DNA of 64,000 bases from Methanogenium organophilum. Its GTDB lineage: Archaea > Halobacteriota > Methanomicrobia > Methanomicrobiales > Methanomicrobiaceae. Numbering within the stretch: position 1 is the first letter of the stretch; each line of letters starts with the position of its first letter. Location of the stretch: positions 124,001 through 188,000 of the forward strand of contig NZ_CP113361.1 of NCBI RefSeq assembly GCF_026684035.1, written 5' to 3'. Under the pieces are notes generated by a model. It did not search any database and had not been told where the DNA came from. It saw nothing but the letters and a program-made list of their open reading frames with translations. The translations under genes were made by a program, and so were the position numbers. This document shows, one piece after another, positions 1-64,000 of this stretch.

Positions 1-2889
1 GAGGAATTCCACGGTACCTTTTGTCCCGAAGATCTTCAGGCCCAGTTCATGCAGATTCTGGGCAGCGGGAAGGACGCCTTCCTTGTTCTCAGTCCCGACC
101 GATATGAATACATTCCCATCAAGCGGCAGTTCATTGTCTGCAGAGAGACAGGCCTTGTAATAAGCACGGCCAAAGTCGTAATCAATACCCATCACTTCAC
201 CGGTGGACTTCATCTCCGGACCGAGGACAGTATCAACACCGGGGAGTTTGTTGAAGGGCAGGAGAACTTCCTTTACGGCGACATGTGACATCTCTGGTTC
301 TGAAACCCCCAGATCTGCAAGTTTCTGCCCGAACATTACCTTTGCGGCAATCTTTGCAAGCGGCAGACCGGTGGCCTTTGATACAAAGGGCACCGTCCGG
401 CTGGCACGCGGATTGGCCTCAAGGATATACACAATCTCATCTTTGACGGCAAACTGGATGTTGATGAGCCCGACCACGCCGATGCCGACGGCAAGGCTTT
501 TGGTATACTTCCGCACCGTCTCAATCACGTCAGCCGTAAGAGACTGGGGCGGAATGACACAGGCCGAGTCACCGGAGTGTACACCGGCTTCCTCGATGTG
601 CTCCATGATACCGCCTATCAGGACATCCGTTCCGTCACATACTGCATCAACATCGATCTCGATTGCATTCTGCAGGAATGAATCGAGGAGCACCGGGTGC
701 TGACGGCTGACCCGCACCGCCTCGCGGATATAGGTCTGGAGTTCAATCTCGTCATGCACGAGCTCCATCGCACGCCCGCCAAGGACATACGAAGGCCGCA
801 CGAGAAGCGGGAACCCAATCTTCTCTGCGATGGCAAATGCCTCCTCTTCCGAGTAGGCAGAACCATTGGCAGGGGACGGGATCTCAAGCTCTTCTAAGAG
901 CTGGCTGAAGCGGTCCCGGTCCTCTGCCATGTCCATTGCGTCAGGAGCAGTGCCGAAGATTTTGGTATTCAGGTTTCCGGACGCGACCGCACGCTCCAGC
1001 GGGAGGGCGAGATTGACCGAATTCTGTCCACCGAACTGCACCATCACACCGGCGTAGGTATCGGACTTCAGGATATTGGTCACGTCCTCAAGGGTCATCG
1101 GCTCAAAGAAGAGCCTGTCTGACGTATCGTAGTCCGTTGAGACAGTCTCCGGGTTGTTGTTGACAATATGCACCTCAACCCCCTCTTCCCGGAGAGCCAT
1201 CACGGCATGAACCGTACAGTAATCAAACTCAATGCCCTGACCGATACGGATGGGGCCGGACCCGAGGATGAGGACCTTCTCCTTTTCGTCATGGACAATC
1301 TCGTTCTCATCCTCCCAGGTGGAGTAGAAGTACGGGGTGGTCGCCGGAAACTCAGCGGCACAGGTGTCGACCATCTTGTAGGTGGGCATGCCGCCCACGT
1401 CTCCCACCATCTGTTCCGAGATGCCGGAGAGGGTGGCAATCTCCTCAGAGGAGAAACCGGCCCGGCGCGCTTCCTTAATGGTCTCAGGTGTAGGGTTTCC
1501 TGCCGCAAGGGTTTCTTCCATCTGCACGATATTACGTATCTTTTCGAGGAAGAACGGTGCGATTAAAGTGAGCTCTGCTACTTCCTCAACAGAGAAACCG
1601 GCCCGGAACGCATCAAAGATACACCCGAAGCGTTCATCGGTCGGGTTTGCGAGGAGCATACGAATCTCCGACTCAGAGGTGTGGGAATAAATATCCGTGT
1701 CAAGAGAGCGCATCGCCTTCTTGAACGCCTCCTCGAGCGTGCGCCCGATGGACATCACTTCACCGGTGGACTTCATCGCTGTCGTCAGTGTACGGTCCGC
1801 ATTCGGGAATTTATCAAACGGCCACCGCGGCACCTTCACGACCACATAGTCTATTGCCGGTTCAAACGATGCCGGGGTACATCCGGTGACGGTGTTCGTG
1901 ATCTCATCAAGGTTCAGGCCAATGGCAATCTTCGACGCCACACGGGCAATCGGGTATCCGGTTGCCTTGGATGCGAGCGCTGAAGAACGTGACACACGCG
2001 GGTTCACCTCGATGACACGGTAGTCTCCGTCCTGGTATGCGAGCTGTACATTACAGCCGCCCTGGACGTCCAGTGCCCGGATGATCTTGATGGACGCCGT
2101 CCGCAGTTTCTGGAACTCATCGTCCCTGAGAGTGAGAATGGGTGCGACGACCACACTTTCACCGGTATGGATACCCATCGCATCGACGTTCTCCATCCCA
2201 CAGATGATAATGCAGGTGTCAGCAGAGTCACGCATCACCTCAAACTCTATTTCTTTCCAGCCGATGACACTCTCTTCGATGAGCACCTGGTGGATACGGG
2301 AGCGCTGCAGACCCAGTTCAACGATCCGCCTGAGGTCATCTGCGGTGTATGCGACACCACCGCCCGCACCACCAAGAGTGTAGGCAGGCCGGATGATTGC
2401 CGGAAGACCAACCATCTCCAGCGCCTCGTCGAGCTGCCCCATATCGTTGAGGATCATGCTCCGGGGCACCGGTTCCCCGATTTCTTCCATCAGGTCACGG
2501 AACTGTTCACGGTCCTCACCACGATAGATGGCTTCGAGGGGCGTGCCGAGGATTTCAACTCCCTCAAGAGCGCCCATCTCAGCCAGCTCAGCGGTCATAT
2601 TGAGGCCGGTCTGACCGCCCATGCCGGAGAGAATACCGTCCGGCTTCTCTTTTTTAATGATTTCTGCGATGATTTCAGCCCGGATTGGCTCCACATAGAT
2701 GACATCCGCCATCCCCGGATCGGTCTGAATGGTTGCCGGATTGGAATTCACCAAAACGACCTCAATCCCTTCTTCACGGAGGGCACGGCATGCCTGTGAC
2801 CCGGAGAAGTCAAACTCTGCGGCCTGTCCGATCTGAATCGGGCCGGAGCCTATCAGAAGCACTTTTTTAATTTCAGGTTTCAGCGGCAT
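1..2889 (-). CDS. carB: carbamoyl-phosphate synthase large subunit, 3' end cut by window edge
   Basis: CarB makes carbamoyl phosphate from bicarbonate, ATP and ammonia delivered by CarA, feeding arginine and pyrimidine synthesis in the cytoplasm. An open frame of 963 codons runs from the ATG at 2889 to base 1 with no stop; family members have about 1050-1070 residues, so roughly the last 90-100 residues (end of the MGS-like allosteric domain) lie outside. The N-terminus reads MPLKPEIKKVLLIGSGPIQI, and the duplicated motif LILGSGPIRIGQGIEFDY marks the second carbamate-kinase-like half. ATP-grasp hallmarks such as RPAYTLGGAGGG and RPSYVLGG are present. The start codon overlaps the carA stop (TGATG), so the two are translationally coupled. 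Confidence 0.97.
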   Translation of the reverse strand, partial: MPLKPEIKKVLLIGSGPIQIGQAAEFDFSGSQACRALREEGIEVVLVNSNPATIQTDPGMADVIYVEPIRAEIIAEIIKKEKPDGILSGMGGQTGLNMTAELAEMGALEGVEILGTPLEAIYRGEDREQFRDLMEEIGEPVPRSMILNDMGQLDEALEMVGLPAIIRPAYTLGGAGGGVAYTADDLRRIVELGLQRSRIHQVLIEESVIGWKEIEFEVMRDSADTCIIICGMENVDAMGIHTGESVVVAPILTLRDDEFQKLRTASIKIIRALDVQGGCNVQLAYQDGDYRVIEVNPRVSRSSALASKATGYPIARVASKIAIGLNLDEITNTVTGCTPASFEPAIDYVVVKVPRWPFDKFPNADRTLTTAMKSTGEVMSIGRTLEEAFKKAMRSLDTDIYSHTSESEIRMLLANPTDERFGCIFDAFRAGFSVEEVAELTLIAPFFLEKIRNIVQMEETLAAGNPTPETIKEARRAGFSSEEIATLSGISEQMVGDVGGMPTYKMVDTCAAEFPATTPYFYSTWEDENEIVHDEKEKVLILGSGPIRIGQGIEFDYCTVHAVMALREEGVEVHIVNNNPETVSTDYDTSDRLFFEPMTLEDVTNILKSDTYAGVMVQFGGQNSVNLALPLERAVASGNLNTKIFGTAPDAMDMAEDRDRFSQLLEELEIPSPANGSAYSEEEAFAIAEKIGFPLLVRPSYVLGGRAMELVHDEIELQTYIREAVRVSRQHPVLLDSFLQNAIEIDVDAVCDGTDVLIGGIMEHIEEAGVHSGDSACVIPPQSLTADVIETVRKYTKSLAVGIGVVGLINIQFAVKDEIVYILEANPRASRTVPFVSKATGLPLAKIAAKVMFGQKLADLGVSEPEMSHVAVKEVLLPFNKLPGVDTVLGPEMKSTGEVMGIDYDFGRAYYKACLSADNELPLDGNVFISVGTENKEGVLPAAQNLHELGLKIFGTKGTVEFL

Positions 2890-3944
2890 CAGGGTATCCT
2901 CCGGTACATCATATCAAAGATCAACGCTTCCGTGTCGTAGGGACCGGCATGGGCCTCCGGGTGGAACTGGACCGTGAACACATTAAGATCCTCAGAATAG
3001 AATCCCTCCACGGTCCCGTCATTGACATTGGTGAAGAGCATCTCACAGCCTTCCGGAAGGGAATCGCCGTCCACCGCAAATCCGTGATTCTGGGTGGTGA
3101 TGAAAATTCTCCCATCATAGTAGCGCACCGGCTGATTTGCCCCCCGGTGTCCGAACTTCATCTTATAGGTCTTCGCCCCCAGAGCAAGAGCGGTCACCTG
3201 ATTACCCATGCATATGCCAAAGACCGGGATTTTCCCAATAAAGTACTGAATTGTTTTGATTGGCTCTGTGGCCCGCATCGGGTCACCGGGGCCGTTTGTA
3301 ATGAAGAGAGCCTCGGGTTTTATTGCCTCAATCACATCAGGGCGGGTATTGTGGGGGAATATATAGAGGTCAGCACCGCGCCGGTGCAGACTTGTGAGGA
3401 TATTTGTCTTCACCCCAAGGTCCAGAACGGCGATACGCTTTCCTGTGCCTTCGATGCGGTATGCCTCTTTACAGGATACCTGCGGGATGAGGTCAACCTC
3501 TGTGATCGAACGCTGGTTTCTGGCACATTCGACGGCGTATTCACCATTATCGTCCCCGACGATTAGTGCCGCACCCAGTGTACCGTTCAACCGTGTCTGA
3601 ATAGTCAGTTTCCGGGTATCAATACCGGAAATACCCAATAAACCATTATCTGCAAAATAATCACCCAGGGATGGCTGCGCTGCAGGCGTTTTACATAACT
3701 CGCGCACCACACACCCGAGGGCATGAACATTACTGCTCTGGAAATTATCGGGGTGCACCCCGTAATTCCCTATGAGCGGATAGGTGAACATCAGAATCTG
3801 ACCCTTATAACTCGGATCAGACAGTGCCTCCATATAACCGCCCATCTGAGTGGAAAATACTAATTCGCCGGAGGAGGTGCCTTCAACGCCAAAGCCCTCA
3901 CCGATATAATATTCACCATTTTCAAGACCCAGAACCGCCTTCAT
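2889..3944 (-). CDS. carA: carbamoyl-phosphate synthase small subunit
   Basis: Glutamine amidotransferase subunit of carbamoyl-phosphate synthase, 351 residues, the usual family length. It hydrolyses glutamine and channels ammonia to CarB. The N-terminal CPSase small-chain domain (residues 1-130) is followed by a class I glutaminase domain with the nucleophile elbow FGICMGNQ and the catalytic His in QFHPEAHAGP. The ATG at 3944 follows a TATA-like TTTTTAATA at about 3976-3984 on the minus strand, suggesting a short leader. The stop overlaps the carB start by one base. Function is certain from motifs and pairing. Confidence 0.97.
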   Translation of the reverse strand: MKAVLGLENGEYYIGEGFGVEGTSSGELVFSTQMGGYMEALSDPSYKGQILMFTYPLIGNYGVHPDNFQSSNVHALGCVVRELCKTPAAQPSLGDYFADNGLLGISGIDTRKLTIQTRLNGTLGAALIVGDDNGEYAVECARNQRSITEVDLIPQVSCKEAYRIEGTGKRIAVLDLGVKTNILTSLHRRGADLYIFPHNTRPDVIEAIKPEALFITNGPGDPMRATEPIKTIQYFIGKIPVFGICMGNQVTALALGAKTYKMKFGHRGANQPVRYYDGRIFITTQNHGFAVDGDSLPEGCEMLFTNVNDGTVEGFYSEDLNVFTVQFHPEAHAGPYDTEALIFDMMYRRIP

Positions 3945-4131
3945 TGAATAACCATATGTATTGTGGAGGAATCCCTATTAAAAACTCGTAAGAATCCATG
4001 TGATTTCTGCCCCCGGGCATCATGTGCATAACGGGGATGAACCGAATGTCTGAGTCATGATAAATGAACCGTCACCGGGGCATTCCATTTCCGCAGAGAA
4101 TAAAAAGGGCAATGAATATACGTTTACGGCA

Positions 4132-4470
4132 ATGGCAGATATGACTGAAATTGAGATTATCGGGTTTTCAGACGGTGCATGTGGGCCGTTCCCCTGTGAC
4201 GAAACACGCACCTGCGAACTGAGTGCATGCGCACCCTCGGAAAATCTGGTGAAGGCATTTGCAGCCCTGAAAGATGAGCTTGAGGCACGCTACCCGGATG
4301 TGACACTGAAACTGACACTTCTGGATGATGAAGTTCCGGCATATGTGGTAAAGATTGTCGAGGATCATCAGCCCCCCCTTCCGATTGTTCTGATCAACGG
4401 CACCCTCACCCCGGTCGGACGGATATCACTGCCCCTCATCACCGAACAGCTCGAACGCCTCACCCGTTAG
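4132..4470 (+). CDS. small thioredoxin-fold-like protein with Cys-rich N-terminus
   Basis: A 112-residue soluble protein. The start is taken as ATG 4132 (MADMTEIEIIGF); the frame is open upstream to 4057 but that stretch is promoter-like, with AT-rich sequence at 4099-4120. After a first beta strand comes a Cys cluster (GACGPFPCDETRTCELSAC), then a helix, a beta strand and PLPIVLINGTLTPVG, the order expected for a thioredoxin fold with a cis-Pro-like turn. It resembles small YuzD/redox-like proteins. Substrate unknown; a thiol or metal-binding role is inference. A run of eight T at 4491-4498 probably ends the transcript. Confidence 0.7.
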   Translation: MADMTEIEIIGFSDGACGPFPCDETRTCELSACAPSENLVKAFAALKDELEARYPDVTLKLTLLDDEVPAYVVKIVEDHQPPLPIVLINGTLTPVGRISLPLITEQLERLTR

Positions 4471-5004
4471 AATTGGTGGGGACGTTTCATCTTTTTTTTG
4501 CCAAAAATATCCGAACGACTGAGGGGCAACGCACCGGAGGATAACTCGGTCTAAAAAGCAGCATATATACCTCAATCCCATGTGTCCCCTATTCTGCATG
4601 GCATCACATCCACAACCTGCCGAATTGTTTATTACGGGGGAGCCGGAGTAATAGTCCATGTCACCCAGAACGAAATTCCGGAAACCGGATGCACCACCGC
4701 TCTCTGAAAGGTCGGTCCACACCATCAGCCAGGACATGCTCAGGAAACGCGAACAAAACCGCCATCACCCATATAACCACCGGCATCCCCACCCTGCCCA
4801 CCATCCGTGGAAACATCCTGATCTGCCGCCGATTCATACGCCCCATAGCCATCCCCACGAAGAGGAACTGGGCCCACACACCAACCAGCCAGGCCCGATC
4901 CGTTTCTCCAAACGGAGAACACAGACCGGCCGAAAAACGCTGATCTCAGATGAATCACGACAAAGTTAAAGCCGGAAGAAACGACAGCGAAAAAAGGAGG
5001 ATAA
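4471..5004. other. gene-poor stretch between thioredoxin-like gene and ilvD
   Basis: I see no convincing gene. Short frames exist on both strands at 4658-4969; the plus-strand one is His/Pro-rich and the minus-strand one (4661-4879) has a hydrophobic Met/Val-rich stretch, but neither has family features, a good ribosome-binding site or neighbours that support it. The poly-T at 4491-4498 fits termination of the upstream gene. The remainder may hold ilvD 3' sequences and decayed coding sequence. Confidence 0.5.
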
Positions 5005-6654
5005 TTATTCTTTCTTCAGGACAGCACCGCGGTCTGCCTGGCAGACCGCCTCAGCATACCGGCTGAGCACACCTGACAGGGGTTTTTTGGGGATCTTCAG
5101 GTGCTTTCTGCGTTCGTCGAGCACATCCTGAGGAACGTCCAGGTCGATTTGGTTTCGGGAGAGGTTAATGGTGATGAGGTCACCTTCCTCCACGAGGGCA
5201 ATCGGGCCGCCTGCCGCAGCCTCCGGTGCGACGTGGCCGAAGCACGGCCCGCGTGTCCCGCCGGAGAACCGTCCGTCGGTGATGAGAACCACACGGGTGA
5301 GCCCGCGGCCCATGATGGCCGAGGTGGGGGAGAGCATCTCCGGCATTCCCGGCGCACCGGCCGGGCCCTCATACCGGATGACGACCACATCATCTTCCAC
5401 AATGGTACCGGAGAGGATGGCCTCCATCGCCGCATCTTCGGAATCAAAGACACGGGCAGGGCCGGTGTGCTGCCACATCTCTTCACTGACACCTGCCGCC
5501 TTTATGACCGCACCGTTGGGTGCGAGAGAGCCTTTTACGATCTTGAGGCCACCGCAGGCATGCACGGGGTCTGAGAGCGGGCGGATGATTGCGCTGTCGC
5601 CTGCCGGAGTGTTTTCTGCGAGTTCCTTCACCCGGTCGCCGGTGACGGTGAGGGCGTCCTCAAGGAGGGGTGCAATTTCGTGCAGGACCGCAGGAATGCC
5701 ACCTGCATAGTAGAGAGTCTCCATCGAATGGGGCCCGGAGGGCTGCATATAGCAGATATGCGGGACGGCGTCACTGATCTCGTTGAAGTCGTCCAGCGTG
5801 AGGGGGACACCCGCCTCTTCTGCCACTGCCATCAGGTGCAGGACGGTGTTCGTTGAGCCGCCCAGTGCCATGTCCACCCGGATAGCATTGCGCATGCTCT
5901 CACGGGTGATGATATCACGGGGAGTTGTGCCTTCCCGGACGAGTTCGACAGCACGTTCACCGCTCATCCGGGCAATCGCGAGTTTCTCGGCATGCACGGC
6001 AGGGGTTGCGGCACAGCGGGGAAGAGACATCCCAAGGGCTTCGGTCATACATGCCATCGTATTTGCGGTATAGAGGCCCTGGCAACTGCCGCAGCCGGGC
6101 ATCGCACATTTTTCGAGGGCGATGAGTTCGTCCTCATCCATGGTGCCTGCCGCCACCCTGCCAACGCCTTCAAAGACATCGATGAGCGAGAGTTCCTTCC
6201 CGCCGCATTTGCCGCCAAGCATCGGCCCGCCGGTCACAACAATCGCGGGGATATTGCACCGGGCGGCCGCCATCAGCATACCGGGAACGATTTTGTCGCA
6301 GGTGCAGATACAGACGAGGCCATCAAACCGGTGGGCCTGAATGACGAGTTCAAGAGAGTCTGCGATGGTCTCACGCGAGGGGAGGGAGTAGCGCATCCCC
6401 TCATGGCCCATCGCAATCCCGTCACAGATGCCGATAGTGTTGAATTCAAAGGGCACACCGCCGCCTGCAGCAACGCCTTCACGGACCCGCTCTGCCACCT
6501 GCCGGAGGTTGAGATGGCCCGGAACAATAGTATTCCACGAATTGGCAATGCCGATGAACGGCTTTGTCATCTCATCATCTGTTATCCCGAGAGCCCGCAG
6601 AAGAGATCTGTTCGGCGCACGGACATACCCTTGTTTCACTTCATCGCTGCGCAT
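5005..6654 (-). CDS. ilvD: dihydroxy-acid dehydratase
   Basis: IlvD removes water from 2,3-dihydroxy-3-methyl carboxylates to give 2-oxo acids for valine, leucine and isoleucine. It is a cytoplasmic Fe-S enzyme. The ATG at 6654 ([20 protein letters not shown]) gives 549 residues, the normal archaeal length; the frame remains open to 6777 but that part covers the divergent promoter. Cluster cysteines appear in [11 protein letters not shown] and [10 protein letters not shown], and the C-terminal domain carries [11 protein letters not shown]. No ilv neighbours are present. It is divergent from the ROK kinase gene. Confidence 0.96.
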
Positions 6655-6712
6655 GAATACTCGTATTATTGATGAACCTGAAGCAATAAAAAAGGAGTTG
6701 GGCAGGTCGGTC

Positions 6713-6730
6713 GGATTCATATATATGGTG
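6713..6730 (+). promoter_or_regulatory. TATA-box promoter of the ROK kinase gene
   Basis: The AT-rich box TTCATATATATGG sits about 50 bases before the ATG at 6777, between the divergent ilvD and ROK genes. Its position relative to an expected start point near 6745 fits an archaeal promoter. Confidence 0.5.
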
Positions 6731-6776
6731 CACCGATCTCGTGAACAATCCGGCCCACGCATCAAGGAATGAGACA

Positions 6777-7775
6777 ATGAAAGATAAAACGGGAATGTAC
6801 CTCGCAGCAGCGGACATCGGCGCCACCCATGTGAGAAGTGGTGTATTTACCGGAAATACTGGCGGGGAATATGGCGATGACGTTGATGAGATACAATGCG
6901 TGGTCCTCCGGAAGGAGGCACTATGCCGGGACGGGCCGGACGGCCGTGCTGTGACCGAACAGGTTGTCCGGATGATACAGACTGTCTGCGATGAAGCGGG
7001 CTGCCAGCCGGATGCGGTCGGCATCAGCACCGCCGGGCCCCTTTCGGTGGGTAAGGAGAGCATCCGGATGAGTCCGAATATGCCCTATCCTGAGATTCCG
7101 CTTAAAGGACCTCTCGAAGCAACCTTCCCCTGCCCTGTTTCCATCCTCAACGATGCATCGGCAGGTGCATACTATGAATGCCACAGAGGGGAAGGACAGG
7201 GATGCAACAATCTGGTGTACCTGACAATCTCAACCGGCATCGGTTGCGGGGTCATCTCCGGCGGACACCTCGTCGAGGGAGCGAATGGCAATGCGGGAGA
7301 AGCAGGCCATTTCTGTGTGGACACGATATACAACCTGCCCTGCGGGTGCGGGGGGCGGGGCCACTGGGAGGCCTATGCCTCCGGCAGCGGCATGCCGCAG
7401 TTCTTCCGGGCCTGGTGCGGGCGGTATGGCCATGGCATTTCCGTCGGGGAGGTTGGCACCGCCGAAACGCTCTGCGCCGCGGCCCGTGCGGGAGACCCGA
7501 ATCTCACCGCATTCTTCCGTGAGCTGGCCGTGATCAACGGACGGGGGCTTTCTACTGTTATTGCTGCCTATGCCCCGGAGAAGATCATTGTGGGTGGCCC
7601 GGTGGCAACGGAGAATCCCGAACTCATTTTGGCGCAGGCACGGGAATATGCTGATGCATATCTTCCGACCCCAGATATTGTGCTTAGTGCTGCTGACGGG
7701 ATGGCCCCACTTATCGGGGCGGCGGTTTTTGCGGGCGAATCGGTTGAAAATTCGGTCGGGTCTCCGAGTGTGTGA
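6777..7775 (+). CDS. ROK-family sugar kinase (glucokinase-like)
   Basis: A 332-residue kinase, probably phosphorylating glucose or a related hexose or amino sugar with ATP. The N-terminal phosphate loop is [13 protein letters not shown], the second ATPase motif GISTAGPL, the catalytic Asp lies in [10 protein letters not shown], and the ROK signature spans the region of [14 protein letters not shown] and EAGHFCVD. The zinc site reads [10 protein letters not shown], with His where many ROK proteins have the last Cys. The ATG at 6777 ([12 protein letters not shown]) is preferred over 6741 because the TATA box lies just upstream of the latter. Substrate not determinable here; a transcriptional-repressor ROK is excluded by the absence of an N-terminal HTH. 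Confidence 0.85.
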
Positions 7776-8412
7776 ATTTCCTCCTCCATTGCAGGTTCGA
7801 ATCAAAATATTTCCATGAGGGAAAATTATCACCCAGGAATTAAAGAACAAATAAACAGACCACCTAAATCGCCTCAATCCCGAAAATATACATCAACACA
7901 GATGACCGGAGCAGGTCGTACTCACCCGGAGAAATACTGTGTACATCTCCCATAATAACCCTCAATAACACCTGCTCGATTTTTGACAATATTCGCTTTT
8001 TTCACAAATAATGTCCAAACCCAACTACATTACCCAATGAAAACGGAATTCAAAAACCCTCATTCTACCCCCAGTTTACCAAAAATCTGGGGAGGTGACA
8101 CCCCGTTTCTGGTATTCATCATGTCATTCCGGATGGTTCTGCCGGACAAAGTTCAAATCAACTCAGTTCAACTCAGTTCACCCAGGCTCAGGCTTCCCGT
8201 CGGCCCATGCCCCAACGATGTCCCGGATAGTATCCTGCAATGTGGTATCAGCGATGCGTCAGGAGAACAAACGTCCGGCAGATCAATACAGACCCCCCCA
8301 AGGGAACTCATCGGTAGAGGATATTGCTCAATTCACCCGGAATTTTTTGAGTGGTGATACTTTCATACCATAATATCTGTGGGGTTACCGATCCCGGGAT
8401 TTACGGTTCTGT
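7776..8412. other. intergenic region with an eroded gene relic
   Basis: There is no intact gene. On the minus strand, 8170-8290 contains broken frames ending IRDIVGAWADGKPEPG then stop, matching the end of the relic at 9396-9764 (IRATVWEWADGKPELS). Frameshifts and stops interrupt the alignment upstream, so this is a decayed paralog. A short tandem repeat (caactcagtt, twice) lies at about 8158-8180. The rest shows nothing recognisable. Confidence 0.45.
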
Positions 8413-8625
8413 TTATGACTGATCACCGGAGTCTTCATCGAAACAGAAAACCTCCTCGATGGTAACGTTGAATGTCCGGGCAATCCTGTACGCAACTTCG
8501 ATGGAGGGATTATATTTACCCCGCTCGATGGAATTAATCGTCCGCCGGGTAACACTGATTTTTTCGGCAAGTTCCTCCTGCGTCATGTCTCGCATTGCAC
8601 GAAAGACTTTGATCTTGTTTTTCAT
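8413..8625 (-). CDS. XRE-family HTH regulator
   Basis: A 70-residue protein that is essentially one Cro/C1-type helix-turn-helix: MTQEELAEKISVTRRTINSIERGKYNPS, with the C-terminal IEEVFCFDE typical of the YgzD/SinR-like short archaeal and bacterial XRE proteins. It starts 5 bases after the stop of the DUF2178 membrane gene and is co-transcribed with it. This partnership (DUF2178 protein with XRE regulator) is common in archaea. It probably represses its own operon. Confidence 0.9.
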   Translation of the reverse strand: MKNKIKVFRAMRDMTQEELAEKISVTRRTINSIERGKYNPSIEVAYRIARTFNVTIEEVFCFDEDSGDQS

Positions 8626-8630
8626 CGGCC

Positions 8631-9200
8631 CTACACTCCGTATTTTCTATTGTAATAGCTTAAAAACGCCCCATAGAGGATGGCAAGTAAGACCGCGATG
8701 ATCCCGAGGGCTGCGCCGAATGCAAGGGTTGAGTCGCGAATACGGTGTCCCTTCGCAAACATCTCGTCGAGGGCGTTGATGTCGTCACCAGTCATGTTCG
8801 TCGGATCGGCGATGAAATAGGAGCTGTCATATATGAACTCCGGGTCCGGTGGCGTAGAGAACACTCCATAGTGGATCCGGATTGAACCGTTGTCGTAGGT
8901 GTGCAGACCCGAGCCGAATCCGCCGTTGAAGGAGAAGACCATCAGCACGGCGAATGCTACTGCCGCTACGATGATGGTAATTTCCAGTGCACAAATGGCT
9001 GCCTTCCCGCTTATTCGTTCAGACAACTCATCTTCTGTGACTTCCGTCAACCGGTGGTGGCACAAAGCGATGATGCCGATTCCGCCGATAACTGCGATGA
9101 CCGGGACAATCATGTTTGCCGATGTTAAACCAACCCCGAGAGTAATTATCAGGCCTGCTGATATCAGGGCGATGCATAAAAGGTACGTTCGTTTCTTCAT
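8631..9200 (-). CDS. DUF2178-like membrane protein
   Basis: A 189-residue integral membrane protein with about four hydrophobic segments: residues 5-23, 27-45, 68-92 and 160-182. Between segments 3 and 4 lies a hydrophilic loop rich in Tyr, Asp and Pro. Start chosen at ATG 9200 (MKKRTYLLCIAL) rather than 9218. The topology and the XRE gene immediately downstream match the DUF2178 family; function unknown. The XRE partner suggests controlled expression. Confidence 0.75.
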   Translation of the reverse strand: MKKRTYLLCIALISAGLIITLGVGLTSANMIVPVIAVIGGIGIIALCHHRLTEVTEDELSERISGKAAICALEITIIVAAVAFAVLMVFSFNGGFGSGLHTYDNGSIRIHYGVFSTPPDPEFIYDSSYFIADPTNMTGDDINALDEMFAKGHRIRDSTLAFGAALGIIAVLLAILYGAFLSYYNRKYGV

Positions 9201-9216
9201 AGTTCCACAATGTAAC

Positions 9217-9241
9217 AAGTACTTCTCATTATGTATATACT
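9217..9241 (-). promoter_or_regulatory. promoter and candidate operator of the DUF2178-XRE operon
   Basis: A TATA element (GTATATAC on either strand) lies at 9233-9241, and the perfect palindrome AAGTACTT at 9217-9224 sits between it and the expected start point near 9210. That is a typical place for a repressor site, and the XRE protein of the same operon is the obvious candidate. Confidence 0.4.
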
Positions 9242-9395
9242 TTTTCCCAAAATGTGTAACATACTTCCATTCAGCATGGCCCCATTCATCTCTGATGCAT
9301 GCAGGTTATGAAGAAATCGATGCTAAAAAGAGAAATTCTGCACACAGCATTAAAAACAGGGAAATATTTCCTGTATCAGACATTCAACGGAATGT

Positions 9396-9764
9396 TCAGC
9401 TAAGCTCAGGCTTTCCGTCAGCCCATTCCCAAACTGTCGCCCGGATGGCGTCATCCGCATAGGATGAGATGCGGACCTTCGAGCAGGAGAGCGCTGCAAA
9501 GCAGACTTCGCCGTTCGGGTCGTGGCACTTCAGCTGCAGGAGAAGGTGTCCTTTGCGGTATTGCGGGACTGCGTTCCACCGATTGCGCAAGGTCGTCGTC
9601 CGCCATCACATAGCCTGCAGAGCGGCGGCGAAGGTGGCAACGGACTCCACCTGCACAGAGGCGTCGCCGACCGTACCGGCCTCGAGGTTTTCGTAGATGA
9701 TCTTTGCGTCATAGCGCTCCCGGGAACGGATGCGTCCGGGAGAATAGCAGAAATATGAACCTTC
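9396..9764 (-). pseudogene. frameshifted relic of an unknown gene
   Basis: Three frames must be joined to read a protein: an N-terminal part starting near 9764 (MKVHISAILPD), a middle part RYDAKIIYENLEAGTVGDAS, and a C-terminal part from about 9590 that includes KGHLLLQLKCHDPNGEVCFA and ends WADGKPELS. Two shifts and one stop break the frame, so it is not expressed as one product. A second, worse relic of the same family lies at about 8170-8290. Family unknown to me. Confidence 0.6.
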
Positions 9765-9919
9765 ATGAGAGATTCTCTTTGCAGATTAATTAAATTGGCC
9801 CGTTTTTTAAATAGCTCAGATTTTTGCACATTTCATGCTCAGATGACTCATCTTCCTGTGAAGGGTGCTCTGCATATATTCCGACCCCTTATCACCCCCC
9901 GGCGCAAACCTCTCTCACC

Positions 9920-10531
9920 ATGAAGAGCACAGAGACGGAGACGATGCTCGCCTATATCGAGACGTTCTTCAGGCAGGCGGGAGCCCACGATCTTGACCAT
10001 ATCCTCCGCGTCACCCGCATCTGCGAGGAGATCGGCAGGGTCGAGGGAGCAGATATGCGGGTTCTCATCCCTGCCGCCCTCTTCCACGATATTGCCCGCC
10101 CCATTGAGGATGAGACGGGGATACCCCACCAGGAAGAGGGGGCACGAATAGCAGAAGATTATCTCAGGAAGGCGGGTTACGACGCGGAACGCATCGCAAA
10201 AATCGTCCATGCGATACACACCCACCGCTTCAGCACCGGCCCGGAACCGGAGACCCTGGAGGCACAAATACTCTCCGACGCCGACAAACTCGATGCGATG
10301 GGTGCGGTCGGGATTGCACGGACGTTTCTGCAGGCAGGCGAACACGGGGATGGCATTGAGGGGGCCGTGGAGCATATCCATGAAAAACTGCTGAAGTTAA
10401 AGGGGCTGATGTACACGGGGACTGCTGCGGAGATTGCGGAGAAGAGGCATGCTCTTTTGCAGGAGTTTGTCGAGAGGCTGGAGGAGGAAACCGGGTCAGG
10501 TAAGAACACCCCGCCATGGAATACTCCATGA
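9920..10531 (+). CDS. HD-domain phosphohydrolase
   Basis: A 203-residue cytoplasmic protein of the HD superfamily. Metal ligands are visible: His in DLDHILRVTR, the HD dyad in LFHDIARP, His residues in GIPHQEEGAR and IHTHRF, and Asp in LSDADKLDAMG. Such proteins hydrolyse nucleotides or other phosphate esters; the substrate is unknown. ATG 9920 (MKSTETETMLAY) is supported by the same start and upstream sequence in the deleted copy at 13390. Frames are open upstream to 9824 but unsupported. Confidence 0.9.
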   Translation: MKSTETETMLAYIETFFRQAGAHDLDHILRVTRICEEIGRVEGADMRVLIPAALFHDIARPIEDETGIPHQEEGARIAEDYLRKAGYDAERIAKIVHAIHTHRFSTGPEPETLEAQILSDADKLDAMGAVGIARTFLQAGEHGDGIEGAVEHIHEKLLKLKGLMYTGTAAEIAEKRHALLQEFVERLEEETGSGKNTPPWNTP

Positions 10532-10736
10532 AATATGATGGATAAAACAGATCTGGCATCTCCCTTTTTTGCAGTGGTTGTAGCCATTTGCAGACTTTTG
10601 CAGCTCTTTGCGGAAGGTGCTGCAAACCTCCTGTAAAGCCGCAAACGACGATGGTGTTTTCCCTGCCGGAAATATCTCTCCAGGTGAGGTATTGCTATAG
10701 AAAAGAGGATAAGTATCCCATTCCCGGAGAACCATT
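10532..10736. other. convergent intergenic region
   Basis: Lies between the ends of the HD gene and the iscU-like gene. It contains T-runs and A-runs suited to terminating both transcripts (for example the T-run at 10564-10570) but no gene. Confidence 0.4.
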
Positions 10737-11342
10737 TCACATTGGTATCGCTTTCTCCTCACGGGATTCAGGTTTTTCTTCCTTTTCTTCCTCTTCCTCT
10801 TCCTCTTCCTCTTCCTCTTCCTCTTCCTCTTCTTTTGCTATCCTCGCTTCCATCCGCTCGACTTTCTTCGTTAACACCTCCATGAGCTTCTCCTCTTCAA
10901 GGGCATGCCTCTCATCCGGCGTCAGTTTCTCCGGCAGCCATGACGGCAGCTCTTTTCCTTCAAAATAATTTCGGATAGCACGCCTGAGCGCTCCTACGGC
11001 GAGAACACCGCAGTGAAATTTCACGGCAGGAAGTCCGCCCAGCTCATCAGAGATACCCCGCCAATCAATCTTCCACGCGGTTTCAAGTGATTCTCCTTTT
11101 ATCATCTCAGTGATGATGCTCGAGGCGGCAATATTTGCCGCACAGCCATAACTCTCAAATTTTGCATCAGAAATCGTCTGCGTACTGTCATCTATCTTCA
11201 GGTAGATGGCGATCATATCGCCGCAGGCCCTGCTCCCCACAAGGGCCTCGACATCCGCATCCTCCATCTTACCCAGATTTTTCGGGTTTTTAAAGAGTTC
11301 CAGAACTTTTGGATTATATGCCAGTGGTATTCTGCTCGACAT
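10737..11342 (-). CDS. IscU/NifU-type Fe-S scaffold with poly-Glu tail
   Basis: Scaffold on which Fe-S clusters are assembled with sulfur from the desulfurase encoded just upstream. Residues 1-130 are the IscU domain with the three cluster cysteines in SRACGDMI, YGCAANIA and FHCGVLAVGAL. Residues 130-201 form a charged, probably helical extension containing 16 consecutive Glu (codons at 10785-10832, a GAAGAG repeat) and ending EEKAIPM. Family members usually stop near residue 130-150, so the tail is unusual. It lies 4 bases after the desulfurase stop, last in a four-gene sulfur operon. Confidence 0.9.
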   Translation of the reverse strand: MSSRIPLAYNPKVLELFKNPKNLGKMEDADVEALVGSRACGDMIAIYLKIDDSTQTISDAKFESYGCAANIAASSIITEMIKGESLETAWKIDWRGISDELGGLPAVKFHCGVLAVGALRRAIRNYFEGKELPSWLPEKLTPDERHALEEEKLMEVLTKKVERMEARIAKEEEEEEEEEEEEEEEEKEEKPESREEKAIPM

Positions 11343-11346
11343 TTTT

Positions 11347-12576
11347 TTACACTCCTGTAAAAGGACTTAGTGACCTGATTCTCCTGGCGGCTTCAGGAAA
11401 ACAGGTCAACACATACTCAATATCATCGTCCGTGAGAAACGGCGTCGTCTTCATGAGAATGCTCCCATGGGCTTCCTCGTATTTCCTCCGGATGGCAAGA
11501 AGTACATGACTCGGCTCAAGCACACGGCTCGTGCAGGCACTCCCGCTAGACACATACACACCCTTCAGGCTCATCTCGACCGTCATCGCCTCACCCTCAC
11601 AGTTCAGAAAACTGATGTTCACGTTGTCCGGCGCACGCCTCTCTCCCATGGGGCCGTTCAGAAGCGTCCCCTCAATCTCACCGAGGATACCGTCTGTAAG
11701 CCGGTCGCGCAGCGCAGTCATGTGGGACAGGTATTCATCGCCATTTTTCTGCATCATCTCAACTGCCTTTGCAAATCCCACAATGCCGGGGATATTCTCC
11801 ACCCCGGCCCAGAGTTTCTGGGTGCTCAGCTGGCCGCGGATGATGGGCTCGAGTTCTGTCCCGTCCCGGACATACAACACGCCCACCCCTTTCGGCCCGA
11901 ATATCTTGTGGGAACTGAATGACGCCATATCAATTCCGGAATTCTCCAGCTCCAGTCTGGTCCTGCAGAATGCATCACAGGCATCGAAGTGTACCATCAC
12001 CCCCTCGTCTTTGTCTTTCACGGTATCGACGATTGCGTGTATGTCCTGCATCACCCCAATCTCATGGTTCAGGGGGGCAATACTGACGAGCAGGGTATCT
12101 TCATCCGTCTCACGGGAGAGGGTGTCTGTGTCCACAAAACCCTCATCGTCGACGGGTATCTTTACGACGCGATACCCCTGCTCTTCGAGGCGTTCCGCTG
12201 GAAACATCACACTCAGGTGCTCGATTGCGGAAACGATGATCTTTTTCCGCTCCTTTGAAGCCTGTGCAAGGCCGGTGATGGCAAGGTTGTTTGCCTCCGT
12301 CCCGCTGTGAGTATAGACGAGTTCTTCCGGAACGCAGTGCATTGCGTCTGCAACCGTCTGTGACGATGTGAAGAGGGTCTCATAGGTCTCCCACCCAATC
12401 CGGTGGGTGATGGAGGGATGGCCCCTCCCCCCGCCCAGATAGGCCATGCGCATCACCTCCAGTGCCTCGGGGAATACCGGGCCGGAATTTTCCGCGTCAA
12501 GGTAGACTTCCCGTTTCGGTACTCCATGGAATTTCAGGAGGTCTTCCACATCCCGGTTGACATCGCTGGGGCTCAC
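11347..12576 (-). CDS. cysteine desulfurase (divergent IscS/NifS type)
   Basis: A 409-residue PLP enzyme, fold type I, that should take sulfur from cysteine as an enzyme persulfide. The PLP lysine is in SSHKIFGPKGVG, the catalytic-loop Cys in SSGSACTSRVLEPSHV, and substrate-binding THSGTEANNLAI is intact. Several usually conserved stretches differ: YLDAENSGPV instead of YLDNAATTP, and FDACDAFCR where DAVQA is usual. The start overlaps the tusA-like stop by 4 bases. Its neighbours (TusA, DsrE-like, IscU) support a sulfur-transfer role, though an altered substrate preference is possible. Confidence 0.88.
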   Translation of the reverse strand: MSPSDVNRDVEDLLKFHGVPKREVYLDAENSGPVFPEALEVMRMAYLGGGRGHPSITHRIGWETYETLFTSSQTVADAMHCVPEELVYTHSGTEANNLAITGLAQASKERKKIIVSAIEHLSVMFPAERLEEQGYRVVKIPVDDEGFVDTDTLSRETDEDTLLVSIAPLNHEIGVMQDIHAIVDTVKDKDEGVMVHFDACDAFCRTRLELENSGIDMASFSSHKIFGPKGVGVLYVRDGTELEPIIRGQLSTQKLWAGVENIPGIVGFAKAVEMMQKNGDEYLSHMTALRDRLTDGILGEIEGTLLNGPMGERRAPDNVNISFLNCEGEAMTVEMSLKGVYVSSGSACTSRVLEPSHVLLAIRRKYEEAHGSILMKTTPFLTDDDIEYVLTCFPEAARRIRSLSPFTGV

Positions 12577-12803
12577 TCCGCTACCTCCACATAAATTTCA
12601 TAGACATCACCTAATTTCTGTACATCAAGAAGCGTGTGGCCAACACTCGCGCTCCACTCCTTCACATCAGACGGTGCGGCAGGGTCTGTTGCAAGTAGTT
12701 TGACAACCTGCGCAGGACGGGCCTTTGATACCGCGTCGCTGAGTGAGATCAGAGGACCCGGACAGGACTTAAACCTCGCATCCACCGTAATATCAGCATC
12801 CAT
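12573..12803 (-). CDS. TusA/SirA-family sulfur carrier
   Basis: A 76-residue protein with the N-terminal CPGP motif (FKSCPGPLISLSDAV) that carries a persulfide in TusA proteins, followed by the usual alpha/beta fold ending in YEIYVEV. Placed between a DsrE-like gene and a desulfurase gene, it probably relays sulfur between them. It starts 9 bases after the DsrE-like stop and overlaps the next start by 4 bases. Confidence 0.92.
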   Translation of the reverse strand: MDADITVDARFKSCPGPLISLSDAVSKARPAQVVKLLATDPAAPSDVKEWSASVGHTLLDVQKLGDVYEIYVEVAE

Positions 12804-12812
12804 GCGACCACC

Positions 12813-13223
12813 CTATGATATGAAAAGCGACACATCGGCGTCACGGGCCAGCCCGAGGTAAGTTGCCGCCCCTGCGACACCGTCCACAAAGGTCTCAAGT
12901 TCATCCTCTGTCATCCCGAAGAGGGCCATCGTTGCCGAACAGGCGTATACCTTAACCCTGCCGGTCGCCTTTCCCTTCTCCAGTAACTCCCTCCATCCCG
13001 GCATCGCACCGGATGCGATTGCTCCACTCAGTTTGTCTCCATACTCCTGATAATCAAGGCTCACCTGAGACGGTTCATACCCTTTTTTGAGGGCCAATAA
13101 TCCCCAGAACGTGAAGAAGATGTCAGCCTCCCATCCGGATATCGCTGCGGTGGTCGCAAGAGTGGTTGCAGGAAAGAGTTTGTCAATTTTCTCAGATGTT
13201 ACGATTAATGATAATTTGGTCAC
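12813..13223 (-). CDS. DsrE/DsrF-like sulfur-transfer protein
   Basis: A 136-residue DsrE/DrsH-like protein (peroxiredoxin-like fold): LSLIVTSEKIDKLFPATTLA, FFTFWGLLALKKG, and VKVYACSATMALFGM with the candidate persulfide Cys. The frame is open to an ATG at 13274, but that ATG lies inside the promoter TATA box (13273-13281), so it cannot be the start. I choose GTG 13223, five bases after GGTGGTGA, a good match to the anti-SD sequence. It is the first gene of the operon leading to tusA, the desulfurase and iscU. Confidence 0.85.
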   Translation of the reverse strand: MTKLSLIVTSEKIDKLFPATTLATTAAISGWEADIFFTFWGLLALKKGYEPSQVSLDYQEYGDKLSGAIASGAMPGWRELLEKGKATGRVKVYACSATMALFGMTEDELETFVDGVAGAATYLGLARDADVSLFIS

Positions 13224-13272
13224 GTTTGTCACCACCCCCCCAGATGGAATGAAGGGGATAATTTGCAGGAAC

Positions 13273-13281
13273 ATATAAAAA
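13273..13281 (-). promoter_or_regulatory. TATA box of the sulfur operon
   Basis: TTTTTATAT on the minus strand, about 50 bases upstream of the chosen GTG start, predicts transcription from about 13250 and a leader of about 27 bases. It fixes the start of the DsrE-like gene by excluding ATG 13274. Confidence 0.6.
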
Positions 13282-13389
13282 TGTGTTGGTTGGGAGTGGG
13301 TTGGGTTTCTGGTTTGGATGGAGAATTACATACATGTATTAGAGGGGCTATGTTCGGGGAGGTACACCCGGCGCAAACCTCTCCTCACC

Positions 13390-13764
13390 ATGAAGAGCAC
13401 AGAGATGGAGACAATAAGGGCATTTGCCGAGACGTTCTTCAGGCAGGCGGGAGCCCACGGCCCCGACCACATCCTCCGCGTCACCCGCCTCTGCAAGGAG
13501 ATCGGACGGGCCGGGTGTGCGGTCGGGATCGCATGGACGTTTATGCAGGCAGGCGAACACGGGGACGACATCGGGAACGCTGTGAGTCACTTGCATGAAA
13601 AACTACTGAACCTCCGGAGGCTGATGTATACAGCAGCCGCTGCGGACATTGCTGAGCGGAGGCATGCCCTCCTGCAGCGGTTTGTAGACAGCCTGGAGGA
13701 CGAAACCGGGACCAGCCTCACCTCTCCGGCAGACAGACGTACACCGTTCATTTGTTTGCGGTAA
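13390..13764 (+). pseudogene. HD phosphohydrolase copy with internal deletion
   Basis: A 124-codon open frame matching the HD gene at 9920-10531 at both ends, including the sequence just before the start codon (ggcgcaaacctctc). It lacks about 95 internal residues: the copy jumps from the equivalent of TRICEEIGRV straight to GAVGIARTFLQAGEH. The lost part holds the HD dyad, the later His residues and the DADKLD Asp, so no phosphohydrolase activity is possible. The frame is kept across the deletion, so a small protein could still be made. Confidence 0.8.
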
Positions 13765-14066
13765 CGGTTATTCGACTGTATTAAGGAGGCATTCCTCTTT
13801 GAACCGTACCTCCTCAGGGACGGGGATGAATGGAAGACCGGTATCCCCGATGACCAATGTGCTCATGCATCTCAGGTATGTTCCCGTCTCCATTCCCCGG
13901 TTTCCTGTACGACACCCCTGTGGTACAATGATGATACAAAGAATGTGAAGCAATTGCGATTATCGGGATGATAATCCGAAAAATCATGGAAATAAAAGGT
14001 ATTATCATCTAAATAGTCGAAAAACTGACAAAACAGATCTATCAAATCTGAAGGCATATATGGAAA
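13765..14066. other. intergenic region
   Basis: No credible gene; short frames on the minus strand lack features. AT-rich sequence from 13960 with TATA-like CATATATGG at 14054-14062 lies directly before the next gene. Confidence 0.35.
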
Positions 14067-14339
14067 ATGACATTCTACGCGATATTTCAGTATGGATCCG
14101 GGATCCTTGGTGTCGGGACAACAACCAACGAAGCAATCAGCGATGCCAGAGAGCGGATAAGACAGCAAAACATCCCTGACGAAACACTCTCATTAATTTT
14201 AGGGAGAGTTTGCATGGCAACACCGGGCGACGTGCTTCTTCTGCAGTGCTCCGAAGCGGTGTACGAACAGATCCGGACAACAGGTTCAGCAATCTACGAC
14301 ATCGTTGATGGTATGGTTGTACTGGCGGAAGAGGTTTGA
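14067..14339 (+). CDS. hypothetical protein, 90 residues
   Basis: A small, soluble, well-formed frame: MTFYAIFQYGSGILGVGTTT, then a helix-rich segment and ILGRVCMATPGDVLLLQCSE, ending in an acidic tail. No signal peptide or known motif. It looks like an alpha/beta protein of about 90 residues. It is followed by a T-rich stretch at 14339-14352 that may end transcription. Function unknown. Confidence 0.55.
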   Translation: MTFYAIFQYGSGILGVGTTTNEAISDARERIRQQNIPDETLSLILGRVCMATPGDVLLLQCSEAVYEQIRTTGSAIYDIVDGMVVLAEEV

Positions 14340-14401
14340 TTTTCTTTTTTCCCTCATACCAGACGGTCAGATATTTATTGTCTTCTGCCGAACGTTCAGA
14401 T

Positions 14402-14575
14402 ATGACAAATGTCGGCGAAAAATATACCTGTGAGAATTGCGGCGGGGTTGTTTTAGTTATTGAACCGGGTTTACCCCTCTACTGCTGCGGACATCTAATG
14501 AAAAGAATAAACGAAGACGGCACGGTAGAAGCTTCAAAGGAGATTCCCGTTATCTCTGAAGTTGATTTGTATTAG
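14402..14575 (+). CDS. desulforedoxin-like (desulfoferrodoxin N-terminal) protein
   Basis: A 57-residue iron-binding domain: YTCENCGGVVLVI followed by YCCGHLMKRI, the C-x2-C plus CC arrangement of desulforedoxin and the N-terminal domain of desulfoferrodoxin. The superoxide reductase domain is absent. The start ATG 14402 (MTNVGEKYTC) follows a TATA-like GATATTTATTG at about 14370. It likely holds one FeS4 centre and acts in electron transfer or oxidative stress defence. Confidence 0.88.
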   Translation: MTNVGEKYTCENCGGVVLVIEPGLPLYCCGHLMKRINEDGTVEASKEIPVISEVDLY

Positions 14576-14671
14576 CACCTGAATGGGATACCTGCAACGC
14601 TCACGGACAGGATAACCCCTCAGGAGATAATACCATTTATTCCCTTCTCTCAACAGGAAAAGAGGGCAATT

Positions 14672-15448
14672 TTACAGATATTTTATTCTTGTAATGTTCT
14701 GATGGAGCGTCTTTATAATATATTCTTCATGCAGAGGATTCTGCATATAAAAACCATTCATCCGCCCGTCTTTGTTGCAAATAATGAACATATTGCGCAT
14801 GTCGGTATAAATCTGCAAAAGCATGGAATCTGGATAATCTGTCCCCATTGGATTAAACAGACTCTTATCCACCGCATCCTTCACCATGTAGCAGGGCAAA
14901 GAAAGTTCTGTTGCCATCTCCGGCTCCGGCACAATCACCTCCACGTCCACTTTCTTTCGAATCTTGTGCAAATCAGCCGAAAACCGCTTCAGCAGTTCAG
15001 CATCATTACAGAGAATCACAATTTCCGACTTTGCCCGCCTGCACATCAGACGAAATTGATTTTCAATTCCTCCCTCAGTCAGAATAGGCACCGAATCCTG
15101 AGGGAATTTCATCGGGTGGTGTAGGTCCTCCAGTTTAAGCAGGGACAAATAGAGCATTCTGGTTTTAGTGTTCAGGTCATTCTGGAACGCAGAATATGTC
15201 AGGCGAATATCCTCCACCCGATACATAATCGGACTAGTCCCTTCTGAATTTATGAACTGTTTCTCCTGGAGATACGAAAGAGTCTCATACACGCGTCCCC
15301 GGGGAATTCCGGTGGATTCATGCAGTTCAGTTGCACTTGCCACCCCCATACCAAACAATGCAACATAGATCTTTGCGTCATATTCACGAAGCCCACATGC
15401 AATAAGTTGGTTGTAAAGATATTCATCTGCCTGGAAGCGGAATTCCAT
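14672..15448 (-). CDS. TrmB-family transcriptional regulator
   Basis: A 258-residue regulator. Residues 5-75 form a winged helix of the TrmB type (LIACGLREYDAKIYVALFGM, STGIPRGRVYETLSYLQEK). The remainder is the effector or dimer domain containing AKSEIVILCNDAELLKRF, a PLD-like segment common in TrmB proteins. ATG 15448 is taken as the start; a TATA-like stretch (TATTATATATG) lies at about 15457-15470. It is divergent from the alcohol dehydrogenase block across a dead gene and may control that block. Confidence 0.88.
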   Translation of the reverse strand: MEFRFQADEYLYNQLIACGLREYDAKIYVALFGMGVASATELHESTGIPRGRVYETLSYLQEKQFINSEGTSPIMYRVEDIRLTYSAFQNDLNTKTRMLYLSLLKLEDLHHPMKFPQDSVPILTEGGIENQFRLMCRRAKSEIVILCNDAELLKRFSADLHKIRKKVDVEVIVPEPEMATELSLPCYMVKDAVDKSLFNPMGTDYPDSMLLQIYTDMRNMFIICNKDGRMNGFYMQNPLHEEYIIKTLHQNITRIKYL

Positions 15449-15605
15449 ATAGAATATTTTGGCATATATAATACATATTTTGCTCCTCTTTTTGCGGACA
15501 TGACTGCTAAGTCTGTTTGGGTGTGTAAACAACTGATTTCTGAAAGAAATTTCAGAAATTGCTCAATGGTACAAGGGGAAAAACAGATGATTACGATAAA
15601 TAGCC

Positions 15606-15873
15606 AAATGCCGGGGAAAACCGGAAACAGTAGATGACCTCCTCGAACTCGCACTTGATCTGGTCATGGCAAGCAGAAAAGAAGAAGGAAACATCTCCTA
15701 TGATATCTATGCAGAAATCTCTGATTCAGGCTGATTCACCTTATTGAGGCATGGAAAGGGCAGGCAGCGATTGATCTCTACAATGAGACATCACATTTCC
15801 AGGATTTCGTTGCGAAAGCGGAGCCGCTGATTGCGGGACCACTTGATATCGCCCTGTATAGAAAACTCTCGTA
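15606..15873 (+). pseudogene. frameshifted ABM-domain (YgiN-like) monooxygenase relic
   Basis: Two frames join to give one ABM protein: PETVDDLLELALDLVMASRK then EEGNISYDIYAEISDSG before a stop, and in the next frame LIHLIEAWKGQAAIDLYNET followed by HFQDFVAKAEPLIAGPLDIA to a stop at 15873. The order matches small antibiotic-biosynthesis-monooxygenase-like proteins (EEGNISYDIY and the W-x-H-x4-HF region). A further break separates the N-terminus from any start codon, so the gene is inactive. Confidence 0.7.
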
Positions 15874-16362
15874 AGACCGGATAGATCACGATTCTTTCGC
15901 CATTTTTCGGATTAATGCGGTCTCTTTAATACCTGTTCTTCGTTTGGATTTGACAGGGCTCTGTCACTGCAGCCCCTCATATCAGGAGAGGGGAGGTTGG
16001 CACCTTTTTTTCGGTTCACCATTCTTCCTTCAATCCAGGGGGTTATTTTTTGTGCGCGAGTCCGTTGAACCATCGCCAGGACATTCAGAAAACGCAGTAT
16101 ATCCACGTTTTCACCAAAAATATGGATATTTTCGGCGGAAATAAATCAGGAATTATGATGTCAGGGATTATGCCTTCAGAAGAGGTTTTGTTCATGCATA
16201 TATTATTATAATAAATCAAAACACCTTAAATTTTTAACATATTCTATTTGATTTCAAAGGAGGTCCGTTATTTGAGGAGCAGAATATATTTGTTTGCTTA
16301 TATCATTTGATCAATTGTCGACTGTTATTCTGCGGTCGGTAAAACGAAAGGACTGGTAAAAT
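15874..16362. other. long upstream region of the alcohol dehydrogenase gene
   Basis: There is no conserved gene. Sequence 16190-16310 is very AT-rich with several TATA-like stretches (ATATTATTATAAT at about 16198; TTATATC at about 16298). A strong SD (AAAGGAGGT, 16256-16264) precedes a 12-codon frame from TTG 16272 to the stop at 16310, possibly a leader peptide. The length and AT content suggest regulated expression. Confidence 0.4.
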
Positions 16363-17433
16363 ATGGCAAAGATGATTAAAGGCCTTGCAATGAAGCGGAT
16401 CGGAGAGATCGGCTGGATTGAGAAAGAGGCACCGAAGTGCGGCCCGCTTGATGCACTCGTAAAGCCACTGGCACTTGCACCGTGTACCTCAGATATTCAC
16501 ACGGTCTGGGAAGGCGCAATCGGTGAGCGTACGGACATGATTCTCGGGCACGAAGGTACCGGAGAAGTCGTTGAAGTGGGTTCCCACGTAAAGAACTTCA
16601 AGCCCGGGGACCGTGTTCTCGTTCCCGCCATCACTCCTGACTGGGGGAGCTATGAAGCACAGTCAGGGTTCGCCCAGCACTCCGGCGGCATGCTCGCAGG
16701 CTGGAAGTTCTCCAACTTCAAGGACGGCATGTTCGGGGAATTGTTCCACGTCAATGAGGCGGACGCCAACCTGGCACATCTTCCGGACTCTATTGATGTG
16801 GCCCAGGCAGCCATGATCTCCGACATGGTTCCCACCGGCTTCCACGGTGCCGAACTTGCTGACATCAGGCTGGGTGACACCGTCTGTTGTATCGGTATCG
16901 GCCCGGTCGGACTGATGGGTGTCGCCGGTGCAAACCTCATGGGTGCTTCGCACATTCTCGCTGTCGGAAGCAGACCGGACTGCGCCAAAGCAGCCCGGGG
17001 ATATGGCGCGACTGATATCATCAACTACAAGAATGGTGACATCGTCGAGCAGGTTCTGGAAAAGACCGACGGAAAGGGTGTTGACAAGGTCATTATTGCA
17101 GGTGGTAATGTCAAGACCATGGACGAGGCCATCCGCATGATCAAGCCCGGCGGAAAGATCGGAAACGTCAACTATCTTGGCTCAGGCGACTACGTCATCA
17201 TCCCGCGTGTTGAGTGGGGATGTGGTATGAGCCACAAGTTCATCCACGCAGGCCTGATGCCCGGCGGTGGGCTGAGAATGGAGAAACTTGCAAGCCTCGT
17301 CGAAGTAGGCAAGCTTGATCTCAACCCGCTGATGACCCACAGATTCACCGGATTCGAGAAGGTAGAGGAAGCACTGCTCCTGATGAAGGAGAAGCCCCCT
17401 GACCTGATCAAACCGGTCGTTGTGTGCGAGTAA
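16363..17433 (+). CDS. adh: NADP-dependent secondary alcohol dehydrogenase
   Basis: A 356-residue zinc medium-chain dehydrogenase that oxidises 2-propanol-type secondary alcohols (and possibly ethanol), reducing NADP+. The closest pattern is the Thermoanaerobacter brockii enzyme: catalytic zinc ligands in LAPCTSDIHT, ILGHEGTGEV and ISDMVPTGFHG, the dinucleotide fold GIGPVGLMGVAGA, and NADP-specific residues in VGSRPDCAK and INYKNGD. In methanogens this enzyme works with F420:NADP oxidoreductase, encoded next (68-base gap), to feed electrons from alcohols into CO2 reduction. Confidence 0.95.
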   Translation: MAKMIKGLAMKRIGEIGWIEKEAPKCGPLDALVKPLALAPCTSDIHTVWEGAIGERTDMILGHEGTGEVVEVGSHVKNFKPGDRVLVPAITPDWGSYEAQSGFAQHSGGMLAGWKFSNFKDGMFGELFHVNEADANLAHLPDSIDVAQAAMISDMVPTGFHGAELADIRLGDTVCCIGIGPVGLMGVAGANLMGASHILAVGSRPDCAKAARGYGATDIINYKNGDIVEQVLEKTDGKGVDKVIIAGGNVKTMDEAIRMIKPGGKIGNVNYLGSGDYVIIPRVEWGCGMSHKFIHAGLMPGGGLRMEKLASLVEVGKLDLNPLMTHRFTGFEKVEEALLLMKEKPPDLIKPVVVCE

Positions 17434-17501
17434 TCCCACACAACCAATTTTATGAAAAACACACACGTTCCCCATTCGGAATCAACTAAGAGGAGACATA
17501 T

Positions 17502-18173
17502 ATGAAAGTAGGTATTATGGGCGGTACAGGAAATATCGGTGAAGGCCTTGCCCGCCGTATCTGTATCGGAGGAAAATATGATGTGATGATTGGTTCGCGT
17601 GACCCTGCAAAGGCAGAGATTGCCGCACAGGGAGTCGTGGATGCACTTGCTGAGCGTGGCGTCAAGGGTACGACATGTACCGGAGGAGCCAACGCGGACT
17701 GTTGCGACTCCGATCTCATCATTCTCTCCCTTCCGTTTGATAAGATAGAATCCACCATTGAAAGCATCGGTAAGGATAAGTTCGAGAACAAGACCATCAT
17801 TTCGCTGATTAACCCGATGCTCCGTTATCCAAAGGATAAATATTTCCTCCATGATCGTCCACCAGAAGAATCTGCGGCTCTTGCAATTCAGAAGTTGCTT
17901 CCCGAATCTGCAAAACTCACTACCGGTTTCAACAATGTCGCCGCCGGAAAGTGGATGCTGCTTGATGAAGAGCTCGACTATAGTGTTGTAGTTTGCGGAG
18001 ACGACAAGGAGTCCAAGAACGCGGTAAAAGACCTCGTGTCCACCGTCTCGAAACTGCAGCCGCTTGACGGCGGGCCATTGAAGACTTCCGGAATCGTTGA
18101 GAGTATAACTCCTCTCGTGATTACGCTTGCAATGAACAACGGTCTCAAGGATGTAGGAGTCTATTTCAGGTAA
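17502..18173 (+). CDS. fno: F420H2:NADP+ oxidoreductase
   Basis: A 223-residue enzyme moving hydride between NADPH and coenzyme F420. The N-terminal Rossmann motif MKVGIMGGTGNIGEGLARR, the NADP-binding IGSRDPAKAE, and the F420-site region LTTGFNNVAAGKW match the family. The ATG follows AAGAGGAGACAT, a strong SD. Just downstream of the NADP-dependent alcohol dehydrogenase, it converts alcohol-derived NADPH into F420H2 for methanogenesis. Confidence 0.96.
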   Translation: MKVGIMGGTGNIGEGLARRICIGGKYDVMIGSRDPAKAEIAAQGVVDALAERGVKGTTCTGGANADCCDSDLIILSLPFDKIESTIESIGKDKFENKTIISLINPMLRYPKDKYFLHDRPPEESAALAIQKLLPESAKLTTGFNNVAAGKWMLLDEELDYSVVVCGDDKESKNAVKDLVSTVSKLQPLDGGPLKTSGIVESITPLVITLAMNNGLKDVGVYFR

Positions 18174-18251
18174 CCTTTCCACGGAAAGGAAATTAGAAAA
18201 GACTTTCATGGACATATACTATCCATTCTAATGAGAAAATCTTGAACAATT

Positions 18252-18276
18252 TAAGAGGCTCCTTTTATTCCTCTTA
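18252..18276. terminator. inverted repeat between fno and nadX
   Basis: TAAGAGG at 18252-18258 and CCTCTTA at 18270-18276 form a perfect 7-bp stem with an 11-base loop, followed by pyrimidine-rich sequence. It could end the adh-fno transcript or, because a TATA-like stretch (TTTATTATTAAAA) follows at about 18281-18293, act as an operator for nadX. Confidence 0.4.
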
Positions 18277-18313
18277 TCTCCTTTATTATTAAAACCATTT
18301 TGGTGTTCCTGAA

Positions 18314-19084
18314 ATGTATCCGACCACACTTACTGTTGGTATTATTGGCTGCGGGAATGTCGGGAATATTCTTGCACAACGGCAGAACGCATTTCGCATA
18401 ACTGCGGCATATGACTGCATTCCTGAGCGTGCTCAGGAGTATTCAGAAAAGTATGGCGCTAAACCGCTATCGGATTTTAGCGAATTTTTGGCCGAACCGG
18501 TCGACATTGTGGTAGAAGCTGCGTCAGTATCAGCTGTGCGGGAACATGCGATAGATGTTCTTCTCTCCGGAAAAGATATGATTATTCTTAGTGTCGGGGC
18601 ACTCGCAGAAGAAACCTTCCGCACACAACTACTTGCAAAGGCCCGTCATTTGGATAGGAAAATACACATTCCTTCCGGAGCGATCATGGGGCTCGATAAC
18701 ATCCGTATCGGACAGATTTCCCGTGTTGATACGCTCTTTCTCAAAACAACAAAAAACCCGAAATCCCTGGGAATTGCAGAACAGGAAACAAAATGTGTCT
18801 TTTCGGGAACGGCGAGTGACTGTGTCAGGCAGTATCCGAAAAACACGAATGTTGCCATATCGTTGTCCCTCGCCTGTGGGTGCGATGCTAATGTGGAACT
18901 ATGGAGCAATCCCGGTGAAACAAAAAATATGCATGAGATCACCTTTGCCGGTGAATTTGGCGATGCATATATCCGAATCAGGAATAACCCGGCACCGGAT
19001 AATGCAGCAACGAGCTCTCTTGCAGCCCTCTCGATATTGAGTATTCTGGAGAATCTGAAGAACCCGCTGGTGATAGGAGCATGA
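18314..19084 (+). CDS. nadX: L-aspartate dehydrogenase
   Basis: A 256-residue enzyme oxidising L-aspartate to iminoaspartate for quinolinate and NAD synthesis. The N-terminal fold GIIGCGNVGNILAQ, the central IHIPSGAIMGLDNIR, YPKNTNVAISLSLA, and C-terminal NPAPDNAATSSLAALS match archaeal and Thermotoga aspartate dehydrogenases. Its stop overlaps the nadM-like start by 4 bases. Location right after the NADP-linked alcohol genes suggests support of the nicotinamide cofactor pool. Confidence 0.92.
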   Translation: MYPTTLTVGIIGCGNVGNILAQRQNAFRITAAYDCIPERAQEYSEKYGAKPLSDFSEFLAEPVDIVVEAASVSAVREHAIDVLLSGKDMIILSVGALAEETFRTQLLAKARHLDRKIHIPSGAIMGLDNIRIGQISRVDTLFLKTTKNPKSLGIAEQETKCVFSGTASDCVRQYPKNTNVAISLSLACGCDANVELWSNPGETKNMHEITFAGEFGDAYIRIRNNPAPDNAATSSLAALSILSILENLKNPLVIGA

Positions 19085-19590
19085 AACGTGGCCTCTATTT
19101 CGGGCAATTTCAGCCGTACACAAACGGACATAAGGCGTTTATCGGCCAGATGCTCAAAGATGTTGATGAATTGATCATCGTGATTGCAGGTGCGCAGATC
19201 AGCCATGATCCCCTTCATCCGTTTACTGCAGGACAGCGATTGCTGATGATTTCCCGCGATTTAAAAAATTCAGTAATTCCGGTTTCTGTCATCCCGATTG
19301 AAGATATGACGATGAATTCCCTGTGGGTTTCGCATATCAAATCAATGGTACCTCCTTTCCATGTTGTATATGCATCAAACCCACTGATTTTGAAGCTTTT
19401 TTCTGAAGCGGGGATTGAAACCATATCCCCCGGCACCTGTCCGCATGAGGTGCTTCATGGGGGAGAACTGTGTTCTTTGATGGCAGCTGGTGATGAATGG
19501 AAAGCGTATATGCCGGAAAAAACGGTGCAGCTTATTCTTGAAACAGATATAATTGAACGCATACGAGCGATTTTTGAAACCGATGCATAG
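19081..19590 (+). CDS. nadM: nicotinamide-nucleotide adenylyltransferase-like protein
   Basis: A 169-residue NadM-type nucleotidyltransferase expected to join NMN or NaMN with ATP. The start MKRGLYFGQFQPYTNGHKAF holds the GH of the (H/T)xGH motif; HPFTAGQRLLMISR and NSLWVSHIKSMVPPFHVVY match archaeal NadM. Two departures: GQFQP replaces GRFQP, and the region normally containing GTEIRRRM reads GGELCSLM, losing Arg residues expected to contact phosphate. It may therefore be a specialised or weak paralog. It is coupled to nadX. Confidence 0.82.
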   Translation: MKRGLYFGQFQPYTNGHKAFIGQMLKDVDELIIVIAGAQISHDPLHPFTAGQRLLMISRDLKNSVIPVSVIPIEDMTMNSLWVSHIKSMVPPFHVVYASNPLILKLFSEAGIETISPGTCPHEVLHGGELCSLMAAGDEWKAYMPEKTVQLILETDIIERIRAIFETDA

Positions 19591-19810
19591 TTATGAGGGC
19601 TGTATCCGCTCCTTATGAACACGGCAAATTTACCCTTCTGAACCCTCTCATCGGCAGAAACATGAAAATGGACGCCTGTGCCACATCTCTCCCTCATTTC
19701 ATCGGAAAATCCGTGGCGGCTCAGGCCCGGTGAATTCCGCCGGGCGGTGCTGTATTCAACGCTCTCCCCATGCGACATATGCAGGGATGTCTTTCACGAT
19801 AATGACTTCA
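19591..19810. other. intergenic region after nadM
   Basis: I see no gene; short frames on both strands have no features. It joins the decayed rhuM-like segment. Confidence 0.3.
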
Positions 19811-20357
19811 TCACTCACGGGGCAATGCATTCACTTTTCCCTTTCTCCAGATTGCCTCTGCAATAACTGCATCTTCCAGGGGATCATATGCTGTTTTCAC
19901 CTCCTCCCGCCCCATACATATAAGCGTGCCCGGCATCCCGGATCATCCGGTCAAAGTCACTTTCATACAGTCTGTCCTGGACAATACGGAACTTCTCAAA
20001 TTCATTTGCAACACATTCCTTTGCCTCATCTGTTGAAATCGTGCCGCTGTTTTCGAGTAGTTTTCTGTCATCAAACCAGAAGGAACCGGTCCAGACGCTT
20101 TGCCCGGTCCTCCATAGTCATCGGGAAATTCCGTTTTGCACGCTCCTCTGTCAGGTCAGGCCATACGTTTACGATTCGCCCGAGTGAATCAGGCTCATCA
20201 GGGTGAGGTAATTTTTCGCGACCACCACATCAGTCCTGAGAATTTTCCCGTCAGGTCTTTTTTCCCAGGTTGTGAGGCCCATATGATCTATTTCAATGTC
20301 GGCACGTTCCCGGATGAGTTCTGCGGCAGTGTGGCGGTGATGTCACCAACATTGCAC
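19811..20357 (-). pseudogene. rhuM-like gene, C-terminal fragment
   Basis: Minus-strand broken frames read HTAAELIRERADIEIDHMGL, TTWEKRPDGKILRTDVVVAK then NYLTLM, followed after a frameshift by segments equivalent to NFPMTMEDRAKRLD and EKFRIVQDRLYESDFDRMIR, and an end at 19811. This is the C-terminal half of the RhuM/virulence-protein family, whose N-terminal half lies at 21113-21595 in the same orientation. The roughly 750 bases between them carry cynS. Confidence 0.75.
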
Positions 20358-20370
20358 TAAAAAACAACTA

Positions 20371-20411
20371 TTTATATCGATAGAAGGAAACTACCTTCTT
20401 ACAAGGAGATG
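20371..20411 (+). promoter_or_regulatory. cynS promoter with inverted repeat and SD
   Basis: The TATA element TTTATAT is at 20371-20377. The inverted repeat GAAGG-AAACTA-CCTTC (20383-20398) overlaps the expected transcription start, a position suited to repression or to a short 5' hairpin. The SD AAGGAGATG at 20403-20411 precedes ATG 20416. Confidence 0.5.
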
Positions 20412-20415
20412 AAAA

Positions 20416-20859
20416 ATGAAAAAAGAAGAATGTACTGAAATGATACTGAGCGCAATGAGTGAAAAGGGCCTTACGTTCGGAGAAATGGCTGAAAAAGTCG
20501 GAAGACACGAAGTATGGGTCGCAACCGCCCTCTTTGGTCAGGCAAGCATGAGTAAAGAAGAAGCGGAAACAGTTGGTTCGGTCCTCGGTCTGGACGCTGA
20601 CTGTGTCAAACTCCTTCAGGAGTGCCCCTACAAAGGCTCGCTTTCAACTGTTGTTCCAACAGACCCCCTTATCTACCGGCTGTATGAGATTATGGCCATC
20701 TATGGAATGCCCTTAAAAGCAATTGTCCATGAAAAGTTTGGCGATGGCATTATGAGTGCAATTGACTTTGAGGTAGATGTCAGGAAAATGGAAGACCCCA
20801 AGGGAGACAGGGTGATCATTGAACTGAACGGAAAATTCCTCCCATACAAAAAGTGGTGA
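20416..20859 (+). CDS. cynS: cyanate hydratase (cyanase)
   Basis: A 147-residue enzyme converting cyanate and bicarbonate to ammonia and CO2. The N-terminal helical domain (residues 1-75, lambda-repressor-like fold) is followed by the catalytic domain. The catalytic Arg, Glu and Ser are seen in PLIYRLYEIMAIYGM and FGDGIMSAIDF, and the ending LNGKFLPYKKW matches the family. It decamerises in known examples. It occupies a segment that interrupts a rhuM-like gene, so acquisition by insertion is likely; cyanase is uncommon in methanogens. Confidence 0.95.
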   Translation: MKKEECTEMILSAMSEKGLTFGEMAEKVGRHEVWVATALFGQASMSKEEAETVGSVLGLDADCVKLLQECPYKGSLSTVVPTDPLIYRLYEIMAIYGMPLKAIVHEKFGDGIMSAIDFEVDVRKMEDPKGDRVIIELNGKFLPYKKW

Positions 20860-21112
20860 ACAATTTTCTGTCCGTATGCCAGATAGTTCCGAATCAATAT
20901 GTAATTGATTACACCTGAAGGCCAGCACCAGATGGCCCAGACCAACCAGCCATCCAAAGAATGCGGCCTCATTCTTTTTTTTCATATTTCACCGGATAAA
21001 TCGCACAACCGGTGATGGTGGGTCAGGAGAGAGGACAAATTCGCTATTCAGCGTAATTACCGTAAACACATCCATAGTAAGTGGCATATCACCTGAAAAT
21101 CGCTCCTGAAAT
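20860..21112. other. right part of the cynS-carrying insert
   Basis: This is the stretch between cynS and the rhuM-like N-terminal fragment. A minus-strand frame starting at 20985 (MKKKNEAAFFGWLVGLGHLV) runs antisense into cynS and has no features beyond a hydrophobic start. I cannot name an insertion sequence or clear terminal repeats. Confidence 0.3.
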
Positions 21113-21595
21113 TCAGGGGGGGCAAAGCGGAGCATGTTCTGAGACGTTTGCAAAGAAGTCACCGGTGGTTAGTGCCCGGGGATTATTTTCAGGATGCGTG
21201 TTTTCGAGCACATTGCCTTTGATGGCAAATTCCCGCAGGACCTGTATCGCCCACTGGCAGAATTGCATGGCCCGTTTGAATTCACGCGGTAGCCAACCGA
21301 GATGATGGCATCCAGGCTGTAAAATTTTGTATTGTATTGGTTTCCCGTCACGTGCAGTATTCCGGAATTTCCGGATACCTGAATTCTGATCTAACTCTTC
21401 TGTTTCGAAGATGTTTTTGAGATGTTCACTGATTATCCGCACATCGACACCGAAGAGTACGACCATCATTTTCTGACTTGCCCAAATGGTCTCATCCCCA
21501 TACCTGACCTCAATAGACTCTTCACCGCCTGTTGCGGTAAATATCAGAAATTCAGCGGTGCTGTTTCGAATTAACGTTCTTTCATCTCTGTTCAT
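21113..21595 (-). pseudogene. rhuM-like gene, N-terminal fragment
   Basis: Starts MNRDERTLIRNSTAEFLIF and continues YGDETIWASQKMMVVLFGVD and VRIISEHLKNIFETEELDQN, the N-terminal DNA-binding part of RhuM-family proteins. Two compensating frameshifts occur: the family sequence NTKFYSLDAIISVGYRVNS is found in another frame at about 21260-21330. It ends abruptly after TTGDFFANVSEHAPL at the insert boundary. The C-terminal half is at 19811-20357. Confidence 0.78.
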
Positions 21596-21823
21596 AGCTG
21601 GTTTCCGTTTACAGACGGAAATCAATTATCACAACGGGAAAATAACCATCACGGGAGATGGACGCATATTTTCCTGACACGTATTGCACCGCCCTGTTTT
21701 GCAGAAAGGAGCGAAATATCATCTATTTACCGGCACAGCCTACCGTTGCATGGTATTATTGCACCTGTGTGCATGCGATAGAAAAAAAGGAAACAGTCTT
21801 GAAAATCCCAGAAAACGGAAAAT

Positions 21824-21837
21824 GAGAGAAACCTCTC
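21824..21837 (-). terminator. hairpin at the end of the hem operon
   Basis: GAGAG-AAAC-CTCTC overlaps the cobA stop codon; on the minus strand it is followed by T-rich sequence at 21780-21823, including a T-run of seven at 21782-21788. It probably ends the tetrapyrrole transcript. Confidence 0.4.
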
Positions 21838-22597
21838 AAACCCCGGTAATATGCATCCGCCCTTCAGACCCGTCCCGGTACAGCGTTGCGACTTCACCAA
21901 TCACAACAACCGCAGGAGGCTTCACTCCCGCCGCCCGTGCAACCTCGGCAATCTCATCCAGAGCCCCGCAGGTCACCCGCTGGTCGGGCCGGAGTCCCCG
22001 CTCAATAATCGCCACCGGTTTCTCCGGTTTCATGCCGCCTGCAATGAGTGCCTCAGCGATCTTCGGGAGATTCTTCACGCCCATCAGGATGACAATCGTT
22101 CCCGTGGTCTGCGCAAGCCACTTCCAGTTGAGGGCGGACTCAGCTTTGGTGGGGTCCTCGTGCCCGGTCAGGATCGTGACCTGACTCGCCCACTTTCGGT
22201 GGGTAACAGGAATGCCCACACACTCGGGAACGGCGATGGCACTTGTCACACCGGGCACCACCTCTACCGGGATGCCGTGCTCCCGCATCGTCTCCATCTC
22301 CTCACCGCCGCGGCCGAAGAGGAAGGGGTCTCCTCCCTTCAGGCGAACGACGTTCCGGCCCGTTTTGGCATACTCCACCATCAGGGCCTCGATCTCATCC
22401 TGTTCAAGGGTATGGGACGAGCCGTATTTCCCGACATCCACACACTCAGCCGTATCCGGCAGGGAGGCAATCACCTCAGCGCCGGGGAGCTGATCATAGA
22501 GAATGACATCCGCTGCGTCGAGCACCTCACGTGCCCGGACCGTCATCATGCCCAGCCCGCCGGGGCCGGATCCGATAAGATATACTGTTCCGTTCAT
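21836..22597 (-). CDS. cobA: uroporphyrinogen-III C-methyltransferase
   Basis: SAM-dependent enzyme making precorrin-2 from uroporphyrinogen III, the branch point to siroheme, cobalamin, F430 and archaeal heme. 253 residues, single-domain SUMT. Motifs: VYLIGSGPGGLGMMTVRARE, DVILYDQLPGAEV, and VRLKGGDPFLFGRGGEEM. The start overlaps the hemC stop by 4 bases. It is the last gene of the operon; no hemD follows. Confidence 0.95.
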   Translation of the reverse strand: MNGTVYLIGSGPGGLGMMTVRAREVLDAADVILYDQLPGAEVIASLPDTAECVDVGKYGSSHTLEQDEIEALMVEYAKTGRNVVRLKGGDPFLFGRGGEEMETMREHGIPVEVVPGVTSAIAVPECVGIPVTHRKWASQVTILTGHEDPTKAESALNWKWLAQTTGTIVILMGVKNLPKIAEALIAGGMKPEKPVAIIERGLRPDQRVTCGALDEIAEVARAAGVKPPAVVVIGEVATLYRDGSEGRMHITGV

Positions 22598-23475
22598 GAT
22601 AATCCCAGAGTCTGCCGGGCCTCTTCGATCAGGTCCCAGCTAATATTTTTGAGTTTTCTGCCGATGAGACGGCCTTCTTCCACCGAATCGCCGTTGTCCT
22701 CCACCCGTTCATAGCGGTTGCCGTCAAGGGAGAGCACTTCTGCGAGAAGGAACCCATCCTGACAGAAGACCCCCTGCGGGGTGAAACACCCGCCGCCGAT
22801 CTCCTCCATCACGGCCCGTTCGACTTCCGTATCCTTTCGCGTCTGCGGATGGTCAATTGCTGCAAGTGTCTCGTTCAGCTCCGGGTCATCGCGGCAGACC
22901 ACTGCGATCGTCCCCTGATTCGGAGACGGGACAAACCACTGCGGCAGAAGCTGTGTGCCGGAGAGATCCATGTCGAGCCGCTGCATCCCCGCCTCCGCAA
23001 GGACGATGGCGTCATACTCACCATCGCGAAGTTTGCGCAGACGGGTATCCACATTGCCGCGGAGTTCACGCACCTCTACATCCAGACTGCTCCGGAGGAG
23101 CTGTGCCCGCCTGCGGGTGGATGACGTCCCCACCACCCGGACATCCTCTATGTCACCCTCGTGGACGAGGAAGTCCGCCGGGGAGTCACGTTTGAGAATC
23201 GCCGCTGTTGATAGTCCTTCCGGCCGGAATGCAGGGATATCCTTCATGCTGTGAACGGCGAAGTCGATCTCACCCGCGAGGATGGCGTCGTCCAGTGCCC
23301 GGACGAAGATGCCCTGCCCGCCCACCTGATGCATCGGCACCTGCAGCCGGGCGTCGCCCACCGTCTTGACTTCAACGACGTCGGTTGCAATTCCAAGGTC
23401 AGCAAGCTGTCCACAAACACGGTCGGTCTGCGCCATCGCGAGGCGTGAACCTCTGGTGCCTACGGTCAGAGGCAT
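22594..23475 (-). CDS. hemC: hydroxymethylbilane synthase
   Basis: 293-residue porphobilinogen deaminase joining four porphobilinogens. The N-terminus is [16 protein letters not shown]. The dipyrromethane cofactor Cys is in [22 protein letters not shown] and [11 protein letters not shown] carry the conserved Arg residues. The start overlaps hemL by 10 bases. Confidence 0.95.
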
Positions 23476-24716
23476 TCGGAATAGGCCCCGGCAATCTTCG
23501 CCACGTCTTCATCGGTGTGCGCCACCGAGAGGAAATTGGTCTCAAACTGTGACGGCGGCAGGAAGATGCCTTTCTTCATCATCTTATTCCAGAAGACGGA
23601 GAATGCCTCCGTGTCGCTCTCCTTTGCCTCGCGGTAATCACGTGGTGGAGCTCTCCGGAAGAAGAGTTTGAACATCGAACCGAGGTTCACAAACCCGTCT
23701 GCCTTATTGGAAGGAATGGACTCGCCAATGGCCCGTGCGTTCTCCGCGAGCATCTGATAGAGACCCCGGTTGTCCCGTAGATACTGCAGACAGGCAATAC
23801 CTGCGGAAAGCGAGAGCGGATTTCCGGAGAATGTCCCTGCCTGATAGACCGGGCCTGCCGGTGCCGTCAGCTCCATGATGTCGCGCCTGCCGGAGAAGCA
23901 CCCGATGGGGAGACCACCGCCGATGATCTTGCCGAAGGTCGTCAGGTCAGGGGTGATGCCATATTTGAACTGTGCACCGCCGATGCCCAGCCGGTAGCCG
24001 GTGATGACCTCGTCAAAAATAAGGAGCACATCATGCTCCTCAGTGATTTTGCGCACTTCTGCGAGGTAGCCGTCATCCGGAAGCACCGGGCCGACATTGC
24101 CGAGCACCGGTTCGAGGATGAATGCTGCCACATTGTCGTTATTCTCCAGAAGCTCAGTAAGGGCTTCGGTGTTATTGTAGGGCACCTGTGCGGTGTGGCG
24201 CACCACATCCGGGATGACACCTGCAGAGTCGGGAACACCCATCGTGGTCGCACCGGAGCCCGCCTTGATGAGCACACCATCGTGGGCGCCGTGGAACCCG
24301 CCCTCTATTTTGATGATGTCCTCGCGGCCGGTAAACCCGCGTGCGAGCCGAATTGCAGCCATCGTCGCCTCCGAACCGCTGGAAACAAACCGGACCATAT
24401 CAACCGACGGGTGATCGGCAATGATCATCCGGGCGAGGAACAGCTCCTTCTCCGCAGGCGTGCCGTAGAGCCAGCCGTCTTCAGCACACGAGCATATGGC
24501 CTCCCGTACCGTTGGGTGGGCATGCCCGAGGATCAGGGGGCCGTAGCCGAGACAGCAGTCGATTAAGTCCTCACCGTCCTCAGTTGTAAGGTGCGAACCG
24601 GTGCCCTTCCGGGTATAGAACGGATACGGTTTTATCGCACGCACCGGACTGGAAACACCGCCGGGCATCAGGGTCTGTGCCTCAGAGAAGAGTTCCTCGC
24701 TTCTCATTTCAGCCAC
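23466..24716 (-). CDS. hemL: glutamate-1-semialdehyde 2,1-aminomutase
   Basis: 416-residue PLP aminotransferase-fold enzyme converting glutamate-1-semialdehyde to 5-aminolevulinate. The PLP lysine is in [15 protein letters not shown], with the cofactor region [17 protein letters not shown] and DEVITGYR. The start overlaps hemB by 13 bases. It is part of the C5 pathway operon. Confidence 0.96.
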
Positions 24717-25678
24717 CCCGCTGCATCCATCGCATAGTAGGTAATGATGAGGTCAGCACCCGCCCGTTTGATCGCAAGGAGACTCTCGAGTGCAACCGCT
24801 TTCTCATCAATCCAGCCGTTTGCCGCGGCGGCCTTGATCATAGCATACTCTCCGCTCACCTGATAGGCGGCGACCGGCAGGCCAAGAGAGGCAACCGACT
24901 GCAGGATATCAAGATACAGGGACGCCGGTTTGACCATCAGGATATCGGCACCCTCCTTCGCGTCCATTTCTGACTCAAGGAGCGCCTCACGCGGATTTGC
25001 CGGGCTCATCTGGTAGGTTGTCCTATCGCCAAACGAGAATCCGGAGTCCGCTGCGTCACGGAATGGCCCGTAGAGAGCACTTGCAAATTTGCTGGAATAC
25101 GACATGATTGCCGTCTCCTCATAGCCCTCGCAGTCCAGTTCTTCACGGATGGCCATGACCATGCCGTCGAGCATACAGGACGGGGCGACGATATCCGCAC
25201 CGGCTTCGGCATGGGATACCGCAATCTGCGACATTAGTTCAAGAGAAGGGTCGTTTAGGAGGTCCGGTCCACAGGGAGTCTCCCCAACGATACCGCAGTG
25301 CCCATGGTCGGTATATTCACAGGCACAGACGTCGGTAATCACAACAAGCTCAGGGACAGCTGATTTAATGGCCCGGACTGACTGCTGGATAACACCCTCC
25401 GGGTTGTATGCCTCTGTTCCCCCGGCATCCTTTCGTGCAGGGATGCCAAAGAGAATGACCGCACGGATGCCTGCTGCGGCAATATCTTGTGCGATCTCTG
25501 CCGCCATTCCCACCGGGTAGCGGTACTGCCCCGGCATGGAGGCAATCGGGACGGGTTCTGTCGCCACCTCATCAAAAAAGAGCGGGACCACAAGATCATC
25601 GGTACAGAGCGCAGTCTCCTGAAACAGGGGCTGCATCGTTCGTTTTCTCAGTCTTCGCAATCGTCTTTCCGGAAACAT
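24704..25678 (-). CDS. hemB: porphobilinogen synthase (ALA dehydratase)
   Basis: 324-residue enzyme condensing two 5-aminolevulinates. The N-terminus [19 protein letters not shown] is typical. The metal-binding cysteines are in [14 protein letters not shown], indicating the zinc-dependent type, and Schiff-base lysines lie in [17 protein letters not shown] and [12 protein letters not shown]. It overlaps the end of hemA by 31 bases. Confidence 0.96.
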
Positions 25679-26931
25679 TCGTCATCTCCTGTGGTTACTG
25701 CATGCACCAGTGCCTGTGCAGATTCAATCTCACCACTCTCTGCGCACCGCCTCACCGAGAAAGTTACGTCATTGAGCAATTTTTTGACAAGCACCCGTGA
25801 CAGGTCATCGAGTATCTCTTCGGCAGGCGCACCCGATGACCGGAGGCGTGCAGCTGCTTTGTCGCGTTCACGGCACCGGATCATCTCTGCCCATGAATGG
25901 AGATGGGCAAGAAGATCACTTGCACCGGCCCGGTTGAGGAGGGTCACAAACTGCGTCAGTTCATCATCCAGAAACGCATATGCCTCGAGGGCCTCCTCTT
26001 TCCGGTTGTTCATATTCCGTTCGCTGACCGTGCGGAGGTCATCAATGGTAAAGAGATATACCCCGTCAATGTCGCCGACCGCGTCCTCCACATCACGGGG
26101 CTGGGCGATGTCAATGATGACAAGTGGCTTTTTACCCTCATCGAGCGGCCAGACGCGTCCCCGCATCGCATCACATACCGCATCATACCGGATGATAGGG
26201 TGCGGTGCTGCGGTGCATGATATAATGACATCCGCAAGAGCGGCATAGCGTAAGAGCTCATCAAGGTGCACCGCCTTGCCCCCGACCAGATCCGCCAGCT
26301 CCTCCGCACGTGCAAAGGTCCGGTTGGTGACGTAGATTGCGGTCAGGTCTTTTTCCGCAAGTGCCTGCGTGACAAGGGTCCCCATCTCACCACCGCCCAC
26401 GATGAGAATATGCTTGCCGTCAAGGCTCCCCAAGAGATCCTCTGCCAGTTCAACCGCAGCAGACCCGATGGAGACGGCCCCCTTATTGATATTCGTGCGC
26501 TGGCGCACCTCGACACCTACATGCACCGCCTTTGTGATGCAGCGCTCGACAAGCGGGCTACAAACGCCGTGCTCACGCGAGAGGGCGAGTGCCGACTTCA
26601 GTTGTCCCAGGATCTGGTCTTCGCCGACCACCATGGAATCCATGCCTGCGGAGAGGCGGAGCAGATGGCGCAGGGCGCCCTCCCCCTCCAGCACCCGGAA
26701 TCCTTCGCGCCCCTGTTCGCGGAGAAACGTCTCTGCCATCGCGGCGTTCCCTTCCACCAGAAATTCAATCCGGTTGCATGTCTGGAGCAGAACCGCTCCT
26801 TTAAACCGAACCTTTGCGTCTGCGAGAAGGGACGCTTCATCGGAGAACCGGAACTGCTCCAGTTCTGTGATATCGCTCCCGTGGTGGCTGATGCCTGCGA
26901 TGGCAACCGATGGGATAAGAGTATTTTTCAT
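25648..26931 (-). CDS. hemA: glutamyl-tRNA reductase
   Basis: 427-residue NADPH enzyme giving glutamate-1-semialdehyde from Glu-tRNA, the first committed step. Catalytic Cys in LLQTCNRIEFLVEG; NADPH domain IGSAAVELAEDLLGSLDGKH with HILIVGGGEMGTLV; C-terminal helical dimerisation domain. ATG 26931 (MKNTLIPSVAIAGISH) overlaps the sirC stop by 4 bases (ATGA); an upstream open stretch to 26991 is not needed. Confidence 0.96.
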   Translation of the reverse strand: MKNTLIPSVAIAGISHHGSDITELEQFRFSDEASLLADAKVRFKGAVLLQTCNRIEFLVEGNAAMAETFLREQGREGFRVLEGEGALRHLLRLSAGMDSMVVGEDQILGQLKSALALSREHGVCSPLVERCITKAVHVGVEVRQRTNINKGAVSIGSAAVELAEDLLGSLDGKHILIVGGGEMGTLVTQALAEKDLTAIYVTNRTFARAEELADLVGGKAVHLDELLRYAALADVIISCTAAPHPIIRYDAVCDAMRGRVWPLDEGKKPLVIIDIAQPRDVEDAVGDIDGVYLFTIDDLRTVSERNMNNRKEEALEAYAFLDDELTQFVTLLNRAGASDLLAHLHSWAEMIRCRERDKAAARLRSSGAPAEEILDDLSRVLVKKLLNDVTFSVRRCAESGEIESAQALVHAVTTGDDECFRKDDCED

Positions 26932-27548
26932 AGATATTTCCTGAGGGCCTCCTCTTTTGCCTGCGCAGTGCCTCGGGCAAGGGCATCCCACATCGCAGGG
27001 TCATCCAATACTTCATTAAGAATCTGCGAGCGGACAAGCTGGTCGGGGACTATCTGTTTCAGGTTTTCCCGCAGTGTCTCCTGCAAACGGACCATGCCGT
27101 CGATATCCCCGCAGTGCTCTTCAATACAGAGACGGAGATGGCGCGCCATCCCGGGGCTGCGCCCGAAGGTGGAGATGCCAATGGAGTAGGTTTCGCCGCG
27201 CACCACCGAGGGGAGGGTGACGTCACCCAGAACACCGTGAGCATCGTTCACGTGCGCACCGCACCGGCGTGCCAAAGCCGCAATTCTCCGGTTCAGCTCC
27301 ACATCTTCAAGAGCAGTGATTACGAGAAAACTCTCACGAAGATGGGATACGATCTCATCATCATCCATCCCGGAGAGATCACACTTCACCGTCTCCACGG
27401 CAGTCTCTGCAAAATCCGGGTGAAATGAACGACTGAGGACCACGACACGGGCTTCCGAAGCAAAAAAGCGTGCCTTCCGGGCGCCGACGGCACCGCCACC
27501 TGCGATCACAACCTTCGCGTCCCTGAGGTCCATCATCAGCGGGATCAT
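26928..27548 (-). CDS. precorrin-2 dehydrogenase / siroheme synthase (Met8/SirC-like)
   Basis: 206-residue NAD-dependent enzyme oxidising precorrin-2 to sirohydrochlorin, used for siroheme, F430 and archaeal heme. N-terminal Rossmann motif DLRDAKVVIAGGGAVGARKA; YSIGISTFGRSPGMARHLRL matches the family. ATG 27548 (MIPLMMDLRD) is selected; the frame is open much further upstream but crosses the promoter. A 10-codon leader ORF ends on this ATG. First enzyme gene of the operon. Confidence 0.92.
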   Translation of the reverse strand: MIPLMMDLRDAKVVIAGGGAVGARKARFFASEARVVVLSRSFHPDFAETAVETVKCDLSGMDDDEIVSHLRESFLVITALEDVELNRRIAALARRCGAHVNDAHGVLGDVTLPSVVRGETYSIGISTFGRSPGMARHLRLCIEEHCGDIDGMVRLQETLRENLKQIVPDQLVRSQILNEVLDDPAMWDALARGTAQAKEEALRKYL

Positions 27549-27577
27549 ACCTGAATAGAGATTGATGCTGCACGCAT
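27545..27577 (-). CDS. 10-codon leader ORF coupled to sirC
   Basis: ATG at 27577 opens MRAASISIQV and its TGA overlaps the sirC ATG (ATGA). AAAGGTGAT (27586-27594) sits 8 bases before this ATG at ideal SD spacing, whereas the sirC ATG has no SD of its own. Ribosomes therefore probably load at the leader and re-initiate at sirC. Whether the peptide has a regulatory role is unknown. Confidence 0.5.
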   Translation of the reverse strand: MRAASISIQV

Positions 27578-27660
27578 TTAACCGTATCACCTTTCGATTC
27601 ATTCGTATGTTGGGACAGGCACCATGCCGGGGATTTTGAGAGGAACGGCAATATAATGTC

Positions 27661-27673
27661 AGCATATATAAAT
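27661..27673 (-). promoter_or_regulatory. TATA box of the hem operon
   Basis: ATTTATATATG on the minus strand, predicting transcription from about 27636 and a leader of roughly 90 bases that contains the short coupled ORF. Confidence 0.55.
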
Positions 27674-27792
27674 CGCACAAAACAGGCACGATTCTTAAAA
27701 CAACGGATGTAAAAACGCAATTCGATACCATTATATTCTCTGGACGTGTATATTGTAGAGCACTGAGATGCGCCAGCATCGCAGGGTGAATC

Positions 27793-27864
27793 GCGCCGAT
27801 AGTGTAGTGGTTATCACTAGGCGTTGCCAACGCCTAAACCCGGGTTCGAGTCCCGGTCGGCGCA
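27793..27864 (+). tRNA. tRNA-Gly (GCC)
   Basis: A 72-base cloverleaf: acceptor arm GCGCCGA paired with TCGGCGC, discriminator A, anticodon loop TTGCCAA with GCC at 27826-27828 (tRNA positions 34-36), and T-loop GGTTCGAGTC. No intron, and CCA is not encoded. A T-run follows at 27869-27873. It marks the left border of the repeat-rich region. Confidence 0.96.
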
Positions 27865-28274
27865 CTCGTTTTTACAACATTCATTCAGCAGAGTGAATCG
27901 TTTGTTTTTTCGGAAAGTTTTCACGCGGGAGAGAGGCGTCTCTCATTCCCATCCATGAGAGCACCGCCCCGATTCTGCCGAAAAGAAGAATTTCAAAAAT
28001 GATTCACCAATTTTTTCCAGACACACGAAGCAATGGTTGCCAAAAAAGAGATATTTTGCCGATTTCCCTGTGGCCCGCTCATCCGCGCCGGGACGCGAGG
28101 ACCAGTAAACCCGCACCAGGAACGACGCCTGCCACCGGGAACGGTACCTGTGTCGGTTCTGATGGGGTTCCAATATTCATCCGACCAGTGTGCACCTCTA
28201 TTGACGTCCTCTTTCGCGCCACGGCATTTTTACTGCCCCAACAGATCCAAAAACAGAATGATTTGATTGCGGAA
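27865..28274. other. relic of a C-terminal membrane anchor and shared 3' flank
   Basis: No intact gene. On the minus strand about 28080-28165 encodes PSEPTQVPFPVAGVVPGAGL, close to the C-terminal anchor of the TPR protein at 53357 (EPTEAPFPAAGAVLGAG); the DNA also matches that gene. Bases 28165-28274 match the 3' flank of the other membrane-protein copies (attcatccgaccagtgtgca). Confidence 0.5.
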
Positions 28275-28865
28275 TCATTCGGATTTTGAGAAGACTGAAA
28301 AGATCGCCCAGAATACCGTAGATACAATCGCCAACTCGATGTAAAAGCCAAGAGTCACACCGATGGTGAAGATCAGATCATACCCTGCCTGCCCTACGAA
28401 ACCAAGTGCTGTTGCAACTGCGTCGAAGATATGTCCCAGTCCGGGAAGATATTCCGCGAAAAGGGGCGGCAGAGCAGCATCTACCGTACGTTCTGGATTT
28501 ATGAGCAGTGCAGCCAGGAACGGGATCTGGAACAGCGACCCGGTTAAGATAGAAAGAGATTTCATTCTCCCGGAAAGTGCCGGTGTGAAGAATAACCGGG
28601 TGAAGCAGATGTAGGGCATGACTACGGCCATGGCCGATATGGTCACCAGTACGGCAAGGAAGGTGTATGTCAACAACGGATCCGGTGGCGGAGCATGGGA
28701 AAGCTCCGTCCCCCCAATTCTCAGAAGAATTGCAAGAGATGTGATAAGCACGTAAACGGGAATGCGGCTCTTTTCTCTGAGCAATGTGAACAGTTTATCG
28801 AGAATAAACGGGTATGCCAGTACGAATATGATTGCAGCAATCAATCCAAAAACAATATTTGACAT
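28275..28865 (-). CDS. repeated membrane protein, copy 1
   Basis: A 196-residue integral membrane protein with about five hydrophobic segments: residues 3-20, 36-52, 66-86, 105-122 and 165-188. Conserved loops include GGTELSHAPPPDPLLTYTFL and the amphipathic AALPPLFAEYLPGLGHIFDA. It resembles small permease-like or Yip1-like proteins, but I cannot name a family. Near-identical copies lie at 36548, 39866 and (truncated) 32626. It is expressed from a partial copy of the repeated promoter at 28953-29003. Function unknown. Confidence 0.8.
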   Translation of the reverse strand: MSNIVFGLIAAIIFVLAYPFILDKLFTLLREKSRIPVYVLITSLAILLRIGGTELSHAPPPDPLLTYTFLAVLVTISAMAVVMPYICFTRLFFTPALSGRMKSLSILTGSLFQIPFLAALLINPERTVDAALPPLFAEYLPGLGHIFDAVATALGFVGQAGYDLIFTIGVTLGFYIELAIVSTVFWAIFSVFSKSE

Positions 28866-28952
28866 TTTTTTCCTCTCAGAAGAAATTCGGAATAGTCCCA
28901 GGGATGAAATACATCCTTTCGGTCGGCATATCAGACATTTGAATTCGCTTTA

Positions 28953-29003
28953 TTAACCGTTTATGGTCCAATCGTTTACACGTTAACAGATGTCTGGAAA
29001 ACT
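28953..29003 (-). promoter_or_regulatory. partial repeated promoter (operator and TATA)
   Basis: Holds the conserved half-operator CCAATCGTTTACAC (28968-28981) and the TATA-like TTTATTAA on its downstream side, but not the two-hairpin leader. It precedes the membrane-protein copy 1 and is also the left end of a duplication shared with 44766-45746. Confidence 0.55.
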
Positions 29004-29320
29004 GGGCTCTGTTGAAACCCTTTTCTAAAGGCTCATTTGTTAAAGAGGAAAAATCCATATAATCGCTGCTCCTTGTGAAATAACCAAACCAAGCGCAAGG
29101 AACAGAGGTAATACTGGAACAGCATTCTCAGTCATAAAAATAAGATTTGGAGAAGATCAGAAGGCACGAAAATATCGATTTCAGGTCAGAGAGATCAAGA
29201 TCAAAATGACTCTCCATAACATTACGAAAGCGATTCAATCAATTGCTTTGGTGGTTATATTTTGAGGAATTCAACATAGCCAAAAAAGAAAAAAACGACT
29301 GATTAAACCATCCAAATCAG

Positions 29321-29758
29321 TCAATCACCCTCATATTTCGAACAACGTAAAAAAACAACCGGTATGTCTTCTATACCGACCAATTTTCCGTTTTTGTTCC
29401 AGATAGAATAAATCCGATCCATGGTAGACTCATTCACTTCAGTATCTTTATTCCACCAGATCTCAATGTGTCCTTTATATGATAGCCCATAACCAACAAG
29501 AGGGCCACCTTGCAGGCCCATATATTCTAAATGTTCAGGATTTGACATGTTAATGACGTCCAACATAACTCTGGTATCATACCCTTCCTGCGAAAAATTT
29601 CCATAACTTTTGAGAAAAACGGCTGAATCAGGGACATCACCGTCTTCACTTTCTAAACCGAAGGGGTCTGTCATCCCGCATATAATCGCATATGAGAATA
29701 CGCCAAAAATGATGATTGTCAGGATTATTAATCCATATTTTTCAAATATCTCATTCAT
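29321..29758 (-). CDS. small membrane-anchored protein, copy A
   Basis: 145 residues: one N-terminal membrane segment (residues 8-28, LIILTIIIFGVFSYAIICG) then an outside domain with GLQGGPLVGYGLSYKGHIEI and IYSIWNKNGKLVGIEDIPVV. It follows a promoter cassette directly, without the signal-peptide gene found at other cassettes. Similar in layout to the partner genes at 30381, 41184, 43590 and 51827, so it may be an orphan partner. Function unknown. Confidence 0.75.
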   Translation of the reverse strand: MNEIFEKYGLIILTIIIFGVFSYAIICGMTDPFGLESEDGDVPDSAVFLKSYGNFSQEGYDTRVMLDVINMSNPEHLEYMGLQGGPLVGYGLSYKGHIEIWWNKDTEVNESTMDRIYSIWNKNGKLVGIEDIPVVFLRCSKYEGD

Positions 29759-29776
29759 ATCTTAACTCTTTTTCAA

Positions 29777-29950
29777 GAAATGATAATGCCAATACAGCCC
29801 TGCCTCCGGGCACGCGTGGGGTTCAACCGTTCCTGATCGGTTCAGGTGAGCCCCGTGCAACACCTTTTTGATGCTACGTGCATGACTTTTGACGTCGGTT
29901 TATTAACTTTTTTATGGTCCAATCGTTTACACGTTAACAGATATCTAGAT
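29777..29950 (-). promoter_or_regulatory. repeated promoter/leader cassette 1
   Basis: Half-operator CCAATCGTTTACAC at 29919-29932, TATA-like TTTATTAA near 29899-29907, then the leader with stem-1 arms GGGGTTCA and TGAGCCCC. The leader's second hairpin and the signal-peptide start are missing, and the sequence runs straight into the 145-residue gene. Confidence 0.7.
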
Positions 29951-30380
29951 GACTGAACAATAAATCGGCCATACTCCACGTCCATTTTTTCCAGCGACAG
30001 CAGGAAGTTGTTGAGAATTGACGCCTGACACTGGTTATATCGACAAACGGGAAAAATTTGGATGATGTCGCGGATAGTCTTCCTGGGCGATTGAAATCAA
30101 AGTGGCAAACATAGGCTACAATTTACCCTTGTCTCTTCTGGTATACATTAGTACGTTCGCCGAATTATTCAGTAATCTGCTGAATATATTGGAGAGACCC
30201 TCGGAAGGTGTAGGAATAGTCTGTCCTGAGCATGGGATGGGATCAGATGATCGTAAACTCTTCTGATAGATCCCGAAAATACGAAAAGAGGCGCTCGCCC
30301 CAGGCAGGGGCCGGACTGTCAGTGCTGAAGAGGTCGTTTGAGACTATATACGGTGTTTGAAGAAATTCTCCAGATATCAT
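29951..30380. other. decayed small-secreted-protein gene start and spacer
   Basis: At 29996-30050 the plus strand keeps the start of the repeated small secreted protein gene (gcaggaagttgttgagaatt), already frameshifted. The rest, to the 3' end of the gene at 30381, holds nothing I recognise. Confidence 0.4.
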
Positions 30381-30884
30381 CTATGAAACCACCACCGTAA
30401 GCGATCCGCCTCCTTCCATCACACCCTCAAAGAGGTGATGATAGCGGAATACATACTCACCCTGCAATAGATCAGGAGCTGTTTTTATCGTGATGGTGGA
30501 ATTGTAGGTCTCATTCGGATACGCCATAAAGTCAGAGGGCTCGATACTGATATTCAGGCCCTTGGGCCAGGCGAGTTCCTCATCAGAGTAAACACTCTCA
30601 ATACGAGAGGGAATGGCATAATGAACCATCCCCGGTCCGTTCCTTTTCGTTTCTAGGGTAATGTATCCCTCCCATGTTTCACCTGCTCTCATATCAGCTG
30701 TTTCGGGATCAAGCAGTTTTGGCATGTTCATAAGTGCCACCCCGGGAGTAATATCCGGCGGCACCCAGGAATATTTTTCAGGACTTTCAGGAGGCTGTCC
30801 TTCAAAGTAGAATATCATCGCCACCACTGCTGCCAGTACTACCGCTAATCCAATCAGCAGACCGATTACATGATTTTTCTTCAT
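30381..30884 (-). CDS. membrane-anchored extracytoplasmic protein
   Basis: 167 residues with an N-terminal membrane anchor (residues 5-27, VIGLLIGLAVVLAAVVAMIF) and a beta-rich outside domain (AGETWEGYITLETKRNGPGM; GEYVFRYHHLFEGVMEGGGS), probably an Ig-like sandwich, with NET and NST sequons. It starts 40 bases after the stop of the secreted-protein gene at 30925 and is co-transcribed with it. I infer a partner role for that protein. Confidence 0.75.
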   Translation of the reverse strand: MKKNHVIGLLIGLAVVLAAVVAMIFYFEGQPPESPEKYSWVPPDITPGVALMNMPKLLDPETADMRAGETWEGYITLETKRNGPGMVHYAIPSRIESVYSDEELAWPKGLNISIEPSDFMAYPNETYNSTITIKTAPDLLQGEYVFRYHHLFEGVMEGGGSLTVVVS

Positions 30885-30924
30885 GAGTGTAACACTCCCT
30901 GGAAATTAGAAATTGTGTTTCTTA

Positions 30925-31995
30925 TTAGTTAGCCGTATGCAGCTTCACCCAATTATCGGATGGTCTCTCCACATTTAGTCCGGTTAATGGTGCATCATCA
31001 TCAATGTAAGGCTCCCACGTGATATCAACCGTTTGCAGGTTCAAATCTTTGAAACGCATATCATAGAACGTCGTATCACCAGGCACTTCCGAATCTGCAT
31101 CGACGTTATATCCTTCCAGTGCGGTGAATACTGCAACATCCTGACAACCAACACAATCTGAGAAACTCATTGTTGATGTTCCGGCGTCTAAGTCGTTAAA
31201 TATGATATTCCATTTGCTAATGCCAGAATTCCAGCCCAGTGTCCCTTTGATTGTATCGCCCACGTCTACATCGATGGGCTCACTGAAATATCCCTGCTGT
31301 TGGTACGGAACATACCAGGCAGCACCAGTCCAGTCACGATAGGCATGTCTGTTCCATTCCAAGACCGGTTGCACAATTCCATGCGCATTGGATGGTTCTA
31401 CGGCATTAAAAAGGAAAATTACAGAATCGGATTGTGATGACGGTGATGAAGGTGTTTCCCAATACGCAATGAACTGTGCAATTTCATTGACACTCCAATC
31501 ATAGGAAGATTCTATCCACCCGCCATAAGATGGTACTGGTAGTTTCTTCTCCGCATCTCTCTGATTATCGACGACCGTCAATATGCATGCTTCATCATTG
31601 TAGACTTTTGTAATATTTTCATTTGTATAAATATCAGATCCATTTGGAACCTGATGTACATGGGTTGCCGGAAGTAATCCAGCAGATGGCACTGGAACCT
31701 TTTCAGCATCTGCATCAATGGCAGAAATGATCTGCTTACCATCCTGTGTAAATACCCGTGTAATTCCATCAGATGAATGATGAATTATTGAGCCAACAGG
31801 TATTTGATGAAGGGACTCGCCTTTCATCGGACTTATTTCATTCTGGATCACTATTGGATCTAATGAATTATTTACCTCCAATTCCGGAAATTCCCAATTT
31901 ACTTCCCTTGCACTCACCGCCGGCACCATCACTACACTCACCAGCAACACTGCCAGGAGCACGGAAAGAGCCCGCATTCGAATTTTTGTTTTCAT
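30925..31995 (-). CDS. secreted protein with shared signal peptide and two 45-residue repeats
   Basis: 356 residues. The signal peptide MKTKIRMRALSVLLAVLLVS plus VVMVPAVSA is nearly the same as in the other cassette genes. Mature residues about 55-140 contain two tandem repeats (HQIPVGSIIHHSSDGITRVF and HQVPNGSDIYTNENITKVYN, each ending VPVPS or LPVPS). The C-terminal half (residues 150-356) is Trp-rich and probably a beta sandwich with a C-x2-C (DCVGCQD). Start ATG 31995 follows GGAGGAAAAAT. Exact function unknown; a lectin-like or eqolisin-like fold is only a guess. Confidence 0.8.
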   Translation of the reverse strand: MKTKIRMRALSVLLAVLLVSVVMVPAVSAREVNWEFPELEVNNSLDPIVIQNEISPMKGESLHQIPVGSIIHHSSDGITRVFTQDGKQIISAIDADAEKVPVPSAGLLPATHVHQVPNGSDIYTNENITKVYNDEACILTVVDNQRDAEKKLPVPSYGGWIESSYDWSVNEIAQFIAYWETPSSPSSQSDSVIFLFNAVEPSNAHGIVQPVLEWNRHAYRDWTGAAWYVPYQQQGYFSEPIDVDVGDTIKGTLGWNSGISKWNIIFNDLDAGTSTMSFSDCVGCQDVAVFTALEGYNVDADSEVPGDTTFYDMRFKDLNLQTVDITWEPYIDDDAPLTGLNVERPSDNWVKLHTAN

Positions 31996-32230
31996 ATTTT
32001 TCCTCCAAGTTTTTTCCAGACCCCGGAGGCAAAAAAAGCGGAACTTCCAAGTAATGGTAAAGCAAACGCAGTTTTGCCTCCGGGCACGCGTGGAATTCAA
32101 CCATTCCTGATCTGTTCGGTGAGCCCCGTGCAACACCTTTTTGATGCTACGTGCATGACTTTTGATGTCGATTTATTAACTTTTTATGGCCCAATCCTTT
32201 ACACGTTAACAGATATCTTGAAGATTGAAC
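31996..32230 (-). promoter_or_regulatory. repeated promoter/leader cassette 2
   Basis: Half-operator at 32191-32204 (CCAATCCTTTACAC), TATA-like TTTATTAA just downstream, then a leader of about 150 bases. Hairpin 2 is strongest here: arms 32022-32034 and 32072-32084 are a perfect 13-bp match (CCCGGAGGCAAAA on the minus strand). Stem 1 is weakened (GGAATTCA opposite TGAGCCCC). The SD is TTGGAGGAAAAAT. Confidence 0.75.
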
Positions 32231-32625
32231 AATAAATCGGCCATATTCCACTTCCAAATATTCCAGTAACAGCAGGAAGACGTTGAGAATTTCGCCATGA
32301 CACTGGTTATTTTGGCGAGGGTTATTTCATAAGCAACTGCGCAGGATCGGAATAGAATAATAGGTACATTGTAACCCCTGCAGGGGAAACGGATAGATAA
32401 GGAGGGATTTTGCCTCTCAGTACATATTACACGATTACCAAGGCCGATACTGACCTGAATTCTAAGTGCCTTTCAGCCAGGACAGATGACCTGACAAAAT
32501 GAAATACATAATTCCATTTCCGTCATTCATCCGGCCGGTGTGCAATTCCATGCACATCGTCTTTCACTTCAAAGCATTTTTACTGCTCCGACAGATCCAA
32601 AAACCAGATTAATTTGATTCCGGAA
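32231..32625 (+). pseudogene. decayed small secreted protein gene
   Basis: From about 32275 to 32505 the plus strand matches the gene at 49323: signal-peptide remnant, then ACATTGTAACCCCTGCAGGG and CTCAGTACATATTACACGAT. Frameshifts and a stop soon after GETDR inactivate it. From about 32510 the 3' flank of the repeated membrane gene follows. Confidence 0.65.
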
Positions 32626-32905
32626 TCATTCATATTTTGAGAAGACTGAAAAGATCGCCCAGAATACCGTAGAAACAATCACCACCTCGAGGTAAAAGCC
32701 GAGAGTCACACCGATAGTGAAGATCAGATCATATCCTGCCTGCCCTACGATGCCGAGTGCTGTTGCAACTGCATCGAAGATATGTCCCAGTCCGGGAAGA
32801 TATTCCGTGAAACGGGGTGGCAGAGCAGCATCTACCGTACGCTCCGGATTTATGAGCAGTGCAGCCATGAGCGGAATCTGGAAGAACGACCCGGTTAAGA
32901 TGGAA
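32626..32905 (-). pseudogene. repeated membrane protein, copy 4, 5'-truncated
   Basis: Matches codons about 104-196 of the copies at 28275, 36548 and 39866 but identity stops sharply at 32905 (after LTGSFFQIPLMAALL read upstream). The N-terminal half, start codon and promoter are absent. More diverged than the other copies (LEVVIVSTVFWAIFSVFSKY). Confidence 0.8.
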
Positions 32906-33263
32906 CCTACATTCCCAAAAATTCATAACGAGCCAAATTCAAAATGACTTAATTTTGACCAAAATTAGAAATGGGGCGAATTTTATGGATTAATAAATTG
33001 CGCCCGTTATGAGTGTTTGCAACACATGACGGGCTCACATATTTTTAGAATACTAATAATTTGTCAACTAAACTGGAATCAAACGGACATGGTGGCCCTT
33101 TTTACTACTCATAGTTATGTGTCACCGGGAATGCAGGATGCGTATGACTTTAAACGCCGTTTCATTATTTGTTTATCACCCAATCGGTTACATACCATAG
33201 GCGGGAAAAATTTTCAATCCAGTTCCATCGAAATGAAAAAGGGGGAGAGATGTTCGTTACAAC
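32906..33263. other. rearranged spacer with decayed promoter copy
   Basis: No gene. Bases 33128-33200 resemble the repeated promoter (gcgtatgactttaaacgccg; CCAATCGGTTACAT at 33181-33194) but lack a gene to drive. Bases 32906-33060 contain imperfect inverted sequences that may be the trace of an element. Confidence 0.35.
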
Positions 33264-34934
33264 TTACTGTTCCACAGAACTAGTTACTAGGTATCCACCG
33301 TCTGATGTCGGGTTCACGAAATAAATTCGGGATAAATTCTCCAGGTTCGTCGGGTATTCAATAATAAACACACTCTCTGATCCATCTATCTCACTGACCT
33401 TCACCTGTGTCCTGTTTCCGGCAAGAGATTCTGTTTCATATGTCAAATAAAGAGCGATTTCGTGGCTGAATGAATCTGGTCTGGGGGGTAGCAACTCCTC
33501 TTTGAGGATATTCCCCTCATGATCGAGTGTATATTTTTGCTCGCCTTCTCCGCGTAAATACACCTCAATGGTTCCATTATCAAGAGGTTTCATCGAATAG
33601 ACCACTCCGCTGTCCTTCTCGACGAATTTCTGTTTCCAGAGATAATTTCCCTGAAGATCAAGAGCCACGATCAGATCACCGCTCTCGTCGGGATCAGAGC
33701 ATGCTACATCGGGATCATAGCATCCCGCATAACAATTCACCAGCAGATTTCCCTCCGGTGATAGTGCTGCTCTCCTGCAATACGTGAACTCCTTCTCTTT
33801 TTTCTCCCACACAGTATTCCCCTCCCGGTCTGCATTGAGTATCCATCCATCAAATTTCTTCCAGCCTTCAGGACCTCTTTCGTTTGCTTCTCCGACTAAC
33901 AAATATCCGCCGTCTGGTAAGGATATGCTGTTAACAACACGAGTATCATGAGGATAATAGCGATGCCATAACTCATTTCCCTCATCATCCAGCCGGATAA
34001 CAAATCCATCACCCAATATCACTGTATATTCTCCTGCCGTCGGAAGGAGCATCTTGATAGTGACAGGATACGTTTCAGAATATGGAGAAGTTCCCCGGTG
34101 AATATCCCAGATCAGAGTACCGTTATGGTCGAATTTCATCACCCGCAGACTGCGATATTGTTCCCCGGAAAGCCAGAACATGCCGGCCATTATAAAGCCC
34201 CCGTCATGTGACGGACATACATCGAGATAAGATCCACCATACCCATTCACAGGGGTCTGCCATTCTGTGGTTCCGTTTGCATCGACTTTTGATATAAGGG
34301 AATCCCCGACTGGAACCTGAACCGCAACCGATGGAGATACAATGGATTGCAGACTGGAAAAAAACATAAAAGACAGGGATACTACCAGCGGTCCAAATAA
34401 AATCACGATGGCAAATGCCACCACCGCCAGAACCAATATTTGTCCAATTGTATGATCTTCTGATTTTTTTGTCCCGGCTGTCGTAAAAGCCGAACCGGTT
34501 CCAGGGGCACTCCTTACCGTATCATCATCCATTTTATAGAGTCTGACAACAATGAGATGACCAATCAGAATACCCGCAGGGACCAGTACCAACATTGCTA
34601 AAAAGGTGCTGAATAATTCTTGCCCACCACTCAGTTTCTGGATCGTGACTGCAGAATCTATAAACATAAACCCAAAAAAGAATATTGACATCCCGGCAAT
34701 AACCGCAATTTTCTGGGGATATCTGAACAGAAAATATGCGAGGGAGGATGCAATCAGACAATAGGTGAATAATAAAACACCGGCATAAAGACCATCCATC
34801 TTCATACCGAAAAACCAAGCTTCCCAGTTAATGACAAACACAAAAAAATAGATGACCGAGGTGAAAAGAAGAATTCCCAGAAGGCAATAGTGAAATAACT
34901 GATCAAGACTCTTTGCAACCCGCTTTACATTCAT
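33264..34934 (-). CDS. multi-pass membrane protein with extracytoplasmic beta-propeller-like domain
   Basis: 556 residues. The first about 210 carry five or six membrane segments (for example LLGILLFTSVIYFFVFVINW, GVLLFTYCLIASSLAYFLF, IAVIAGMSIFFFGFMFI, LVPAGILIGHLIVVRLY). After the last segment the chain has repeats of about 50 residues (DGGFIMAGMFW, VILGDGFVIRLDDEGNELW, DGGYLLVGEANER, DGGYLVTSSVEQ) typical of WD/PQQ-like propellers. It begins 28 bases after the stop of the secreted gene at 34962. Role unknown; as the second gene of a cassette operon it may bind the first product. Confidence 0.78.
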   Translation of the reverse strand: MNVKRVAKSLDQLFHYCLLGILLFTSVIYFFVFVINWEAWFFGMKMDGLYAGVLLFTYCLIASSLAYFLFRYPQKIAVIAGMSIFFFGFMFIDSAVTIQKLSGGQELFSTFLAMLVLVPAGILIGHLIVVRLYKMDDDTVRSAPGTGSAFTTAGTKKSEDHTIGQILVLAVVAFAIVILFGPLVVSLSFMFFSSLQSIVSPSVAVQVPVGDSLISKVDANGTTEWQTPVNGYGGSYLDVCPSHDGGFIMAGMFWLSGEQYRSLRVMKFDHNGTLIWDIHRGTSPYSETYPVTIKMLLPTAGEYTVILGDGFVIRLDDEGNELWHRYYPHDTRVVNSISLPDGGYLLVGEANERGPEGWKKFDGWILNADREGNTVWEKKEKEFTYCRRAALSPEGNLLVNCYAGCYDPDVACSDPDESGDLIVALDLQGNYLWKQKFVEKDSGVVYSMKPLDNGTIEVYLRGEGEQKYTLDHEGNILKEELLPPRPDSFSHEIALYLTYETESLAGNRTQVKVSEIDGSESVFIIEYPTNLENLSRIYFVNPTSDGGYLVTSSVEQ

Positions 34935-34961
34935 TACCCGTTTTCTCCTTTTACACTAAAA

Positions 34962-35921
34962 TTAGTAATAATAGTAGGTTTTTTTAGCCATGTTTGAATT
35001 CCGGTCATCCAGGCCCATGGCATGGTTCCATACGTTACTGATATAGATCGGTATACCCGTCGTATATACCCCTTCATACGTTCTCGCGCCATGTTGCCCA
35101 AGAACCGTGCCGTAGGAACATCCATTATCATAGTCATTGCCAAACTCAATATCCCGGTATCCAAGGGGATCTGGATCATAGATGAAGAATCCTTGGATAT
35201 CCACTAATGTCCCGTATACCAGCATCCGGAACTCATCATAGGCAGCATCATTAATAGGATGATCAGGGACATCTTCATCTCTGAAATGACATTGATAGAG
35301 AGTCTTTCCATCATATCCGTCGTTGAAAGATACAAAGAAGAGGTCGTTTTCGCCATTAACCCAATAAGGTATTCCAGCTCCATCAATGCCCGCACCTCCG
35401 TATACATCATCTGCAACCTGAACCAGGACAAGGGAGAGCGGTAAAGATAATATTTGGCTTTTCTCGCTCTGAGTTAATGTATCTCCCTGACTGGAGAGCA
35501 TGGGTTTAAAATCTTCATCTTTAACGCCCAATTTTTTCTTGAATTCTACCCAGGATACTCTTTCCATATGTTCCTGAACAATGATCTGTTTGAGATCTTC
35601 CCGTTCACTTACCGATAGTTTTTGTTCAATTTCTTTTTCAAGAGAATCAAGGATCTGATCCAGGTTTTTCTGATACTTCGTTACCAGTTTTTCTGAAAAA
35701 TCCTTGGAATTGAAGTCTGTCTTGGCAAATCCATCGCTTGTAACAATAGTTGCCATCGTACTTTCAATTTCAGCATTTATAGGTTCAAATAACCCGACAA
35801 TGTCTTGATTATTACCGATTACTTGCGTATTTTCTGCTGCACTTACCGGCACTATTATCATACTCACCAGCAGCATTGCCAGGAGTACGGAAAGTGCCCA
35901 CGTTCCTTTTTTCATTTTCAT
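34962..35921 (-). CDS. secreted protein with shared signal peptide, unknown domain
   Basis: 319 residues: signal peptide MKMKKGTWALSVLLAMLLVS plus MIIVPVSAA, then a helical, charged segment (residues 60-150, with ENLDQILDSLEKEIEQKL-like coiled potential), and a C-terminal domain rich in Gly, Asp and Tyr (VADDVYGGAGIDGAGIPYWV; IPIYISNVWNHAMGLDDRNS). Start ATG 35921 follows CGGAGGAAAAAC. The layout suggests a prodomain plus catalytic or binding domain, but I do not recognise a family. Confidence 0.75.
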   Translation of the reverse strand: MKMKKGTWALSVLLAMLLVSMIIVPVSAAENTQVIGNNQDIVGLFEPINAEIESTMATIVTSDGFAKTDFNSKDFSEKLVTKYQKNLDQILDSLEKEIEQKLSVSEREDLKQIIVQEHMERVSWVEFKKKLGVKDEDFKPMLSSQGDTLTQSEKSQILSLPLSLVLVQVADDVYGGAGIDGAGIPYWVNGENDLFFVSFNDGYDGKTLYQCHFRDEDVPDHPINDAAYDEFRMLVYGTLVDIQGFFIYDPDPLGYRDIEFGNDYDNGCSYGTVLGQHGARTYEGVYTTGIPIYISNVWNHAMGLDDRNSNMAKKTYYYY

Positions 35922-36150
35922 GTTTTTCCTCCGTTTTTCATCTCCCGGGAGGCAAAAAGGCGAAGCTTTCAAGTAATGGTAAGGCCAACACAGTCTTGCC
36001 TCCGGGCACGCGTGGGGCTCAACCATTCCTGATCTGTTCGGTGAGCCCCGTGCAACATCTTCTTGATGCTACGTGCATGACTTTTGATGTCGATTTATTA
36101 ACTTTTTATGGCCCAATCGTTTACACATTGACAGATGTCTGGAAAATGAA
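35922..36150 (-). promoter_or_regulatory. repeated promoter/leader cassette 3
   Basis: Half-operator at 36113-36126. TATA-like TTTATTAA follows downstream. Stem 1 of the leader: GGGGCTCA 36014-36021 with TGAGCCCC 36042-36049, extended by GCAC 36006-36009 with GTGC 36050-36053. Stem 2 pairs GGAGGCAA and TTGCCTCC. Leader about 150 bases. Confidence 0.75.
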
Positions 36151-36194
36151 CAAAAATTCGGCCAGACTCCACGTCCATTTTTTCCAGTGACAGC

Positions 36195-36425
36195 ATGAAG
36201 ACGTTGAGAATTGACGCCTTGACACTGGTTGTTGCGGCGTTTGTTATTTCATAATCCACTGCACAGGAGACAGAGCAGAATAATGGATACATAGTAACCC
36301 CTGCGGGAGATACGGATAGACCCGGAGGAATTCTACCTCTCAGTACATATTACACGATTACCCAGGCCGATACTGACCGGTATTCTAAGTGCCTTTCAGC
36401 CAGGACAGATGACCTGACAAAATGA
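36195..36425 (+). pseudogene. decayed small secreted protein gene
   Basis: ATG 36195 opens MKTLRIDALTLVVAAFVIS, followed by a stop in the signal peptide. The frame then continues ETEQNNGYIVTPAGDTDRPG and STYYTITQADTDRYS as in the intact gene at 49323, and ends early near 36425 with the C-terminal half missing. Confidence 0.7.
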
Positions 36426-36547
36426 AATCCATAATTCCATTTCCGGCATTCATCCGGCCGGTGTGCAATTCCATGCACATCGTCTTCCACTTCAAAGCAT
36501 TTTTACTGCCCCAACAGATCCAAAAACAGAATGATTTGATTGCGGAA

Positions 36548-37138
36548 TCATTCAGATTTTGAGAAGACTGAAAATACTGCCCAGAATACCGTAGATACAA
36601 TCGCCAACTCGATGTAAAAGCCAAGAGTCACACCGATGGTGAAGATCAGATCATACCCTGCCTGCCCTACGAAACCAAGTGCTGTTGCAACTGCGTCGAA
36701 GATATGTCCCAGTCCGGGAAGATATTCCGCAAAAAGGGGCGGCAGAGCAGCATCTACCGTACGCTCTGGATTTATGAGCAGTGCAGCCAGGAACGGGATC
36801 TGGAACAGCGACCCGGTTAAGATAGAAAGAGTTTTCATTCTCCCGGAAAGTGCCGGTGTGAAGAATAGCCGGGTGAAGCAGATGTAGGGCATGACAACGG
36901 CCAAGGCCGATATGGTCACCAGTACGGCAAGGAAGGTGTATGTTAACAACGGATCCGGTGGCGGAGCATGGGAAAGCTCCGTCCCCCCAATATACAGAAG
37001 TATTGCAAGAGATGTGATGAGTACGTAAACAGGAATGCGGCTCTTTTCTTTAAGCAATGTGAACAGTTTATCGAGAATAAACGGGTATGCCAGTACGAAT
37101 ATGATTGCGGCAATCAATCCAAAAACAATATTTGACAT
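36548..37138 (-). CDS. repeated membrane protein, copy 2
   Basis: 196 residues, almost identical to copies at 28275 and 39866 (differences such as LLYIGG for LLRIGG and ISALAV for ISAMAV). The same five or so membrane segments. It begins after GAGAGGAAAAA, a good SD. Upstream lies a truncated two-segment membrane fragment (37147-37372) and the operon start at 38080, so it is the distal gene of a unit controlled by the full operator at 38148-38185. Function unknown. Confidence 0.8.
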   Translation of the reverse strand: MSNIVFGLIAAIIFVLAYPFILDKLFTLLKEKSRIPVYVLITSLAILLYIGGTELSHAPPPDPLLTYTFLAVLVTISALAVVMPYICFTRLFFTPALSGRMKTLSILTGSLFQIPFLAALLINPERTVDAALPPLFAEYLPGLGHIFDAVATALGFVGQAGYDLIFTIGVTLGFYIELAIVSTVFWAVFSVFSKSE

Positions 37139-37146
37139 TTTTTCCT

Positions 37147-37372
37147 CTCAGAAGAAATTCGGAATAGACTCTAGTATCTGATAATTACCGGACACAATAA
37201 AGCCTAATACGTGAATTAGATTTGGTGCACTTAATATAATCATCATAAATCCACCAAATAGACAGATTGGTGCCAGTACTGGATCTTTCTTTTTGAAATA
37301 ACTCCCACAACCAATTATTCCTAATGCAATACCGACAGTTATCGATGGGATGAAGAAAACAGGGGACTGATG
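37147..37372 (-). pseudogene. 5'-truncated two-segment membrane protein fragment
   Basis: An open minus-strand frame without a start codon reads SPVFFIPSITVGIALGIIGC, SYFKKKDPVLAPICLFGGFM, then MIILSAPNLIHVLGFIVSGN and ends SIPNFF. Two membrane segments are evident. The final IPNFF codons are also found just upstream of copies 1 and 3 of the repeated membrane gene (28876 and 40470 regions), so this gene once preceded that family generally. Confidence 0.55.
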
Positions 37373-37378
37373 ATATCA

Positions 37379-38080
37379 TCATCCATCCAATGGAACCCAG
37401 TTCCCATCCAGATATTGTGTGATGTGAGCATTTACCGGAATATCTCCGCGGATTTCAGGCGGAATACGCTCAAGAATGGTTACTCGAAATATATCCCCCA
37501 GAATGGAATGGTTGAGTCCCTCTGATACCGTTAATTTAAGGTCAACGACAATATCCGTTGCATTTGCATTCAGTGGTACGAGATCTTCCGGGAGGAAGAT
37601 TATCGATACATATTCTGATCTGTTCTCTGTTCCGGATTTCCACTCCTTTGACTCATCTGAGTTCTCACGAATGAGCGGATTAAGAGATTCATCACGGATA
37701 TCGGTCACCGTTAGTTTCCCAGGATCAAATTTTTTAAAGAAATCTGCGTCAATATCGGTAAGATCCCCCCCAATTGACTGGAATGCCAGCATTTTGCCAT
37801 ATGGGGTGACTACAATAACCGATTTCCAGTTGCCAAACTGTTGGTTTTGAAGTTCTTCTTCTGAAAATACCAGACTTCCATCTCTCATAGGCATTGGCAC
37901 AATAATATCTGTTATTAATCCGCCCTGATACTGGGATAGGCCCTCCGTTGAGATTTTATACTCATAAAATCCCGGGTTTGAGTTTATCCAGGAAGCTCCG
38001 AACAGGGGTAACAGTACCATAAATGCCGCGATAATCACAATCACCACAAAAATGATTTTGGTTATATTTTTTGATTCCAT
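37379..38080 (-). CDS. membrane-anchored extracytoplasmic protein, first gene of a unit
   Basis: 233 residues. N-terminal membrane anchor (residues 9-31, IIFVVIVIIAAFMVLLPLFG), then an outside domain (GLSQYQGGLITDIIVPMPMR; VVTPYGKMLAFQSIGGDL; VPLNANATDIVVDLKLTVSE; GDIPVNAHITQYLDGNWVPL). It is transcribed from a short promoter with a full inverted-repeat operator at 38148-38185 and TATA at 38130-38138, without the hairpin leader. Not of the shared-signal type. Function unknown. Confidence 0.75.
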   Translation of the reverse strand: MESKNITKIIFVVIVIIAAFMVLLPLFGASWINSNPGFYEYKISTEGLSQYQGGLITDIIVPMPMRDGSLVFSEEELQNQQFGNWKSVIVVTPYGKMLAFQSIGGDLTDIDADFFKKFDPGKLTVTDIRDESLNPLIRENSDESKEWKSGTENRSEYVSIIFLPEDLVPLNANATDIVVDLKLTVSEGLNHSILGDIFRVTILERIPPEIRGDIPVNAHITQYLDGNWVPLDG

Positions 38081-38147
38081 CGTGTCTCCAATCCTCTGTA
38101 CGATTACTATCGGAGAATTTGGAATTGGGATATATTCTTTTTATGGT

Positions 38148-38185
38148 CCAATCATTTACACGTTGTATGATGTGTAAACAATCGG
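38148..38185. promoter_or_regulatory. full inverted-repeat operator, locus A
   Basis: Left arm CCAATCATTTACAC (38148-38161), 10-base spacer, right arm GTGTAAACAATCGG (38172-38185): 11 of 14 positions symmetric. It lies between divergent units, with TATA elements on both sides (minus 38130-38138; plus TTAATAAAT at about 38197). A dimeric winged-helix protein, such as the one encoded at 38605, would fit. Confidence 0.65.
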
Positions 38186-38209
38186 CCCACAAGATGTTAA
38201 TAAATCGAG

Positions 38210-38560
38210 GTCGTAACCCCTGCAGGTGATACAAATAGACCTGGAGGAATTGTTCCTCTCAGTACATATTACACAATAATCCAGGGCGAGACTGACTGGT
38301 ATTCAACATATGTATCATCCGGGACAGATGATCCTGATGTTGATTTAAACTGGGGGTCTTTGCAGAACTCACTTACGATTACAATCATTGCACCGGATGC
38401 GACACTCGGCCCGTATTATGATGCCGATGACGGCGCAACAGATGGAAGAATCCACCTTCTCATTACCAAACCAGGAGGACTGGCTTCGGGAACATGGAAC
38501 TCCAGAGTATACGGATATAATGTGCAGGGTACGGAAGATTATACCTATTCCTGGAATTAA
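38210..38560 (+). pseudogene. small secreted protein gene lacking start and signal peptide
   Basis: The mature part of the protein encoded at 49323 is preserved in one open frame (VVTPAGDTNRPGGIVPLSTY; LNWGSLQNSLTITIIAPDAT; LGPYYDADDGATDGRIHLLI; ending YTYSWN), but the start codon and signal peptide are deleted; sequence before 38210 is promoter. The regulator gene follows 42 bases on. It is probably not made, unless from an unusual start. Confidence 0.7.
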
Positions 38561-38604
38561 GGCAAACCACAACCGTAATTGTCTATGAAGGTGAGAGGAA
38601 AGTG

Positions 38605-39453
38605 ATGGCAGAAATACGGCCACTCACTCTCACATTCATCCTTATCCTCTTGGTTGTATACCTCATCGGTCCGGCAACCGCAACACCCGGAGGGTATATT
38701 GTCAAACCGGCTCCCGAGAATGACCCGGATGAAGAGAGACACGAATTCACCCCCATCTCCTTTTGGGAGTTAACTCCCCGTGCAATGCTCATCGACATTG
38801 CACTCTGTATTTCTCCCGTTCTGATATTCCCGGTCGAATTTCTGTTTGCAGTGAAATTATGGATTTATCTGGGATATCGAAAGGTTGCGAAATACAACGT
38901 GCTCAATAGCACTGTTCGTTCAGAAATGTTTGAATGCATCTGCAATAACCCGGGAATTACATTTTCTGCCCTTGCACGTGAATGCAACATCGGGAAGGGA
39001 ACGCAACAATATCACCTCAAATTGTTAATGAGGGAACATAAAATAATCTCAGTTAAGAAAAAGGGACAAACCGGATTTTTTGAGAATAATAGTAAATATG
39101 GGGAATTACAGCAGACCATGCTGCTGCAGCTCAGGAGTGATACGGTGCGGCAGATCTATGAAATCCTGATCCTTCATCCCAATGTCTCACGTAAAGAGGT
39201 CGCCCGTTACCTTGGCATATCCGGATCTTCCGTGACATGGCAAATGGAACGGCTCTGTGCTGAAGGCACTGTTTCCGCCACGAAATCCGGGAAATACACC
39301 TGTTACCTCCTCAATCCAAAAGCAAAAGAAATTCTTCGGGATTACCTGCCCGACCATCCGGTTGCGGGCGCGACGGGTCAGGCACAAAAGGAATCATCTG
39401 AGCTGCGGTCTGCGGTTCCGGTTACATCGGGTGAAATTCCCTCATCAGATTAA
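38605..39453 (+). CDS. membrane-tethered regulator with two winged-helix domains, copy A
   Basis: 282 residues (GTG 38602 is an alternative start). An N-terminal hydrophobic segment or signal (residues 7-25) is followed by a short outside loop of about 35 residues beginning GGYIVKPAPENDPDEERHEF. A second membrane segment (about 60-92) leads to two cytoplasmic HTH domains: ICNNPGITFSALARECNIGK with GTQQYHLKLL, and LILHPNVSRKEVARYLGISG with SSVTWQMERL. It matches the archaeal two-HTH regulator type (COG3398-like). Expected to sense something outside and bind DNA; the adjacent inverted repeat is the likely target. 79-90% like the copy at 49814 by eye. Confidence 0.85.
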   Translation: MAEIRPLTLTFILILLVVYLIGPATATPGGYIVKPAPENDPDEERHEFTPISFWELTPRAMLIDIALCISPVLIFPVEFLFAVKLWIYLGYRKVAKYNVLNSTVRSEMFECICNNPGITFSALARECNIGKGTQQYHLKLLMREHKIISVKKKGQTGFFENNSKYGELQQTMLLQLRSDTVRQIYEILILHPNVSRKEVARYLGISGSSVTWQMERLCAEGTVSATKSGKYTCYLLNPKAKEILRDYLPDHPVAGATGQAQKESSELRSAVPVTSGEIPSSD

Positions 39454-39852
39454 GCAATACTTAAATAACCCATAAACTGGCCAGCGTACTTGAAATTCGA
39501 ATCCACACAGAAGCCCGGAGCGGGGCGATCTCAGCCTGAGAAAACCCTTACATACTCCCAAAAATACCCAATAATTATGGACCCATATTAGTCTGTAATA
39601 ATCCGTTATTTCAACAGATAAACGGTAATATACACATATTTTTTAAGACAAAAAAATGAACGGAAAATACGTCCGTTTTACCCTCCGATTTGCCGATACA
39701 GGGGGTCAGAAAGGGTGGAAAACCGATGAAAAAACAGGGATAATGCAGGAGTTCCTGTTTCCAATATGCATCCAACCAGTGTGCACCTTTATTGACGTCC
39801 CTTTCACTTCAAAGCATTTTTACTTCCCCGACAGATCCAAAAACCAGAATGA
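39454..39852. other. 3' flank shared with the second regulator locus
   Basis: No gene. Long stretches (aataatccgttatttcaaca; TTTGCCGATACA region at about 39690) match 50770-50930 downstream of the other regulator, showing that the duplicated unit extends past the gene. The end blends into the membrane-gene 3' flank (gtgcacctttattgacgtcc). Confidence 0.5.
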
Positions 39853-39865
39853 TTTGATTGCGGAA

Positions 39866-40456
39866 TTATTCAGATTTTGAGAAGAGCGAAAAGATCGCCC
39901 AGAATATCGTAGACACAATCGCCACCTCGATGTAGAAGCCGAGAGTCACACCGACAGTGAAGATCAGATCATACCCTGCCTGCCCTACGAAACCAAGTGC
40001 TGTTGCAACTGCATCGAAGATATGTCCCAGTCCGGGAAGATATTCCGCGAAAAGGGGCGGCAGAGCAGCATCTACCGTACGCTCTGGATTTATGAGCAGT
40101 GCAGCCAGGAACGGGATCTGGAACAGCGACCCGGTTAAGATAGAAAGAGTTTTCATTCTCCCGGAAAGTGCCGGTGTGAAGAATAGCCGGGTGAAGCAGA
40201 TGTAGGGCATGACAACGGCCAAGGCCGATATGGTCACCAGTACGGCAAGGAAGGTGTATGTTAACAACGGATCCGGTGGCGGAGCATGGGAAAGCTCCGT
40301 CCCCCCAATATACAGAAGTATTGCAAGAGATGTGATGAGTACGTAAACAGGAATGCGGCTCTTTTCTTTAAGCAATGTGAACAGTTTATCGAGAATAAAC
40401 GGGTATGCCAGTACGAATATGATTGCAGCAATCAATCCAAAAACAATATATGACAT
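39866..40456 (-). CDS. repeated membrane protein, copy 3
   Basis: 196 residues starting MSYIVFGLIAAIIFVLAYPF at ATG 40456, preceded by GAGGTGGAAAAA. Nearly identical to copy 2 through most of its length, with small differences near the C-terminus (EVAIVSTIFWAIFSLFSKSE). It has the same five or so membrane segments. Its upstream region keeps only part of the repeated promoter (TTTACAC-like TTTACACATCC at about 40548). Function unknown. Confidence 0.8.
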   Translation of the reverse strand: MSYIVFGLIAAIIFVLAYPFILDKLFTLLKEKSRIPVYVLITSLAILLYIGGTELSHAPPPDPLLTYTFLAVLVTISALAVVMPYICFTRLFFTPALSGRMKTLSILTGSLFQIPFLAALLINPERTVDAALPPLFAEYLPGLGHIFDAVATALGFVGQAGYDLIFTVGVTLGFYIEVAIVSTIFWAIFSLFSKSE

Positions 40457-40791
40457 TTTTTCCACCTCAGAAGAAATTCGGAATAGTCCCAGGGATGAAA
40501 TACATCCTATCGGTCGGCATATCAGACATTTGAATTCGCTTCATTAATCGTTTACACATCCATCAGGCACATCCAAAGGAGACCATGCCGATCGCGATCC
40601 ATTCAAGCAGCAATATTCATCACTGATATCCTGACCAATATGAAAGATCAAATACTGATATGCTGTTCCACCTGATGACACTTCCATATTTCCGGGGTGA
40701 TTGTTTCCGTTAACTCCGTTATAGTGATAATTAGGGTTTCAATAAAGCCAAATTAATATACCATTTCCGGTAACTAGTTGAAATACCGAAA
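40457..40791. other. mosaic spacer with fragment of the gene at 51815
   Basis: Bases about 40619-40733 are almost identical to 52316-52432 inside the secreted-protein gene at 51815-52825 (for example gatgacacttccatatttcc), with both ends cut. Bases 40528-40556 hold a broken promoter copy. There is no intact gene. Confidence 0.65.
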
Positions 40792-41184
40792 TTATGGTTG
40801 TTGTATCAATATTCCATAATATCCTCCTTTCCAGTAGAATGTCTTACTTGAATGCTCTTTCCGCATTTCGGAAGCTTTTCTTTCACTTACTGAGAGAGAA
40901 TTAACAATTTTTGTATCACGTTCGCCAAAATTTCCATCTCCGATAGGCGTTATATTATGAAACAGTTCTCCTAACTCAGGATATTTCTTAAAATCGTCTT
41001 CTGAAATGCTGGTAATTGTTCGATTTTCAAAATCAATCGACGAAGATCTTATTTCAACTAAATTAATAGTAGTTGTCTGAGGAAGGATGGGGCATAATAA
41101 GACAGGATAGTAAAAAATACATATAAATACCATCACAAACGCAACTAAAATTAAAAAAAATTTATTTCTATTTCCCATAAGCAC
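40792..41184 (-). CDS. small membrane-anchored protein after metalloprotease
   Basis: 130 residues. Membrane anchor at residues 8-30 (FFLILVAFVMVFICIFYYPV), then a short outside domain (ISEDDFKKYPELGELFHNIT; TFYWKGGYYGILIQQP). The last part resembles the C-terminal tail of the protein at 46435 (DADLKDFPTVNETI; YHGSYYLIDFCKS). It starts 7 bases after the protease stop. Likely a partner, for example an inhibitor or anchor for the protease; inference only. Confidence 0.72.
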   Translation of the reverse strand: MLMGNRNKFFLILVAFVMVFICIFYYPVLLCPILPQTTTINLVEIRSSSIDFENRTITSISEDDFKKYPELGELFHNITPIGDGNFGERDTKIVNSLSVSERKASEMRKEHSSKTFYWKGGYYGILIQQP

Positions 41185-41190
41185 TCCTTG

Positions 41191-42564
41191 TCAGACCAAT
41201 GAACTGATATCTCCTTTCACCAATTCAATAGCTCTTGCATTGTCGTGAGTCGAATCACCATGGTAATCCAGAGAAGAGTATTCCCACGTATGAAAATTGC
41301 TACCATAATAACAACTGTTCATAACAGTATATTTAGGAACTACTCCCTCAAACCAACAACATGCCTGATTGTATCCTCCGGTATTTTCATGGTCCGCATT
41401 GAAAATATGTCCAATTTCATGAATGATACAAAATACCCTTGCATGGTAAGATCCGTCGTATAAATCGATAGTATCAACATCGGCTACCATCTGTGACCAG
41501 GCATACCGGCAGTAGTCATGCCATCCGGGATGATCAGGATCGTCATAACAGGAATACCCCCATGATCCACCTTGTTCTGATCCACTTTTGTCATTTCCAC
41601 CCAAATATATCGCTATATCTGCGTTTTTTCCATCTAAATATGAAGGCTCAAATGTATCAAAAAATAATCCCAATGGATCAGATATCAACCTGTTATCTCC
41701 GGATAGAATACCACTTTTAGATGCATCATACCCTGCAACATTCAGGAATACCTGTATATCAGGTCTCTGATACTGGTACGCTGCCTGAGCCATATATTGC
41801 TGTGCGGTTGAAACCCAGTTTGATTCAAGGGCAATGAACTCATCATCCGTTGCTACAAGAACATATACAGTTGCCCACCCTCTTGTTAATTCCACTGATT
41901 CTGAACCAAAGGATGAAATATCTGTTTCAGATAAAGCAATTTCAGGGGGTAATAGTCTATCAGAATCAATTTTAAATGGTTTCTCCGGCTGCTTCATATC
42001 TTGTGAAGAATAGACAACATGCAAAGGCATATCGGTTTTCAGGGAATTTTCTCTGTTCTGAACGGGTGATATGAATAAGAACTCATCCTGAAGCTGAAGA
42101 GACCCGTGAACAAGATTTTTGTCAAAGGTAAATATTGCTATAGAATCATCGATTCCATCAATACTTCCTGAATAGGAATCAATCCCATCATCAATATCTT
42201 CGAAATCCATCCTTTCAAGATTCATATTATATTCTATACCATATATTGTCACCTTCAACAAATTTTTTTGATCGGTTTTCAGGTTTATTTCTCTGAATTG
42301 AACAATATCATATCTCTCAACAGTTGATGCTATGTTTAATGGTCCATATTCATTTGACAATGATTCCATAGTTTTATCTGAAGAAGACACGTTGGTTTGC
42401 AAATCATGAGTATAATCAGGTATTTCAAAAATTGCTCCAGAATTAATTTGATTATCCATACTCAGAATATTCCCATCAGCACTCACCGCTGGCACGACAA
42501 TAACACTTACCAGCAACAATACAAGGATCACAGAAAGCGCTCGCATTCCTTTTTTCATTTCCAT
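41191..42564 (-). CDS. secreted zinc metalloprotease (HEIGH type) with prodomain
   Basis: 457 residues. Shared signal peptide (MEMKKGMRALSVILVLLLVS plus VIVVPAVSADG), prodomain about residues 45-210 (VERYDIVQFREINLKTDQKN; VTIYGIEYNMNLERMDFEDI), then a catalytic domain with VLVATDDEFIALESNWVSTA and the zinc site IIHEIGHIFNADHE, fitting HExxHxxxxxH with a third His. A Met-turn candidate YTVMNSCYYG follows. It resembles reprolysin/M12B-like or other metzincin proteases. The protein at 47733 is a diverged relative. Exported and probably self-activating. Confidence 0.85.
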   Translation of the reverse strand: MEMKKGMRALSVILVLLLVSVIVVPAVSADGNILSMDNQINSGAIFEIPDYTHDLQTNVSSSDKTMESLSNEYGPLNIASTVERYDIVQFREINLKTDQKNLLKVTIYGIEYNMNLERMDFEDIDDGIDSYSGSIDGIDDSIAIFTFDKNLVHGSLQLQDEFLFISPVQNRENSLKTDMPLHVVYSSQDMKQPEKPFKIDSDRLLPPEIALSETDISSFGSESVELTRGWATVYVLVATDDEFIALESNWVSTAQQYMAQAAYQYQRPDIQVFLNVAGYDASKSGILSGDNRLISDPLGLFFDTFEPSYLDGKNADIAIYLGGNDKSGSEQGGSWGYSCYDDPDHPGWHDYCRYAWSQMVADVDTIDLYDGSYHARVFCIIHEIGHIFNADHENTGGYNQACCWFEGVVPKYTVMNSCYYGSNFHTWEYSSLDYHGDSTHDNARAIELVKGDISSLV

Positions 42565-42790
42565 GTTTTTTCTCCGTTTTTCATATCCACGGAGGCAAAC
42601 GGCGAAGCTTTCAAGTAATGGTAAGGTCAACTCAGTCATGCCTCCGGGCACGCGTGGGGCTCAACCATTCCTGATCGGTTCGGTGAGCCCCGTGCAACAT
42701 CTTCTTGATTCTACGTTCATGACTTTTTATTTCGATTTATTAACCGTTTATGGTCCAATCGTTTACACGTTAACAGATGTCTGGAAAATG
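42565..42790 (-). promoter_or_regulatory. repeated promoter/leader cassette 4
   Basis: Half-operator 42755-42768, TATA-like TTTATTAA 42736-42743 (start point expected near 42712). Leader stem 1: GGGGCTCA 42656-42663 with TGAGCCCC 42684-42691. Stem 2 pairs GGAGGCA with TGCCTCC, its second arm about 20 bases before the SD. Leader about 148 bases. Confidence 0.75.
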
Positions 42791-42844
42791 AACAAAAATT
42801 CGGCCATACTCCACTTCCAATATTTCCAGCGACAGCAGGAAGTT

Positions 42845-42955
42845 GTTGAGAATTGACGCTGTGACACTGGTTGTATCAGCAGCCGCTGCGCAGGAAAATG
42901 AGAACAGTGGGGTACATTGTAACCCCTGCAGGAGAAACAAATTGATCTTCCGGCA
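42845..42955 (+). pseudogene. decayed small secreted protein gene start
   Basis: Keeps the 5' portion (gttgttgagaattgacgctg; ACATTGTAACCCCTGCAGGA) of the gene seen whole at 49323, with a shortened, frameshifted signal peptide, and stops soon after. Confidence 0.6.
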
Positions 42956-42964
42956 ATGCTTATA

Positions 42965-43140
42965 TTTTGTGGCAGCTCATGATGCAACCACCTACTGGAC
43001 GAACATCCTTTTTCGGGAGCATTTTCTTTGCCGCAACGGGACAGTCCCTGCCACTCATGTTTTCGATGATGCCAATGACGGGGAGGTTAAATGGTCTGGA
43101 CGAACGTAACCGCCTTGGAGATATCAAGGATGGGCACATA
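42965..43140 (-). pseudogene. fragment of an Mrp/NBP35-type P-loop ATPase gene
   Basis: Minus-strand frames read DISKAVTFVQTI, then after a frameshift NLPVIGIIENMSGRDCPVAA with KKMLPKKDVRPVGG. This matches the central VxGIIENMSG and following region of Mrp/NBP35 Fe-S carrier ATPases. No P-loop or ends are present, so it is a captured fragment. Confidence 0.6.
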
Positions 43141-43590
43141 TTACGTGATGGTGACAGTAATATTTTCATTGAGATATTTAACCCAATCTGGAAATTGTTC
43201 TACTTTTTCAATAGACATTACCGTTTCATTGGGAAAATCGATAATTACCCGATAGGCCTCCCAGCCGGCAGTGTTGTTCCCTGTTGCAGGAGTGAAATGC
43301 GACACTGTCTGTGGAAAGGGTACCTTGATGAATATTGTCGATTCTCCTGTTTCATTGAATATGCCGCCCTCAAAAATGAATACATTTCCAGTCAAATTCT
43401 GAACTTCGCCATCCTTTCTAATTAATTCGGTTAGCTTATCCGTTGCAGACAACCTATCGACCATACCCAACTCACGTATGGTATCGCTATCATCAGTGCA
43501 TTTCATTTTTTCCATGGGAAAAAAGAGGAGGGTTGCAGTGGACAGGATAATAATTATCAACAGTATCCATATTCTCTTTGGGGATCGCAT
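43141..43590 (-). CDS. small membrane-anchored protein
   Basis: 149 residues: anchor at residues 7-25 (IWILLIIIILSTATLLFFPM), then an outside domain (MVDRLSATDKLTELIRKDGE; NVFIFEGGIFNETGESTIFI; AYRVIIDFPNETVMSIEKVE). It overlaps the upstream gene by one base and is the third gene of the unit starting with the chagasin-like inhibitor. General layout like 43590 and 51827. Function unknown. Confidence 0.72.
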   Translation of the reverse strand: MRSPKRIWILLIIIILSTATLLFFPMEKMKCTDDSDTIRELGMVDRLSATDKLTELIRKDGEVQNLTGNVFIFEGGIFNETGESTIFIKVPFPQTVSHFTPATGNNTAGWEAYRVIIDFPNETVMSIEKVEQFPDWVKYLNENITVTIT

Positions 43591-44084
43591 TATTCCTCCT
43601 TAAGATTATGATACGTACATATCGACCGATTCGTAAGATTCATCCTCATATCGACCGGGACACCGGGCGGATATCGGGGCGGGTATTCCCATGAGCGCTG
43701 AACAATTTGTTTCGAATCATTGATGAAGACGGAATACATCCCGTCATATGTGCCATACGGACGAGAAGTGCCTTTAAATAACCAAAATCGCACTTTAAGG
43801 AGTTCTTCAGGCTCATTTAATCCTGACTGCAGATGTGAAACGTAAATCTCAGTCTCGAACGAGTGGTTACCAATCGCATTGGCGACTTCTTCATCGCGGA
43901 GGGCAATCCGGACCAGTTCAATCTCTGATTCGTTACCCTGACAGTCAAGATCATTCATCCAACTATTGTCATCATCATGTCCCGTACCGGTTTCCTGCAC
44001 GCATCCACACGACAAAACCAAAGAAATGAGGAGGATGGTCAGGAGACCTCCCAAAACTCTGATGCCTCTCATTACAGAATTCAT
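43590..44084 (-). CDS. predicted lipoprotein, unknown function
   Basis: 164 residues. N-terminal hydrophobic segment ending in LVLSCGCVQ, a lipobox-like site, so probably lipid-anchored outside the cell. The domain has IELVRIALRDEEVANAIGNH and GMYSVFINDSKQIVQRSWEY followed by PPRYPPG. The order resembles the protein at 51827 (AYEVALHNPEVVELISNKSI; IVLINDSCMVYSAYETYPSY), so the two may be distant relatives. Second gene after the chagasin-like gene (28-base gap). Confidence 0.74.
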   Translation of the reverse strand: MNSVMRGIRVLGGLLTILLISLVLSCGCVQETGTGHDDDNSWMNDLDCQGNESEIELVRIALRDEEVANAIGNHSFETEIYVSHLQSGLNEPEELLKVRFWLFKGTSRPYGTYDGMYSVFINDSKQIVQRSWEYPPRYPPGVPVDMRMNLTNRSICTYHNLKEE

Positions 44085-44112
44085 AAAGCATTTTTACCAT
44101 ATTCAGGAACAT

Positions 44113-44589
44113 CTATTCCACAACGATTGTCAAATTAAAGGTCGCTTCCTCACCTGAAATAAATTCAGGACGTCGATGAATTGCTGATATTGTCTGTACC
44201 CCCGTATTAACTGTGGTGACATTCCACTCACGCACACCTCTTATTCCAATGAATGTGGGTGAAGGATTTCCATCTTCATCATACCAGATAACACCCCCAT
44301 CTGATATACGGAGGCCAGGACTTGCAGTCATGTACCATTGATATCCGGTTCTTCGGTTTTCATTCAGACGGATTGTGAAAGACTCATGCAATTTTACGCA
44401 TATCGTAGAATTATTCTGCATTTCATCAACAGTCATATTCCCTCCGAAACCTGAACTCTCCAAACATTCAATTGATGTAACGTTTTCTTCCGGATACTGC
44501 TGGTCCAAACCAAGGCACCCAACTGCCAGAGTAACCATCATCACTGTCAGGAGCACAGAAAGTTCACGCATTCCTTTCTTCAGTTTCAT
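44113..44589 (-). CDS. chagasin-family (I42) protease inhibitor lipoprotein
   Basis: 158 residues. Signal MKLKKGMRELSVLLTVMMVT leads to a lipobox-like LAVGCLG. The mature part fits the I42 inhibitor fold: SFTIRLNENRRTGYQWYM (equivalent of the NPTTGY loop), central GVREWNV region, and ISAIHRRPEF (equivalent of the RPW loop). Known members inhibit papain-like cysteine proteases. It uses the same promoter cassette and signal-peptide type as the secreted proteases. The target here is unknown. Confidence 0.8.
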   Translation of the reverse strand: MKLKKGMRELSVLLTVMMVTLAVGCLGLDQQYPEENVTSIECLESSGFGGNMTVDEMQNNSTICVKLHESFTIRLNENRRTGYQWYMTASPGLRISDGGVIWYDEDGNPSPTFIGIRGVREWNVTTVNTGVQTISAIHRRPEFISGEEATFNLTIVVE

Positions 44590-44812
44590 GTTTTTCCTCC
44601 GGGGTTTTCCGGTCCCGGAGGAAAAACGGAGAAGTTTTCAGGTAATGGTAAGGCCAACGAAATCATGCCTCCGGGCACGCGTGGGGCTCAACCATTCCTG
44701 ATCGGTTCGGTGAACCCCGTGCAACACATTTTTGATACTACGTGCATGACTTTTGACTTCGCTTTATTAACTGTTTATGGTCCAATCGTTTACACGTTAA
44801 CAGATGTCTGGA
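44590..44812 (-). promoter_or_regulatory. repeated promoter/leader cassette 5
   Basis: Half-operator 44782-44795, TATA-like TTTATTAA just downstream, leader with stem-1 arms GGGGCTCA and TGAACCCC (one G-U pair in the transcript) and stem 2 reduced to GGAGG with CCTCC. SD CCGGAGGAAAAAC before ATG 44589. Confidence 0.72.
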
Positions 44813-45134
44813 AAACTGGGCTCTGTTGAAACCCTTTTCTAAAGGCTCATTTGTTAAAGAGGAAAAATCCATATAATCGCTGCTCCTTGTGAAATAACCA
44901 AACCAAGCGCAAGGAACAGAGGTAATACTGGAACAGCATTCTCAGTCATAAAAATAAGATTTGGAGAAGATCAGAAGGCACGAAAATATCGATTTCAGGT
45001 CAGAGAGATCAAGATCAAAATGACTCTCCATAACATTACGAAAGCGATTCAATCAATTGCTTTGGTGGTTATATTTTGAGGAATTCAACATAGCCAAAAA
45101 AGAAAAAAACGACTGATTAAACCATCCAAATCAG

Positions 45135-45572
45135 TCAATCACCCTCATATTTCGAACAACGTAAAAAAACAACCGGTATGTCTTCTATACCGACCAATTT
45201 TCCGTTTTTGTTCCAGATAGAATAAATCCGATCCATGGTAGACTCATTCACTTCAGTATCTTTATTCCACCAGATCTCAATGTGTCCTTTATATGATAGC
45301 CCATAACCAACAAGAGGGCCACCTTGCAGGCCCATATATTCTACATGTTCAGGATTTGACATGTTAATGACGTCCAACATAACTCTGGTATCATACCCTT
45401 CCTGCGAAAAATTTCCATAACTTTTGAGAAAAACGGCTGAATCAGGGACATCACCGTCTTCACTTTCTAAACCGGAGGGGTCTGTCATCCCGCATATAAT
45501 CGCATATGAGAATACGCCAAAAATGATGATTGTCAGGATTATTAATCCATATTTTTCAAATATCTCATTCAT
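45135..45572 (-). CDS. small membrane-anchored protein, copy B
   Basis: 145 residues, differing from the protein at 29321 at two positions (DPSGL for DPFGL and EHVEY for EHLEY). Same anchor and outside domain. It is expressed from cassette 6 directly, with no signal-peptide gene before it. Confidence 0.75.
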   Translation of the reverse strand: MNEIFEKYGLIILTIIIFGVFSYAIICGMTDPSGLESEDGDVPDSAVFLKSYGNFSQEGYDTRVMLDVINMSNPEHVEYMGLQGGPLVGYGLSYKGHIEIWWNKDTEVNESTMDRIYSIWNKNGKLVGIEDIPVVFLRCSKYEGD

Positions 45573-45589
45573 ATCTTAACTCTTTTTCA

Positions 45590-45745
45590 AGAAATGATAA
45601 TGCCAATACAGCCCTGCCTCCGGGCACGCGTGGGGCTTAACCATTCCTGATCTGTTCGTTGAGCCCCGTGCAACACCTTTTTGATGCTACGTGCATGACT
45701 TTTGACGTCGGTTTATTAACTTTTTTATGGTCCAATCGTTTACAT
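45590..45745 (-). promoter_or_regulatory. repeated promoter/leader cassette 6
   Basis: Half-operator-like CCAATCGTTTACAT at 45732-45745, TATA-like TTTATTAA downstream, leader stem-1 arms GGGGCTTA and TGAGCCCC. The leader is shortened and joins the 145-residue gene. Confidence 0.68.
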
Positions 45746-46434
45746 GTCATACAACTGTTTCCATAAGAGATAATTTGTGGAATGACAGTATTCTCAATTC
45801 AGACCTGCATACCAAAATAGTTACGATTTGTGTATATATTCTCCAAAAACCCCCGCTCAGGTGGACAATGTGGAGATAAAAAACAAAAACCGGCAGGATG
45901 CCCCTTCTGAATATTAGAGAACTGAATCAGGAATCAGGAATCACAAATCAGGACCTTGCAGAGAATTTCAATCCGGACAGGAGAGCCATTACACTACCAC
46001 CCAGATACATTCCAAAATACAGATGCCATACAGTGTATTACAGAAGGAAAATACAGGAAGTATTTCGTGAATCCAGATATGAACCATGTTCTGCTGAAGC
46101 TCATGCATGTGTAATCGCTGATCACCTGAATTTCGCAAACGAACGTGACAATCCAATGGAAATTCAAAAGCACCTTTCATCGGCCAATAAGTTGAACCCT
46201 TTCCCGAAATTTGGTAGAACATCCTTTTTGTGGTGGCAGTCATCCCTTTGGAGATTCTAGTCCTTAAGGAAAAATAAAGAGAAATCTTCCGGGAACCATA
46301 TCAGAAAAAGAATGTGGGCAAAACCCATATCAAACTCCACACCTGTCTCTTCCTCAAATCAATCCCCCATCCCACGCACCATATAGTGAATACCTCTTTT
46401 CAGAGAAGCAATGTGGTATCCGCTCCGGCACAGC
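45746..46434. other. gene-poor spacer
   Basis: A 120-codon plus-strand frame at 45898-46260 (MPLLNIRELNQESGITNQDL) is open but has no recognisable domain, biased composition and no good SD, and I do not accept it as a gene. Nothing else is recognised. Confidence 0.35.
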
Positions 46435-47304
46435 CTAACTTTTGCAGAAATCAATCAGGTAGTAACTCCCATGATACTCCGCGATTTTCCCCCGGTAATT
46501 CTTCTCAACAATACGCTCCACTTCATCCACAGGTATCGACAACTCCTGAATGTCGGTCTGGATCGTTTCATTCACAGTAGGGAAGTCTTTGAGATCAGCA
46601 TCGGTGAGCCTGACGACCTCGTATCCGACGTTCATGAACTCGACTTCGGTGCCATTTGCAGGAATCCCGTATTCTTCGCCATCCCCCCTACTGATGTTTA
46701 AGATTGTGGTGTAGTAGCCGCTTAACATCGCGGGCGGGCCCTCCGCTACAACATCAGCAGAAGAATAGGCGTAATGGAGGACCTTCTCCGGATATATGGT
46801 ATCATTTAATCTTGTACTCTCCACCGAGTACTCGGTGGCACCGGTGACGAACCGGCCGACAAGGACATCATCGTTGAGGGTCAGAACCACATCACCACCC
46901 CCGGCAAGGGTGCCGGTGAAGGAGCAGATTCCCGCACTGCGGACTTCGGCGTCAAGCAGCGATTCCTGCAGATCCGCCACGTAGGGCTGTCCTGCAAGAT
47001 ACACGGTCAGCAACTCCCCCCGAAGCAGCTGGTCCCGGATTGCCGGGGTGTCAAAGACCATGAGATCATATTTCCGGACTGACGACGGGATTCCGAGGTC
47101 ATCTAAACCTTCATCCGGGACATCCCTCTTCTCCGTCAGCAGATCGATGTGAACCATTGCTCTCTCATCCGGTGCGATCCCGGTATCACCGACCCCTGTG
47201 TCGGGTTCAAAAACCACGAGACCAGCCACAAACGCGGTAATCACACTTACCAAGAGCAACGCTAGGAGCACAAAAAGCACGCTCATTTCTTTTTTCAGTT
47301 TCAT
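46435..47304 (-). CDS. secreted stand-alone protease prodomain-like protein
   Basis: 289 residues with signal/anchor MKLKKEMSVLFVLLALLLVS. Residues about 45-190 align with the prodomain of the protease at 47733: here YDLMVFDTPAIRDQLLRGEL, LTVYLAGQPYVADLQESLLD and GICSFTGTLAGGGDVVLTLN; there YDLVVFDIQRIREILLSGDT and HSFTGSLIGVEDSEVILTFD. The zinc-protease domain is absent; the C-terminus (DADLKDFPTVNETIQTDIQE; YRGKIAEYHGSYYLIDFCKS) is different. It could act as an inhibitor or chaperone of the related proteases. SD AAGGAAAAGT. Confidence 0.78.
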   Translation of the reverse strand: MKLKKEMSVLFVLLALLLVSVITAFVAGLVVFEPDTGVGDTGIAPDERAMVHIDLLTEKRDVPDEGLDDLGIPSSVRKYDLMVFDTPAIRDQLLRGELLTVYLAGQPYVADLQESLLDAEVRSAGICSFTGTLAGGGDVVLTLNDDVLVGRFVTGATEYSVESTRLNDTIYPEKVLHYAYSSADVVAEGPPAMLSGYYTTILNISRGDGEEYGIPANGTEVEFMNVGYEVVRLTDADLKDFPTVNETIQTDIQELSIPVDEVERIVEKNYRGKIAEYHGSYYLIDFCKS

Positions 47305-47489
47305 ACTTTTCCTTCGTTTTTCATTTTTTCTGGAGGCAAAAGAGGGAAGTGTTCAGGTAAGCCCTGTGTAGCATCACTTTGATGTCGCATACCAGACTGT
47401 TGACTTCGCATAATTAATGATTTTGCCCACATTATCAAACCGTTTCCATTCTGTTAGAGAAAAATCAGATGTGTTGGTGGTTTCTATGC
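47305..47489 (-). promoter_or_regulatory. decayed promoter cassette 7
   Basis: Upstream of 47304, sequence 47355-47440 resembles the cassette (agccctgtgtagcatcactt; tgacttcgcataattaatga) but has lost stem 1 and most of the half-operator. The gene may be weakly or differently expressed. Confidence 0.45.
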
Positions 47490-47610
47490 AGTGGCTCCCC
47501 ACTAAGCAGGTGATCACGGATTGCCTGAGTGTCAAAGACCACAAGACCTGCTACCAGTGCCGTAACTACGTTTAACAGAAGTAATGACAGGAACACACGG
47601 AGCCTGTCTG
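47490..47610 (-). pseudogene. signal-peptide/prodomain fusion relic
   Basis: The minus strand reads LSLLLLNVVTALVAGLVVFD and then TQAIRDHLLSGE, joining the signal of a 46435-type protein directly to a point about 50 residues into its prodomain. An internal deletion of about 150 bases explains it; no full gene remains. Confidence 0.6.
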
Positions 47611-47732
47611 AACCACCTCAACACCTCATGGATAATATGTTTTGGGCAGTAGATGTACAAAGCTTACCCCACCTTCCCAAGAGAAATTACCAACATTTAC
47701 ACCCATCATAAGGAAGAATTAATTCACCTCCC

Positions 47733-49049
47733 TCAACAATAAGAGGCAACAACACCCTTCGTTTCAGAAATTCTTCGCTCATTGTCATGATTGGCATCAC
47801 CATAATATCCATCATCTGCCGAAAATTCTAACCAATTACTTTTCATGAAATAACCCCACATAACAGTCTGCCAATAGCTATAATGCTCATAAAACCTATA
47901 TGGTCGGTTGTATGTCTCTGTCTGTCCAGTTGCTGGATCATGATCCGCATCAAAAACATGCCCAATTTCGTGTAGAGTTACAACCGCCCTGTCCTTGTGC
48001 ACAGCGTCGTATGTAGAGGGATCATCTGCCATTTGTGTCCATGCATGCCTGTAGAGAGTATTGTGATCATACCCCCCTGAAGATCCAACTCCATTCGATG
48101 TAGAGTCAAAACCGCCTAAATACAACCCAAAATCTGCAGATTTCGAATTTAGATACGATTTTGGATAATATGCAGCAAATGTTGAGAGCGGAGAACCTTG
48201 AATCTGTGGATCGTCGGAGAGCAGTTGTGCCTTCGAAGTATCATAAATTGGTACAAGGTTCACTCCGATAGTATTCATTTCATAGTTACAGTCTGTGATG
48301 ATATTTGCCGCTTTTACCTGCCAGTCAGGCTCATCTGTCATCCACTTACTATCAGTAGCAACAAGAACTCTGACGGTGACAGTTGCATCTGAATAAGCCT
48401 GTTCTTCCAGTATCTTTTTCAATGCGTATTCTGTTTCGTTGATTACGTGAGTTGAAGGGAGATAGGAATCAATGAGGATCGTGTCGCCTTCAGGGACAAC
48501 GTCCTTTGATGAGTACACATATTGCAAGAACGCATTTGTGGATTTCGGATCTTTCATCGATGTGCTTTCAATGTAATATTCAGTTTTGTTAATAGCGATT
48601 CTGCTCAGCAGAACTCTGTCATCAAACGTAAGGATCACCTCGCTATCCTCAACACCGATGAGGCTTCCAGTGAAGGAATGGATCCCAATAGCAAGAGCTT
48701 CTGTATCGGTCAATATTTCTTGTATATCCATCACATAGGGCTGCCCTTCAACATATACTGTCAATGTATCACCACTAAGTAGAATTTCTCGAATTCTTTG
48801 TATGTCAAAGACTACTAAATCATAGTTCTTTATCGAAGAAGGGATTTTGGCAATCGTCCTCTCATCGGTGATTCTTATCTCTGTCATGTCTCCAAAGTGG
48901 ACAAGAGCCTTCTTGCCAACGGATTCACTGTGCATCTGTTCATTTCCAATTTCAGAGTCTAAAGCACTCACCGCCGGCACCACAATAACACTCACAAACA
49001 GCAACGCCAACAGCACAGAAAGTGCTCGCATTTCAATTTTTGGTTTCAT
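47733..49049 (-). CDS. secreted zinc metalloprotease (HEIGH type) with prodomain
   Basis: 438 residues. Shared signal peptide MKPKIEMRALSVLLALLFVS plus VIVVPAVSA, prodomain about residues 45-200, catalytic domain with VRVLVATDSKWMTDEPDWQV and the zinc site VVTLHEIGHVFDADHDPATG. A Met-turn candidate QTVMWGYF follows. It is related to the protease at 41191 throughout, and its prodomain to 46435. ATG 49049; no small partner gene follows directly. Secreted, probably made as an inactive proform. Confidence 0.85.
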   Translation of the reverse strand: MKPKIEMRALSVLLALLFVSVIVVPAVSALDSEIGNEQMHSESVGKKALVHFGDMTEIRITDERTIAKIPSSIKNYDLVVFDIQRIREILLSGDTLTVYVEGQPYVMDIQEILTDTEALAIGIHSFTGSLIGVEDSEVILTFDDRVLLSRIAINKTEYYIESTSMKDPKSTNAFLQYVYSSKDVVPEGDTILIDSYLPSTHVINETEYALKKILEEQAYSDATVTVRVLVATDSKWMTDEPDWQVKAANIITDCNYEMNTIGVNLVPIYDTSKAQLLSDDPQIQGSPLSTFAAYYPKSYLNSKSADFGLYLGGFDSTSNGVGSSGGYDHNTLYRHAWTQMADDPSTYDAVHKDRAVVTLHEIGHVFDADHDPATGQTETYNRPYRFYEHYSYWQTVMWGYFMKSNWLEFSADDGYYGDANHDNERRISETKGVVASYC

Positions 49050-49235
49050 ACTTTTTTCTCCATTTTTCATATCTCAGGAGGCAAAACAGCGAAACTTCCA
49101 AGTAATGGTAAGGCCAACACGGCCCTGCCTCCGGGCACGCGGGGGGCTCAACCATTCCTGATCTGTTCGGCGAGCCCCGTGCAACACCTTTTTGATGCTG
49201 TGTGCATGACTTTTGACGTTTATATATTAGCTTTT
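49050..49235 (-). promoter_or_regulatory. repeated promoter/leader cassette 8
   Basis: A TATA box of best quality in the set (TATATAAA on the minus strand at about 49219-49227), then a leader with stem-1 arms GGGGCTCA and CGAGCCCC (a G-U pair in the transcript) and stem 2 GGAGGCA with TGCCTCC. Drives the protease at 49049 from the full operator of locus B. Confidence 0.75.
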
Positions 49236-49241
49236 TATGGC

Positions 49242-49279
49242 CCAATCATTTACGCATCGTACAACGTGTAAATGATTGT
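49242..49279. promoter_or_regulatory. full inverted-repeat operator, locus B
   Basis: Left arm CCAATCATTTACGC (49242-49255), 10-base spacer, right arm GTGTAAATGATTGT (49266-49279): 12 of 14 positions symmetric, the same arm length and spacing as locus A. It lies between the protease gene and the small secreted protein/regulator genes, so it can control both. Confidence 0.7.
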
Positions 49280-49322
49280 ACCCTAAAAAGGATATTCAAC
49301 TTCCAAATTTTCCTGTGAGACC

Positions 49323-49769
49323 ATGAAAACTATGAGAATTGCCGCTGTGACACTGATTGTTGCGGCGCTTGTTATATCGGCAGCCGCTGCGCAGGAAATA
49401 GAACAGAATAATGGATACATAGTAACCCCTGCAGGTGATACAGATAAATTCGGAGGAATTTTGCCCCTCAGTACATATTACACGATTACCCAGGGCGAGA
49501 CCGACCGGTATTCAACATATGTATCATTCGGGACAAATGACCTTGGCGTTGATTTAAACTGGGGGTCTGTGCAGAACTCACTTGCGCTTACAATCATTGC
49601 ACCGGATGCGACACTCGGCCCGTATTATGATGCCGATGACGGCATAACAGATGGAAGAGTTCACCTTCTCATTGCCAAATCAGGAGGGCTGGCTGCGGGA
49701 ACATGGAACTCCAATATATATGGCCAGAATGTGCAGGGGACGGAATATTATACATTTTCCTGGAATTAA
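49323..49769 (+). CDS. small secreted protein (intact member of repeated family)
   Basis: 148 residues: signal peptide MKTMRIAAVTLIVAALVISA then AAAQEIEQNNGYIVTPAGDT, mature domain of about 123 residues, beta-rich (ILPLSTYYTITQGETDRYST; LALTIIAPDATLGPYYDADD; ending YYTFSWN), resembling a small jelly-roll/peptidase-C-terminal-like domain. It precedes the regulator gene by 44 bases and is probably co-transcribed. At least five decayed copies face other cassettes. It could be the external signal or a co-factor of the regulator. Confidence 0.8.
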   Translation: MKTMRIAAVTLIVAALVISAAAAQEIEQNNGYIVTPAGDTDKFGGILPLSTYYTITQGETDRYSTYVSFGTNDLGVDLNWGSVQNSLALTIIAPDATLGPYYDADDGITDGRVHLLIAKSGGLAAGTWNSNIYGQNVQGTEYYTFSWN

Positions 49770-49813
49770 GGTAAAACACAACCATAATCATCCATGAAGA
49801 TGAGAGGAAAATG

Positions 49814-50662
49814 ATGGCAGTAAAACGGCCACTCACTCTCACATTTATCCTTATCCTCTTCATTGTATACCTCATCGGTCCGGCAACCGCAGCACCGGGG
49901 GGGTATATTGTCAAACCGGCCCCCGAGACGGACCCGGATGAAGAGGTACACGAATTTACACCCATCTCCTTTTGGGAACTATCTCCCCGTGCAATGCTCA
50001 TCGACATTGCAATCTGTATTTCCCCCGCTCTGATATTCCCGGTTGAACTTCTGTTTGCGGTTAAATTATGGATATATCTGGGATATCGAAAGGTTGCGAA
50101 ATACAACGTGCTCGATAACAATATCCGTTCAGAAATGTTTGAACACATCTGCAATAATCCGGGCATTACATTTTCTGCTCTTGCCCGTGAATGCAATATC
50201 GGGAAGGGAACGCAACAATATCACCTCAAAGTGCTAAAAAGGGAACATAAAATAGTCTCAGTTAAGAAAAAGGGTCAAACCGGATTTTTTGAGAATAATG
50301 AAAAATATGAGGAATTGCAGCAGACCATACTGATGCAGCTCAGGAGTGATACGGTGCGCCATATCTATGAAATCCTTATTCGTCATCCCAACATATCACG
50401 CAAAGAGCTCTCCCGGTGCCTTGGCCGATCCGGATCTGCCGTGACATGGCAAATGGATCGGCTCTGTGCTGAAGGCACCGTTTCCGCCACGAAATCCGGG
50501 AAATACACCCGTTACCTGCTCAATCCCAAAGCAAAAGAAATTCTCCGGGATTACCTGCCTGACTATCCGGCTGCGGATGCGACGGGTCAGGCACAAAAGG
50601 AATCATCTGAGCTGCGGTCTGCGGTTCTGGTTACATCGGGTGAAATCCCCTCATCAGATTAA
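49814..50662 (+). CDS. membrane-tethered regulator with two winged-helix domains, copy B
   Basis: 282 residues beginning MAVKRPLTLTFILILFIVYL. Outside loop GGYIVKPAPETDPDEEVHEF, second membrane segment SPALIFPVELLFAVKLWIYL, then HTH 1 (ICNNPGITFSALARECNIGK) and HTH 2 (LIRHPNISRKELSRCLGRSG with SAVTWQMDRL). Same organisation as 38605. HTH 2 recognition residues differ slightly (SGSAVTW for SGSSVTW; RCLGRS for RYLGIS), so DNA preference may have shifted. SD GATGAGAGGAAA. Confidence 0.86.
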   Translation: MAVKRPLTLTFILILFIVYLIGPATAAPGGYIVKPAPETDPDEEVHEFTPISFWELSPRAMLIDIAICISPALIFPVELLFAVKLWIYLGYRKVAKYNVLDNNIRSEMFEHICNNPGITFSALARECNIGKGTQQYHLKVLKREHKIVSVKKKGQTGFFENNEKYEELQQTILMQLRSDTVRHIYEILIRHPNISRKELSRCLGRSGSAVTWQMDRLCAEGTVSATKSGKYTRYLLNPKAKEILRDYLPDYPAADATGQAQKESSELRSAVLVTSGEIPSSD

Positions 50663-51434
50663 GCAATGCTTAAATAACCCATAAACTGGCCAGCAAACTT
50701 GAAATTCGCATCCACACAGAAGCCCGGAGTGGGCCGATCTCAGCCTGAGACAACATATACATCCTCCCAAAAACACCCAATAATTATAGCCCTATATTAG
50801 TCTGTAATAATCCGTTATTTCAACAGATAAACGGCAATATACGCATATTTTTCAGACTAAAAAAGAAAACGGAAAAATACATCCGTTTTGCCCTCCAATT
50901 TGCCGATTCATGGAGTCAAAACAAGTGGATAAGGGGCAAAATAGGTGACTCAGCATGGTCCTCATTTACGGCATTCATCCAACCTGTTTGCACCTCTATT
51001 GACGTCGTCTTTCGTGTCACGGCATTTTTACAGGGCCCGGTTTAACTCATTGAATTTTCGTTTGATATACAGGAAACCGCCATCTACATGGATAACCTGC
51101 ACTCAAAACAACCATTCGCCACAGAATCTATGTGCCATTACAAAGAACTGAAAGAAAACAATGGATCAGCCTCATGGAAGATATCGAAGAAAAACACTGT
51201 AGCATCAGAGATTGTACCATCGGGGATATCGATAGATAACGGCTCACATTTTCCGAATTCAGCGCCAGACAATGCATGAACTACGGCCTGTTAACGAATA
51301 AATGAAAGGATTCATAATAGAATGTTGGATTGGTATATTTTCACGAAATGTGAATAAGAAGGGGGCGCAGGAGCAATCATGCGTCCAAATTTAACAATGC
51401 AGAAATAATTCATTTCTACAGAATTTTCATCGCA
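50663..51434. other. 3' flank of regulator locus B and unassigned DNA
   Basis: To about 50930 the sequence matches 39454-39720 after the other regulator. Bases 50970-51040 match the 3' flank of the repeated membrane gene (cacctctattgacgtcgtct) though no copy is present, implying a deletion. 51060-51430 shows no supportable gene; a 63-codon plus frame at 51088 has no features. Confidence 0.45.
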
Positions 51435-51827
51435 CTAACCCGGAATATATGACGGATATGTTTCATAAGCGGAATACACCATACACGAATCGTTAATCAG
51501 AACAATGATCTTCGAACCAGTCATACGATCATCCGGATTTGGATCCTGTGGCTGGAAAACAATCTGAGTATAATTCATATCCCGGTAATTATCATACAAT
51601 TTTGATACTGTTACAGTTCGGATGCTTTTATTGCTAATTAATTCAACAACTTCGGGATTATGCAGGGCGACCTCATATGCTATCTGGAATGTAATCTCTT
51701 CCGGGCATTCAGTTGGCCAATCTGTTTTGGGTAAATCATTATACGGTACCATGAAATATCCGACCAACATCCCACAAAAAAAAGTGATAATCAGAAAACC
51801 AGCAACAATCTTTTTCATGCTATCCAT
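51435..51827 (-). CDS. small membrane-anchored protein after secreted protein
   Basis: 130 residues: MDSMKKIVAGFLIITFFCGM opens a membrane anchor (residues 6-25), then FQIAYEVALHNPEVVELISN and GSKIIVLINDSCMVYSAYET ending YPSYIPG. It overlaps the end of the secreted gene at 51815 by 13 bases, so coupling is tight. Similar order to the lipoprotein at 43590. Inferred partner of the 51815 product. Confidence 0.75.
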   Translation of the reverse strand: MDSMKKIVAGFLIITFFCGMLVGYFMVPYNDLPKTDWPTECPEEITFQIAYEVALHNPEVVELISNKSIRTVTVSKLYDNYRDMNYTQIVFQPQDPNPDDRMTGSKIIVLINDSCMVYSAYETYPSYIPG

Positions 51828-52825
51828 GATTTCACCTGATATGCATGTGACCACCATGGTACATTATTCAATAATTCGGGAGCTCCTGCTGAGCAACTCG
51901 TCAAATGGGGAACCGTACTATCCGGAAGATTTTCGTTCCACCATAAAGAATTGCAATTATAGCTGCTGTATACATATGAATCACAAAAATATGACTCTGA
52001 GACAGGAGTGAATAAATTACCATTTAATGCAAAATATTCATGGTTTTCATCTAAATCACCATAACAAAACGGCAGGTGACCTGTTCGAATAACGGTACCT
52101 TGCCATGAAATCATATATGGATACCCTTCAGATGTTTGTGAAGTACTGATATATATCTCAAAATTATAATTCCTCATGTCACTTGTGAAGTTTTGATGAG
52201 CAATATATTTTTCATCTTCCGGCATAGTGCTATCATAGGTGAAAACTACGAATTCTGAAGGATTTCCTCCAACCGCAGGAGATTGCTTTGTCACCCCCAC
52301 CTCTATCCAGGTCGCTATTCCACTGATATCCTGACCAATATGAGATGTCAAATACTGATATGCTGTTCCACCTGATGACACTTCCATATTTCCGAGGTGA
52401 TTGTTTCCGTTAACTCCGTTATAGTGATAATTATTTATTCTGATTCCCGAATCTGCCTGTTCATGTTGAATCATTGAAAAAACATCTACACATTCTTTTT
52501 TCCCCAGAGAACGATATTTATGTAACTGACTAAGTATCTCAGCAATTTTTTCGCTCTTTTTTAATTCCATTCCATCCAAGTACGTTACCGTCGGCATTTT
52601 TTCTATCATTTGGGAAATTTTTTCATCACTCATTCTTTTTCCTTCTTCATCATAAATGAATGAACTCCTCTCTAATGTTACATTAATATCTATGATATCG
52701 CCCGCGGATGAGGGGTTTTCGATAAAATTGTCCACATCAGCACTTACCATCGGAACAAAGATCGCTCCGAAAAGCACTACTACCATCAACAGGCTCAAGG
52801 CCCGCATTTCGGCTTTTGTTTTCAT
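51815..52825 (-). CDS. secreted protein with shared signal peptide, unknown domain
   Basis: 336 residues. Signal MKTKAEMRALSLLMVVVLFG plus AIFVPMVSA. Residues 40-130 are charged and helical (prodomain-like), and the C-terminal 200 residues are beta-rich with many Tyr, Ser and Trp and several Cys (NHLGNMEVSSGGTAYQYLTS; GVTKQSPAVGGNPSEFVVFT; SYVYSSYNCNSLWWNENLPD). No catalytic motif recognised. A 115-base fragment of this gene is found at 40619-40733. Confidence 0.78.
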   Translation of the reverse strand: MKTKAEMRALSLLMVVVLFGAIFVPMVSADVDNFIENPSSAGDIIDINVTLERSSFIYDEEGKRMSDEKISQMIEKMPTVTYLDGMELKKSEKIAEILSQLHKYRSLGKKECVDVFSMIQHEQADSGIRINNYHYNGVNGNNHLGNMEVSSGGTAYQYLTSHIGQDISGIATWIEVGVTKQSPAVGGNPSEFVVFTYDSTMPEDEKYIAHQNFTSDMRNYNFEIYISTSQTSEGYPYMISWQGTVIRTGHLPFCYGDLDENHEYFALNGNLFTPVSESYFCDSYVYSSYNCNSLWWNENLPDSTVPHLTSCSAGAPELLNNVPWWSHAYQVKSWIA

Positions 52826-53055
52826 TTTTTCCTCCATTATCACATTCCAGAAGGCAAAACGGCGAAGCTTTCACGTAATGATAATGCCAACACAATCCTG
52901 CCTCCGGGCACGCGTGGGGTTCAACCATTTCTGATCTGTTCGGTGAGCCCCGTGCAATATCTTCCTGATGCTACGTGCATGACTTTTGACGTCGCTTAAT
53001 TAACGTCTTATGGCCCAATCGTTTACACGTTAGCATATGTCTGGAAAACTGAACA
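52826..53055 (-). promoter_or_regulatory. repeated promoter/leader cassette 9
   Basis: Half-operator 53015-53028, TATA-like CTTAATTAA downstream, leader stem-1 arms GGGGTTCA and TGAGCCCC; stem 2 weakened (GGAGGCA with TGCCTTC). SD TGGAGGAAAAA before ATG 52825. Confidence 0.7.
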
Positions 53056-53356
53056 ATTAACCGCCCATACTCCACGTCCATTATTTCCAGCGACAGCAGG
53101 AAGTTGTTGAGCCCAAACCCCTGTTGAAAATTAGGGCCCACATTACAGATTACATAAGTACCGCGGGCAATACTGACCAGTATTCAACATATTTTTCATC
53201 CGCAACATTTGACCCGACAAAAAAAGGATAAGCCAGACTCCCGTTTCTGATAACCATCCGACCATTGTGAATATCTAAGCACGCTCGATTTCCTTCGAAT
53301 CAATATATAGAGCCGAATAATAGAAAATTCAAAAAAAGAGAAGGAATTCCAAGGGA
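53056..53356 (+). pseudogene. decayed small secreted protein gene and spacer
   Basis: 53090-53235 keeps scattered parts of the 49323-type gene on the plus strand (agcgacagcaggaagttgtt; actgaccagtattcaacata), badly rearranged, ending before the TPR gene. Confidence 0.5.
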
Positions 53357-54025
53357 TTACCGATACCAGCGCCGGGACATGAGGAACAGCACGCCTGCAC
53401 CAAGAACGGCGCCTGCCGCCGGGAACGGTGCCTCTGTCGGTTCTGAAGGAGTTACCGCATCCCCAACATTCGCCTGTGCAAAGTGAAGGTTTCCCTGTGC
53501 ACGGACATCGTCCGGGTTGATCTCAAGCGCCTTTTGTGAAACCGCGATCTCCTTTTCGTACTCGCCCATCTGCCCGTAGGCGGTTCCCTGGATAATATAG
53601 GCTTCAATCATGTCCGGGTTCAGTGCGATTGCCTTATCTGCTGCGACAACCGCCTCATCATAGCGCCCGAGGTTCACAAGGGCATCAGCGCTGACCACCC
53701 ATGCCTCCGTCTGGTTCTGGTTCAGTGCGATTGCTGCCTTACCTGCTGTGAGTGCACCTGCATAATCGCCCTGTGCCGAACTGATGCCCGCCTTCGTCAC
53801 CCAGGCAAGGGTGAAGTTCCCGTCAATTGCCAGTGCAGCGTCGATATGCTCCATCGCTGTAGAATAATTTCCGGCTCCTGCTTCATCCACGGCCAGGTTG
53901 TAGAGATCGATCTTCTCAACGGCAACCGTATCCACAGAAACATCTTCAGCGGACACAGCGGGAATACCAGCTGCGATGAAAAATGCTACTGCTATAAGGA
54001 TGCCTGTAATGCCTCTTCGTGTCAT
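53357..54025 (-). CDS. secreted TPR protein with C-terminal membrane anchor
   Basis: 222 residues. Signal peptide (MTRRGITGILIAVAFFIAAG then IPAVSAED), about four TPR repeats between residues 38 and 185 (AGNYSTAMEHIDAALAIDGN; GRYDEAVVAADKAIALNPDM; GEYEKEIAVSQKALEINPDD), and a C-terminal anchor EAPFPAAGAVLGAGVLFLMS ending in basic RRWYR, as in archaeal surface proteins processed or anchored at the C-terminus. It likely mediates protein contacts at the cell surface. A relic of a related anchor lies at 28080-28165. Confidence 0.85.
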   Translation of the reverse strand: MTRRGITGILIAVAFFIAAGIPAVSAEDVSVDTVAVEKIDLYNLAVDEAGAGNYSTAMEHIDAALAIDGNFTLAWVTKAGISSAQGDYAGALTAGKAAIALNQNQTEAWVVSADALVNLGRYDEAVVAADKAIALNPDMIEAYIIQGTAYGQMGEYEKEIAVSQKALEINPDDVRAQGNLHFAQANVGDAVTPSEPTEAPFPAAGAVLGAGVLFLMSRRWYR

Positions 54026-54102
54026 CCATTCAGAGGTTTCTTTCCGAATCTATAATCAGTTGCGGTCAATCCCATTTGACTACCCTTTGAATTGATCCCA
54101 TT

Positions 54103-54597
54103 ATGCCATATCGCCTCCCACATACTGGTGTGAAATTGCTCCTTGGAGTCGGAAATACGATGCTGGGCGATGACGGTATCGGCCCGTGGATGGCAGAGCG
54201 CATAAAAAACTGCCCCGGCTGGCACGCGGAAGACTGCGGGACTGCGCCGGAGAACTTTACCGGAGTGGTCAGAAAGATGCAGCCACGCCTGCTTGTCATT
54301 GTCGATGCTGCAGACATGCGCCTTACTCCCGGAGAATTCCGGAAAATCCTTCCCGATTCAGTCGGACAGGCTGGATTTGACACACACTCCCTCCCTCTCA
54401 CGCATATCATCGGATACCTGCGGGAGAACATGCCGGAGATGCCGGAGATACTTCTCATCGGTATCCAGCCAGGGCCGGTTACCTTCACAGATGTTGTATC
54501 AGCCCCCGTCATCCGCGGGGGAGAAGAGGTGGCAGAGATGCTCTGCAATGGAAAAGAAGCACAGATTCCAGAATACATCCCAAAACAGGAAGAATAA
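54103..54597 (+). CDS. hydrogenase maturation protease
   Basis: 164-residue HycI/HyaD-like endopeptidase that trims the C-terminus of [NiFe] hydrogenase large subunits after nickel insertion. The N-terminus is LLLGVGNTMLGDDGIGPWMA with the first Asp ligand. The second Asp is in LLVIVDAADMRLTPGEF and the His in SLPLTHIIGYLRENMPE; IQPGPVTF is typical of the F420-hydrogenase/HycI group. It lies near but not in the Mbh operon, so its substrate could be another hydrogenase. Confidence 0.9.
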   Translation: MPYRLPHTGVKLLLGVGNTMLGDDGIGPWMAERIKNCPGWHAEDCGTAPENFTGVVRKMQPRLLVIVDAADMRLTPGEFRKILPDSVGQAGFDTHSLPLTHIIGYLRENMPEMPEILLIGIQPGPVTFTDVVSAPVIRGGEEVAEMLCNGKEAQIPEYIPKQEE

Positions 54598-54620
54598 ACA
54601 GGACATAGGTGAACAACTGC

Positions 54621-54887
54621 ATGATACGATGCCCGCGATGCAACAGCAAAGAGATCTACGCTGTTGCCGGAGGATATGGCGGCAACTACTACCGCTGCAA
54701 AAAATGCGGCTATTCGGGGGCGTTTGTTGTAGAATATGACAATGACAAGGCACCCGAAGAGGAGCGCAAACTGCAGGCGGAGTACCGCGAGGAAGTGCAG
54801 GAGTATGAAAAGAAACGCCAGCCCCTCGCATGGATACTCCTCGCCCTCCTTATCATTGCCATCATTTATTTCGTTGGGTTCCGCTGA
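54621..54887 (+). CDS. zinc-ribbon membrane protein
   Basis: 88 residues. ATG 54621 is 8 bases after AGGTGA, a better start than GTG 54609. An N-terminal zinc ribbon IRCPRCNSKEIYAVAGGYGG continues to YYRCKKCGYSGAF (two C-x2-C knuckles), followed by a charged helix (residues 45-65) and a C-terminal membrane segment (LAWILLALLIIAIIYFVGF). It probably sits with the ribbon in the cytoplasm. Common in methanogens; function unknown. Confidence 0.8.
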   Translation: MIRCPRCNSKEIYAVAGGYGGNYYRCKKCGYSGAFVVEYDNDKAPEEERKLQAEYREEVQEYEKKRQPLAWILLALLIIAIIYFVGFR

Positions 54888-54895
54888 CAGCTTCC

Positions 54896-55708
54896 CTAGA
54901 ACACCCCGAACATCTTCAGGCTGCTCAAAAGAAGCAGCCCGACAAAGAGCCACTCGAGATTGCGTGCGGATATGCTGTGCGAGAGGCTGACGCCGACAAA
55001 GGACGCGGGGATGGAGGTCACCACAAGGATTACCCACTGGTGGAGGTCTACATACCCGAGCGAAGGGGCGGGAATGCCGGTCACCCCCCACCCGAATATG
55101 ATATACGCAAGCACCCCGCCTGCAGAGGCAAAGATCAGGAACGCTGTGGATGTCCCAACCGCCCGGTGTATCTCATATCCGGATACGAGGGTCAGAAAGA
55201 GCACGATCAGGTAACCGCCGCCGATCCCCAAAAGCCCGGAGAGAAACCCGAAGAGGGCTCCTGCAATGATGAACAGACGGACCGCAGTGTCACGCTCATC
55301 ATCCACAGCATACGCCGGTTTCAGTGCCATCTTGACAGCCGCACCGAGGAGCAGGGCACCGAAGAGATATCGCAGCCAGTCGCCGTGCACTGATGTGGCC
55401 ACGTATGCCCCGGCGATGGCCGCAAAAAAGCCGGGAACACACATCAGCTTCACCGCGTCCCACGCCACCGCCCCCTTTTTTGAATGCCCGGACGAGGTGG
55501 CGATCGCCGTTGGCAGGACAACCGCAAGGCTCGTTGCAAAGGCTACGCGGGTGGCAAGTGTAGGGTCGGTCCCAAGCAAATCGGCTAAAACCCAGTACTG
55601 CACCGGGACCATCACAAACCCGCCGCCGACGCCAAGAATACCTGCTCCAAGTCCGGCAATAGTTCCGGTCAGCCCAAGAATCAGCACCGTCTGAATAAAA
55701 ATATCCAT
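54896..55708 (-). CDS. TauE/SafE-family permease
   Basis: 270-residue membrane transporter with about eight segments. Characteristic repeated motifs GLGAGILGVGGGFVMVPVQY in the first half and GLLGIGGGYLIVLFLTLVSG in the second, and TSLAVVLPTAIATSSGHSKK. The family exports sulfite, sulfoacetate or other organosulfur anions. ATG 55708 (MDIFIQTVLI) chosen. It converges with the zinc-ribbon gene and lies downstream of the Mbh operon on the same strand, separated by a terminator. Confidence 0.88.
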   Translation of the reverse strand: MDIFIQTVLILGLTGTIAGLGAGILGVGGGFVMVPVQYWVLADLLGTDPTLATRVAFATSLAVVLPTAIATSSGHSKKGAVAWDAVKLMCVPGFFAAIAGAYVATSVHGDWLRYLFGALLLGAAVKMALKPAYAVDDERDTAVRLFIIAGALFGFLSGLLGIGGGYLIVLFLTLVSGYEIHRAVGTSTAFLIFASAGGVLAYIIFGWGVTGIPAPSLGYVDLHQWVILVVTSIPASFVGVSLSHSISARNLEWLFVGLLLLSSLKMFGVF

Positions 55709-55775
55709 TCTCTCTCCCGATACCGGCGGCATGCGTCACCGGCACTGAGTACTCTCCAGAAATGAGCTGAACACA

Positions 55776-55811
55776 TAAAAAAGAACTGATGAGAGTAATG
55801 TATGATTACTC
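55776..55811 (-). terminator. terminator of the mbh operon
   Basis: A perfect 7-bp stem GAGTAAT-GTATG-ATTACTC (55793-55811) spans the mbhN stop codon, and a T-run of six follows on the minus strand near 55776-55782, so transcription likely ends here. Confidence 0.6.
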
Positions 55812-56207
55812 AATAATCAGGTTTTCTGCGTAGCGGTCCGTATCCGCCACCATGAACTCGTCACTCATGTGCATGCATGACACCGGGCAGGCGTCATTGC
55901 ACTGGGAACAGAAGATGCACTGGGTGACGAAGATACGCACCGTCTTTGTCTCCGGGATAAATTCGATCGCGTTTGCCGGGCAGACACGGATACAGAGTTT
56001 GCACCCGATGCATGCATCACGGTCATAGGTAATCTTCCCCCGGAAGTTCTCCGGCACGGGGACAGGCGGTGTGATCTCTGCCTCTCCTGCAGCGACCTTC
56101 TCCAGATAACCGGTGATGCTCTTCGGGAGATAGCGGGCCGGGAAGAGGTTTGTTGCCGGTTTCTTCAGGAACTGACGGAGCACTTCAGGGAATGCAGGAA
56201 GGTTCAT
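55806..56207 (-). CDS. mbhN: Mbh-type hydrogenase ferredoxin-like subunit
   Basis: 133 residues with two [4Fe-4S] motifs: CIGCKLCIRVCPANAIEFIP and CIFCSQCNDACPVSCMHM. NuoI/MbhN homolog that passes electrons between ferredoxin and the small subunit MbhJ. The start overlaps mbhM by 4 bases. Last gene of the 14-gene operon. Confidence 0.93.
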   Translation of the reverse strand: MNLPAFPEVLRQFLKKPATNLFPARYLPKSITGYLEKVAAGEAEITPPVPVPENFRGKITYDRDACIGCKLCIRVCPANAIEFIPETKTVRIFVTQCIFCSQCNDACPVSCMHMSDEFMVADTDRYAENLIIE

Positions 56208-57217
56208 GCGACGACCCCCATGCCAAGCATAGCATCAAGAACGAGGAGAATCATGCCGGCAAACCCGATGAGGGTGATGTATCCCCAGTAAAAGGTCACC
56301 AGATGATTGATGCGGAAGCGGGCCATGCCCACCCGTATCAGGGAGACTGAGAAGAACACCACCAGAAGCACCTTCACCGCAAAGAACACCAGATCCGCGA
56401 TGATACCGGCTGCACCTGCGAGGGGAACAAACCAGGTGATGTTCCACGGCAGAAAGAGCACCACCGCAAGCGTTGCCATCGCAACAGTCTTTACAGCGCC
56501 TGAGAGCGTAAAGAGGGCGAGATTTTTCCCGGAATACTCTACAAGAATTCCGCCGCAGAGTTCTGTCTCTGCTTCCGGGGTATCGCAGGGCACCCGCGAG
56601 AGTTCAGCGGGCGTAACCCAGGCCATCGCAACCATCAGAAGCAGCATGCCAATGATACCGGGGATGCCCACGATACTCCATACCGGTGTCTGGGCGATGG
56701 TCACCAGCGAGAAGGGGTCAGTGACGCCTGCCGCGTAGAGCCGCCATGCAATCGCGATGACTGCAATTGCAAGCGGCATCTCATAGGCAATCATCGTGAC
56801 CATCTCACGCTGGGAACCGACTGTTGCATACGGGGAGCCGGATGCAAGACCGCCTGCGACCATCGCAAGACCGGGCACAGTCAGGAGATAGAGGACAAGG
56901 ATAATATCGCCCCATCCGCCGAGGACCGGCGCAATGCTGCCGATGGGCAGGTAGAGGAGAATCGTCACCGATGCCGCAAGCGCAATGACGGGAGCCGCGT
57001 TGAAGACCGACGTCACCGCATTCTTCGGGATGATATTGTCCTTGCAGAACAGTTTTGCGATATCAATAAACGGCTGGTGCAGGGGCGGGCCGTAACGTGC
57101 CTGCATCCGTGCCGCACACTTTCGGTCAACGCCCTGCAGAACCAGCCCGAAGAGGATGCCATAGACGGCGATACCAATACACCCGATAACCGCCGTTATC
57201 GGAACCATTCCGATCAT
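56204..57217 (-). CDS. mbhM: Mbh-type hydrogenase membrane anchor subunit
   Basis: 337 residues with about eight membrane segments, the NuoH/MbhM subunit linking the hydrophilic module to the ion-translocating arm. RYGPPLHQPFIDIAKLFCKD and PFSLVTIAQTP are typical, and the acidic loop CDTPEAETELCGGILVEYSG holds the conserved Glu residues. The start overlaps mbhL by 4 bases. Confidence 0.94.
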   Translation of the reverse strand: MIGMVPITAVIGCIGIAVYGILFGLVLQGVDRKCAARMQARYGPPLHQPFIDIAKLFCKDNIIPKNAVTSVFNAAPVIALAASVTILLYLPIGSIAPVLGGWGDIILVLYLLTVPGLAMVAGGLASGSPYATVGSQREMVTMIAYEMPLAIAVIAIAWRLYAAGVTDPFSLVTIAQTPVWSIVGIPGIIGMLLLMVAMAWVTPAELSRVPCDTPEAETELCGGILVEYSGKNLALFTLSGAVKTVAMATLAVVLFLPWNITWFVPLAGAAGIIADLVFFAVKVLLVVFFSVSLIRVGMARFRINHLVTFYWGYITLIGFAGMILLVLDAMLGMGVVA

Positions 57218-58434
57218 TCCTGCAGCCTCCGTGTCTTCTCCACCGAGAGGCGGTGCAGCGCTTCTCCCGTCATCACATCCTGCCGGCCGTCACGGATGAC
57301 CGAGACACGGTCGGTGCAGGACATGCACGGGTCAATGGATGCGACGATGATGGGAATATCTGCAATCTGTTCGCCCTGCAGGATATTGAGCCACGACATC
57401 TGGTTGGAATAGGTGGATGCCTTTACTTTCCATGCTTCAGGCGCTTCAGACCGATTCATCCGGACGTAGTGGAAGCACTCACCACGGGGCGCCTCCACCC
57501 GGCCGATAGCCTCACCCTCTGCTTTCTTGCAGGTGGCAAGGATCTTCGCGTACTTCGTCTCCCAGAGAACCGGCCCCACAGGCATCTGGTCCATGAGTTC
57601 CCGGACGATGCGGATGGACTCCACCACTTCAAAGAGGCGGACCACGATCCGGTCATACACATCGCCGTGAATCCCGTCGCTGTAGACATCCGGTAGGACG
57701 GGTTTCACTTCGATGTCGCCGTACGCCGCATAGGGAGCGTCTGAACGGACATCCAGCGCGAGGCCGGATGCACGGGCAGTCGGCCCCACCGTGCAGAGTT
57801 CAAGGGCGTCACGTTCGGAAAGCACTCCGCAGTTCATGCTGCGCAGTTTGATCGTGGTGTCCTCCAAAAAGAGGGTCACCAGTTTGTTCACCAGCCCTTC
57901 ATAGGTCTGCAGGGCCTGTTCGATGCGGGGGAACTGGTCCTCCGTGAAGTCACGGCGCACACCGCCCACCTGGACGATGCCATAGTTCACCCGGTTGCCG
58001 GTGAGGTACTCGATGACGTCCATCGCCTCTTCGCGGACCCGCCATGCGAGGTGGAAGAGGGTGTCAAATCCCAGTTCGTGGGCGGCAACACCCGCCCAGA
58101 GCAGGTGCGACTGGATACGCTCGAATTCAGCAATGATGCTTCTCACGTAGTGCGCCCGTTCCGGCACTTCAATCTCTGCGATCTGCTCAATTGCACGCGA
58201 GAAGGCAAGCGTATGGGACACGCCACAGATACCGCAGATGCGGTCGCAGAGATGGGCAATCTGTACAGGGTTTCTGCGCATGCCCATCCATTCGATCGCA
58301 CGGTGCGTCTTTCCGGGGGCAAAATCAACGCCTTTGATCTGCTCACCCTGAATATCAAAGGTGAAGAGAATCGGCTCTTTAAAGGCAGGATGGATTGGCC
58401 CGATGGGGATATTGTACACAGGTTTATTCGCCAT
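57214..58434 (-). CDS. mbhL: Mbh-type [NiFe] hydrogenase large subunit
   Basis: 406 residues; catalytic subunit holding Ni-Fe. N-terminal ligand pair in LCDRICGICGVSHTLAFSRA, C-terminal pair in ASIDPCMSCTDRVSVIRDG. A tail of about 30 residues follows the last Cys. Together with MbhJ and MbhN it couples H2 and ferredoxin redox chemistry to ion movement. Overlaps mbhK by 11 bases. Confidence 0.96.
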   Translation of the reverse strand: MANKPVYNIPIGPIHPAFKEPILFTFDIQGEQIKGVDFAPGKTHRAIEWMGMRRNPVQIAHLCDRICGICGVSHTLAFSRAIEQIAEIEVPERAHYVRSIIAEFERIQSHLLWAGVAAHELGFDTLFHLAWRVREEAMDVIEYLTGNRVNYGIVQVGGVRRDFTEDQFPRIEQALQTYEGLVNKLVTLFLEDTTIKLRSMNCGVLSERDALELCTVGPTARASGLALDVRSDAPYAAYGDIEVKPVLPDVYSDGIHGDVYDRIVVRLFEVVESIRIVRELMDQMPVGPVLWETKYAKILATCKKAEGEAIGRVEAPRGECFHYVRMNRSEAPEAWKVKASTYSNQMSWLNILQGEQIADIPIIVASIDPCMSCTDRVSVIRDGRQDVMTGEALHRLSVEKTRRLQE

Positions 58435-59158
58435 TCGTGTTCACCTCCGGTTCAGGAACATCGGCTATATCAGGTGCATCCGGTGCAGGTGCAGGGGCGG
58501 GTTCAGATGCCGGGGACTCTGCAGGAATCGTCTCCTTTGAGGCAGCATTCTCAGTCGCCGGTTCCTTCGGTTTCCGGACCTTCTTCTCCTTCGGTTTCAC
58601 CGGCGGAGCGGGACGGTCTCCTGGTCTACCGGATGCCCAGAGGTGGTTCACCATATCTTCCGTGATGCCAGTCTCATCCTTCCGCCACGGGTAGACCCCT
58701 TCGGGGAAATCGGCAGGGAGGAAGAGACCACGCGGGTCAGGAATACCTGCGACGGTTACGCCCAGCATCTCCTGTTTTTCGCGTTCGGTGTAAACCGCAC
58801 CCGGAATCAGGTGGGAGATGGTCGGCACAACGAGGTTCTTCTTCGGGACAGGAACCGCGATCGTGATGTTCACCTCTGCACCACGAATGCCGTAAAATAC
58901 CTGCATATGGTAGAGCAGTTCAACGGCGTCACCAGTGTCCACGCCTGAGACCACCGCAAGATGCGGGTAGTCGATGTCAATGACGGTCTCCAGTGTTGCA
59001 ACGAGGTCCGCTGGTGTTGTCCGCAGCCAGATACTCGCCACTGTGGTCTTTTTCAGACCTTCAGCCCAAACTTCCGTCCGGACATCATGAATGCTCTTCG
59101 GACCGTTTTTCTGTAGGATAACAGCTATCTGTTCCGCTGAGAGTGCCTGTCGTGTCAT
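58424..59158 (-). CDS. mbhK: Mbh-type hydrogenase subunit (NuoC-like) with acidic tail
   Basis: 244 residues. Residues 1-170 are NuoC/MbhK-like (TLETVIDIDYPHLAVVSGVD; REKQEMLGVTVAGIPDPRGL; LPADFPEGVYPWRKDE). The last about 75 residues are low-complexity: a Lys-rich stretch (PPVKPKEKKVRKPKEP) followed by Pro/Ala/Glu repeats (PASEPAPAPAPDAPDIADVP). Such a tail is not usual for the family. Overlaps mbhJ by 4 bases. Confidence 0.92.
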   Translation of the reverse strand: MTRQALSAEQIAVILQKNGPKSIHDVRTEVWAEGLKKTTVASIWLRTTPADLVATLETVIDIDYPHLAVVSGVDTGDAVELLYHMQVFYGIRGAEVNITIAVPVPKKNLVVPTISHLIPGAVYTEREKQEMLGVTVAGIPDPRGLFLPADFPEGVYPWRKDETGITEDMVNHLWASGRPGDRPAPPVKPKEKKVRKPKEPATENAASKETIPAESPASEPAPAPAPDAPDIADVPEPEVNTNGE

Positions 59159-59586
59159 TGTTTTGCCTCCAGGCTTTCAAGTTTGGCGATTGCTTTCACA
59201 ACCCCATCGATTATTGCCTCCGGGCGTGGCGCACAGCCCGGCACATAGATATCCACCGGAATGACATCGCCCACCGGGCCGTCCAGATTATAGGAGTCAA
59301 AGAAGACCCCGCCGGACTGGCCGCATGAACCGATGCACATAACAACCTTCGGGTTCGGCATCTGGGCATACACCCTGCGCAGGCGATCAGCCATATCATG
59401 GACAACCGGGCCTGTCACCAGGAGCACATCCGCGTGCCGGGGAGAACCGACGAGTTTTATCCCGAAGCGCTCGGGATCATACCGTGGCGTTAACGCCGCC
59501 ACAATCTCGATATCACATCCGTTACATGACCCTGAGTTGAAATGGAATACCCAGAGCGACCGGTTGAATGATGGTGACAGACGCAT
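59155..59586 (-). CDS. mbhJ: Mbh-type hydrogenase small subunit
   Basis: 143 residues, NuoB-like. Cysteines for the proximal [4Fe-4S] cluster are in NSGSCNGCDIEIVAAL, VMCIGSCGQSGG and VPGCAPRPEAIIDG. It transfers electrons from MbhN clusters to the Ni-Fe site. Confidence 0.95.
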   Translation of the reverse strand: MRLSPSFNRSLWVFHFNSGSCNGCDIEIVAALTPRYDPERFGIKLVGSPRHADVLLVTGPVVHDMADRLRRVYAQMPNPKVVMCIGSCGQSGGVFFDSYNLDGPVGDVIPVDIYVPGCAPRPEAIIDGVVKAIAKLESLEAKQ

Positions 59587-59587
59587 C

Positions 59588-59929
59588 TCAGATCACCCCG
59601 ATAAAGATGAAGAGGAGGGCAAATGTGCCCAAAAACCAGAGCACATAGTCCGTGAGGCACCCGGTATGCAGGGGAATAACCCGTGCATAATAACCTTTCA
59701 TTGCCTCGGTGAAACCCCAGTAGAGGTTTGAACCGCCGATATGGCCATCTTCCGGTGACGGTTCGTCGTTTCCGGAGATATATGACTTGCCGGATTCGCC
59801 ATCTCCCGGAATATCCGGTTCACCGAGCCGCTGGATGGCCCATGCAAGAAGCAGCGCCACCACAAATGCGACGAGCCATATAACAGGGTTCCATGCCCCG
59901 AATCCGGTGTATAATGTCTCTGCTATCAT
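59588..59929 (-). CDS. mbhI: Mbh-type hydrogenase small membrane subunit
   Basis: 113 residues with two membrane segments (VIWLVAFVVALLLAWAIQRL and YVLWFLGTFALLFIFIGVI) joined by a soluble loop containing SNLYWGFTEAMKGYYARVIP. Position between mbhH and mbhJ and topology match P. furiosus MbhI. Overlaps mbhH by one base. Confidence 0.88.
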   Translation of the reverse strand: MIAETLYTGFGAWNPVIWLVAFVVALLLAWAIQRLGEPDIPGDGESGKSYISGNDEPSPEDGHIGGSNLYWGFTEAMKGYYARVIPLHTGCLTDYVLWFLGTFALLFIFIGVI

Positions 59930-61500
59930 CAGATCCCTCCGAATACGGTGGCCACATACGCACTCTGATCAATGAGGGCATCTGCGGCAGGAGCAATCAC
60001 TGTCGTTACAATCTGTTCCGGGAAGACACCCATGAGAATCGTCAGGAGCGCAAGCACCGCCATTGCAGCAAGCATCGGTTTGGGCACTTCCCCGGCGTCT
60101 GCATGCCGCGGCTGCTCCGGCCCCATGAATATCGCATGGAAGACCTTCACAAACGAGGCAAGGGTCAGAATGGAGACGACCATCGCGATGACCGCAATCA
60201 CCGGGCTGAACGCAAAGACCGATTCATAGATCATCAGTTTGGAGGCAAACCCGTTGAACGGCGGAATGCCTGCAATCGCAAGGGCACCGATGATAAAGAA
60301 GAGCATCGTCCACTTCATCGAGTGGCCAAGTCCGCCCATCTTGTTGAGGTTCCTCGTGCCCGTCTGCAGGAATATTGCTCCTGCCGTCAGGAAGAGGAGG
60401 CCCTTATACATCGCATGGTTCACGATGTGAAAGATGCCGCCCTCCATTGCCGTCCGGCCAAAAGCGTCCATTGCAGCGGCGTCACCGAGGACGACCAGGC
60501 CCACACCCACACCGAGGAGCATGTAGCCGGACTGGGATACCGCGTGATATGCCATCAGCCGTTTCACATCCTTCTGCGGGATGGCCATCGTGACACCGAC
60601 GAACATCGAGAGCACACCGAGGATGATGACTGCCCATCCTACAGTGACATAGCTGAGCGTCAGCCCGTAGACACTGAAGAGGATACGGAAGAGCCCGTAA
60701 AGGCCCGCCTGACTGGCAACCACCAGAAATGCAGTCACCGCACCGGGGGCCATCGAGTAGGCGTCCGGTGTCCAGAAGTGCAGAGGTACTGCGCCCGCCT
60801 TGAGGGCAAGACCTGCCACAAAGAGGGCGAGGGCCACCTTGTCGAGCATCGTGTAGCTCATCCGTGAGGCGATGACGGCCATATTGAGCGAGTCATACTG
60901 CCCGTAGAGAAGGGCAATCGCGTAGAGGACCATCAGGCCCGCGAGGGTTGAGAGGAACCCATACTTCAGGCCCGCCTCGACCGAGACGCCCTTGTCAATC
61001 CGGTATGCGACAAGCGCCGCACCCGCAAGGGAGTTGATCTCAAGGAATACAAAGAAGTTGAAGAGATCACCCGTGCAGACCATGCCAAGGATACCCACCA
61101 AGAGGAGGAGCATCAGGGCATAGTAGCCGTCCTTCCCTGAGGAACGGCGTTCGCTTGCAACCGAATACAGGCAGGTGATAAAGCCCACAAACGAGGCGAA
61201 GACCGCCATGAAGGCACTCATCGCATCCACGGTGAAGACGATGCGGATGGGGATGCCGCCGGAATCAGCCGGAAGAGCATCCGCAGGAGACGCCGCACCG
61301 AAGGTATAGAGCACCGGCCCGCCGGAGAGGACCGTCCATGCAAGGAGTGCGGCAATCACAAAGGTGATGAGCCCCACACCAAGGACCCACCCGGTGCGGG
61401 CGGAATCGCCCAGTCTGCCCACGAGTGGCAGGGCGAAGGCGCCTAACATCGGGAGTGCGATGAGGAGTGCCGGGGCGTTTGCGATGATGAAGTCCATCAT
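59929..61500 (-). CDS. mbhH: Mbh-type antiporter-like proton/sodium translocating subunit
   Basis: 523 residues, about 14 membrane segments, NuoN/MrpD homolog. It includes the conserved Glu in the region FFVFLEINSLAGAALVAYRI, Lys in LALKAGAVPLHFWTPDAYSM and LMAYHAVSQSGYMLLGVGVG, and SKLMIYESVFAFSPVIAVIA. Pumps ions (probably Na+ or H+) driven by the hydrogenase reaction or the reverse. Overlaps mbhG by 4 bases. Confidence 0.94.
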   Translation of the reverse strand: MMDFIIANAPALLIALPMLGAFALPLVGRLGDSARTGWVLGVGLITFVIAALLAWTVLSGGPVLYTFGAASPADALPADSGGIPIRIVFTVDAMSAFMAVFASFVGFITCLYSVASERRSSGKDGYYALMLLLLVGILGMVCTGDLFNFFVFLEINSLAGAALVAYRIDKGVSVEAGLKYGFLSTLAGLMVLYAIALLYGQYDSLNMAVIASRMSYTMLDKVALALFVAGLALKAGAVPLHFWTPDAYSMAPGAVTAFLVVASQAGLYGLFRILFSVYGLTLSYVTVGWAVIILGVLSMFVGVTMAIPQKDVKRLMAYHAVSQSGYMLLGVGVGLVVLGDAAAMDAFGRTAMEGGIFHIVNHAMYKGLLFLTAGAIFLQTGTRNLNKMGGLGHSMKWTMLFFIIGALAIAGIPPFNGFASKLMIYESVFAFSPVIAVIAMVVSILTLASFVKVFHAIFMGPEQPRHADAGEVPKPMLAAMAVLALLTILMGVFPEQIVTTVIAPAADALIDQSAYVATVFGGI

Positions 61501-61841
61501 TCTTTGAGCCTCCGCATTTCGGTGACATCGCGTGTCCCGTATTTTTTGTAGATTACCAGAACAAACGAGAGCAGAAGTGCCGTTGTCGCAATGCCGATGA
61601 CGATGTTTGTCAGGGTCATTGCCTGCACGGTCGGCATCACCATATCAGTCGAGGGTGCGTTCGTAAAGATCGGCGCCACTCCGCCGGATATGTAGCCGGT
61701 TGCGACGAGAAGCAGATTCACTCCTGCCTCAACCAGTGCAAGGCCCATCACCATCTTGATAAGATCTTTTTTGGTGACAATGACCACGAGGCCGATGATG
61801 ACCAGAAGGCCCGCACAGAAGAACGGAACATTCTCAATCAT
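61497..61841 (-). CDS. mbhG: Mbh-type subunit, MnhC/NuoK-like
   Basis: 114 residues, three membrane segments (FFCAGLLVIIGLVVIVTKKD; GLALVEAGVNLLLVATGYIS; NIVIGIATTALLLSFVLVIY). The Glu in LALVEAGVN is the conserved proton-path residue. Overlaps mbhF by 4 bases. Confidence 0.93.
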   Translation of the reverse strand: MIENVPFFCAGLLVIIGLVVIVTKKDLIKMVMGLALVEAGVNLLLVATGYISGGVAPIFTNAPSTDMVMPTVQAMTLTNIVIGIATTALLLSFVLVIYKKYGTRDVTEMRRLKE

Positions 61842-62305
61842 TCTGCATCACCCTTCAGACCCCCGAGCATTGCAAGGAGGAGGAGCCCCATCGCACCGAG
61901 GACCTCAATGCCCACCGCGATATTCAGGACCGGAATGATTCCGCCCGTATTGATGTCGCCGGGATTGATCCCAAAGGCGACCGGGGTCGCAAAGATCGTG
62001 CCTGCGTCAAGCAGCCAGTTGCCGAAGAACGCCAGGCCTGCAGTGAGCGCAAGAAGCGCCGTCCCGATAAAGAGGAGCAGACCCGCCGTTTCACTGTTTT
62101 TGAGAACATGTTTTGAGACGGATGCCCGCACATTCTCATACGAGTAAGCGACCATCAGGAGGACGACTGCGGTTGCAATGACCGCACCGCCCTGGAATCC
62201 ACCGCCGGGTGTCAGGTGCCCGTGCACAACGATATAAAAGCCGTATACCAAAATGAACGGCATCAGGATATTCGCCCCTGACCGGACGAGATTACTCATA
62301 TTCAT
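61838..62305 (-). CDS. mbhF: Mbh-type subunit, MnhB-like
   Basis: 155 residues starting [20 protein letters not shown] at ATG 62305, 6 bases after GGAGG, better placed than the upstream ATG codons. [20 protein letters not shown] is the MnhB signature. Four membrane segments. Part of the Mrp-like ion module. Confidence 0.9.
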
Positions 62306-62579
62306 ATTCATCCTCCTTTTTGCCCAGACGGCGGAAGACAAGCCCCGCGCCTAAGACAACGGTGAAGAGCACTGTTGCCTCACCGAGCGTATCGAACCCA
62401 CGGTAGTCGAAGACCACACCGGTCACAATATTGTTGCTGCCGGTCTCCTCCTGCCCGTGGGCAAGCATGTAGTCATCCATGTCCGTGTAGGCAGGTGTTC
62501 CAAAGGAGAGGCCAAGGCCTGCCATGAGGAAGGCCACTGCACAGACGATGAGAACACCATACTGCAGAGCGTTCTTCAT
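62292..62579 (-). CDS. mbhE: Mbh-type subunit MbhE (MrpB-domain-like)
   Basis: 95 residues with two membrane segments ([20 protein letters not shown] and [20 protein letters not shown]) and the short outer motif [16 protein letters not shown], typical of the hydrogenase/Mrp accessory subunit. Overlaps mbhD and mbhF; start shares ATGA with the mbhD stop. Confidence 0.9.
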
Positions 62580-62833
62580 TCAGACGCACCCCCGTCTTTT
62601 TTGTCCGTGCCGCGGATGGCAATAACAAAGATTGCTGTCGTGAGGCCCGCACCGATACCGGCTTCTGCGATGGCAACATCAGGCGCCTGCAGCATCAGGA
62701 ACTCCAGAGAAAGGAGGAAACTGAAGGCACCGAAGGCGATCGCTGCAGAGATCAGGTCGTCCAGATACCAGATCATGCATGCCGATATGACCAGCCCTGC
62801 AAGGAGCAGGATGTGAACCGCGAGTTCAATCAT
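62576..62833 (-). CDS. mbhD: Mbh-type subunit MbhD (DUF4040-like)
   Basis: 85 residues, three membrane segments. [20 protein letters not shown] followed by [11 protein letters not shown] matches the DUF4040/MrpA C-terminal family, with conserved Asp and Glu in [12 protein letters not shown] 62833 ([10 protein letters not shown]) chosen over TTG 62842. Confidence 0.9.
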
Positions 62834-63188
62834 CCATATCAACTCCTTTCAGCCGGTCCACCACGGCAGGATCAGGTCGGACACCGGACCGGTATGCTGC
62901 ACGCCCGATGGCATGGGCACCGATTGCATTCGTAAAGATGAGCGCCGCAAGCGCAAGCACGGTGTGCAGCCCGAGGACTGCATACTGCACGTCACCGGTT
63001 GTGAGATACACACCGGCTTCGGTGATGATGACGGCGATACAGATGAATATTGCACCGCAGGTCGTCATCTTCGTCTCCGCATGCAGGCGGGTATACACGT
63101 CAGGGAACCGCAGGATGCCCACCACACCGAGGCCTGCTGCAAGAAGCCCGAGACCTAAGAAGATAGTCACCAGAAGATCTGCTGCCAT
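62826..63188 (-). CDS. mbhC: Mbh-type subunit, MnhG-like
   Basis: 120 residues, three membrane segments. AAGLGVVGILRFPDVYTRLH with AETKMTTCG is the MnhG signature. The start is ATG 63188 (MAADLLVTIF), right after the mbhB stop. The C-terminus ([19 protein letters not shown]) is longer than in some homologs. Confidence 0.92.
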   Translation of the reverse strand: MAADLLVTIFLGLGLLAAGLGVVGILRFPDVYTRLHAETKMTTCGAIFICIAVIITEAGVYLTTGDVQYAVLGLHTVLALAALIFTNAIGAHAIGRAAYRSGVRPDPAVVDRLKGVDMDD

Positions 63189-63189
63189 A

Positions 63190-63447
63190 TCAGAGGTCAC
63201 CTCCGATATACTTCGCAAGCCAGAGTGTGCCTACAAAGGAGAGGAGTGCATAAACGATGGCCACATCGACATAGACCGTCTCGTTGAACGCGACACCAAA
63301 GACGATGATCCCGCAGACCGTAATCGTGTTCACCGCATCAAGCGCCACCACACGGTCCGGTGCGGTCGGGCCCAACCAGAGACGCACCATTGCGAGAATG
63401 ACAAAAAGGAGAAGAAGACCTAATGTCACAACCCAGATATCGGTCAT
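63190..63447 (-). CDS. mbhB: Mbh-type subunit, MnhF-like
   Basis: 85 residues with three membrane segments. MVRLWLGPTAPDRVVALDAV is the MnhF signature. The start ATG 63447 overlaps the mbhA stop by 4 bases. Confidence 0.92.
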   Translation of the reverse strand: MTDIWVVTLGLLLLFVILAMVRLWLGPTAPDRVVALDAVNTITVCGIIVFGVAFNETVYVDVAIVYALLSFVGTLWLAKYIGGDL

Positions 63448-63971
63448 TCCGCGATCCTCCGGACCCATTCATGAATCTTAAAGAATGAGAAGAGACCTGC
63501 AGCATCGGCAGTTTTCTGCTTCACCATTTCGCTGGGGACAGCGAGCATGTGAATATAGAAGTCACCGGTCTTCTCATTCGATTCAAGGGTCAGCGTACCC
63601 GGTGTCAGGGTAATGGAATTTGCAAAAAGAAGCTGACCGAACCCGCTCTTGATGCCGGGATTGACCTTTACGATGCCGGGAGAAATTTTCCCGGTAATTA
63701 TCCGTATTGCCACATCGATGTTTGCCCGGATGAGTTCCAGGAAGAAGGGAATACAGAGATACAGACCAAGGAGCACCCACCGGAGTGGATGCGCCATACG
63801 ATAGTCGTCACCGGAACAGAACCATTTTGCCGATGCCGCAGAGACGACGAGCGCAATGATACCGCCCGCGACTATCTCAAATGCTGACCAGAGCCAGATG
63901 TCACCGGACCCGGCTGTCAGCACCAGATACGTGCAGAACGCACAGATAAATGTCAAAATATACCGAATCAT
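63444..63971 (-). CDS. mbhA: Mbh-type subunit, MnhE-like
   Basis: 175 residues; hydrophobic N-terminal part (YILTFICAFCTYLVLTAGSG; FEIVAGGIIALVVSAASA) then the MnhE soluble region with KVNPGIKSGFGQLLFANSIT followed by LTPGTLTLESNE. Start ATG 63971 is preceded by GGAGTG at 11-base spacing; a TTG at 63989 is in frame but less likely. It is the first gene of the operon in the window; the promoter lies at or beyond the right edge. Confidence 0.92.
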   Translation of the reverse strand: MIRYILTFICAFCTYLVLTAGSGDIWLWSAFEIVAGGIIALVVSAASAKWFCSGDDYRMAHPLRWVLLGLYLCIPFFLELIRANIDVAIRIITGKISPGIVKVNPGIKSGFGQLLFANSITLTPGTLTLESNEKTGDFYIHMLAVPSEMVKQKTADAAGLFSFFKIHEWVRRIAE

Positions 63972-64000
63972 AGAGAACCAACACTCCAAGGCACTGTCAC

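Follow-up and report, generated by a model that had tools for sequence, protein, structure and literature searches.

A secreted protein and a membrane-bound winged-helix regulator as a candidate ligand-receptor module in methane-producing archaea

In Methanogenium organophilum an operator-like element lies in front of two adjacent genes, one for a small secreted protein (SEC) and one for a regulator with a membrane segment (REG), and the locus raises the question of whether REG reads SEC and controls the genes that carry the element. We examined this in the window, that is, the whole stretch of 64,000 nucleotides that was analysed, and in other genomes. The original prediction had placed the operator between a secreted protease gene and the two-gene unit, and this was borne out. 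On one side, the minus-strand gene at 47733-49070 encodes a secreted M12 metallopeptidase (PF13688, E=9e-9, with the motif HEIGHVFDADH), and on the other, SEC (49323-49769) and REG (49811-50662) follow on the plus strand. SEC is 148 aa long including a signal peptide, and its export, predicted from the sequence, agrees with the earlier description of it as secreted.

The element itself had been described as an inverted repeat. Both arms were found where they had been placed (49242-49255 and 49266-49279), each one mismatch from CCAATCNTTTACAC and pairing with the other at 12 of 14 positions. Functionally it is not an inverted repeat only, and in this respect the description had to be changed to directional half-sites. 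Site search and promoter alignment showed that the arm facing the protease promoter reads GCGTAAATGATTGG on the minus strand, next to a BRE/TATA-like element, CATAAAAAGCTAATATATAAA (49219-49239, minus strand), whose position is conserved across the minus-strand promoters, while the arm facing the SEC-REG promoter reads GTGTAAATGATTGT on the plus strand, next to a BRE/TATA-like element at 49284-49299 (plus strand) recognised by promoter layout. Alignment of about 11 minus-strand promoters revealed a directional order of GTGTAAAYGATTGG, a 2-nt gap, CATAAA and a TATA-like box, with a fixed distance from half-site to box. At 49.2 kb the inverted repeat is made up of two directional half-sites separated by 10 nt, one for each of the divergent promoters; pairs with the same 10-nt spacing were also found at L087, L088, L089 and L091. 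Nearly all of the remaining genes of the island have a single half-site in front, and minus-strand half-sites precede further island genes at 28968, 29919, 32191, 36113, 40544, 42755, 44782, 45732 and 53015 (28968-53028 overall). Sites with up to two mismatches to CCAATCNTTTACAC numbered 14 in the window, compared with 1.45 expected, and exact GTGTAAANGATTG sites occurred nine times in the whole 2.65-Mb genome, all nine within window positions 28968-53028.

The same arrangement had been said to recur at 38.1-39.5 kb, which did not hold for the pair as a whole. Paired half-sites are present there (38148-38185), followed on the plus strand by an intact regulator 87% identical to REG (38605-39453). 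The SEC copy between them (38204-38560, plus strand) is a remnant that has neither start codon nor signal peptide, with TAA TAA immediately preceding IEVVTPAGDT. Because decayed SEC pieces also sit opposite other promoters of the island, the comparison suggests repeated duplication of the divergent unit, with SEC-REG lost from most copies.

Other features of the island were recorded alongside. The promoter and 5′ leader at 49096-49236 (minus strand; repeat family D2, alignment A3) is common to eight island genes; the eight minus-strand copies, each about 140 nt, lie within window positions 29772-53009, and most are 89-93% identical. The mature proteins encoded behind them differ, and many of their signal peptides are related (MRALSVLLALLLVSVIVVPAVSA). 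A structured regulatory RNA was considered as an account of the conserved leader and was rejected, as neither an Rfam match nor covariation support was found. The same promoter element precedes a gene for a chagasin-family peptidase inhibitor (44113-44589, PF09394, E=3e-14), which shares the island with two secreted M12 metallopeptidases. In addition, four copies of another sequence, 90-98% identical (28275-28865, about 32600-32899, 36548-37138 and 39866-40465), belong to the tandem block duplications; at least three of them encode a 196-aa membrane protein, for which Pfam gave no match.

Domain matches (PF24266 and PF13412) and a structural model indicated that REG consists of a signal-peptide-like helix, an outside tail, a transmembrane helix and two cytoplasmic winged helix-turn-helix (wHTH) domains. 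The putative outside segment, residues 27-58 (GGYIVKPAPETD...PISFWELSPR; 49889-49984, plus strand), appears disordered on its own by pLDDT and motif analysis: residues 27-50 have a pLDDT of about 50 and confidence is low through residue 53. The transmembrane helix is long, and both wHTH domains, placed by domain matches and the model at residues 104-161 and 168-248 (50120-50554, plus strand), are well predicted. REG scored 57 bits against PF24266, the HVO_0163 N-terminal HTH family, where the curated cut-off is 31. Both PF24266 and PF13412 (HTH_24) were present in all 36 REG members tested, and nine further homologous matches were found in the same genome. The two family models cover the DNA-binding part alone, and the outside tail and the SEC partner lie beyond them; a sequence search of solved structures with REG returned generic wHTH proteins only. 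In REG a single chain holds the DNA-binding domain, the membrane segment and the part outside the cell, as in membrane-bound one-component regulators. The topology first proposed for it survived in part. The two wHTH domains, some 30 outside residues and the transmembrane helix stand, while two membrane segments joined by a loop are doubtful, since a cleavage-like sequence (ATA/AP) closes the first hydrophobic segment and REG may instead cross the membrane once, with its N-terminus free on the outside. Apparent fusions of REG to sensor domains at L115, L126, L122 and L141 were discarded, as the long frames proved to be overlapping frames in GC-rich DNA.

The SEC model is a beta-sandwich with a pLDDT of 87.5, and Foldseek matched it to subtilase C-terminal jelly-roll and GOLD domains. 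Its N-terminal strand, GYIVTP (residues 31-36; 49413-49430, plus strand), is common to REG according to the model and local matching; the model places a strand at residues 32-36 (YIVTP) and gives the block 31-40 a pLDDT of 87. The PPC profile (PF04151) matched 11 of 34 members of the SEC family, P0002 itself not being among them, and a sequence search of solved structures with SEC gave no match. By its model SEC appears to have a fold like that of the bacterial PPC and subtilase jelly-roll domains; unlike them it is free-standing, linked to a regulator and equipped with an extra N-terminal strand, and is not a protease appendage.

We then asked how regularly the two genes occur together. In relatives from the same order, 28 of 61 REG genes were preceded on the same strand by SEC at a distance of no more than 250 nt, and REG came next after 16 of 19 SEC genes. 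Outside the order, elsewhere in the phylum, REG followed SEC in all 14 examples examined. The SEC profile matched 113 of the 232 genomes of the class, together with families elsewhere in the phylum. From this gene order the SEC-REG pair is, as judged by sequence comparison, a conserved module. About half of the REG genes have no adjacent SEC, among them one whole regulator group in genus g12; speculatively, these might respond to a SEC encoded elsewhere in the genome. Two near-identical tandem REG paralogues at L105 4056-5888 (genome C1:116-118 kb), about 6 kb before the window, have no SEC directly upstream, and at L135 two divergent REG genes share one locus, one with SEC and the other without.

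The evidence connecting the two proteins comes from a shared motif, GYxVxP, which was found in the outside tail of 62 of 105 REG proteins and in the N-terminus of 44 of 83 mature SEC proteins. It occurred in only one of 150 other signal-peptide ORFs from the same loci, which led us to reject the idea that it serves generally as a tag for export or sorting. The best local match in the window pair is GYIVTPAGDTD in SEC and GYIVKPAPETD in the REG tail, and further matched pairs include IIEEKNGYIVRSGYD/IIETKKGYVVTSGYD (L168) and IIVIPSVD/IIVTPSAD (L102). When tail and SEC segments were aligned in 32 non-redundant pairs, the score was 26.4 within pairs and 22.2 across pairs (p=1e-4), and SEC segments compared with shuffled REG tails in these pairs gave z=12; the within-pair excess was also seen in a hand-checked set of 22 pairs (p=0.00025). 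Signal peptides were not pair-specific (p=0.09, compared with 0.0002 for the segments after them), and identical residues had identical codons at a frequency of 0.45, where 0.41 was expected, and in none of eight cases in the window pair. Since neither signal peptides nor codons share the likeness, recent gene conversion was rejected as its source.

The same figures bear on a second account, in which the REG N-terminus arose as a duplicate of the SEC N-terminus and REG is tuned by other cues. Both proteins begin with a signal peptide and GYxVxP, and gene adjacency makes tandem duplication easy; yet the residues are matched pair by pair while codons and signal peptides are not, and decay would not hold the strand alone in register across separate lineages, so that common ancestry by itself seems to us distinctly improbable. 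A third account takes SEC to be an output, with REG sensing the envelope or some other partner and with SEC and the REG tail docking through their similar strands on a common third surface component. The shared motif could then be a docking tag for that one partner, and it would fit that operator-bearing genes encode mostly secreted proteins and that many REG genes lack a SEC neighbour. However, the motif is nearly confined to the two families among the signal-peptide ORFs compared, likeness specific to each pair would demand a separate third partner for every pair, and REG follows SEC almost always; we regard SEC as a mere output as unlikely. On these comparisons the best reading is that SEC is the cognate ligand of REG, probably engaged by beta-strand exchange. 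A disordered tail of 30 residues would be expected to make a poor small-molecule sensor and a good strand donor. There is precedent for strand addition in GOLD domains, which bind strands of their partners, as in complexes with picornavirus 3A (PMC6695192). The beta-sandwich is similar, although the parallel is an analogy only, as those proteins are intracellular and unrelated to SEC and REG.

To relate the regulator to its putative sites, operators of other modules were compared. Inverted repeats upstream of SEC-REG had a mean score of 9.5, as against 6.3 in 643 background stretches (MWU p=1.6e-10). Repeat scores exceeded the 99th percentile of the background in 18 of 55 upstream regions, and because the other 37 did not, some modules may rely on single half-sites or other elements. 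The arms were up to 22 bp long and differed between modules (for example TTTACGGCCACTGCAGCTACAT at L154 and TGTCCAAATCGTCCAACTG at L178). Arm similarity tracked REG similarity among close relatives only (Mantel rho 0.26, p=0.003); among distant module pairs the co-variation of regulator and operator was not significant.

All five genomes whose REG has a type-A cytoplasmic domain contain at least two exact operator-A sites, and none of 23 others does, a co-occurrence that partly reflects shared ancestry and is not independent, as the five come from two genera and four of them from one genus. Two of the 23, G018 and G020, have one exact operator-A site each. Two chimeric REGs were found in G013: their N-terminal halves are 72-80% identical to type B and 25-27% to type A, and their C-terminal halves 72% to type A and 23-25% to type B. 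As the divergent promoters beside these chimeras still carry operator A, the operator appears tied to the cytoplasmic half of REG. G007, a genome from another genus, has the same half-site in front of both SEC-REG and a further secreted-protein gene about 8 kb away that carries the same signal peptide, which makes a putative two-site regulon of secreted genes. A recognisable signal peptide was present in the products of 22 of 48 divergent genes. At L097, L099, L100, L158 and L161-L164, SEC is longer (about 230-340 aa) and the divergent gene encodes an ABC transporter ATPase, not a secreted protein.

These comparisons also weigh on another account, in which REG does not bind the operator; the element would instead be recognised by some unrelated factor, or would be a strong core-promoter variant carried along as cassettes were duplicated. 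Every exact site of the window's genome does lie in one duplicated island with a common leader, and the half-site always adjoins BRE/TATA. Against this, the sites accompany type-A REG across two genera and follow the cytoplasmic half in the chimeras, and other modules have inverted repeats of other sequence; we consider this account very improbable. The claim that REG reads SEC and controls the operator genes is in our view partly supported, with strong comparative support from gene linkage, the pair-specific motif and the co-occurrence of operator A with type-A REG, chimeras included.

We consider it reasonably probable that SEC and REG form a ligand-receptor module that works by strand docking, acts through half-sites and is divided into separate channels. 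SEC would be exported and fold as a PPC-like beta-sandwich, and REG would be anchored in the membrane, its short unstructured tail exposed outside and its two winged helices in the cytoplasm. SEC would dock on REG through exchange or addition of a strand, with REG's tail replacing SEC's own N-terminal strand; such docking is proposed because the tail and the mature SEC N-terminus carry the same GYxVxP motif. Docking would shift the oligomeric state of REG, and the winged helices would act at the half-sites that immediately precede BRE/TATA. REG would most likely be an activator, since ArnR boxes, located at -43 to -84 (PMC6396743), have a comparable position. It would switch on its own SEC-REG operon along with secreted-protein genes that lie divergent to it or nearby, and variation of strand pairs and operators by module would create separate channels. 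We infer binding, strand exchange, activation, autoregulation and the physiological cue, be it population density, contact or envelope state; the population sensing first proposed fits no better than a contact, envelope or self-sensing role, which fits equally well. More tentatively, such circuits may be insulated protein-ligand and receptor pairs throughout the phylum, in which the tail mimics and replaces a ligand strand, strand and operator change in a matched way, and swaps of receptor halves rewire the connections.

Membrane-bound archaeal one-component regulators are already known from ArnR and ArnR1 of Sulfolobus acidocaldarius, activators of surface-structure genes that likewise use an HTH domain and inverted-repeat boxes upstream of BRE/TATA (PMC6396743). 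ArnR consists of a single HTH at the N-terminus, a HAMP-like and a sensor domain and C-terminal transmembrane helices (two in the ArnR/ArnR1 layout), is phosphorylated by ArnC, and was described without a co-encoded secreted partner (PMC6396743). REG does not share this layout: its topology is opposite (outside tail, transmembrane helix, wHTH, wHTH) and a secreted partner gene accompanies it. What sets REG apart is the order of parts and the secreted partner. In ToxR/ToxS-type systems, too, a wHTH regulator anchored in the membrane shares its operon with the gene of its partner. By description they are set apart from SEC-REG, as the DNA-binding part of REG is C-terminal and its secreted partner is free. 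Among methanogens, FilI/FilR of Methanothrix (Methanosaeta) harundinacea likewise links regulation to an extracellular signal, through carboxyl-AHL small molecules and two-component parts in contrast to a secreted protein and a membrane regulator; filI has been called the sole gene with a demonstrated role in archaeal quorum sensing (PMC12240190). Literature searches, beyond whose reach most subscription papers lay, found no description of the SEC-REG pair.

Collectively, the SEC-REG units, present in many versions in methane-producing archaea, appear to be a family of cell-surface signalling circuits not described before. Gene-level knowledge of archaeal circuits for cell-to-cell or self-sensing is nearly absent. 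If the proposed reading is true, the membrane receptor would be the transcription factor itself, with strand exchange as a possible sensing mechanism, and the module, being two small genes, would be directly expressible and testable and would offer ready-made separate parts for archaeal genetic engineering. In several methanogen families, a single genome would then hold as many as about ten ligand-receptor-operator channels in parallel.

What the first reader, a model, noticed from the sequence alone, without database searches (positions are those of the whole stretch)
51435..52825. Exported protein plus small membrane-anchored partner, repeated with unrelated sequences
Seen: pairs with short gaps or overlaps: 52825-51815 with 51827-51435; 42564-41191 with 41184-40792; 44589-44113 with 44084-43590 and 43590-43141; 35921-34962 with 34934-33264; 31995-30925 with 30884-30381. 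Each second protein is membrane- or lipid-anchored with an outside domain, and most are unlike each other. Two cassette copies (29.3 and 45.1 kb) have only a second-type gene. This is the layout of toxin and immunity pairs, with orphan immunity genes. Alternatives are anchoring subunits or protease inhibitors.
Basis: inference. Interest (0 to 1): 0.7.

Follow-up and report, generated by a model that had tools for sequence, protein, structure and literature searches.

The report
Archaeal secreted enzyme–immunity cassettes
A methane-producing archaeon carries an exchangeable set of secreted enzymes (several clearly protease-like), each made together with its own membrane-anchored partner that probably blocks it, plus many spare partners without an enzyme; this is how microbes build weapons with matching antidotes, and this version appears undescribed.

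Summary
The pairs are real and general. In the window, eight copies of a ~140-250 nt 5' module lie in a low-GC island (28-54 kb). Across 28 genomes of the family (Methanomicrobiaceae; the window is Methanogenium-like), 86 intact genes share the same signal peptide and then diverge into 25 unrelated clusters. 66 of them (77%) are followed within 110 nt by a membrane- or lipid-anchored protein, against 13 of 135 control genes. First and partner families are linked: 72 of 124 locus pairs sharing a first family also share a partner family (shuffle mean 7, maximum 19). Several first families keep catalytic motifs: M12 metallopeptidases, C39-like cysteine peptidases, a transglutaminase-like and a zinc phospholipase C-like protein. 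The named pair is a neprosin-like beta-sandwich with a PepSY-like (protease-propeptide fold) anchored partner. Partners often occur alone (8/15, 12/15 and 15/26 in three families), in tandem arrays together with M12 prodomains lacking a catalytic domain. Orphans in arrays argue for immunity and against anchoring subunits. Best reading: secreted effectors, mainly peptidases, with anchored cognate inhibitors acting as immunity. Toxicity, binding and targets are untested.

The parts
51815..52825 (-). First gene F2 of the named pair: shared signal peptide, prodomain-like region, neprosin-like beta-sandwich
   Evidence: fold match to neprosin Z 9.5-8.6 on a low-confidence model (pLDDT 48)
51435..51827 (-). 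Partner S3 of the named pair: N-terminal TM plus PepSY-like outside domain
41191..42564 (-). First gene F0: exported M12-like metallopeptidase with prodomain, HEIGHIFNADH motif
   Evidence: (Reprolysin_5 8.1e-5, below cut-off)
40792..41184 (-). Partner S0 of the M12 peptidase: TM plus small outside domain
47733..49049 (-). Second M12-like metallopeptidase with the shared leader
   Evidence: (Reprolysin_5 9e-9, above cut-off)
46435..47304 (-). M12 prodomain without catalytic domain joined to an S0 partner-type domain, with a long hydrophobic N-terminus; candidate inhibitor of the preceding peptidase
   Evidence: (S0 profile E 6.4e-6)
44113..44589 (-). Chagasin (I42) inhibitor with the shared leader turned into a lipoprotein signal
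   Evidence: (3.1e-14, above cut-off)
43590..44084 (-). Orphan S3 partner (lipoprotein); close relatives follow F2 first genes in G027 and G008
43141..43590 (-). Further TM-anchored protein in the chagasin operon
37379..38080 (-). Orphan S5 partner; 90% identical relative follows a phospholipase C-like first gene in G011
34962..35921 (-). First gene F5 with shared leader, fold unknown
33264..34934 (-). Partner of F5: several TM segments plus propeller-like outside domain; same pairing in four genomes
30925..31995 (-). First gene F4 with shared leader; invariant Gln and Glu suggest an eqolisin-like enzyme (by eye only)
30381..30884 (-). Partner S7 of F4: TM plus Ig-like outside domain; relatives occur in orphan arrays
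45135..45572 (-). Orphan anchored 145-aa gene directly behind a 5' module
29321..29758 (-). Orphan anchored 145-aa gene directly behind a 5' module, nearly identical to the copy at 45.1 kb
52869..53009 (-). 5' module core of the named cassette (other copies: 49096-49236, 45585-45725, 44636-44776, 42609-42749, 35967-36107, 32045-32185, 29772-29912)

Best explanation
These are exchangeable secreted effector-immunity cassettes. A shared 5' module and signal peptide drive expression and Sec export of many unrelated effectors, several of them peptidases with their own prodomains (motifs shown; activity inferred). The overlapping or adjacent second gene makes a cognate partner held on the outer face of the cytoplasmic membrane (anchor predicted), where it binds and blocks the mature effector (inferred from the PepSY-like fold and from FTP, chagasin and prodomain-only relatives), so that the producer and its kin are spared. 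Partner genes kept without their effector, often in arrays, would protect against effectors of competing relatives (inferred).
For: Pairing 66/86 against 13/135 controls; family-to-family linkage 72/124 against shuffle mean 7, max 19; same 13-nt overlap of the named pair in five genomes; catalytic motifs kept in F0 (12/12 HExGHxxxxxH) and F1 (Cys and His 11/11, Gln and Asp 10/11), transglutaminase core, C39 1.3e-9; PepSY-like partner fold, FTP motif in another partner, chagasin in a cassette, M12 prodomains without catalytic domain; orphans 8/15, 12/15, 15/26, in mixed arrays.
Against: No toxicity or binding data. 19 of 66 partners have three or more TM segments and do not look like simple inhibitors. 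F2 lacks a conserved second catalytic Glu, so it may not be a peptidase. PepSY match is at middling Z (7.0) and no Pfam PepSY match in S3. Some orphans may follow first genes that lack this leader.
Confidence: 0.68

Rival explanations
1. Surface enzyme complexes: the second protein is an anchoring or activating subunit that holds the exported enzyme at the membrane for envelope processing or nutrient use, with no antagonism.
For: Tight adjacency and overlap, membrane anchors; multi-TM partners for part of the families; partner families track enzyme families.
Against: Partners persist without enzymes in mixed arrays; PepSY, FTP, chagasin and prodomain-only relatives are inhibitor-type; partners vary more than enzymes.
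Confidence: 0.13
2. Variable surface or signalling proteins: first genes are ligands or coat proteins and second genes are receptors, shuffled for self-recognition or to escape viruses.
For: Mosaic, hypervariable island beside a membrane-bound HTH regulator plus small secreted protein in many loci; VARTIG precedent (PMC8416519).
Against: Several first families keep full catalytic motifs, which ligands do not need; several partners are of inhibitor type.
Confidence: 0.1
3. Digestive enzymes with self-protection: the secreted hydrolases feed the cell from dead neighbours, and the anchored partners only protect the producer.
For: Hydrolase motifs and inhibitor-like partners.
Against: Orphan partner arrays without enzymes point to exposure to foreign enzymes; methanogens of this group are not known to live on protein (general knowledge).
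Confidence: 0.09

Closest known systems
Polymorphic toxin-immunity systems (bacterial; archaeal ones surveyed by Makarova et al. 2019 mBio, not held here)
   Same: Shared N-terminal export part with variable bodies, cognate gene directly downstream, orphan partner arrays
   Different: No large delivery protein; small secreted enzymes, several peptidase-like, instead of the mostly nuclease toxins; anchored outside-facing partners
VARTIG modules of Thermococcales (PMC8416519)
   Same: Hypervariable archaeal islands; first gene followed by a distinct set of membrane proteins
   Different: First gene there is a large Ig-domain protein and no toxin was found; here first genes are many unrelated enzymes with one leader
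Protease propeptide/PepSY inhibitors (vibriolysin propeptide, YpeB)
   Same: Predicted fold of the S3 partner and role as protease regulator
   Different: Here a separate, membrane-anchored gene next to an unrelated enzyme
Archaeal peptidoglycan hydrolases that kill bacteria (PMC12352652)
   Same: Secreted archaeal enzymes with antagonistic function
   Different: The paper's main text does not mention immunity; different enzymes and targets

Membership tests
Polymorphic toxin-immunity system | Shared N-terminal export part with variable remainder | tested here: met
   112 leader matches, 25 first-protein clusters
Polymorphic toxin-immunity system | Cognate gene directly downstream | tested here: met
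   66/86, linkage 72/124
Polymorphic toxin-immunity system | Orphan immunity genes and arrays | tested here: met
Polymorphic toxin-immunity system | Large delivery protein or domain (RHS, CdiA, DUF4157 and the like) | tested here: not met
   First proteins are 150-460 aa; no such domain in Pfam scans of representatives
Polymorphic toxin-immunity system | Growth inhibition relieved by the partner | not testable with these tools
   needs experiment
M12 metzincin peptidase (42564-41191, 49049-47733) | HExxHxxxxxH zinc motif | tested here: met
   12 of 12 full-length members; Pfam above cut-off only for 49049-47733
Chagasin I42 (44589-44113) | Match to the family model | tested here: met
   PF09394 3.1e-14, above cut-off
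Neprosin (52825-51815) | Neprosin beta-sandwich fold | tested here: inconclusive
   Top five VIA matches Z 9.5-8.6 but model pLDDT 48
Neprosin (52825-51815) | Two catalytic glutamates (E188, E297 in neprosin, PMC9343461) | tested here: not met
   First Glu (E175) invariant; the position matched by eye to the second varies E/G/N/S
Neprosin (52825-51815) | Match to PF03080 | tested here: not met
   No match in the own genome
PepSY/propeptide inhibitor (51827-51435) | PepSY-like fold | tested here: inconclusive
   Vibriolysin propeptide Z 7.0, YpeB 6.9, YpmB 6.6; middling values
PepSY/propeptide inhibitor (51827-51435) | Match to PepSY or FTP Pfam models | tested here: not met
   None; FTP present in another partner family
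VARTIG module | Large upstream protein with Ig domains | tested here: not met
   No Ig-domain match above cut-off in first genes

The most novel reading that the evidence does not exclude
An undescribed antagonism system of methanogens: one exchangeable promoter-plus-signal-peptide module arms many secreted enzymes, and self-protection comes from anchored, trans-acting, propeptide-like inhibitors that are collected as orphans in immunity arrays.
Probability: 0.55. Interest if true: 0.85.

Novelty: new variant of a known kind. Interest (0 to 1): 0.74.

Why it matters
Weapons of methanogens are hardly known. If right, Methanomicrobiales fight close relatives with secreted peptidases and other hydrolases, and the orphan partner arrays give a readable record of which effectors each strain resists. 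It also gives testable functions to dozens of unannotated protein families, and suggests that protease propeptide folds have been reused as immunity proteins.

Tried and rejected
Anchoring subunits: disfavoured by orphan arrays. Known antiviral defence: no PADLOC match. Structured RNA in the 5' module: no Rfam family on it and no covariation support (covariation term +0.83), so treated as a duplicated DNA element. Pfam, NCBIfam and PDB sequence searches gave nothing useful for F2, F4, S0 and S3. A profile of F2 was too variable for a collection scan; a single-sequence scan gave five loci and the genus name through the M. cariaci record. A Cys-rich, halocin C8-like C-terminus in a first gene of the same genome (G000:2403125) was seen by eye but had no NCBIfam match, so it is kept only as a lead. 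The eqolisin-like reading of 31995-30925 rests on an invariant Gln and Glu by eye only. PF03080 search negative. One search was a throw-away peptide query of no use. Families absent from the VIA lists were not used as evidence. The S0 profile A8 contained one doubtful row (L115); the fusion match was rechecked without it.

Full report
Where it is. The window is G000:C1:124001-188000 of a 2.65 Mb one-contig genome. A same-genus genome, G008, matches the contig length and hit position of Methanogenium cariaci JCM 10550 (NZ_BBBG01000005.1), so the host is a Methanogenium-like methanogen of the Methanomicrobiaceae. The stretch 28-54 kb has 40-47% GC against 55-60% in the 5-10 kb on either side, and starts next to a tRNA-Gly at 27793-27865.

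The observation. All listed ORFs are present as stated. Eight copies of a 141-nt core, most of them 89-93% identical (one 61% in an ungapped comparison), precede the genes, and alignments show the module running up to the Shine-Dalgarno region and, in most copies, into the signal-peptide codons. After the signal peptide the proteins are unrelated, apart from the M12 group. Two modules (29.8, 45.6 kb) are followed only by an anchored 145-aa gene.

Generality. A 30-residue profile of the leader (A2) gave 112 matches in 16 of 28 family genomes, 8 of 9 genera, and matches in 41 of 150 genomes sampled from the order. I read what follows each leader. Of 86 intact first genes, 69 have a same-strand ORF within 110 nt and 66 of these have an N-terminal membrane or lipid anchor. 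Genes more than 5 kb from any leader in the same stretches give 13 of 135. Several of the 20 exceptions are broken genes, or partners whose start my simple caller misplaced. First proteins fall into 25 clusters and partners into 36. Of 124 pairs of loci that share a first cluster, 72 share a partner cluster; 2000 shuffles gave a mean of 7 and a maximum of 19. Related genomes are not independent, so the linkage figure is descriptive.

The named pair. 52825-51815 has relatives at 67, 66, 46, 42 and 41% in five other genomes. In G014, G015, G027 and G010 the partner follows with the same 13-nt overlap as in the window. Partners are less conserved (40, 37, 21, 20%). In G015 a second partner copy sits behind only the last 74 codons of a first gene. 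In G027 and G008 the partner is the close relative of the window's 44084-43590 lipoprotein, which in the window stands behind a chagasin instead. So 44084-43590 looks like a partner that has lost its first gene.

What the first genes are. F0 (window 42564-41191 and 49049-47733) are M12-like metallopeptidases with a prodomain; 12 of 12 full-length members keep HExGHxxxxxH. F1 are C39-like cysteine peptidases: Cys and His 11/11, Gln and Asp 10/11, Pfam 1.3e-9 in one member. F9 has a transglutaminase core (3.9e-13). F14 and a relative are DUF6345-like (4.2e-39 in one). F7 keeps a Trp-His-Asp-His-His-Asp-His-His-Glu order with spacing like zinc phospholipase C (the comparison is from memory), with two weak PDB hits to phospholipase C (E 0.56 and 0.64). 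F2 (52825-51815) modelled poorly (pLDDT 48), yet its beta-sandwich matches neprosin best (Foldseek probability 1.00 for the top hit; Z 9.5-8.6). Its first Glu is invariant; the position I match to the second varies, so glutamic peptidase activity is not claimed. F4 and F5 have no assigned fold.

What the partners are. The S3 partner 51827-51435 modelled fairly well (pLDDT 77). Its best matches are the propeptide of vibriolysin (Z 7.0), YpeB (6.9) and YpmB (6.6), all PepSY-type, with the fungalysin propeptide at 5.5. The Z values are middling and amine oxidase domains score almost as high. Independently, the partner of a DUF6345 gene carries an FTP propeptide motif above the Pfam cut-off, and another partner is PepSY-like (weak). 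A chagasin inhibitor sits in a cassette with the leader turned into a lipobox-like signal. M12 prodomains without catalytic domain occur as separate, often anchored genes in several genomes; in the window one is joined to an S0 partner domain (46435-47304; S0 profile E 6.4e-6, rechecked). Four lines thus point to inhibition of peptidases. 19 of the 66 partners have three or more TM segments and do not fit this simple picture.

Orphans. Profile searches found 15 S3, 15 S5 and 26 S0 genes at the cut-offs used; 8, 12 and 15 have no intact leader-bearing first gene upstream. They collect in arrays of mixed partner types without first genes: L184 in G017 (S12, M12 prodomain, S0, S3-type, S7, S35, S4), L192 in G024, L190 in G015, L185 in G027, L186 in the own genome, and L061 in G022, where one M12 gene remains. 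The window's 38080-37379 is such an orphan; its 90% identical relative follows a phospholipase C-like first gene in G011. A subunit needed to anchor or activate an enzyme has no reason to persist in this way; an immunity protein has.

Mechanism proposed. Shown by sequence: shared module and leader, effector motifs, anchors, pairing, linkage, orphans. Inferred: export by Sec, activation outside by prodomain removal, binding and inhibition by the anchored partner at the outer membrane face, harm to relatives that lack the partner, and protection by orphans. Because orphan partners lie in the same family of organisms as the effectors, the likely targets are close relatives.

Comparison. It works like a polymorphic toxin-immunity system but lacks the large delivery proteins of that class and uses small secreted enzymes; it is not filed as a member. 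VARTIG of Thermococcales (PMC8416519) is the nearest archaeal analogue in layout. PepSY-type proteins have been suggested as protease inhibitors in archaea (PMC6393860). In the held library I found no description of this system; the key survey (Makarova 2019) was not held, so prior mention cannot be excluded.

Noticed in passing
38602-39453 and 49811-50662 (+), with 49323-49769 (+): Membrane-bound double-HTH regulator, with a small secreted protein gene just upstream (a remnant at 38360-38560), beside the cassettes; homologs of both occur in many other cassette loci. A candidate sensor-regulator pair for the cassettes.
   Followed up: partly
28275-28865, 36548-37138, 39866-40456 (-), remnant 32626-32868: Multi-TM protein repeated three times plus a remnant, with homologs in G013 and G027; possibly another orphan partner family.
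   Followed up: partly
27793-27865 (+): tRNA-Gly (gcc) at the left edge of the low-GC island, a common integration site.
   Followed up: no
L116:3326-4084 (G000:2403125): First gene with the same leader and a Cys-rich hydrophobic C-terminus resembling halocin C8 by eye; no NCBIfam match. Followed by a LolA/DUF2092-like lipoprotein.
   Followed up: partly
G024:C1:646882, 660516, 2857533, 2863028, 2865729: Short leader-bearing ORFs of 42-46 aa lie about 0.5 kb upstream of full leader-bearing genes; remnants or secreted micropeptides.
   Followed up: no
L142:23-961 (Nitrospirae MAG contig JACUUX010000109.1): An F2 relative (36%) on a contig labelled Nitrospirae; probably a misbinned archaeal contig, or a transfer.
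   Followed up: no
29772-53009 (5' modules): The 5' module holds a conserved inverted repeat (GCACGGGGCTC ... GAGCCCCACGCGTGC) that the consensus fold did not use; it may be a regulator site or a recombination hotspot.
   Followed up: partly
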